IMG/VR virus record: IMGVR_UViG_3300037140_000053
Coordinates: 1-23,657 of that record
Reading direction: 5' to 3' (one strand)
Length of the DNA: 23,657 nt
Source: a virus
Part shown: positions 1 through 23,657 of the stretch, in pieces
Layout of the letters: each line of letters begins with the position of its first letter
Numbering within the stretch: position 1 is the first letter of the stretch
Notes under the pieces: model-generated
Databases searched by the model: none
The model's input: only the letters and a program-made list of their open reading frames with translations
Told to the model about the DNA's origin: nothing
Program-made: the position numbers and the translations under genes

Positions 1-363
1 GCAAGCCTCGATGTCGGCGGCCGGGAACTCGATGATCGGCGCAGCGGTGAGATCGACGTCGTTCGTGGCGAACAGCGGGACGAACGCCTCGTACGTCGGC
101 GGGTCGTCGACGGTCATCCAGACCAGCTGGTAGGCGCCTTCGTCGAGCGGGCCGTCAACCGTGGCCGTCCACATCGCCCCGTCAAGCGTTGCGGTCTGGA
201 ACGGCGACACGATCGCCCGCGTCACCGGCCGCTCGACCCGAGCACCGAAGCGAGGGAAACCCTCGCCCGGCGTCATGCCCGGACCAGCGACCAGGGACGC
301 GTCGAAGGGCAGGCCACACTGCACCTGCCACAGCTCGCTCAGCGTTGGCGAAACGACCGTCAT
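1..363 (-). CDS. Partial head-tail connector-like protein
   Basis: The first 121 residues of a protein that runs off the left edge; no stop codon is inside the window. The ATG overlaps the stop of the upstream gene by 4 bp (ATGA), so translation is probably coupled. It begins MTVVSPTLSELWQVQCGLPF and reads as a beta-rich domain with a stretch ending GAYQLVWMTVDDPPTYEAFV. This resembles the N-terminal Ig-like part of actinophage head-tail connector or adaptor proteins, and a connector is expected at this place, two genes after the major capsid protein. The family call rests on pattern and position; the part that would decide it lies outside the window. Confidence 0.6.
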   Translation of the reverse strand, partial: MTVVSPTLSELWQVQCGLPFDASLVAGPGMTPGEGFPRFGARVERPVTRAIVSPFQTATLDGAMWTATVDGPLDEGAYQLVWMTVDDPPTYEAFVPLFATNDVDLTAAPIIEFPAADIEAC

Positions 364-677
364 GGACCAGTGGCACCCTTCGGCCCCTGACCGGGCGCCT
401 CGCGGGTTTGACTGACCGCAGACGCAGGCGCCTCAGAGCGCGCGCGGCCACGGCGGACCTTGTTGGTCCCGATCACAACGTCCTCAACGCCCGCCGCCTT
501 GTTGTGCAGGCGGTAGCTGAGGTTGGTGCGACGGTCCTCTACCGCCGCACCGGGGTCGTCCAGACTGGTGATGCCAGCCGGGATCAGCTGGCCCGCTTTC
601 ACGAGCCGTCTGACCGGAGGGCTGTTGACACCCGTCGGCTCGTAGCCGTAGGTGTCACGGATTGCTCGTTGTGCCAT
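360..677 (-). CDS. Small hypothetical protein downstream of capsid
   Basis: A 105-residue basic protein starting MAQRAIRDTYGY, 14 bp after the capsid stop. A longer open frame extends upstream through the capsid gene, but that part is an out-of-frame shadow; the internal ATG is the natural start. The middle (RRLVKAGQLIPAGITSLDD, about residues 23-41) looks folded, followed by VVIGTNKVRRGRAR, and the tail is rich in Ala, Pro, Gly and Arg. The gene sits between the major capsid protein and a connector-like gene and couples to the latter by a 4-bp overlap, which suggests a head-completion role. I do not recognise the family. Confidence 0.75.
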   Translation of the reverse strand: MAQRAIRDTYGYEPTGVNSPPVRRLVKAGQLIPAGITSLDDPGAAVEDRRTNLSYRLHNKAAGVEDVVIGTNKVRRGRARSEAPASAVSQTREAPGQGPKGATGP

Positions 678-691
678 AGCTGGCTCCGTTT

Positions 692-2203
692 CTAGGTGCC
701 GCCGGGTGAGCGGTTCGGGTCGGTCCCGAAGTCCGTTCCGCCGGATGGCCCTGGATCGGTGTAGCCGCCCGAGGCTCCGATGCCGACGTCCGGGAAGTCG
801 CCGGGTGCCTGGCCGCCGGAGCCCGGCAGCGCGGCGATGGCGAACCCACTCGGGCGCCACACCGGGTAGGCCACGCGGCACTCCGCGAGGATCGTCACCC
901 GGTTCCGCACGAAGTCGTCCTGGTCGGAGTCGCTGACCTTGACGTTGATTCCCTCGCGCACCAGCAGCGTGGATGCCATCGAGTCCCCGACGAGAGGGTT
1001 CCCTGCCGGCACGACGCGGTTGGAGCTGACCAGCAGACCCCAGATCGTCGGAGACTGCACCTGGCCGGGCGAGCCGTACAGGTAGCCGCCCTGCCATGCC
1101 GCTGATCCGGTCGCGCCTGGGTCGGTTCCCCACTTCATCAGCAGGAGGTTCTGCCAGTCGATCGGGTTCAGCGTCACGAAGTCCGGCTCCTGGTCCGAAA
1201 GCACAATCACCGTGATCGCGCGGAGGATGGAGTCAGCCGGGTTGTCGCCTGCGACGTAGGCCGGCGCGCCGATGCCGGTCGTGTTGTAGATGCCGAGGAT
1301 GTCCTGGCCCTCGCCGTCGCCGACGAGCATCTGAAGCTCCACACGACGGCGGACGTCGTACGGCATCAGCTGGTTGATGATCGAGCCGAGCCCGGCAACG
1401 TCGTCGAGCGACTGGCGCGACATCTTCATGTAGGCCGCGATCGTGCGCACCGGGGCGGTCTGATCGACTGCGGTCAGACCCTCCTGCGGCTTCAGCTCGA
1501 GCTCGGCGGTTTCGGCGGCGGACAGCGGGATCGCCGTGATCTGCACGTACTGAACGATGTTGCTGTCCGTGGTGCCGGTCGGGATGATGTTCAGCAGGCT
1601 GAGCCGCTTGAGGGGCGGCTGGATGATCCCGCGGATATCCGGCACGACGGCACCCTGGAACGCCGGGGTGGAGATCGTGCCTGACGGGGCGGGCCCGAGC
1701 GGTGCGGCGAGGATCTTGCCGCTGAGCACTTCAGCGAGCTGCTCGCGCGTACCGATCTTGCCGACCTCGATGGTCCCGAAGTGCGTCCGGGAGCTGAAGA
1801 TCCCGGTTTCCTTCGCGGCCATGTATTCCTCGCTTGCGGCGAGCAGGTTGTGACCGTCCATGATCGAGCCGACGTGCTGCGACCCGCCCGCGCCTGCGTG
1901 GGCTGCGTCACCCGCGCCGTTGTGCTGGCCGCCGCCGAGGATCTCGAGGATGCCCGACTCGGCCTCCGTGAGGGCGTTGATCTGGTCGCTGATCTCGCCA
2001 CGCTTCTGAACCGCAGCCTGCGCGGCCTTGAACTCCGGCGTGTCGGTGGACTTCGCGAGGTCGGCGACGTCCGTGCCCTCCCACGCTTCCTGTGCGGACT
2101 TGACTTCCTTATCGGCCTCAGCGCGATCGGCGCGGGCCTTCATCAGCGCCTCACGAACCGCCTTGAGGCGATCGCGGGACGAACCGGCTTGGGTCGTGCT
2201 CAT
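692..2203 (-). CDS. HK97-fold major capsid protein
   Basis: This 503-residue protein should form the icosahedral shell. Residues 1 to about 120 are helical and charged (ALMKARADRAEADKEVKSAQ), as in the delta or scaffold-like region of HK97 capsid precursors, which the neighbouring S49 protease would remove. The remainder follows the family pattern: repeated beta segments (SNIVQYVQITA), the long helix region (RRRVELQMLVGDG), PIDWQNLLLMKW, WGLLVSSNRVVPAGNPLVGD and a closing AECRVAYPVWRPSGF. A Gly/Pro/Asp-rich tail of about 45 residues follows the usual end and could be exposed. The start has the best ribosome binding site in the window (AAGGAGG, 10 nt before ATG), which fits high expression. 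Confidence 0.93.
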   Translation of the reverse strand: MSTTQAGSSRDRLKAVREALMKARADRAEADKEVKSAQEAWEGTDVADLAKSTDTPEFKAAQAAVQKRGEISDQINALTEAESGILEILGGGQHNGAGDAAHAGAGGSQHVGSIMDGHNLLAASEEYMAAKETGIFSSRTHFGTIEVGKIGTREQLAEVLSGKILAAPLGPAPSGTISTPAFQGAVVPDIRGIIQPPLKRLSLLNIIPTGTTDSNIVQYVQITAIPLSAAETAELELKPQEGLTAVDQTAPVRTIAAYMKMSRQSLDDVAGLGSIINQLMPYDVRRRVELQMLVGDGEGQDILGIYNTTGIGAPAYVAGDNPADSILRAITVIVLSDQEPDFVTLNPIDWQNLLLMKWGTDPGATGSAAWQGGYLYGSPGQVQSPTIWGLLVSSNRVVPAGNPLVGDSMASTLLVREGINVKVSDSDQDDFVRNRVTILAECRVAYPVWRPSGFAIAALPGSGGQAPGDFPDVGIGASGGYTDPGPSGGTDFGTDPNRSPGGT

Positions 2204-2213
2204 CGCTGACGAG

Positions 2214-2220
2214 CCTCCTT
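2214..2220 (-). promoter_or_regulatory. Strong ribosome binding site of the capsid gene
   Basis: AAGGAGG on the minus strand lies 10 nt before the capsid ATG at 2203. It fixes that start. Most other genes here rely on stop/start overlap instead of a clear Shine-Dalgarno site, so this independent strong site fits a protein needed in hundreds of copies. Confidence 0.85.
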
Positions 2221-2234
2221 CGGAGTCATGGTTG

Positions 2235-3452
2235 TCACCGCAGCCCTGTCAGCGTGGCGAACATGCGGTCGCGTTCGGCGGCCGTGTAAACGACACGGCC
2301 GTTTGACGGGTCTTCGAGCTGCGGGATCTCTCCCGCCGCGCCGGAGTTGTCCATCCGCTTGATCGGCGACCGCCCGCCAGCTACACGAGAGATCGTTGCG
2401 TCAAGCGTTGAGATGCGGTCGATCAGCCCGGCCCGGAGCGCGCGCTGGCTCGTCAGGACGCGGCCTTCGCCGTAGCCGTTCTTCACGTTGCTCTGCGAGT
2501 CGCCACGGCCCTTCGCGACTGCGGCGGTGAACTGGCCGTAGTAGTCGTCGACCACCGTCTGCGTCCAGTCGCGAGCTTCGTCGCTCAGCGGCTCGAACGG
2601 GTTGCCTTCGACCTTGTACTTGCCGGCGGAGATCAGCGTCGGCTTGACGCCTTCCATCTCGATCGCCTTGCTCTCATCGACGTGCAGCTGGTAGACGCCG
2701 ATCGAGCCCGTTTCGCCGGACGGCGTGGACACGACCTCGTGCGCCTGGGACGCGATCCAGTAGGCGGCGGAGGCGGTGAGCGTGTTGACCTGCGCGACGA
2801 TTGGCTTCTCGTTCGTCTCGCGCTGGGCGAGCAGGAAATCAGCCGTCTCGGGCGTCATGTCCACCAGGCCGCCTGGCGAGTCGATGTCGATGACGATGGC
2901 TTTGACGTCCGGGTTCGCCATCGCCGCAGCGATGTCGGAGCGGAACAGCGCGAGGCCACCACCGCAGCCGAACATCTGGCTGAGCAGATCTGCTTCGGGG
3001 ACGATCAGTCCTTTCAGCGGGACGACTGCGACGCTCCCGTTCTTGCCTGCGTAGCTGGTGCTCGAGCGCGGCGAGGCGGCGACCTGGCGGGCCATGCGGA
3101 CGCCTACGGTGACGTCGCGGAGGCGGACCAGCTCGAGCATCGTTTCTTTGCGGATCGCCCACGAACGGCCGGCGACCTGGAAGCTCATCATCGCTTCGAC
3201 GCCTGCTACGGGAGGCTTGGCCTTGCTGTCGGGCCCGTCCTTGTAGTCGTTGTCATCGTCGTCGTCGTCGTCGGGCTTCGCCTTCTGCTGACGCTCCTGC
3301 TCAGCAGGCGAAACGGGGATCGTGCCTGGGACTTCCGTGGTCTGAGCTTCGGGGTCGGCGGTGCCGCCGAGAGTCGGCGATTCGCCCGCAGGCTCGAGAT
3401 CGGGAATGTCTCCGATCCGGGCACGGTAGCACTGCCCACGGTCGGATGCCAA
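2235..3452 (-). CDS. S49-family (SppA/ClpP-fold) head maturation protease
   Basis: A serine peptidase of 405 residues expected to process capsid precursors. The peptidase domain starts near residue 138. IDIDSPGG (about 188-195) is the oxyanion-hole region, TASAAYWIAS (226-235) carries the expected nucleophile Ser228, and ISAGKYKVEGNPFEPLS (274-290) carries the expected catalytic Lys278 or Lys280. The first 90 residues are Pro/Asp-rich with a DDDDDDDND run at 61-69 and are probably disordered. The called start is TTG, because an in-frame TAG lies just before it; starting at the internal MMSFQVAG (residue 88) is the alternative. It lies between portal and capsid genes, the usual place for such proteases. 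Confidence 0.88.
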   Translation of the reverse strand: MASDRGQCYRARIGDIPDLEPAGESPTLGGTADPEAQTTEVPGTIPVSPAEQERQQKAKPDDDDDDDNDYKDGPDSKAKPPVAGVEAMMSFQVAGRSWAIRKETMLELVRLRDVTVGVRMARQVAASPRSSTSYAGKNGSVAVVPLKGLIVPEADLLSQMFGCGGGLALFRSDIAAAMANPDVKAIVIDIDSPGGLVDMTPETADFLLAQRETNEKPIVAQVNTLTASAAYWIASQAHEVVSTPSGETGSIGVYQLHVDESKAIEMEGVKPTLISAGKYKVEGNPFEPLSDEARDWTQTVVDDYYGQFTAAVAKGRGDSQSNVKNGYGEGRVLTSQRALRAGLIDRISTLDATISRVAGGRSPIKRMDNSGAAGEIPQLEDPSNGRVVYTAAERDRMFATLTGLR

Positions 3453-3463
3453 CGCCGCCTAAC

Positions 3464-3480
3464 AGTTCCGCGGCGGAACT
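3464..3480. repeat. Short inverted repeat after a zinc-protein stop codon
   Basis: AGTTCCG-CGG-CGGAACT, with perfect 7-bp arms and a 3-nt loop. It overlaps the stop codon of the upstream small gene and sits 12 bp before the protease TTG start. As RNA it would form a compact hairpin in the only non-coding gap between those genes. A near-identical palindrome lies at 15212-15229. There is no following T-run, so translation control, RNA processing or protein binding are as likely as termination. Confidence 0.6.
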
Positions 3481-3679
3481 AATCGTCGTCGTCGGTGAGG
3501 CCGGCGTCGTCGTCGAGCGAGTCCGGGTTCTCCGTGCAGGCGGCGTGAACTAGGTAGCCGCTCTCAAGCGCTACCGGGTCGCCTGCCTTGATCGGGTTGT
3601 CGCAGGCGTCGCAGGTGCCAGCGCGGTCAGCTGTGAACGTGCGCCGTGTGCGAGGTCGGCCCAACGTATCTCGCCTCAC
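3479..3679 (-). CDS. 66-residue CxxC/HxxxC zinc-binding mini-protein
   Basis: It starts at a GTG that overlaps the stop of the preceding gene by 4 bp (GTGA); a longer frame upstream is a shadow. A basic N-terminus (RRDTLGRPRTRRTF) leads into GTCDACDNPIKAGDPVAL and YLVHAACTENP. That is a C-x2-C...H-x3-C arrangement typical of a small treble-clef or zinc-ribbon fold, here about residues 23-49. The tail is acidic (DDDAGLTDDDD). Two other proteins in the window (6252-6812 and 17026-17358) carry the same layout. Its place among head genes suggests a structural or assembly partner, but no function can be assigned. Confidence 0.78.
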   Translation of the reverse strand: MRRDTLGRPRTRRTFTADRAGTCDACDNPIKAGDPVALESGYLVHAACTENPDSLDDDAGLTDDDD

Positions 3680-4269
3680 CACCACCAGGAGCTTGGGTCG
3701 TCCTGGTTCCACCAGTAGTCGGGTGCGTTGACGCCGGGACCACCTGACGGGCCTGCCGGCACCGAGTCGATCGCAGCCTGATCCAGCGTCTCGTCGCTCG
3801 GCACGACCGGGACCAGCGCGTGCAGAGGGATCGTCAGAGAGCCGCTGTAAGCGGTGCAGGAGCCATCGGTCGGCAGCGTGACCCCGGTGAGCAGGGTGTA
3901 CGTCGGCGTCGTCCCTGCGAGGTAAGGCGCGATCTCCCAGATCGCAGGGTTGGGCGTGCCGGTGACGGTGTAAAGCTGCGAGCTCGGGACGGGCAGCGGC
4001 GCATCCCACTCGCGCACCGTGCCGCCGTCGAGGTCAACGATCCAGTGGTAGGTGTCCGGCTTGCCGGAGGCGGTGGTGGTCGCCGGGTCGGTGGTGGCGG
4101 CGAGCGCTTGGTTCATCACGCCGGCAACGATCGGCAGCACGGTAGGCGACTCGTCGATCGTCGCACCGTTGCTCATCGCCTCGTTCAGGTTGACGGTGAC
4201 GGTGCCGGCGGCGGGCACACCGAGCGGCGTGTCGAACGTCTCGGCGACGACGATCAGGGTGAAGCTCAC
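3676..4269 (-). CDS. Beta-rich minor structural (tail/fibre-like) protein
   Basis: A 197-residue protein starting at GTG, overlapping the 24-residue membrane peptide gene by 4 bp. The pattern is a cell-envelope or virion beta domain: TVTVNLNEAMSNGATIDESP, a Thr-rich stretch, TYHWIVDLDGGTVREWDAPLP and LTIPLHALVP. This resembles the repeated N-terminal modules of actinophage minor tail or fibre proteins. The end is Gly/Pro-rich and finishes with aromatic PDYWWNQDD...SSWWW. Such a domain between portal and protease is unexpected for a tail protein, so a head decoration or head-fibre role is possible. The family call is by pattern only. Confidence 0.72.
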   Translation of the reverse strand: MSFTLIVVAETFDTPLGVPAAGTVTVNLNEAMSNGATIDESPTVLPIVAGVMNQALAATTDPATTTASGKPDTYHWIVDLDGGTVREWDAPLPVPSSQLYTVTGTPNPAIWEIAPYLAGTTPTYTLLTGVTLPTDGSCTAYSGSLTIPLHALVPVVPSDETLDQAAIDSVPAGPSGGPGVNAPDYWWNQDDPSSWWW

Positions 4270-4340
4270 AGGTGCCCCAGCGCGCCGAGGACGATCAGAA
4301 CCACGACGACGATCACGACGAGCCAGGCGAGTTGCCTCAT
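4266..4340 (-). CDS. 24-residue single-span membrane peptide
   Basis: A micro-ORF locked between portal and the fibre-like gene: its ATG overlaps the portal TGA (ATGA) and its TGA overlaps the next GTG (GTGA). It begins MRQLAWLVVIVVVVLIVLGA, so it is almost wholly one hydrophobic helix with a positive N-terminus. The two perfect couplings are the main evidence that it is translated. Residues 4-22 would span a membrane; a small holin-like, channel or envelope-targeting peptide are guesses. Two similar peptides exist at 7251-7331 and 16937-17029. Confidence 0.7.
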   Translation of the reverse strand: MRQLAWLVVIVVVVLIVLGALGHL

Positions 4341-5932
4341 ACGCGCGCTACCCGCCTCTCGAGGTCAGCGGCCACTTCGTCGTCATCTTCGTGGTCGACG
4401 TGGCCGTTGCGGTGGCTGCGGTGGCCGTCAGGCACCCACATGCCCTTCGCCGAGTCGAACACAGCGCCAGGACTCCCCGGCTGCTTGCCAGGCGGGGCGC
4501 CGGGCGGAGGCGTGTTCTGGTTCGGGTCGCCGGAGCCGGGCATCGCGCTCGGGCCGAAGCTCGGAATCGCCGGATGGCCGACCGGTTGCAGGTTGTTGTA
4601 CGGCAGGTAGAAGTCGTCCATTCCCTGTGCGTCAGAGCGAGGCTTGCCGAGCACACCGCGGCCTTCGTTCGGCGTCACCAGGGCGGAGGCGATGCCATTG
4701 CGGAGCACTTCGATCTGCGCCAGCGGGTCGCCCCGGAGGACGGCGTTGAAGTCGTGGGCGACAAACACATCGTCCCACTGCATCAGGTCGCGAACGATCT
4801 GCGCGTTGAAGGCGCTTTCCGCCAGGACGAGCGGCGGGCCGAGGCATTCGGTGTAGGTCATGTCGCGCTGGATCTGCACGTTCGCGGCGGTGCCCTTCGT
4901 GTCCAGCGCGAGCAGGGCGAGCAACGGGATCAGGTAGACGGCGCAGCACTCTTCGCGGGTGATGCGGCGCTGGTTGATCAGCTCGACTTCGACGCTCGAG
5001 TGGCCGATCGCTTTCCAGTCCAGGCCCGGTGGCAGGAGCGCGGGCCGGCCAGCGTTCTCCGGGCCCGAGTAAATCTCCATGACGTCGCGGCGCAGCTGGC
5101 GCATGATCGCGCGCCGCTCTTTGCCTTCGATGCCGAGGAACTCCTTATCAGCGGTGATCGCCGACGGCGGGCGGGCGCCGTGCGCGAAGACCGCGCGCTG
5201 GTAGCGCTGGGCGGCATCCTCGATCTGGATCGTGATGCCCAGCTGCTGCAACGGGCTGACACCGATCGGGCCTACCGGCGACCAGTAGCGGGTGTGCAGC
5301 ACGTTCAGGACACCAAGCGACCGCATCCTCGAGGGGATGTCGATGTCGAAGTGCCAGCCGTCGATCTCACCGCGCCAGGGCATGACAGGCCGGCAGTAGC
5401 GCCAGTCGTTCGGGCGGAAGGCGAGCGGCTGTCCGGTGCGACCGCTGTCGTCGACTTCGATGACCGAGTTGCCGTGGACGAACACCGGGCCGAGCATCGC
5501 CATTTGCAGGTCGATCGTGGCGGCGCCAGCCCACGGCCGCTCGAGCGCGTCAGCGAGCGGGTGCTCGCCGGCCATCAGCCGTTTCGCAGAGCCAGGCTCG
5601 CCGGACGGGTCGCCTTTGTAGGCGTGGAGTGGGACGCGCATCGCGCGGGTCAGCAGCCACATCACGCAGGCGGCGATCCACGGCTGTTCTTGGAAGAGCC
5701 TCGAGAAGCTGACGACGCGGCGGTGGCCGATCAGCGCGAGCGATGTCGGGAACGTCGGCCAGTTCGATGAGCTGAGGTCTAGGTCGCCGCGACCAGGGCC
5801 GATCTCGATGGGCAGGACGCCGGTGCCGGCGTCGTCTGCGGTCGGCCAGACCTCAGCGCTCGTGTCTCGGCGGTGCATCCGCGCGAGTTCGAGGCGATCG
5901 CAGTAGTCGTCGTACGCCTCCGGTGAGAGCAT
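4337..5932 (-). CDS. HK97-type portal protein
   Basis: The 531-residue portal forms the dodecameric ring at one head vertex through which DNA is packaged and ejected. Family features include WIAACVMWLLTRAMRVPLHAY near residue 85, an HPLADALERP helix start, and WRYCRPVMP. The ARPPSAITADKEF segment is followed by the crown/stem pattern GHSSVEVELINQRRITREECCAVYLIP. Length and order match TIGR01537-like portals. The C-terminus is Pro/Gly-rich, then His- and acid-rich (GHVDHEDDDEVAADLE), probably flexible. It follows the 94-residue Cys protein after a 38-bp gap and couples to a 24-residue membrane peptide. An upstream ATG in another frame was not used. Confidence 0.92.
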   Translation of the reverse strand: MLSPEAYDDYCDRLELARMHRRDTSAEVWPTADDAGTGVLPIEIGPGRGDLDLSSSNWPTFPTSLALIGHRRVVSFSRLFQEQPWIAACVMWLLTRAMRVPLHAYKGDPSGEPGSAKRLMAGEHPLADALERPWAGAATIDLQMAMLGPVFVHGNSVIEVDDSGRTGQPLAFRPNDWRYCRPVMPWRGEIDGWHFDIDIPSRMRSLGVLNVLHTRYWSPVGPIGVSPLQQLGITIQIEDAAQRYQRAVFAHGARPPSAITADKEFLGIEGKERRAIMRQLRRDVMEIYSGPENAGRPALLPPGLDWKAIGHSSVEVELINQRRITREECCAVYLIPLLALLALDTKGTAANVQIQRDMTYTECLGPPLVLAESAFNAQIVRDLMQWDDVFVAHDFNAVLRGDPLAQIEVLRNGIASALVTPNEGRGVLGKPRSDAQGMDDFYLPYNNLQPVGHPAIPSFGPSAMPGSGDPNQNTPPPGAPPGKQPGSPGAVFDSAKGMWVPDGHRSHRNGHVDHEDDDEVAADLERRVARV

Positions 5933-5970
5933 CGGCGCTCATCGTAGCGCCGCCCTCGGAGGTTGGCGAG

Positions 5971-6255
5971 CTATGCGACCTCCTGCCACTCGATTCGGTT
6001 GGCGGCGGAGGCGAGGCGCAGCGGAAACACGTCGCCCGCGTGGCGGTCATAGAAGCCGCGACAGACGGCGTTCCCGGTGGCGCCCAGCGTGGAGTGGCAG
6101 ATGATCGCGCTGTCGGCACGCTTCGCCTGCTGCACCATCCCGCGCAGGCGCCCGGCGCGAAGGTCCATGAGGTTCCCGGGCCTGAACACGCAGGTCGCGC
6201 ACATGGCGTCAGCGACGTGGACCTTGCCGTCGCGGAAGGCGTCGTGTGCGCTCAT
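5971..6255 (-). CDS. Conserved actinophage CATC/CRGF protein
   Basis: A 94-residue protein with spaced cysteines: MCATCVFRPGNLMDLR, DSAIICHSTLG and NAVCRGFYDRH. I recall this CxxC...C...C family as a frequent small protein of actinobacterial phages, without an established function. The four cysteines could hold zinc or an iron-sulphur cluster. It is coupled to the upstream DUF6011-like gene by ATGA. The short spacing to the portal suggests it is co-expressed with the head operon although it need not be structural. Confidence 0.85.
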   Translation of the reverse strand: MSAHDAFRDGKVHVADAMCATCVFRPGNLMDLRAGRLRGMVQQAKRADSAIICHSTLGATGNAVCRGFYDRHAGDVFPLRLASAANRIEWQEVA

Positions 6256-6812
6256 GCGAACGACTTCCTACATACGGGGCCGATGCCGCGCTCCACCGAC
6301 TCGGCGGCCTTGAGATGGCGGCCACACACGATGCAGCGCCCGTAGCGGATGGTGAGCGCCTTGGCCTTGTCGAGCGGCATCTTGTCGGCAGGGTCGAGCT
6401 TGTAGATGGCGCCGGACTCGTACTCGAACTCGATCTGCGCGCGGGGCTGTGCGACGCAGGTGCCGTCGCAGAACACAGTCTCGCCCATGTGGGCGCCGTC
6501 CGGCGACTCATGGCCTTCGCACTCACCGGCCTCAGTCGAGCGGTCGGCGTTGATCTCGATGAGCCGCTTCGCGTACAGGCGCGTCTTTTCGCGGTTGAAC
6601 TTGACGACGTAGATGCCGTCCGCGTTCTCGTAGACACCGGGCTCGGTGACGCCGACCGTCTTAGGCGCGGGCGCCGGGTTGGCGAGCGTCGGCGAGGGCG
6701 GGCAGGCCAGGTGCGTGGTCGCCACGCCCTTTGCCCAGAGGATCTGCTCGCCCGCCTCGAAGCGGCCGTGGCAGATCCCGCAGGTTCCGGGGAACTTCGC
6801 GGTGATCGTCAT
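6252..6812 (-). CDS. DUF6011-like double zinc-finger protein
   Basis: This 186-residue protein has two Cys-rich modules. The first, residues about 11-36, is CGICHGRFEAGEQI...THLAC, the C-x2-C...H-x2-C layout seen in two other small proteins here. The last 30 residues, RCIVCGRHLKAAESVERGIG followed by PVC, match the DUF6011 pattern (C-x2-CGR-x-L...S-x4-GIGP-x-C) found in many actinophages. Between them lies a region with CDGTC and an acidic FEYESG stretch. Nucleic-acid or protein binding is plausible, but no reaction can be named. It overlaps both neighbours by 4 bp. Confidence 0.85.
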   Translation of the reverse strand: MTITAKFPGTCGICHGRFEAGEQILWAKGVATTHLACPPSPTLANPAPAPKTVGVTEPGVYENADGIYVVKFNREKTRLYAKRLIEINADRSTEAGECEGHESPDGAHMGETVFCDGTCVAQPRAQIEFEYESGAIYKLDPADKMPLDKAKALTIRYGRCIVCGRHLKAAESVERGIGPVCRKSFA

Positions 6813-7054
6813 CGTGCGCTCGGCGAGCAGGCGCGCGCGGTCGAGGGCGATCCGACGGGCAGGCGGTCACAGCGCTCGGCCTGGACCTTGCACCACAGAA
6901 CGCGCTGGTCGGCGTTGCGGGGCAGGCAGTTGGCGATGGCGGCGAGCTTCGCGTCGCTCATGGCGTGGACGTTGCGCTTGGCGTTGCGGGTGAACTTGTA
7001 GATGGCGCCGTGGACCTTGTGGGTGGAGGGCGTCAGCTTCTGTGCTGCGGGCAT
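6809..7054 (-). CDS. First gene of the head operon, hypothetical basic protein
   Basis: An 81-residue protein whose ATG follows the promoter/leader module directly (AGCAGAGAGGCC is about 6 nt upstream). It begins MPAAQKLTPSTHKVHGAIYK and contains MSDAKLAAIANCLPR and VLWCKVQAERC, so three cysteines. An ATG-proximal extension in the same frame lies inside the leader and is rejected. The last 20 residues look less natural than the alternative frame, which reads ARRIALDRARLLAERT and joins the next gene, so a frameshift near 6855 should be considered. Function unknown. Confidence 0.7.
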   Translation of the reverse strand: MPAAQKLTPSTHKVHGAIYKFTRNAKRNVHAMSDAKLAAIANCLPRNADQRVLWCKVQAERCDRLPVGSPSTARACSPSAR

Positions 7055-7121
7055 CTTGGGGCCTCTCTGCTGGGGGAGTTCCATATACCAACAGTATCCT
7101 CCCCGGGAGGCTCGGCGTCAA
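7055..7121 (-). promoter_or_regulatory. P2: sigma70-type promoter and conserved leader of the head operon
   Basis: On the minus strand, -35 TTGACG (7116-7121) and -10 GATACT (7093-7098) are separated by exactly 17 bp. A leader follows with TTGGTATATGGAA and CCCAGCAGAGAGGCC before the ATG at 7054. Both leader blocks recur exactly at the right end of the window (P1), and the -10/AGCAGA arrangement recurs at P3 and P4. This would start transcription of the Cys-rich, portal, protease and capsid genes. The promoter is predicted from sequence only. Confidence 0.75.
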
Positions 7122-7152
7122 GCGCGTACTAGACAGATCGCAGGCCCGGCCA

Positions 7153-7190
7153 AGTTGCCCAAGTAGGGCGATTGCTTACTTGGGCAAGTA
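7153..7190. promoter_or_regulatory. Operator-like inverted repeats upstream of P2
   Basis: Perfect 11-bp arms TTGCCCAAGTA (7155-7165) and TACTTGGGCAA (7177-7187) are separated by 11 bp. The right part also contains a 14-bp palindrome on its own, TACTTGGGCAAGTA (7177-7190). The site lies about 30-70 bp upstream of the P2 -35 box. The 14-mer CAAGTTGCCCAAGT (7151-7164) is repeated exactly at 19777-19790 beside P4. A shared regulator binding both promoters is the simplest reading. Confidence 0.65.
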
Positions 7191-7199
7191 GACGGGACC

Positions 7200-7237
7200 G
7201 CCCAGGGTCGGGTGTTCGCAGGCACCCCACCCTGGGC
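7200..7237 (-). terminator. Probable intrinsic terminator after the terminase operon
   Basis: Arms 7200-7214 (GCCCAGGGTCGGGTG) and 7223-7237 pair with one mismatch over 15 bp and leave an 8-nt loop. In transcription order it follows the last gene of the packaging operon (stop at 7251) and precedes the operators and promoter P2, the expected place for a terminator. There is no U-run after the stem; actinobacterial terminators often lack one, but efficiency cannot be judged. Confidence 0.6.
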
Positions 7238-7250
7238 AGCGGCCGGAATC

Positions 7251-7331
7251 CTAATGGACGATTGAGAGGATCCGCAGCACCACCAGGATCACGACGACGA
7301 GCAGGCCCGCGACCAGGCACCGATCCTCCAC
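7251..7331 (-). CDS. 26-residue single-span membrane peptide
   Basis: A GTG start one base after the large-terminase stop opens a 26-residue frame: MEDRCLVAGLLVVVILVVLR, then ILSIVH. Residues 6-19 are almost purely aliphatic, flanked by charged residues, as expected for one short membrane helix. It has the same Leu/Val-rich character as the peptide at 4266-4340. A competing 63-residue frame from a GTG at 7320 reads Arg/Pro-rich and runs across the hairpin and operators, so I reject it. The evidence for translation is the tight spacing and the recurrence of such peptides. Confidence 0.5.
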   Translation of the reverse strand: MEDRCLVAGLLVVVILVVLRILSIVH

Positions 7332-7332
7332 G

Positions 7333-10014
7333 CTAAAGAAGCTCGATTCGGTAGTCCTCGACGTCGATCGACTCGCCGACCGCCTGCTTCGCCGCGTTCA
7401 ATGCCATCGCCAGCGCGACCGCGGCGTCGATCGGCTCCTTCGACCGTGGCTGCTCGATGCGCCAGCGCGTCCCGTAGTACGTCACCTTCGGGACAGCGGC
7501 GAGCACCTGCTCCGTCACCTGGCTCGAGCCGTCATGGTCGATCTCGTGCTGGGCGATCAGTTCGCCGAGCAGCATCGACGCGGCCTCCATCGGGACACCC
7601 TGGCCGTGGTCGATCACCGTCATGCCGTAGTCCTCTTCCATCTGCTCCGCGATCAGGCCACCGCCCATGTTGCGGTCGAACACGACGGTCATTCCAGGCC
7701 AGCGAGCTCGCATCACTTCGAGGACGTCGAAGACGACCCGCAGCCGGCGTTTCGTGCCCTGCTCTTCGGACTTGAGGATCACGCCTCCGGCGGTGCGCGG
7801 GCGGTGCGACGACGGGTCGATCCACACCGGGATCACGGCGGTCGTGTCGAAGGAGGTTGCGGTGTCAAGGCCGACGAAGACGTGCTGCGCGCCGGTCGGG
7901 ATCACGATGCCGTCAACTTCGCCCTGGTTCCAGTCGTAGCGCGAGAACGCGGAGTCCATCTGGTTGACCCAATGGTTCATGTGCTGGCGGGCGAACACCC
8001 ACGGCTCAGCCTGCGACGCCTTGTAGGAGCGGCGGAGGTTCTCGGGTTTGATGAACGAGCCGGGGTTGGCTTTCTTGACCTTGAGGATGAAGGCGTCAAG
8101 CTCTTCCCTCGAGCAGTTGCTGGCGGGCATCTGCACTTCGTCGGGGACAGCCCAGCGGTGCATGACGAGATCCCCATCGGCGTCGACGGCGCGGGTGTAG
8201 TCGCCGTGCTCTTCGATCACCGAGTCGGCGCGCAGCGCGCGCGTCACCATCCGGCCGAGCGTGCTGTCGAGCGAGTCGCCGGCGGTCGTGACATGCACGA
8301 TCCTCACGCGGTGCTTGCCGACGGTGCGCTTCTGCACCTTCGTCGTCAGTGTGCGCACCGCGGCGCCGTCGTCTTCGTGGCGGTGGAGTTCTTCGACGAG
8401 CACCAGGCTTGGCGCCTCACCTTCCTGCCCGGAGCCGCCGCGTCCGCCGACTCGACGCCCGGCCGAGCTCACTACCAGGAGGCCGTAGCTGTCCTCTTTG
8501 ATCAGGCTCTTGATGCGGCCCATCCCGTACTCCTGGGCGACCCACCACCGGGACAGCGACGGCGACTGTGCGATGAAGTGGGCGGCGGCGTTGAGCGTGT
8601 GCTTGCCGTGGCCGCCCATGCCGCCGAGGATGATCACCTTCGGGTTGATGCGGACGAAGGTGCCGTGGTGGAGCGCGAGCGCGCCGAGCAGCGTGGAGTT
8701 GTGTGTGACCAGGCCGCCGGTGACGTGGCTCTCGGTGCCTGCGACCTGAATCGCGATCGTCGACTGCTTGCCGAGTGGGCGGATCGCTTTGACGCGGTCG
8801 AGCTCGAGCGACCCTGACGTGTTGTGATCACCCAACTCGATCAGCGCAAGCATCCACGCTTTCAACGTCGCGGCCTTCGTTGCGTGGGTGAGCTTGAGCA
8901 TCTGCCCTAGCCGAAGGATCTGCTGCGCATCCCCAACCCACAGGCGCCACGAATGGTGGACCTGGCCTTTGTAGGTGCCGCGCTTGGCGGCAATCGAAGC
9001 GTTGACGCCCAAGCCCGCCAGAAGATGCTGGCATTCGACGAGAAGCTCACGATTGACCGAATACCACTCGATCATCCGGTCATGGAGGCGGCCCCGATCG
9101 GGCGAATACAACCCACCATCCGTGTCGAGGTAGCCGCTCAAGAACTGGGCTTGCGCTTCCCTGGACGCCATGAACACCCAGCCAGGCACGCGCTTGGTGT
9201 AGCTCGTTTTGCCGAGCAGACCGCAGTCCTTCACGAACGAGCGCGGCCCGCCGGTGTGCTTGCCCTTGTTGGGGTTGCTCAGTCGCCAGCCCCATTTGCC
9301 CACCGGTGAAACGGGCCATGTTTCGGCAACCCTCGCCACGACCTCCGCACTGTCAGACGTGAGCGTGCAGTTGCCGGACGACAGGCTGCCATCGCCGACA
9401 AGCACCCCGGCCAGCCAAGCACGTTCGCATTCGGCTTCGGTTGCCGCTTTGCCCGGTGCGAAGCCGAGCCCTACGACAACGTAGTCGCCGGCACCGAGAC
9501 GTCCCGCTGGCGTCCAGGCGTACCGGCGTGGCTGCCGACTCGGTCGCTGCCCGGCGCGCGGCAGGGTCAGAACCGGATGGTTCGTGGTGCAGCGCAGGAT
9601 GCGTCCTCGAACAGTCTCCACTTCGACGCACGCTTGCGGCGCCTGTTCCTCAACCGCGAGCACTTCGGACGGGGCGAGGCCATAGCCACCCCACCCGAGC
9701 ACCCGATTGCCGGGAGCGATCTCGTCAGCCCGCCGTCTCCCGCCGTCAGCCAGGGCGACCATCGTGTCCGGTGCTAGGCACTTGCCCAAGCCTGTCGGCC
9801 ACAGCCACAGGTGCTCGAGCGCTCCGTGCTCGAAGTAGTCCCGGAGCGCGTCGCATTGCCAGTCCTCGAGGCGGAACGGCTGAAGCGTATCCGGCAGCTT
9901 CAGCTGGAAACAGAACCTCTCGAAGTGGTCGAGCGTGTCTTTCTCAGACGAGCGCTCGGGCTGGCTAAAGCCCCTCGAACTCTGCCGTTTCAGGGTCGCT
10001 GAGTGGCGGGCCAT
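7333..10014 (-). CDS. Large terminase subunit with in-frame intein
   Basis: The DNA-packaging motor: ATPase plus nuclease. The precursor is 893 residues; removing the 361-residue intein leaves 532, normal for this family. Walker A is split: WPTGLGK (72-78) sits before the intein and STLLGALALHH after it. Walker B is SLVLVEELH (536-543 region). The RNaseH-like nuclease shows the three expected acidic positions: VGLDTA (Asp717), VVFDRN (Asp780) and EPIDAAVALA (Asp863). The start at 10014 overlaps the small terminase by 50 bp; no later canonical start precedes the ATPase. The C-terminus ends one base before a 26-residue membrane peptide gene. Without splicing the ATPase could not work. Confidence 0.95.
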   Translation of the reverse strand: MARHSATLKRQSSRGFSQPERSSEKDTLDHFERFCFQLKLPDTLQPFRLEDWQCDALRDYFEHGALEHLWLWPTGLGKCLAPDTMVALADGGRRRADEIAPGNRVLGWGGYGLAPSEVLAVEEQAPQACVEVETVRGRILRCTTNHPVLTLPRAGQRPSRQPRRYAWTPAGRLGAGDYVVVGLGFAPGKAATEAECERAWLAGVLVGDGSLSSGNCTLTSDSAEVVARVAETWPVSPVGKWGWRLSNPNKGKHTGGPRSFVKDCGLLGKTSYTKRVPGWVFMASREAQAQFLSGYLDTDGGLYSPDRGRLHDRMIEWYSVNRELLVECQHLLAGLGVNASIAAKRGTYKGQVHHSWRLWVGDAQQILRLGQMLKLTHATKAATLKAWMLALIELGDHNTSGSLELDRVKAIRPLGKQSTIAIQVAGTESHVTGGLVTHNSTLLGALALHHGTFVRINPKVIILGGMGGHGKHTLNAAAHFIAQSPSLSRWWVAQEYGMGRIKSLIKEDSYGLLVVSSAGRRVGGRGGSGQEGEAPSLVLVEELHRHEDDGAAVRTLTTKVQKRTVGKHRVRIVHVTTAGDSLDSTLGRMVTRALRADSVIEEHGDYTRAVDADGDLVMHRWAVPDEVQMPASNCSREELDAFILKVKKANPGSFIKPENLRRSYKASQAEPWVFARQHMNHWVNQMDSAFSRYDWNQGEVDGIVIPTGAQHVFVGLDTATSFDTTAVIPVWIDPSSHRPRTAGGVILKSEEQGTKRRLRVVFDVLEVMRARWPGMTVVFDRNMGGGLIAEQMEEDYGMTVIDHGQGVPMEAASMLLGELIAQHEIDHDGSSQVTEQVLAAVPKVTYYGTRWRIEQPRSKEPIDAAVALAMALNAAKQAVGESIDVEDYRIELL
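8698..9780 (-). mobile_element. LAGLIDADG intein in the terminase Walker A motif
   Basis: Residues 79-439 of the terminase precursor form a full-length intein. It begins CLAPDTMVALADG (Cys1), has block B TTNHPVL, and ends VTGGLVTHN followed by Ser of the extein. His-Asn and +1 Ser are thus the expected splicing residues. The inserted endonuclease shows both LAGLIDADG helices: LAGVLVGDG (intein residues 123-131) and LSGYLDTDG (215-223). All splicing and nuclease blocks look intact. Insertion lies between the catalytic Lys and the Ser of Walker A, a highly conserved site that protects the element from precise loss. Confidence 0.93.
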
Positions 10015-10339
10015 CGGGCAGGTCTAGAGCCGACCGTGGCCCGTAGCGTTCGGGGTACAGGCGCTCGAGCAGCCAGGTGGCGGCCCGCCAGTTGCCTTTG
10101 CCCGCATTGGTGACACGACTTAGGAGGATAGCCTCGCCTTCGGCCTGTGCCCGGCGACACTCGTCGTCGAACAGCGCGTAGCCACGGACCTTCAGCTGCG
10201 AGCGGTTGCGCCAGACGCGCACGTCGACGTCCTCGACGCCGACCAGCCGGGCTGCGGTGTCGAGCGGCACGCCGCCGCGCAAGAAGTCCAGCAGTCGCCG
10301 GCGCCGATCCGACGTGAGCGCCGGCGTTACGGAACCCAT
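9965..10339 (-). CDS. Small terminase subunit (HTH)
   Basis: A 124-residue protein starting MGSVTPALTSDRRRRLLDF. A longer frame reaches 10456 but overlaps the upstream gene and is rejected. The N-terminal half carries a helix-turn-helix (LRGGVPLDTAARLVGVEDVD, then VRVWRNRS); the second half has helices with NWRAATWLLERLYPERYG, a pattern common in small terminases. It should recognise phage DNA and hand it to the large subunit, which starts inside its 3' end. The overlap with the glycosyltransferase-like gene upstream is 13 bp. The HTH and position are the evidence. Confidence 0.82.
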   Translation of the reverse strand: MGSVTPALTSDRRRRLLDFLRGGVPLDTAARLVGVEDVDVRVWRNRSQLKVRGYALFDDECRRAQAEGEAILLSRVTNAGKGNWRAATWLLERLYPERYGPRSALDLPDGPPLSDPETAEFEGL

Positions 10340-10911
10340 GTGGGCGACGTCCGGCGGGTGCTCATACCCGGATAGCAGAGGCTGGGCCCGTCCCGGTGCT
10401 GCACCAGGCTGGGGATGACGGTGAAGTACGGGCGGTCGATGTCTTTGAGCCAGCATTGCATCGCGTAGTCGCAGCCACGGCGCTCGCGCACGCCGTCGGG
10501 CAGGACTCGCAGCTTCGTCCCGTCAGCGGTGGGATTCCAGTTGCGTGAGAACTCGAGCAGCGCCGGCGCCATCGCACCGGGCAGAAAGAAGCACTGAGCC
10601 ATCAGGAACGTGCCGGGCGCGCGCATCCTCGACTCCTTGAACCGATGGCCGTCATAGCCCTGGATCAGCGTGCCCGGCGCCAGGAACCTTGCGGCGCGCG
10701 CTTTGCGCTCAAAGTCGCTGGTCAGGATCACATCGTCCTCGAAGTGCCAGGCGTCGTCGTCGCCCTGGGCCTCGAGCGCGTCAAGGTAGGTGATCCACCC
10801 GTCGCGTTCGCGGTCGTCGATCAGCTCCGAGCCGGGTAGCTGCGCCTGTAGTTCGAGCGCCCAGCCGTGGCGGAGCTCGTGCCAAGACGTCGTGCGGATC
10901 AGGTAGCGCAT
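10327..10911 (-). CDS. Glycosyltransferase-like protein (GT-A fold, DxD-type motif)
   Basis: A 194-residue protein starting MRYLIRTTSWHELRHG. WHFEDDVILTSDF (56-67) holds an EDDV motif like the metal and sugar-nucleotide binding DxD of GT25-type glycosyltransferases. A later GCDYAMQCWLKD and IPSLVQHRDGPS (167-177) match the C-terminal PSLVQH pattern of the group. The start overlaps the upstream methyltransferase stop by 1 bp; the frame upstream of it is a shadow. Substrate is unknown: sugar transfer to a modified DNA base, a capsid protein or a host surface are all possible. Its coupling to methyltransferase and oxygenase-like genes favours DNA. Confidence 0.78.
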   Translation of the reverse strand: MRYLIRTTSWHELRHGWALELQAQLPGSELIDDRERDGWITYLDALEAQGDDDAWHFEDDVILTSDFERKARAARFLAPGTLIQGYDGHRFKESRMRAPGTFLMAQCFFLPGAMAPALLEFSRNWNPTADGTKLRVLPDGVRERRGCDYAMQCWLKDIDRPYFTVIPSLVQHRDGPSLCYPGMSTRRTSPTWVP

Positions 10912-11504
10912 CAGCCTTCGAGCATCGTACGGATGCGGGCGGCGCGTCGCGGGTTGTGGTCGTTCCCGTAGAAGGCGAGCTTCAGCTTGAGCGCGGCTGC
11001 GGCCTGGTAGACGTTGGTGCAGCAGGGGTCGAGCAGGATCTGGCCCGGCTCCGACACCGAGCCGATGCAGCCGCGAGGCTGGCGGCTCCCACCATGCAGC
11101 CACAGCTCGTCAGGGCGCCACACACGGCGCACGGCCTTGCGGGTGTGGCCGACCATCAGCTTCGCCGGCCTCTGGCTTCTGACGGGCCCGTAGGTGGTCG
11201 AGACGAGCGTCACGTCCTTGCACACGGCGCTGAGTCTGGCAGCGGCGGCGTCAGCGGTCGCCTCACCGCACTCGATGAACACCCACCCGTCAACGTGGTC
11301 GGCGACGATGCCGCAGATCGACTCGAAGAACGCGGCGAAGCTGTGGCGCTGGCCCATCGCCATCATCACATGCGCGTCGTCCCAGGGAGGGCTCGAGTAG
11401 AGAATGTCCGCCCTGACGCCGTGGAGCATCGCGTTGATCGGCGCGTCACCGATCCGCCCCACAGTGAAGCGGTGCTGCGGAATCAGGATCTCGGCGGTCG
11501 TCAT
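10911..11504 (-). CDS. SPPW-type DNA methyltransferase
   Basis: This 197-residue protein shows motif IV (ADILYSSPPWDD, about residues 32-43) before a SAM-binding motif I near the C-terminus (GQILLDPCCTNVYQAAAALK, then FYGNDHN). This order is that of beta-class amino-methyltransferases, and SPPW suggests N4-cytosine rather than N6-adenine methylation. Motif I lacks the usual FxGxG glycines (DPCCTNVYQ), so SAM binding may be altered. It has no separate target-recognition domain. The ATG overlaps the IbrB-like stop (ATGA). A paired ParB-type protein and methyltransferase are a frequent phage combination. Target sequence cannot be inferred. Confidence 0.83.
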   Translation of the reverse strand: MTTAEILIPQHRFTVGRIGDAPINAMLHGVRADILYSSPPWDDAHVMMAMGQRHSFAAFFESICGIVADHVDGWVFIECGEATADAAAARLSAVCKDVTLVSTTYGPVRSQRPAKLMVGHTRKAVRRVWRPDELWLHGGSRQPRGCIGSVSEPGQILLDPCCTNVYQAAAALKLKLAFYGNDHNPRRAARIRTMLEG

Positions 11505-12130
11505 ACGGGCGCGTCTTCGCCGGGGTGCTCAGCCAGCCACGCGCGCTTGATGTCGATCTGGCCGCGTGTCGCCCACGCCTTGCGGTACTCAACGTCCTCG
11601 AACAGCTTGGAGAACCCGGAGACGTGCTTCAGCCGGAGCAGCTCGTCAGCGCTCATTCCAAGCTCGTGGCAGATCCGCTCATCGCCCCAGCCCTTGTCGA
11701 GCATCTCGAACACGATGCCGGACATGTTCCCCACCGAGTGCTTGCCGCGAGCGCGGTTGTGGCGCACCGTGGAGGCCATCCGCTCGTTGGGCGGCTTGTC
11801 GATCACGACGATCGGCAGCAGGCCGCCGGTCATCTCGCGGATGTCGTCGTTCTCGACCATCACGCGCCAGCGGTGGAAGCCGTCGACGATCACGTAGTCG
11901 TCGCCGTCTTTGACCGTGACGACCGGCTGGGTGTAACCGTCGGCCTTAATGCTCACGTAGAGCAGGCGCATCTCGACGGAGGCGACGCGGTTCGGATTGT
12001 ACGAATTGCTCCGAACCTGCTCAACCGGAACCCATTGCACATTCGCCACCGGCTGCCGCAGGTGTGGGGCGTCGGCGCCGTTCTCGGATGCGCTTGGCGA
12101 GTGCGAGGTCGGCAGCGCTGGATAGCTCAC
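11501..12130 (-). CDS. IbrB-like ParB/Srx-fold protein
   Basis: A 209-residue protein with a GTG start overlapping the IbrA-like stop (GTGA). A 30-residue, low-complexity N-terminus precedes the ParB-type N domain: VQWVPVEQVRSNSYNPN (31-47), YTQPVVTV and the box YVIVDGFHRWRVM (79-91), then an HTH-like C-terminal half (ERICHELGMSADELLRLKHV). The N domain binds a nucleotide in ParB relatives. The direct pairing with a DUF3440 PAPS-reductase-type gene is the IbrA/IbrB arrangement known from E. coli and phages, where IbrAB affect expression of immunoglobulin-binding proteins; their biochemistry is unclear. Here a regulatory or modification-targeting role is possible. Confidence 0.82.
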   Translation of the reverse strand: MSYPALPTSHSPSASENGADAPHLRQPVANVQWVPVEQVRSNSYNPNRVASVEMRLLYVSIKADGYTQPVVTVKDGDDYVIVDGFHRWRVMVENDDIREMTGGLLPIVVIDKPPNERMASTVRHNRARGKHSVGNMSGIVFEMLDKGWGDERICHELGMSADELLRLKHVSGFSKLFEDVEYRKAWATRGQIDIKRAWLAEHPGEDAPV

Positions 12131-13341
12131 GAGTAGGGCATCTTCGGGACAGGCGGGGACGGAGGCAGCGGTGGCAGGTTCTTCGCCCCGCCAATGCTCT
12201 TGAGGTAGTCGGCCTGGGCTGCGCGGAAGTTCACGTTGAAAGCGTTGTGGGCGAGGCTCTTACCTTCGACGTCGTTGAGCATGATGACGCGACAGTGGGC
12301 TTTCCAGGCGAAGTCCGCCCACAGGCCCGGCGGCGTGCGCCGGTCCATCCGCGCGAACAGGTGCGCCATGTAAGCCTGGTGCTCCGGGTCGACCAGGTGC
12401 TTCAGCAGGTGATCCCGGTACTCGCGCCAGCTCTCAAACATGAACGGCAGGTCGTGGACGAAGTATTCGAGCCCGAGCATCGCCGCCATGTGCGTGCCCT
12501 CCATCCGGCAGATCAGGCGCTCGAAGGTGTCGGGCTCAACCTCCTGCAAGAAGAACAGCTCCGCGACGGCGTTCTCGTGTGTGAGATTCGAGACGCGCAT
12601 CGTCAGCGGATGGCCGCCGCGCTGCCACAGCTGGTCGTAGAGCTTCGCGTACGGCCAGCCGTGCTCGTGAATGCACTTCCAGACGTCGAGGTAGGTCCAG
12701 TCGTAGAGCGGATAGAGCACCGTTTGGTTCGGGTGGCCGGCGGGCGCGCGGCCGCCCCAGGTGATCCACTTGTACGACGCCGCGTGGGTCGTGCCCATGA
12801 AGCGCGTCCGCGCCTCTTCAGCCCGGACGCCGGACAGCGCCACGCATTTCTCGTCGCCGAACCGGGCGTGCAGGATCTCCGCGAACAGCTCGTAGAAGCG
12901 GTCGGTGCCAAAGGTGTTGACGGTGATCGCCTTGGGGTGGCGCGGATGCACGTACAGATCCTCTTTGCCGACCTCCCACGCGTTCAGCCAGTGAGAGGTC
13001 GTCGAGGTTGCGTTGAAGATCCGGAACGGGCATTGCAGCAGCCAGGGGTCGACCTCCGGGCGGTCCATCCACTCGTAGATCAGATCGACGACGGACTGCC
13101 ACTCCGCCTCCTGGTCAAGCCAGTAGACGCTGACCGGCAGGTAGCCGCCGGCGCGCGCGGCTTCGAGGCTCAGCTCGAGCAGCACCAGGCTGTCCTTGCC
13201 GCCGCTGACGTTGACCATGACGCGGCCCTCGAACTCGTCGAAGATCCACTTGATGCGAGCGCGCGCGGCCTCGAGCGTCGTCTGCTTGCTCAGGATGCGC
13301 AGGCCGCGGTGCGACGGTTGGGCGATCGTCTTCGAGGCCAT
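12127..13341 (-). CDS. IbrA-like PAPS-reductase-family protein (DUF3440)
   Basis: The 404-residue protein has an adenine-nucleotide alpha-hydrolase P-loop, VNVSGGKDSLVLLEL (44-58), as in PAPS reductase, DndC and IbrA. Further family features are VYWLDQEAEWQ, a region LSGVRAEEARTRF, and LYPLYDWTYLDVW; the last third resembles the DUF3440 extension. The SGGKDS box means it can probably activate a substrate with ATP; a true PAPS reductase Cys-Gly-x-x-Cys end is not visible. It overlaps both neighbours. Partnership with the IbrB-like gene is strong context. Sulphur transfer, as with DndC in phosphorothioation, is only a hypothesis since DndD/E-like partners are absent. Confidence 0.85.
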   Translation of the reverse strand: MASKTIAQPSHRGLRILSKQTTLEAARARIKWIFDEFEGRVMVNVSGGKDSLVLLELSLEAARAGGYLPVSVYWLDQEAEWQSVVDLIYEWMDRPEVDPWLLQCPFRIFNATSTTSHWLNAWEVGKEDLYVHPRHPKAITVNTFGTDRFYELFAEILHARFGDEKCVALSGVRAEEARTRFMGTTHAASYKWITWGGRAPAGHPNQTVLYPLYDWTYLDVWKCIHEHGWPYAKLYDQLWQRGGHPLTMRVSNLTHENAVAELFFLQEVEPDTFERLICRMEGTHMAAMLGLEYFVHDLPFMFESWREYRDHLLKHLVDPEHQAYMAHLFARMDRRTPPGLWADFAWKAHCRVIMLNDVEGKSLAHNAFNVNFRAAQADYLKSIGGAKNLPPLPPSPPVPKMPYS

Positions 13342-13544
13342 CAGTTCGGCGAGTCGTGGATCGGGACGGCCATCTGCCCGGCCTCAACCGCAGCCTGGGC
13401 GACGCCGGAGAGGTAGCCGGCGGCGAGGTAGAACTGGTCGATGAAGCTGAGGTTCGCGGTGTCCGTCTCGCTCATGCCGCAGCGGTGCGCGGAGGCGATG
13501 ACGACCTCAGCGACTTCCCTGCGGACGCGCAGCGTGCGGCTCAT
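13341..13544 (-). CDS. 67-residue hypothetical protein
   Basis: Starts MSRTLRVRREVAEVVIASAH and has a mostly helical pattern (IDQFYLAAGYLSGVAQAAVE). Its ATG overlaps the oxygenase-like stop (ATGA) and its stop shares a base with the IbrA-like ATG (TGATG). The position between an oxygenase and an ATP-using enzyme suggests a small accessory subunit or merely a passenger. I do not recognise it. Confidence 0.72.
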   Translation of the reverse strand: MSRTLRVRREVAEVVIASAHRCGMSETDTANLSFIDQFYLAAGYLSGVAQAAVEAGQMAVPIHDSPN

Positions 13545-14065
13545 GGCATCGCGAAGCTGGGCAGGTGCGCGATCAGCGCATCCAGCGCGGCGTCGAGGTC
13601 GGGCGGGTAGTCCTCGAAGTCGATGGCAGCGGCGACCTTCGTCGGCCCGGTGAACGGCAGGCGCGGGTCTTTCGTGACCGTGTGCGGCGAGTGGGTGTCG
13701 AGGACGGTGACGAGGCCAGGCACGTACATCGGTTTGCCCGCCGGGTTCTCATCGACGCCGTGGCACCACCAGCCCTCATTGTGCAGCTCGAGATGGACCG
13801 AGTACCGGGCGAAGCCGACGTCAGTGTGGAAGCCGATCCCGCCGCGCGTGCAGATGAAGTGCGGCCCCAGCTTGTCGCCGGGCGGGTGGCCCCACGTCTT
13901 GAACCGGCGGCTGGTCTTCTCGTCACCCCAAAAGCGGCGGGTCCAGTCGGCGGGGAAGTGCGGGAGCGGCGAGCCGGGCATCCCAGGCTGGCCGAGGTAG
14001 CCGACCAGCGCGACCGGGTTCGCCGTCTGATCCAGCGCGAGCGGTGTGCCGCGTTTCCAGTCCAT
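13541..14065 (-). CDS. 2OG-Fe(II) oxygenase-like protein
   Basis: A 174-residue protein with a plausible metal triad of the double-stranded beta-helix fold: GIGFHTDVGF gives His80-x-Asp82, and THSPHTVTKDPRLP gives His128 with nearby basic residues Lys132 and Arg135 for 2-oxoglutarate. The spacing of 46 residues between HxD and the distal His is normal. Strand-like segments (ARYSVHLELHN, VPGLVTVLDTH, KVAAAIDFE) fit. An earlier in-frame GTG at 14077 exists, but the ATG at 14065 forms the usual TGATG overlap. Phage oxygenases of this class include TET/JBP enzymes that oxidise methylcytosine; membership is not proven here. Confidence 0.68.
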   Translation of the reverse strand: MDWKRGTPLALDQTANPVALVGYLGQPGMPGSPLPHFPADWTRRFWGDEKTSRRFKTWGHPPGDKLGPHFICTRGGIGFHTDVGFARYSVHLELHNEGWWCHGVDENPAGKPMYVPGLVTVLDTHSPHTVTKDPRLPFTGPTKVAAAIDFEDYPPDLDAALDALIAHLPSFAMP

Positions 14066-14466
14066 CAGGCCACCCACTCCATGATCGACGGATCGCGGGC
14101 GACGACGAGCGGATCGTCGGGGCGGAGCGGCGGGCTTACTTCGTTGCTGGCGCGGTTGACCATGCCCCGCTCAGCGGCCGGGAAGTAGGACTTGGAGATC
14201 CAGTAGCGGAAGCCGTCCACGTCGAGGTAGACGTACTCGACGTTGAGGAACTTGCCCCGGTAGCCGTGGTTGTCGATCAGGGCGGCGAAGCGGTCGAAGC
14301 CGGCGCGGAGTGTGGCGTCGAGGTTGCTGCGCGGCTGGTACTCGTGCGGTGAGTGGGGCGCTCCCCTTGGCGGCTTGAAGCGGCAGGCGCCGACGAAGCT
14401 GCGAGCGAACTCGAGGTACTCGTCGGGGATCTCAGTGGGCTCGTCAATGAGGATGGTGCGGGCCAT
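14065..14466 (-). CDS. Hypothetical protein, first gene behind P3
   Basis: A 133-residue protein starting MARTILIDEPTEIPDEYLEF. The region KFLNVEYVYLDVDGFRYWIS (about 72-91) is the most conserved-looking part, followed by AAERGMVNRA. I recall a similar Val/Asp-Gly-x-x-Tyr-Trp...Asn-Arg-Ala pattern in small actinophage proteins of unknown function. It directly follows the P3 promoter and leader and couples to the oxygenase-like gene (TGATG), so it heads the modification-like operon. Confidence 0.76.
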   Translation of the reverse strand: MARTILIDEPTEIPDEYLEFARSFVGACRFKPPRGAPHSPHEYQPRSNLDATLRAGFDRFAALIDNHGYRGKFLNVEYVYLDVDGFRYWISKSYFPAAERGMVNRASNEVSPPLRPDDPLVVARDPSIMEWVA

Positions 14467-14508
14467 GTGCGCTGCTTTCTGCTAGCGGGCGGGTAGACCC
14501 TCAGTATA
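14467..14508 (-). promoter_or_regulatory. P3: promoter/leader of the accessory enzyme operon
   Basis: On the minus strand TATACT (14503-14508) is followed 19 bp later by AGCAGAAAGCAGCGC before the ATG at 14466. P4 has the same TATACTG-to-AGCAGA spacing and P2 a very similar one. No convincing -35 box is visible, and the -10 lies only 4 bp before the end of the upstream ParB-like gene. No operator motif is present here, unlike at P2 and P4. Confidence 0.6.
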
Positions 14509-14511
14509 CCT

Positions 14512-15072
14512 TCAGGCGGGGTCGCCGGCGCTCACGTCGACCACAAAATCGTGCCCACAATCCGGGCATGCGACGTGAAACACGTTGTCGTCATAGCTGC
14601 CCCTGAAGCCATCAGCGGCGCCACGCGCGCCAAGCGAGCTCGGAGCGGCACTCCCACCTTCAGGCGGGAAGGCTGCGCTTAGAGCGGCTCCTGTGTCCTG
14701 AGAGCGCAGGCGCTCGAGCGCGTCGTAATCGACGGTGGCGAGGCCGGCCACCGGGTCAAGGCTGGCGAGCACGAGGTTCTCTTCGTCCTCAGTCAGCTCG
14801 ACGTAGCTGACGGGCACCGAGGGCTCGCCCTTCGAGATCGACATGGCGACGCGCAGGTGGCCGTCGACGACGTAGCCGGTGGTCTTGTTCACGATCACGT
14901 CCTGGACCCATCCGATGTGGTCGAGGATGGAGCCGAGCGCTTCCTGCTGGTGCAGCGGGTGGATGCGCCAGTTCTTCGGGTTGGCGAGTAGCTGCTCCGG
15001 GTTTTCGACGCCGGTGCCGATGATGCGGTTCGCCCAGCCCACCATCTCAGGCGTGTCCGTCTTAGCGGTCAT
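14512..15072 (-). CDS. ParB/Srx-fold protein with C-terminal CxxCG, paralogue 1
   Basis: A 186-residue protein starting MTAKTDTPEM; a longer frame upstream overlaps the paralogue and is unlikely. The core runs VGWANRIIGTG, NPKNWRIHP, GWVQDVIVNKTTGYVVDGHL and RVAMSISKGE, where VDGHLRVA (69-76) is the ParB-box equivalent of GERR. LDPVAGLATVD follows. After a low-complexity linker the end has HVACPDCGHDFVV (Cys169, Cys172), half a zinc ribbon, so metal binding may need dimers. It may bind DNA, or hydrolyse nucleotides or DNA as some ParB-domain proteins do. The paralogue at 15089-15661 lies 16 bp upstream. Confidence 0.84.
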   Translation of the reverse strand: MTAKTDTPEMVGWANRIIGTGVENPEQLLANPKNWRIHPLHQQEALGSILDHIGWVQDVIVNKTTGYVVDGHLRVAMSISKGEPSVPVSYVELTEDEENLVLASLDPVAGLATVDYDALERLRSQDTGAALSAAFPPEGGSAAPSSLGARGAADGFRGSYDDNVFHVACPDCGHDFVVDVSAGDPA

Positions 15073-15088
15073 CCGTTCACCATAGCGA

Positions 15089-15661
15089 TCACTTGGCGAA
15101 CTCGAACTCGGACCCACACTCAGGGCACGTCGCCGGATGCGACACGATCCCACGACCCGCGAACTGGCTGTCCAGCTCGCCCTGGCGCCGGTCGATCTGC
15201 TCCTGCGTCGGAGTTCCGCCAGCGGAACTCTGCTTGCCCATCCCGGTCAAGCCGCGCAGCAGCTCGAGCACGCTCTTCTGCTCCGGATGCTCCACCTGCA
15301 CAGTCGACGCGAGCGCCATCAGCGCCGCCGAGTCAGTGGCCGCCAACGCACCGATCGGATCGAGGTTCTCGAGGACCACCCGTTCCTCAGCCTCAGAGAG
15401 CTCGACGAACACAACCGGCACCGCAGCCTCGCCGCGAGCCACAGCCAAAGCGACTCTCAGGTGCCCATCAACCAGGTGACCCGTCGTCCGGTTCACGATC
15501 ACGCTCCGAACCCAGCCCACACGGTCAAGAAGCTCCGCCATCACCCGCTGCTGGCCCTGATCGTGCAGCCGCCAGTTGTCCGGATGCTCGAGCAGCCCTG
15601 CCGGATCCGCCTCACCGTAGCCGGCGATCCTGTTCGTCCATCCGTCCACCCGACTTGACAT
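15089..15661 (-). CDS. ParB/Srx-fold protein with C-terminal CxxCG, paralogue 2
   Basis: A 190-residue protein starting MSSRVDGWTNRIAGYG. It aligns along its whole length with the next gene: NWRLHDQGQQ, GWVRSVIVNRTTGHLVDGHL, RVALAVARGE, LDPIGALAATD and a final ATCPECGSEFEFAK (Cys179, Cys182). The pair clearly arose by duplication. The chosen start matches where homology begins; ATG or GTG codons further upstream would add 19 or fewer unrelated residues. The first gene after the 400-bp gap, it needs a promoter there, possibly TATACA at 15754-15759. Function beyond the ParB-type fold is unknown. Confidence 0.83.
   Translation of the reverse strand: MSSRVDGWTNRIAGYGEADPAGLLEHPDNWRLHDQGQQRVMAELLDRVGWVRSVIVNRTTGHLVDGHLRVALAVARGEAAVPVVFVELSEAEERVVLENLDPIGALAATDSAALMALASTVQVEHPEQKSVLELLRGLTGMGKQSSAGGTPTQEQIDRRQGELDSQFAGRGIVSHPATCPECGSEFEFAK
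15212..15229. repeat. Palindrome AGTTCCGC-CA-GCGGAACT
   Basis: Perfect 8-bp arms with a 2-bp centre, inside the coding region of ParB paralogue 2 (it encodes part of KQSSAGGTP, a linker). It shares 7-bp arms with the inverted repeat at 3464-3480. Lying in a linker, it is free of strong protein constraint and could be a binding site, for instance for a ParB-type protein, but two copies may be chance. Confidence 0.5.
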
Positions 15662-16064
15662 TGGGCTGATCGTAGCGGTCGAAACGGCGCAATTTTCCAT
15701 TTTGAGATTTTTTCTCACGGTGCAGCTTGTCGGGGCTGACGTAATCCACAGTGTGTATACGACCTCCCCCCTCTATCGCGAGGCGGTTCAGCGAGGGCGT
15801 GGCGACGAGCACTCTCGTTCGTTTGCTTGTTTTTATGGGCGACGTCGGTTTGGCTGTGGTGCTGTGCGGCGGGTGTTCAGCGCGAAGCGGTGTTAGATCC
15901 GCAGCGTTTCGCTTGGCTGTGTTTCTGGTCGTGCTTTGTGGTTGTGGTTGCGTTTCGTGGTTCGGTCGCTTGGCTGCTTGCCTGGCTGCTCGCTTGTCTG
16001 CTCGTGCGCGCGCACATATACAAACACAATCAAGTCAGTGTTTTATCGAGGATCAGTTGGGTCG
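15662..16064. other. Intergenic stretch without a convincing gene
   Basis: Nothing coding is convincing in these about 400 bp between the HNH-kinase gene and ParB paralogue 2. Plus-strand frames of 157 and 109 residues exist, but read as Cys/Trp/Val-rich low complexity and would be the only plus-strand genes. The stretch holds the A-free block described separately, a short TGAGA/TCTCA hairpin near 15705-15719, and a minus-strand TATACACACTG (from 15759) that could be a -10 element for the ParB genes, without a visible -35. It probably carries termination and initiation signals. Confidence 0.55.
15904..16013 (-). promoter_or_regulatory. 110-bp U-free transcript segment, possible Rho utilisation region
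   Basis: The plus strand has no A in 110 consecutive bases, so a minus-strand transcript would have no U. It lies 50-160 nt after the stop of the HNH-kinase gene. The half nearer 15904 is rich in C and A and poor in G (for example GCAACCACAACCACAAAGC), which resembles the unstructured C-rich sequence used by Rho. The other half repeats AGCAGCCA- and CAAGC-type words. Rho-dependent termination is the best guess; antitermination or an origin-like role cannot be excluded. Confidence 0.45.
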
Positions 16065-16940
16065 TCAGAACAACTGGCGATCAGCGATCGTCGTCACAAG
16101 CGGTTGTGATCGTGGTGTTCTCGTGTTCGTGCGGATCACAGGATCTTGGGATCTAGCGGTTCGTGCAGGCAGGCGATCACAGACAGCCTCGTATACGGCG
16201 GCCTCTGAGAGGCGGTCTGTGTGAAGGCGGATATCGACCTCTTGGTGTTCGACGAGATCGTTGATTCGCGTCCAGTCGCGATCCGCCATATCGCAGCCTC
16301 TGAGACGAGCTACAGGCAGCGATCCGTGCAGGCAAACCACCAGAGTCGACTTGGCGGCGTTTTCGAGCTGCTCAACGACGAAAGGCCACTTTGGGGACGT
16401 TCCTGTGGACTCGATCGTCAGATCGCCGGTTTGGAGAATCGCGGTTCCCTGAGAAGCCATCTGAGCCCAAACCAGCGGCGAGAACTTCGACACGGACCCT
16501 GTGATCGCGATCCTCAGCTTGTCGGCTTCGAGACGGTGAAAACCGAGATCCTGCTCGAGGCGTTTCGCCAGAGACGTCTTTCCGGCTCCTGGCGTTCCCT
16601 GAAGGACGACCAGATCGCCGGCGCGTTTGCGGCGGGTCGCATACGGGTCTGTGGCGACGTCGCAGTCCTCACAGAGCGTTCGGCCGTTCTCGGGGTCGTA
16701 GGCGGCGGGATCTCCTGCGGCGAAGTCTCTGAGCGGCTTTATGTGGGCGGCGACCAGATCGACCTGGCTGGCGCCGCATCTGACGCACTGGTAGCGGTCG
16801 CGTTTGAGGACGTCGAGGCGGAACTGCTTTTGGGCGCCACGGTCGCGGTTTGGCGATCTGTGGGCGTTCGGGTTCGGCTTGTGTTCGGCGCAGTAGCGCT
16901 CCGGGCCGATCACGCCGCAGGTGGCGCAGGTGTACCTCAC
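16065..16940 (-). CDS. HNH endonuclease fused to a P-loop kinase domain
   Basis: A 291-residue protein starting at GTG, overlapping the small membrane peptide stop (GTGA); the longer upstream frame is a shadow. Residues 1-20 hold CATC and CAEH, a possible zinc site. Residues 40-95 form an HNH fold: YQCVRCGAS, AAHIKP (His66), PENGRTLCEDC (Asn85, Cys90, Cys93). Where HNH nucleases usually have a final His after CxxC, this has Asp94. After a basic linker comes LQGTPGAGKTSLAKRL (Walker A 115-122) and LEADKLR, as in small AAA_33 or polynucleotide-kinase-like proteins. The C-terminal 50 residues are variable. Reading is continuous, so the fusion is real in this sequence; joint function is unknown. 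Confidence 0.82.
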   Translation of the reverse strand: MRYTCATCGVIGPERYCAEHKPNPNAHRSPNRDRGAQKQFRLDVLKRDRYQCVRCGASQVDLVAAHIKPLRDFAAGDPAAYDPENGRTLCEDCDVATDPYATRRKRAGDLVVLQGTPGAGKTSLAKRLEQDLGFHRLEADKLRIAITGSVSKFSPLVWAQMASQGTAILQTGDLTIESTGTSPKWPFVVEQLENAAKSTLVVCLHGSLPVARLRGCDMADRDWTRINDLVEHQEVDIRLHTDRLSEAAVYEAVCDRLPARTARSQDPVIRTNTRTPRSQPLVTTIADRQLF

Positions 16941-17029
16941 GACGGATTCCAGGCCATCAGGATCGCGCCGAGCCCGATGTAGAGCGCGAAGATCAGCCAG
17001 CCGACCAGGTTCTTGTCGAGCGGGCTCAT
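16937..17029 (-). CDS. 30-residue single-span membrane peptide
   Basis: A micro-ORF with an ATG overlapping the upstream stop (ATGA) and a TGA overlapping the next GTG (GTGA). It begins MSPLDKNLVGWLIFALYIGL and ends LMAWNPS; residues 8-27 make one hydrophobic helix. Like the peptides at 4266-4340 and 7251-7331, it is inserted in an operon with no spare bases. Its codon frame is supported by both couplings. Function unknown. Confidence 0.7.
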   Translation of the reverse strand: MSPLDKNLVGWLIFALYIGLGAILMAWNPS

Positions 17030-17358
17030 GGGCGGACTCCACTTGACGCGGGCGGGTTTGGCGGCTTGTTCGTCCGGTCGTGCGGGTTGATGCCGTACGG
17101 ACCTTCTGGCGGCTCGATATCGCCGGCGCCGCGCATCAGGACAACCGGCATTCCGTCAGGAGGGCTCTCGGCGAGGATCCGGTTATCGAGGGCTGCCTGG
17201 CGGAGCACCGCGGCCATCTGCGCGTCTTCGATGACATCAGCTTCCTGGTAGCAGCGGATATGGAACCACTCGCCTAGAGCGCTCGTGACCTGTCCAGCTT
17301 CGATCGTCGTGTGGCAGAGCGCGCACGTCTTGACGCCTTGGGACATGAAGCTGCTCAT
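17026..17358 (-). CDS. CxxC/HxxC zinc-binding small protein
   Basis: A 110-residue protein starting MSSFMSQGVKTCALCHTTIE. CALCHTTIEAGQ and GEWFHIRCYQEA form a C-x2-C...H-x2-C site within residues 12-36, closely parallel to the N-terminal module of 6252-6812 and to 3479-3679. A helical region (DAQMAAVLRQAALDNRIL) and a Pro/Asn-rich tail (PHDRTNKPPNPPAS) follow. The ATG overlaps the preceding stop (ATGA); Met5 is an alternative start. Such modules usually mediate protein contacts or nucleic-acid binding. Confidence 0.8.
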   Translation of the reverse strand: MSSFMSQGVKTCALCHTTIEAGQVTSALGEWFHIRCYQEADVIEDAQMAAVLRQAALDNRILAESPPDGMPVVLMRGAGDIEPPEGPYGINPHDRTNKPPNPPASSGVRP

Positions 17359-17603
17359 CCGAGGATCTTCGCGGCGCCGGAGGCGAGCTCGACGATATCG
17401 GCCTCTGGATCACCGATCACGCCCTGGCTGTGCGGCCGGAGCAGCTGACAGTCGATTTCGCGGTCGATCGACTGTGCGATCGCTTCGACGTCACCGGAGT
17501 CCAGCGGCTCGAACAGGTCGTTGGGGAAGTTGATCTCGAGGTCGCCGAGTGACGCTTTGACGATCTTCGCGGCTCGGGCGGAGAGGACCAGGATCACGGA
17601 CAT
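17355..17603 (-). CDS. 82-residue hypothetical protein with strong RBS
   Basis: Starts MSVILVLSARAAKIVKASLG. AAAGGAG lies 7 nt before the ATG, which decides this start over a longer upstream frame that would run into the lysozyme gene. The protein has mixed alpha/beta character (FEPLDSGDVEAIAQSIDREI) and an acidic middle. It follows the lysozyme-like gene by 37 bp and couples to the zinc protein by ATGA. Family not recognised. Confidence 0.75.
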   Translation of the reverse strand: MSVILVLSARAAKIVKASLGDLEINFPNDLFEPLDSGDVEAIAQSIDREIDCQLLRPHSQGVIGDPEADIVELASGAAKILG

Positions 17604-17640
17604 GCGGAGGCTCCTTTCGAGGGACGGAGAAAGCGTAGCT

Positions 17641-18102
17641 CTAGCAATGGTCGTAGCGCTGCCAGGGTTCGACGCCTCTGGCCGCGTACATCTGACTGAA
17701 CGCCTCCTTCTGCTGGGCGAGGGTGCCTTGTCCACCGGGGCCGATTATGCCGTAGATGTTCGACGAGAGCGCTCCGTCAGTTGACTCGCGCAGCGCGACA
17801 CACGCGGCGAATCCTTCTGGCACTCCGGGGACGTCGGCGAGGTTCGGGCTTTGGAAGCCGGACGGCGGCTGGGTCAGCGCGGCGATGTGTGCTTGGTGCT
17901 GACGCTGCCAGCGCCAGTCAGCTCGAAGCGCGATCCGACAATGCCAACGATCCTGGTGATCCGAGGCTTCGCACACGCGCCTGGCGATACGGATGATGCA
18001 GGTGCGTTTGGAGCCGCAGTCGTGGTGGACGTAGTGGGTTCCTGTTGAGCCGGTTGTGCCTGCGAATGCAAGCGTGGCAACGGCGAGGAAAAGGCGGATG
18101 AC
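17641..18102 (-). CDS. Secreted lysozyme/transglycosylase-like protein, start unresolved
   Basis: The C-terminal 65 residues resemble small phage transglycosylase-like domains: GFAACVALRESTDGALSSN (Glu as likely catalytic acid), IYGIIGPGG, QQKEAFSQMYAARG, EPWQRYDHC. Upstream in the same frame are a Cys/His-rich segment (HHDCGSKRTC) and a good signal peptide, IRLFLAVATLAFAGTTGS. Yet this frame has no ATG, GTG or TTG before the signal peptide: it opens after a TAG and reads AAT GTC ATC CGC. A GGAGG site followed 5 nt later by ATG (18104) exists, but in the other frame by -1. Either the start is unusual, a frameshift occurs, or translation begins at the GTG at 17976 and no signal is made. Probable role: cell-wall cleavage in lysis. 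Confidence 0.72.
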   Translation of the reverse strand, partial: VIRLFLAVATLAFAGTTGSTGTHYVHHDCGSKRTCIIRIARRVCEASDHQDRWHCRIALRADWRWQRQHQAHIAALTQPPSGFQSPNLADVPGVPEGFAACVALRESTDGALSSNIYGIIGPGGQGTLAQQKEAFSQMYAARGVEPWQRYDHC

Positions 18103-18194
18103 ATTCGACCTCCGTTTTGGTGTGGCTGCCCTCTAGCAGCCCGTAACACGCGCTTCGGTGTTCTCGCCCGTAGGCGGCAATGTGGTGGCGGAGC

Positions 18195-18407
18195 CTAGAC
18201 GACCTTCCGGTCGGGCAGGTCAGCGAGTGTGATCTTGAGGCCGCCGATCGCCGCGATCACGACGCCGTTGGTTGCGGGGGCGCAGGTGCGGCAGCGCATC
18301 GTCGTGCCGTGCGAGTCGACGGCGATATCGACGCTGTGGCCGGTGTGCTCGAGCAGCTTGAGGTCGGGGAAGTGGTAGTCGAGCAGCTCGAGCGTTCGCT
18401 GGTGCAT
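18195..18407 (-). CDS. 70-residue hypothetical protein
   Basis: ATG follows the upstream stop by one base (TGACATG), which favours MHQRTLELLDYHFPDL over an earlier in-frame ATG at 18434. The middle has SVDIAVDSHGTTMRCRTC, with a CxxC, and the end IAAIGGLKITLADLP is strand-like. Probably a small zinc-binding or structural protein. About 90 bp without a gene separate it from the lysozyme start region. Confidence 0.7.
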   Translation of the reverse strand: MHQRTLELLDYHFPDLKLLEHTGHSVDIAVDSHGTTMRCRTCAPATNGVVIAAIGGLKITLADLPDRKVV

Positions 18408-18408
18408 G

Positions 18409-18669
18409 TCAGGTGAGCTCGCGCTCGAGGTCATAGCTGTAGACGATCGTGTCGGCGTCAGCCATCGACTTCGCCATCGCGCGCTTGTAGACGCACTGAC
18501 CAGGCCACGGCGGAACGTCAGGTTCAGGCTCGAGCACGCGCATCCACTGGCGGCCGTGACGGGCGGGTTTGACCGGTGCGACGTGGATGCGGTAGTCCGG
18601 CTCGATCGTGGTGCCGTAGGACCAGTCTTTCGCCGGCCCGTCGTTGATCACGACCTCGAACCACGTCAC
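18409..18669 (-). CDS. 86-residue hypothetical protein
   Basis: The GTG start overlaps the methyltransferase stop (GTGA). It reads MTWFEVVINDGPAKDWSYGT and later QWMRVLEPEPDVPPWPGQCV, then a helix KRAMAKSMADADTIVYSYDL. The beginning and end look like strands of one small alpha/beta domain. Not recognised; coupling suggests co-expression with the methyltransferase. Confidence 0.72.
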   Translation of the reverse strand: MTWFEVVINDGPAKDWSYGTTIEPDYRIHVAPVKPARHGRQWMRVLEPEPDVPPWPGQCVYKRAMAKSMADADTIVYSYDLERELT

Positions 18670-19286
18670 GACGCGAACACTCCGTAGAACGCGCGTCCGT
18701 AGCAGCCGTTGATGCCGTCGAGGACGATCGTCCGTCCTTTGCCTTCACCTAGCCAGTCGATCAGCTGCTCGGATCTGAGGCTGTGCGGATGGCCTTCGTA
18801 GGCGGGCATGTCGATCCACTCGAAGATGCGAACCTGGCGTGCTTCGCGCCTGGCGGTTGCGATCACCTGCTCCGGGTCGACGACGTGCTGAAGGACGTTG
18901 TAGATCCACGCTTCGTCGAAAGCGGGTCCAGCGGATCCGACGACTCGGGACACGAAGCGCTCAGCGGGACAGCGGTCGTAGAGGATGCTGTTGAGCTGGT
19001 AGCGGTCGATCGCCCACTTCGGGATCTTCAGCGGGTCAGCGACTGTGGAGGGTCCGCGGTTGATGCACTTGAGCAGGATCGAGGCTGGTCCGCCGCCGAT
19101 GTCGAGGACGGACTTGTGGCCGAGGTCATAGACGGGGTAGTGGTCGGCGCGCATCGCGGCGAGGCCCATCAGCTCTGCGTAGGTCAGCTGCTTGGTTTCT
19201 TCGCCGTACGTGTTGAGGCAGTCGCCATGGAACCCAGCCTCGAAGCGCTGGGCGGCCTGCCACTCGTCGTTGCTGACTGCGGTCAT
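18666..19286 (-). CDS. Class I SAM-dependent methyltransferase
   Basis: A 206-residue protein with SAM motif I KSVLDIGGGPASILLKC (58-74), then ADPLKIPKWAIDRY as the acidic second strand region and FDEAWIYNVLQHVVDPEQVI as motif IV. The NVLQHVxDP pattern is typical of small-molecule or sugar methyltransferases (Methyltransf_11 or 23 type) rather than DNA methylases. The substrate is unknown. The ATG overlaps the HNH gene stop (ATGA). A longer N-terminal segment with HGDCLNTYGEE resembles phage-associated members whose neighbours are glycan genes, though none is adjacent here. Confidence 0.84.
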   Translation of the reverse strand: MTAVSNDEWQAAQRFEAGFHGDCLNTYGEETKQLTYAELMGLAAMRADHYPVYDLGHKSVLDIGGGPASILLKCINRGPSTVADPLKIPKWAIDRYQLNSILYDRCPAERFVSRVVGSAGPAFDEAWIYNVLQHVVDPEQVIATARREARQVRIFEWIDMPAYEGHPHSLRSEQLIDWLGEGKGRTIVLDGINGCYGRAFYGVFAS

Positions 19287-19729
19287 CGGTCCCTCCGGTT
19301 GCGCCGCTGTTCAACCGCTGTCGCCCAGCGGCAGTTGGTCGGTTCGTAGATGCCGTCGGGGTCCACGCGATCGAGCGACCTGCCTTCGGGCCGCAGGCCC
19401 ATATCGGCCAGGAAGTTCTCGAAACTGCGCCAACGGTCGCAGACGGTGATCCCTCGTCCACCGTAGAGGCGGAAGTAAACGTGGTTCGGGTTGGTGCAGC
19501 GATCCAACATCGACTGCCAGGAGCTGTAGGTCGGCGTGCGGTGTCCGTGGCCGTGCTTTGGCTTGGCTCCGGGATGCTCGTGCCGGAGACACCCGCACGA
19601 GCGCGTGTTGCCGGAAGTCAGGTTGCCCGAGTCAACGATGGTCCGCTGCCCGCAGTCGCAGATGCAGGTGCATCGGCGTTTGGTCTGCTCAACGAGGACA
19701 AGGCGGCCGAACCGCCTACCGGGCTGCAT
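19283..19729 (-). CDS. Free-standing HNH-type homing endonuclease
   Basis: A 148-residue protein of a common phage HNH group. The N-terminus FGRLVLVEQTKRRCTCICDC has the CDCG zinc part, with GNTRSCGCL after it. The nuclease half follows the pattern TYSSWQSMLDRCTNPN, YGGRGITVCDRWRSFENFLA, LDRVDPDGIYEPTNCRWAT and EQRRNRR. All blocks are present, so it is probably active. The ATG at 19729 follows promoter P4 and its leader. Its own promoter with operator-like sites between membrane-protein genes and a methyltransferase fits a mobile cassette. Confidence 0.86.
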   Translation of the reverse strand: MQPGRRFGRLVLVEQTKRRCTCICDCGQRTIVDSGNLTSGNTRSCGCLRHEHPGAKPKHGHGHRTPTYSSWQSMLDRCTNPNHVYFRLYGGRGITVCDRWRSFENFLADMGLRPEGRSLDRVDPDGIYEPTNCRWATAVEQRRNRRDR

Positions 19730-19788
19730 CGCGTCTCTGCTGTTGGGTGGTCATACGGTCAGTATAAGAGGCCGCTCAAGTTGCCCAA
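19730..19788 (-). promoter_or_regulatory. P4: promoter/leader of the HNH-methyltransferase-lysozyme segment
   Basis: On the minus strand TTGGGC (19783-19788) and TATACT (19761-19766) have a 16-bp spacer. The leader CCACCCAACAGCAGAGACGCG leads to the ATG at 19729, with the same TATACTG-to-AGCAGA distance as P3. The -35 lies in one arm of an inverted repeat, so a bound protein would block it. Confidence 0.68.
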
Positions 19789-19816
19789 GTGGTCATTAGC
19801 GCAACGTGGGCAACTT
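19776..19816. promoter_or_regulatory. Operator-like inverted repeat at P4
   Basis: Perfect 10-bp arms AAGTTGCCCA (19778-19787) and TGGGCAACTT (19807-19816) with a 19-bp spacer. The left arm overlaps the P4 -35 box. The 14-mer CAAGTTGCCCAAGT here (19777-19790) is identical to one upstream of P2. Common half-site: ACTTGGGCAACT. Repressor or activator unknown; no obvious repressor gene is in the window. Confidence 0.65.
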
Positions 19817-19838
19817 CAGACACCGCGCTACGGGCCAT
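19776..19838 (-). CDS. Possible 20-residue leader peptide over the operator
   Basis: AGGAGG stands 7 nt before an ATG at 19838 and opens MARSAVSEVAHVALMTTWAT with TGA at 19776. The frame covers the whole inverted repeat and ends 9 bp before the P4 -10 box. The ideal Shine-Dalgarno is the main argument; the sequence is too short to judge. It could be a real micro-gene, a leader peptide coupling translation to the operator region, or chance. Confidence 0.35.
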   Translation of the reverse strand: MARSAVSEVAHVALMTTWAT

Positions 19839-19875
19839 CCTAAGACCTCCTAAGCGCTGCGGCTGCGCGGGAGCC

Positions 19876-20106
19876 CTATCCCACACGTCTGGCGGCCTTC
19901 GGGTTCACAACGGCTTCTCGTGTGCTCACGATCAGCGCTCCGTGCTTCGGGCAGCGGTGGTTGCGGGAAGGGTGGCCCAGCCACCGACAGCCCGGCTCGA
20001 CGCAGTTGAAGTGCTTGTAGGCGAGCCCAAACACGCCGAGCAGCGGTATGACGCTGATGATCTGCGCGATGTTCGCTGCGGTGCCCAGCCCGATGAAGGC
20101 GAGCAT
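19876..20106 (-). CDS. Small membrane protein with zinc-like C-terminus
   Basis: A 76-residue protein starting MLAFIGLGTAANIAQIISVI; residues 2-29 are hydrophobic and would form one membrane helix. The soluble part has Cys35, Cys40, His45, His50, Cys52 and His55 (FNCVEPGC...HPSRNHRCPKH), a possible C2H2 or C3H zinc site. The ATG shares a base with the upstream stop (TGATG); a longer frame upstream is a shadow. It is the last of three consecutive membrane-protein genes. A lysis or membrane-remodelling role is only suggested by context. Confidence 0.76.
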   Translation of the reverse strand: MLAFIGLGTAANIAQIISVIPLLGVFGLAYKHFNCVEPGCRWLGHPSRNHRCPKHGALIVSTREAVVNPKAARRVG

Positions 20107-20537
20107 CAGCCGCCGAGCACGTTCGGCGACGGCCAGACGGTGTTGCAGTCGTAGGTCGCGAAGCGCCGCAGGTTTGCCGGCAGCTGCAACGCGAACCGTG
20201 GCTCGACGACCTCCGCGTCGTCGCGTGCCAGTGTTTCGTAGTCGGTGCCGATCAGCTTGGTGATCTTCGTCTGCGGCTTCGCTTGGAGCTCGGCGAAGCC
20301 GAGATACCAGTTCGAGTTGACGGTCGCGACTTTGACCTTCTGCCCTGTCTGGCAGGACGCGCGCTGGGAGTCGGTGATCGTCTTGCGGCCGTTGTAGCCG
20401 ATGATCGTCGTGAGGACAACGAACGCGACGAGCGCCAGCACTGACAGGGCGCACAGCAACGCCAGCAGCTCGACCGCCGGTCGCTTCCGATGCAACGGTG
20501 GATGCGGCGGTAGATGATGGTCAGGCGGCTGCGTCAT
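20106..20537 (-). CDS. Single-span membrane protein with extracytoplasmic domain
   Basis: A 143-residue protein. A His/Pro-rich N-terminus (PPDHHLPPHPPLHRK) precedes one membrane helix at about 22-47 (LLALLCALSVLALVAFVVLT). The remaining 95 residues form a soluble domain with two cysteines (ASCQTGQ, TYDCNTV) that could bond outside the membrane. The positive residues before the helix favour an N-in, C-out topology. Its 5' end overlaps the previous gene by 17 bp. No homology recognised. Confidence 0.76.
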   Translation of the reverse strand: MTQPPDHHLPPHPPLHRKRPAVELLALLCALSVLALVAFVVLTTIIGYNGRKTITDSQRASCQTGQKVKVATVNSNWYLGFAELQAKPQTKITKLIGTDYETLARDDAEVVEPRFALQLPANLRRFATYDCNTVWPSPNVLGG

Positions 20538-21051
20538 GGGTCGGCTCTCCCTTGTCGATCTGTGCTTGCGTGGTTGCGCGCTCTGCCAGCTCCGCTCGGA
20601 GCTTGACTACTCGGGCCTGAGCAGCCTCCATCTGCGCCTGCTGCTCGATCGTCGGCTCCTGGCCGGCGTCCTTGAGCACCTGGAACAGGGCGTTGAGGGT
20701 GGCGATCTCCCGCAGCGAGTTGGCGAGGCCGTTCTCGATGGCGTCGGTGAGTCGGGAGTTGACCAGCGAGTGGATCTCCTTGATCGCCGGTGCGGTGCCG
20801 TCCGCGATCGACTCCGTCGTGGTCTTGTTGTTGTCGACCATTGCGGCGATCGCCTTGTTCGACTCGACCAGCGCATCGGCAGCGGTCGCGGCGGTGCGGA
20901 TCAGGTAGTCCTGGCGCTGGTAGTCCTGCTCCTTGTCCTTGTGGCGCTGGCGCTCGTTGATCCAGACGAGCACGATCGGGACAGTCAAGGCGGTGAACAG
21001 GGACACCAGGGCCGCGATGGCGATTGAGATGGTGTCCGAAACCGCGAGCAC
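20521..21051 (-). CDS. Membrane-anchored coiled-coil protein
   Basis: A 176-residue protein beginning at GTG, MLAVSDTISIAIAALVSLFT, with one N-terminal membrane helix (about 8-30). The rest is charged and helical: NERQRHKDKEQDYQRQ, repeated Ala/Asn-rich segments, and QAQMEAAQARVVKLRAELAE near the end, a clear heptad-like coiled coil. This layout recalls phage spanin- or holin-associated proteins and also tail-assembly chaperone anchors; it proves neither. No strong ribosome binding site precedes the GTG; it lies 24 bp after the macro-domain gene. Confidence 0.74.
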   Translation of the reverse strand: MLAVSDTISIAIAALVSLFTALTVPIVLVWINERQRHKDKEQDYQRQDYLIRTAATAADALVESNKAIAAMVDNNKTTTESIADGTAPAIKEIHSLVNSRLTDAIENGLANSLREIATLNALFQVLKDAGQEPTIEQQAQMEAAQARVVKLRAELAERATTQAQIDKGEPTHDAAA

Positions 21052-21075
21052 GCCGCCCGCAGAGTAGCAACGCGC

Positions 21076-21621
21076 CTAGACGACCGGCGGCACGTAGAGG
21101 ATCGCCTGGCGGAACGCGGCCAGCGCCTCTTTGCCCTGCACAGCGAACATGATCGTCTTGAGGCTCGAGCGTCCTTCGGTGACGGTGCCGAGCCAGAACT
21201 GCACGACGTCGAGCATCGTGCGAGCGCAGGCGTCAACCGGGTACTCGCCGATACCGGCACCGAACGCGACGAAGGCCAGCGACTCAACGTCCTGCATCCC
21301 CTCAGCGGTCATCATCGTGGCGATCGTGGCTTTGACCACCGCGTCGGTTGTGACCTTGCCGCCTAGCTCCATCGTGACGGCGTGGAGTACCCACTTGCAC
21401 GGCAGGTTGCCGGCGTCAGTGGCGAGCACGGAGCCGATCGGCAGCGGACCACCGAACGCCTCAACGCACTCATCGCTCATCACGGTGACGACGGGCCCGC
21501 CTGCTTGTGCAATCGCGCGCGCCACACCGCCAGCGTGCTTGAGGCGGGTGTTCGCGGAGTTGACGATCGCGTCGACCTCGAGCTGGGTGACGTCGGCTTC
21601 GATGGCGAGTAGCTGGGTCAT
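21076..21621 (-). CDS. Macro-domain (ADP-ribose-binding) protein
   Basis: A 181-residue protein starting MTQLLAIEADVTQLEVDAIV. VNSANTRLKHAGGVARAI (20-37) is the classic ADP-ribose binding loop with the NxAN motif, and FGAGIGEYP (120-128) is the second phosphate loop. Family members bind or hydrolyse ADP-ribose, ADP-ribosyl-proteins or related nucleotides; in phages a role in countering NAD-based or ADP-ribosylating defence is an attractive inference. The ATG overlaps the upstream stop (ATGA); the 90-residue longer frame is a shadow. It sits with the DNA ligase in the first block. Confidence 0.9.
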   Translation of the reverse strand: MTQLLAIEADVTQLEVDAIVNSANTRLKHAGGVARAIAQAGGPVVTVMSDECVEAFGGPLPIGSVLATDAGNLPCKWVLHAVTMELGGKVTTDAVVKATIATMMTAEGMQDVESLAFVAFGAGIGEYPVDACARTMLDVVQFWLGTVTEGRSSLKTIMFAVQGKEALAAFRQAILYVPPVV

Positions 21622-21848
21622 ATCCAGTCGATCTTCGCACGCGGAGCCGGACCCCACTCGACGCGGACGGAAGCGACAAGCAGGTTGACGATCACGCAGC
21701 CGCGAGCACGACTGAGGTTGCCGGCCTGAAAGCCGACCTCCCATTGCCATCCGCCGCCGAACCGGCCCATCCGCTCCGACGGCGGGCGGTGGCGGAAGCC
21801 GACCTTGACGCGGCCGACCTGCCAGTCGCGGCGCCACCGGAAGATCAT
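21618..21848 (-). CDS. Small conserved-looking GRFGGGW protein
   Basis: A 76-residue basic protein. The core GRFGGGWQWEVGFQAG is followed by RGCVIVNLLVASVRVEW, a pattern I recall from small actinophage proteins without known function. It starts MIFRWRRDWQVGRVKVGF. Both ends are coupled by 4-bp overlaps, to the following macro-domain gene and the preceding 75-residue gene, which supports it strongly as a gene. Confidence 0.8.
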   Translation of the reverse strand: MIFRWRRDWQVGRVKVGFRHRPPSERMGRFGGGWQWEVGFQAGNLSRARGCVIVNLLVASVRVEWGPAPRAKIDWI

Positions 21849-22072
21849 GCCGAGTCGCCGGCGAACCCGCGGAGGCGGTCACGAATCTCGGCCTCATTGT
21901 GGATCGGGTCGCCGTCCAGCTGGGCGAGGATGCGCTCCGCGCGGTCGAACTCCGACTTGCCCAGCTGCGGGAACGGGTTGTACTTGCAGCCGTAGCGCTT
22001 CCAGGGATTCTCTGACGTCCCGTTGATGCGGACAGTCAGCGTGTAGGTGGGTCGTTCTGCTGTGGGGCTCAT
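21845..22072 (-). CDS. 75-residue hypothetical protein
   Basis: Starts MSPTAERPTYTLTVRINGTS and continues NPWKRYGCKYNPFPQLGKSE, then a helical acidic segment AERILAQLDGD and a closing NEAEIRDRLRGFAG. The N-terminal strand-like part and C-terminal helices suggest a compact domain. Coupled on both sides (ATGA). Not recognised. Confidence 0.78.
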   Translation of the reverse strand: MSPTAERPTYTLTVRINGTSENPWKRYGCKYNPFPQLGKSEFDRAERILAQLDGDPIHNEAEIRDRLRGFAGDSA

Positions 22073-22257
22073 GGCGTGTCTCCGTCTGTTTGGTGGGTGT
22101 CGATGTAAGCGTGGCCCTCAGCCCAGCCCTCGTCGCCCGGCTTGACCATGCGGGTTTCGACGACGGCCAGTGTCAGCTTCTGATCGCTCGCTATGCGCAG
22201 CAGCCGAGCCATGTGCTCGGCGCGGTCGACGATCGAGTGAGCTTCGCCGACCCTCAT
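22069..22257 (-). CDS. 62-residue hypothetical protein
   Basis: Starts MRVGEAHSIVDRAEHMARLL and has a helix followed by strand-like LTLAVVETRMV and an acidic end. The ATG overlaps the ligase stop and the stop overlaps the next ATG, both as ATGA. No family recognised. Confidence 0.76.
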   Translation of the reverse strand: MRVGEAHSIVDRAEHMARLLRIASDQKLTLAVVETRMVKPGDEGWAEGHAYIDTHQTDGDTP

Positions 22258-23378
22258 GGCGCGGCCTTCCCCGCCAGCACGCCCTTGGCGACTTCGAGGT
22301 CGGCTGCCGGGTCACCGTCCTTGGCGATCACTCGATCGTAGGCATCGCCTTGCTGGGCCTCTAGCTCAGCGACGCACTTGGCGAGCTTGGGCAGAGCCAT
22401 GGCTCTGTAGTTCCGCATCACGTTCATTCTCTGAGCCCTTCTGCTTGTGGGTTTGGGTTTGGGTGCAATCACGGTGCCGATCGGGATGGCCTCTAGAGCG
22501 TCAGCGAGCCTATCTGCGGCGCTCGGCGCCGTGGGGCAAGGGTCCAGGTCAGGTCGCATCCGGCTGAACACCGGGTGGCGCGGCTGGCCCCCGTCGAACA
22601 TGAGCTGGTAGCGGATCTCGATGACCTTCCCCAGCCAGCGCTCCGGGTGGTCCTTCGCGTCCTGGCAGTCACCCGGGTTGTTCGGCGCTACGGCGGTGAT
22701 GACGCCGGTGTCGAGCATGCGGATCTCGAAGCGGCCGACCATGTTCTCGTTCCAGCCGCCGGGCTTGCCGGGGTGCAGCGCGATGATCTCGGCGTCAGCG
22801 GTCTGCATCGGCTTGACCTTGAGCCAATCGCGGCTCCGCTTCCCAGGGTGGTAGACCGACTCCGGGCGCTTGCAGACCGCGCCCTCCAGCCCGAGGTCGA
22901 GCCACGTTGCGAACAACTCGGCGTCAATGGTGGTCTGCGGGTTCAAGATCACGGCGGTCCTGTCCGCAGGCATCAGCTTGGCGAACACTGTCTCAAGCAT
23001 CGAGCGCCGCGCGCTGAGCGGCGACCGGCGCAGGTCGTGGCTGCCGAGCTGGAGCAGGTCGAACACGACGAGCTGGAGAGTCGGCGCGCCTGCACCACCA
23101 GCGAGGCCTGTCGAGACACCGCCGCTTGACTCACCGCCCACGATCTCGCCGTCGAGCACGGTGCCGACGGGTAGGTGGGCGAGCGCCGCACAGATCGCGG
23201 GTGTCTCGCCGGTGTGCTCAGAGCCGTTGCGACCCGCATAGCTGCGGACCCTGTCGGCTTCGACCACGACGGTCCAGCGCCAGCCGTCGAGCTTCGGCTC
23301 CATGACCCACCCTTCGGGCACGTCACCGAGTCCAGCGGCGGTGTGGCAGAGCATCGGGCGCGGGGCTGGGTCAGTCAT
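22254..23378 (-). CDS. ATP-dependent DNA ligase
   Basis: A 374-residue enzyme that seals nicks in DNA. The nucleotidyltransferase motifs are in order: motif I EPKLDGWR (27-34) with the adenylated Lys29, LDGEIV (75-80), a motif IIIa-like QLVVFDLLQL (102-111), motif IV EGAVCK (165-170) and motif V DWLKVKP (184-190). An OB-fold region follows (WLGKVIEIRYQ), and the last 70 residues are an extra helical tail. The ATG at 23378 overlaps the upstream stop by 8 bp; a longer frame is a shadow. The compact size fits phage and LigC-like ligases. ATP use is inferred from the family. Confidence 0.93.
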   Translation of the reverse strand: MTDPAPRPMLCHTAAGLGDVPEGWVMEPKLDGWRWTVVVEADRVRSYAGRNGSEHTGETPAICAALAHLPVGTVLDGEIVGGESSGGVSTGLAGGAGAPTLQLVVFDLLQLGSHDLRRSPLSARRSMLETVFAKLMPADRTAVILNPQTTIDAELFATWLDLGLEGAVCKRPESVYHPGKRSRDWLKVKPMQTADAEIIALHPGKPGGWNENMVGRFEIRMLDTGVITAVAPNNPGDCQDAKDHPERWLGKVIEIRYQLMFDGGQPRHPVFSRMRPDLDPCPTAPSAADRLADALEAIPIGTVIAPKPKPTSRRAQRMNVMRNYRAMALPKLAKCVAELEAQQGDAYDRVIAKDGDPAADLEVAKGVLAGKAAP

Positions 23379-23616
23379 AGGTTTCACCCTCAGCGTCGCG
23401 CTGCTCGTCGAGGCCGCGCTCCCAGCACATTTCGCACTGGCCGCGCGGGTGGGTGGCGCGAGCGTCACAGCGACAACGCTCGGCGCTCTCGCGGTCGATC
23501 GCAAGGTGGAGGCCGCAGAAGATCTCGCCGGGAGTGAAGCCAGCGGCGAGTGCGGCGGCGCGCTGGTAGGTGGCGGAGCGCGGGTCGCTCAGGACGGTGC
23601 CGTCGTTGAAGTTCAT
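23371..23616 (-). CDS. Cys-rich small protein, first gene behind P1
   Basis: An 81-residue protein starting MNFNDGTVLSDPRSATYQRA. The second half has cysteines at FCGLH, ERCRCDA and QCEMCWERG, which could bind zinc. An in-frame extension upstream falls in the leader and is rejected; the ATG lies 5 nt after AGCAGAGAGGCCA. It heads the operon containing the DNA ligase. Function unknown. Confidence 0.78.
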   Translation of the reverse strand: MNFNDGTVLSDPRSATYQRAAALAAGFTPGEIFCGLHLAIDRESAERCRCDARATHPRGQCEMCWERGLDEQRDAEGETYD

Positions 23617-23657
23617 GGTGTGGCCTCTCTGCTGGGTGGGTGATTCCATATACCAAA
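23617..23657 (-). promoter_or_regulatory. P1: conserved leader, promoter cut by the window edge
   Basis: TTTGGTATATGGAATCACCC then ACCCAGCAGAGAGGCCACACC before the ATG at 23616. TTGGTATATGGAA and CCCAGCAGAGAGGCC are identical to the P2 leader. By analogy the -10 and -35 boxes should lie just outside the right edge. Confidence 0.6.

Follow-up and report, generated by a model that had tools for sequence, protein, structure and literature searches.

Background

Hypermodification of actinophage DNA reportedly involves TET/JBP enzymes together with a glycosyltransferase, a route that is attributed to Iyer 2013 and Burke 2021. The hypermodification genes of pelagiphages are thymidylate synthase and aG/PT-PPlase (PMC9599517), a different gene set from the one analysed here, and the pelagiphage pathway was therefore rejected as the same system. 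Pairs of ibrA and ibrB genes are common in phages and prophages, but annotations usually assign them, wrongly, to sulphur metabolism and plasmid partition. A role of IbrA and IbrB as co-activators in the expression of prophage genes has been described (PMC4490671). Proteins of the ParB fold bind ATP, CTP or GTP, and fusions to DNA methylases are frequent among those of phages (PMC12704722).

The stretch of DNA analysed in this study (hereafter the window) comprises the 23,657 nucleotides of IMG/VR virus record IMGVR_UViG_3300037140_000053. Like the IbrA/IbrB pairs of the prophage P-Eib type and the putative pairs of Flavobacterium phages FCL-2 and 23T, it encodes the same two families in adjacent genes, here with a 4 bp overlap, and fits the definition of an IbrA/IbrB pair. 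In contrast to those pairs, that of the window lies at the centre of a larger set, together with ParB-like, PHxY and tailoring-enzyme genes. We propose, with a probability of about 0.6, that this is a modular cassette that modifies nucleic acid. The substrate is most likely the DNA of the phage itself, once it has been replicated and before it is packaged.

Organization of the cassette in the window

Seven ORFs occupy positions 10327-14466, all of them open and on the minus strand, as listed in the initial annotation, and the short overlaps noted there were measured as 1, 4, 1, 4, 4 and 1 bp. They encode, in this order, a 'PHxY' domain protein (133 aa, 14065..14466), a 2OG-Fe(II)-oxygenase-like protein (Ox), a 67-residue protein (13341..13544) for which profile searches including PHROGs found no relatives, the IbrA-like and IbrB-like proteins, an amino-methyltransferase-like protein (MT) and a GT-A-like glycosyltransferase (GT). 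The PHxY protein has 48 relatives in cassette loci, some of which are fusions with a SAM methyltransferase; phages Hendrix and Rasputia encode such a fusion. Fold searches with this domain gave no significant match to a known fold, its profile was too diverse for a scan of the collection, and no match to the PHxY-methyltransferase fusion query was found among 50,697 isolate phage records.

The operon leads directly into the packaging genes: GT overlaps the terminase small subunit gene (9965..10339, minus strand; phrog_4102, 2.9e-16) by 13 bp, which in turn overlaps by 50 bp the gene of an intein-containing terminase large subunit (7333..10014, minus strand; TerL_nuclease, Hint and LAGLIDADG_3). 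The set extends further upstream, to two ParB-like genes on the same strand (15700-14512) that are also members of the conserved cassette; the gaps here measure 16 and 45 nt. Both products carry a C-terminal zinc ribbon: protein A (203 aa, 15089..15700) matches the methylase-associated phrog_498 as well as phrog_620, and protein B (186 aa, 14512..15072) shares 40% identity with A. The single promoter, P3, from which the operon was thought to be expressed found no support, as a consensus scan of positions 9800-17500 gave one promoter-like site only, within the IbrB gene.

Distribution of the cassette and exchange of its finishing enzymes

Co-inheritance was evaluated in three independent IMG/VR scans; profiles were needed, since no hits were obtained when Ox, GT and MT were each used as a single query sequence. 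A cassette with an IbrA/IbrB core was detected in well over 100 uncultivated phages, and its order (ParB-like, PHxY domain, tailoring genes, IbrA, IbrB, terminase) recurs in unrelated phages, with a terminase domain of one of several types directly downstream in 9 of 10 loci tested. Among 35 divergent clusters of loci selected with Ox, 34 contained ibrA, 33 ibrB, 34 GT and 32 ParB, while 52 divergent loci selected with the methylase contained ibrA in 46 cases, ibrB in 45, GT in 2 and Ox in 1; these labels come from profiles built from the same loci, which may overlook distant members, so that absences are to be read as lower bounds. All 45 complete distinct loci selected with IbrB carried both ibrB and a ParB gene of the parB2 family. 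The association of these genes is far beyond chance, and the conserved phage cassette has IbrA/IbrB as its core, in keeping with the dedicated multi-enzyme operon centred on IbrA/IbrB that was first suggested for the window.

The GT/Ox and methylase genes are alternative tails of this cassette. In the 45 IbrB-selected loci, methylase and GT were anti-associated (Fisher p=8e-4). The mt/gt tail label required 30 changes on a tree of 130 IbrA sequences, whose well-supported branches force at least 17 changes for each label, indicating that the tails were swapped many times. The window, which carries both, is a rare composite. The cassette is widespread but undescribed; a fixed core whose finishing enzymes are swapped in this way is what would be expected from an arms race over DNA marks.

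Sugar-related genes are found inside some cassettes, namely an NAD epimerase (2e-44) and a Methyltransf_24/TylF-like gene, and DXD glycosyltransferases are present in that of Rasputia. Some phage capsids are glycosylated, and such genes, together with GT and the proximity of the cassette to terminase and structural genes, could indicate that a virion protein such as capsid or tail is glycosylated or modified in another way, instead of DNA. However, ParB-fold proteins and IbrA/IbrB are more constant members than GT, which many cassettes replace with a DNA-methylase-like enzyme, and minimal sets made of ParB, IbrA, IbrB and terminase, without GT, exist in the isolates Mycobacterium phage Bernardo and Arthrobacter phage Salgado. 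We therefore consider modification of a virion protein unlikely. The methyltransferase following IbrB in Salgado does not belong to the MT family of the window.

Identity of IbrA and IbrB

The IbrA-like PP-loop ATPase (404 aa, 12127..13341, minus strand) matched PAPS_reduct (PF01507, 9e-13) and DUF3440 (3e-6) and carries SGGKDS, a motif kept in 217 of 221 IbrA proteins. The IbrB-like protein of ParB/sulfiredoxin fold (209 aa, 11501..12130, minus strand) matched ParB_N (4e-6) and carries DGFHR, present in 222 of 231 IbrB proteins. With PHROG matches of 6.5e-70 for IbrA and 1.2e-72 for IbrB, their initial description as a PAPS-reductase-family protein and its ParB-type partner was confirmed.

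A true PAPS reductase would make IbrA an auxiliary metabolic gene boosting sulphur assimilation by the host, and the PF01507 match, the placement of the IbrA family under auxiliary metabolism in PHROGs and the many virome papers that class phage cysH in this manner (e.g. PMC8725595) are in line with this. Nevertheless, the C-terminal catalytic ECGxH motif of CysH was found in 0 of 221 IbrA proteins, no cysteine was conserved above 75% (the value of the best cysteine column), and the solved structures nearest to IbrA include FAD synthase and CysD adenylyltransferases. Because SGGKDS is retained almost throughout and the CysH cysteine motif is missing throughout, we rejected IbrA as a PAPS reductase despite its PP-loop domain, and a role of the cassette in sulphur assimilation with it; this explanation is very improbable. 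Since none of the 221 proteins has a CC...CxxC pattern either, the sulphur-dependent step that had been envisaged also appears unlikely from the motifs.

Weak matches of IbrA to BrxP (1.6e-4) and DndC (0.003) were also observed. These matches and the reported co-activation of prophage genes by IbrA/B (PMC4490671) could mean that the pair acts as regulators, or as a DndC/BrxP-like defence or exclusion module, with the tail genes as unrelated cargo. We find this distinctly unlikely, as the DndC-like cysteine chemistry is not conserved and the tail genes, when searched independently, are nearly exclusive to ibrA loci, where they lie in overlapping reading frames. No cysteine desulfurase or DndD/E was recognised among the cassette ORFs examined.

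Tailoring enzymes

The methylase of the window (197 aa, 10911..11504, minus strand) was initially recognised by its SPPW, and this motif IV stands (DPPW in 81 of 85 family members), but the SAM motif I does not: it reads DPCCTNVYQ in place of the DPCCGMGYT of its relatives, having lost both glycines, the only such case among the 85. The family profile matches DNA adenine methylases of the DpnA/CcrM type (4e-6), namely DpnA, CcrM and MboIIA, and the arrangement appears to be that of a permuted DNA amino-methyltransferase, with motif IV before motif I, although the GxG of motif I is absent from the window copy. This copy looks degenerate and may be inactive. The methylase is an alternative tail and not a normal partner of Ox and GT. 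Only partial matches to the methylase were found in the 50,697 isolate phage records.

The protein encoded at 10327..10911 (194 aa, minus strand) is a putative glycosyltransferase, as had been proposed, with weak matches to the phrog_854 glucosyltransferase (4e-4) and 29% identity to Hendrix gp154, its nearest isolate relative; Hendrix was the only phage in the isolate records with a match to GT. A DXD-like acidic motif is present in 64 of 69 relatives (FEDDVIL in the window), and a weak, below cut-off match to Glyco_transf_25 was seen in 8 of 24 family members. A PDB profile search with GT gave chance matches only.

Ox (174 aa, 13541..14065, minus strand; HxD...SPH) is confidently predicted to adopt a double-stranded beta-helix (pLDDT 86), consistent with its proposed oxygenase nature. 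The best structural match was a proline 3-hydroxylase (Z 8.8), with cupin isomerases at 8.5, both modest scores. The HxD...H iron triad is conserved in 57 of 57 relatives; H80, D82, Y88, D123 and H128 are invariant. The family alignment has no conserved 2OG-binding Arg/Lys C-terminal to the distal His (H128), and the 2OG-anchoring residue might instead be R87, which is near-invariant and lies close to D82. Ox gave no match in a PDB profile search or in the isolate phage records, and none was confirmed in a non-exhaustive scan of 84,980 bacterial and archaeal genomes; one contig from a bacterial genome, found via IbrB, carries both GT and Ox.

A nucleoside-antibiotic hydroxylase is also among the structural matches of Ox. 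As sets of PP-loop, GT, Ox and methyltransferase enzymes make nucleoside natural products too, the enzymes might act on free nucleotides or a soluble compound, but the ParB-fold zinc-ribbon proteins and the DNA-methylase-type enzyme suggest a polymer and the cassette showed no gene for nucleotide synthesis, so that such a pathway seems to us rather improbable.

Proposed function

If the cassette modifies DNA, as we favour, the ParB-like zinc-ribbon proteins would recognise DNA or load onto it, and IbrA, with the NTP-binding IbrB, would use a nucleotide to install a primary group. GT would then add a sugar to this primary product, Ox would hydroxylate the product or its sugar, and the small amino-methyltransferase of the other tail would methylate the product. 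Virion DNA as the target and the order of these steps are what we infer. Of 22 GT loci, 11 lack Ox, while Ox without GT is rare. Ox is therefore not simply a step that precedes glycosylation, and IbrA/IbrB are a likelier source of the primary product. Of the two tails in the window phage, that of GT and Ox looks intact, whereas the methylase appears to have decayed.

More tentatively, and with less confidence than in DNA modification as such, an IbrA/IbrB adduct (such as an amino acid or amine ligated to a base carbonyl, lysidine-like) finished by swappable glycosyl/hydroxyl, methyl or acetyl tails could represent a new class of post-replicative hypermodification. No modified nucleoside was reported for any cassette carrier in the literature searched.

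Links to DNA are seen in the match of the MT profile to adenine methylases, that of ParB to phrog_498 and the terminase directly downstream. The position beside the terminase is also compatible with a capsid- or packaging-linked role.

Comparison with known systems

If the proposal is correct, a puzzling gene pair would be explained and a class of virome annotations corrected, since many phage 'cysH' genes, often counted as sulphur-cycling genes, would be DNA-modification enzymes. It would also point to a new DNA modification in the cultured phages Hendrix, Rasputia, Salgado and Bernardo; Microbacterium phages Leaf and Dewdrop are further cultured carriers. The right-end cassette of Microbacterium phages Hendrix and Rasputia resembles that of the window in its PAPS-reductase-like protein, its PHxY-methyltransferase fusion and its GTs, but it has an N-acyltransferase, and Ox, the DPPW methylase and IbrB were unrecognised there by our profiles.

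The TET/JBP actinophage system likewise encodes an oxygenase and a glycosyltransferase together. As the initial annotation had anticipated, the recipe here is distinct, with Ox matching neither TET/JBP nor any other Pfam family at E<=5, GT often present without Ox, and an additional IbrA/IbrB core. Phosphorothioation by Dnd, Ssp and BREX type 4 shares with the cassette a PAPS-reductase-family ATPase, a ParB-superfamily partner (DndC/DndB) and a DNA target, which in our case is the probable one. The cassette differs from these systems in having no conserved cysteine set and no desulfurase or DndD/E seen, and in carrying base- or sugar-tailoring enzymes instead.

A conserved gene cassette around IbrA and IbrB

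The window, a linear fragment that constitutes the entire virus record (23,657 bases, 66% G+C), carries all cassette genes discussed here on the minus strand. The run of overlapping genes proposed in the initial annotation was confirmed: seven reading frames extend from 14466 to 10327 with overlaps of 1, 4, 1, 4, 4 and 1 bp, and the run enters the terminase genes through a 13-bp overlap between the GT-A-like glycosyltransferase (GT) and terminase small subunit (TerS) genes, followed by a 50-bp overlap between TerS and the large subunit (TerL). Pfam and PHROGs searches backed the identities of the PP-loop ATPase IbrA (PAPS_reduct, DUF3440, phrog_2302), the ParB/sulfiredoxin-fold protein IbrB (ParB_N, phrog_2159), TerS and TerL. 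At E<=5, Pfam returned no match for the 2OG-Fe(II)-oxygenase-like protein (Ox), the GT-like protein or the 133-aa protein, and the methylase match of the amino-methyltransferase-like protein (MT) was below threshold; the GT had a weak PHROGs glucosyltransferase match (4e-4). The promoter P3 assigned to this run was not recovered, as none of consensus type precedes the 133-aa gene and the single consensus promoter in 9800-17500 lies within the IbrB gene. Two ParB-like zinc-ribbon genes ahead of the run (15700-15089 and 15072-14512), with intergenic gaps of 16 and 45 nt, belong to the cassette.

Other minus-strand genes of the window include TerL, split by an intein that contains Hint and LAGLIDADG modules (7333-10014), an ATP-dependent DNA ligase (22254-23504, 2.5e-23), a macro-domain protein with a possible ADP-ribose connection (21076-21897, 7.7e-23), a protein in which an HNH-type domain is combined with an AAA_33/zeta-toxin-like P-loop domain (16065-17042), and a 206-aa protein that lacks a Pfam match but has a methyltransferase-like DIGGGPA motif (18666-19286). 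A DUF6011 protein (6252-6812) has a C-terminal motif similar, by eye only, to that of an ORF (4647-5315) near the cassette of the marine contig L005.

An IbrB profile search of IMG/VR gave 189 relatives, 80 loci were retained, and cassette family profiles were built iteratively from the loci. The usual order is ParB, PHxY domain (the family of the 133-aa protein), one or more tailoring genes, IbrA, IbrB and terminase. In 9 of 10 diverse loci, the large ORF that comes next has a terminase-domain match, with several terminase families represented. All 45 distinct complete loci carry ParB and ibrB, and 33 carry the PHxY domain. L005 encodes one homologue each of the 133-aa protein and Ox, more than one of GT, IbrA, IbrB and a further GT-like protein, together with two ParB-like proteins, TerS and TerL; for most of the genes, its proteins are 27-63% identical to those of the window. 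The cassette is conserved, modular and co-inherited. We infer that DNA is its target; the product could, as a guess, be a base adduct, for instance of an amine or an amino acid. The literature covered contained no description of the cassette; a prior prediction, for instance in Iyer 2013, is possible.

Distribution in isolate phages and bacterial genomes

An IbrA relative occurs in 214 of 50,697 phage records. Mycobacterium phage Bernardo carries ParB, two small genes, IbrA, IbrB and TerL, and Arthrobacter phage Salgado carries ParB, IbrA, IbrB, a methyltransferase of another kind, TerS and TerL. Hendrix and Rasputia combine IbrA with an acyltransferase, GTs and a "methyltransferase" (L002 10991-11983, L003 6693-7688) in which a SAM methyltransferase is joined to a PHxY domain. 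No full-length Ox or DPPW methylase was found among the isolate phages (50,697 records searched). Cassette extras were present in only about 6 of 80 IbrB loci from bacterial genomes, one of them from a cultured strain, Treponema bryantii B25 (L225 2286-8785), where two GTs and a methylase are followed by a terminase gene. The IbrA/IbrB pair also occurs in many Lachnospiraceae and some Clostridioides difficile genomes (L227-L299), with no tailoring gene recognised nearby.

The IbrA/IbrB core

SGGKDS is kept in 217 of 221 IbrA proteins; the CysH catalytic motif is absent from all 221, and no cysteine column of their alignment exceeds 75%. By profile, the solved sequences closest to IbrA are those of FAD synthase, PAPS reductases and CysD; FAD synthase and CysD perform AMP transfer. 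DGFHR, found in 222 of 231 IbrB proteins, resembles the phosphate-binding box of sulfiredoxin and SerK. ATP, CTP or GTP is bound by ParB-fold proteins and binding is lost on R-to-A substitution in their phosphate-binding box; fusions to DNA methylases are frequent among the phage members (PMC12704722). An ATP- or NTP-dependent primary step by IbrA/IbrB is plausible, given the profile neighbours of IbrA, the IbrB box and nucleotide binding by the ParB fold.

Putative oxygenase, glycosyltransferase and methyltransferase tails

The AlphaFold model of Ox is a double-stranded beta-helix (mean pLDDT 86). Its best VIA-align match was a proline 3-hydroxylase (Z 8.8, rmsd 4.1, 127 aligned), and another top match was a phosphomannose isomerase cupin (Z 8.5, rmsd 3.6, 92 aligned). 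HxD and SPH, whose order is typical of 2OG oxygenases and not of cupin isomerases, are kept in 57 of 57 strong relatives, and high-probability Foldseek matches include 2OG hydroxylases.

An acidic motif is present in 64 of 69 GT relatives, and Glyco_transf_25 matched below cut-off in 8 of 24 family members. Further enzymes occur in some cassettes: an NAD epimerase, placed between GT and Ox, an enzyme of the Methyltransf_24/TylF-like type, or a GNAT acetyltransferase. Two DXD sugar transferases are encoded by Rasputia. These additions speak for real sugar chemistry.

The MT profile matches DpnA, CcrM and MboIIA, and the length of the family, about 195 aa, would leave scant space for a separate target-recognition domain. 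The window MT reads DPCCTNVYQ at motif I, the sole case among 85 without both glycines, and SPPW at motif IV, where 81 of 85 have DPPW. From these motifs, we read it as a probably decayed or repurposed copy, GT and Ox being the likely working tail of this phage. A similar composite MT-Ox-GT cassette (L136) has intact MT motifs and an ibrA frame broken at 2100-3644, through either sequencing error or decay.

Exchange of tails around the core

Ox-only and MT-only searches were run to avoid selection on IbrB. The former gave 59 loci (ibrA 58, ibrB 55, GT 54, MT 1), or 35 clusters after dereplication at 70% identity (ibrA 34, ibrB 33, GT 34, ParB 32, MT 1). The DPPW methylase-only search gave 80 loci (ibrA 72, ibrB 69, GT 2, Ox 1), dereplicated to 52 clusters (ibrA 46, ibrB 45, GT 2, Ox 1). 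Among the 45 complete IbrB-selected loci, MT stands without GT or Ox in 16 and GT without MT in 18, and the two occur together in 4, an anti-association of MT and GT (Fisher p = 8e-4). On an IbrA tree of 130 sequences, the MT/GT label requires 30 changes, with >=17 per label forced by well-supported branches; the tree comes from a short search, and exact change numbers are rough. The label is still partly clustered, with fewer changes than in shuffles, which is what inheritance combined with frequent exchange predicts.

Half of the GT-bearing IbrB-selected loci (11/22) lack Ox, and Ox occurs without GT in 1 of 12, which argues that GT is independent of Ox. In the TET/JBP-then-GT logic, the glycosyltransferase depends on the oxygenase, whereas the GT of this cassette does not depend on Ox.
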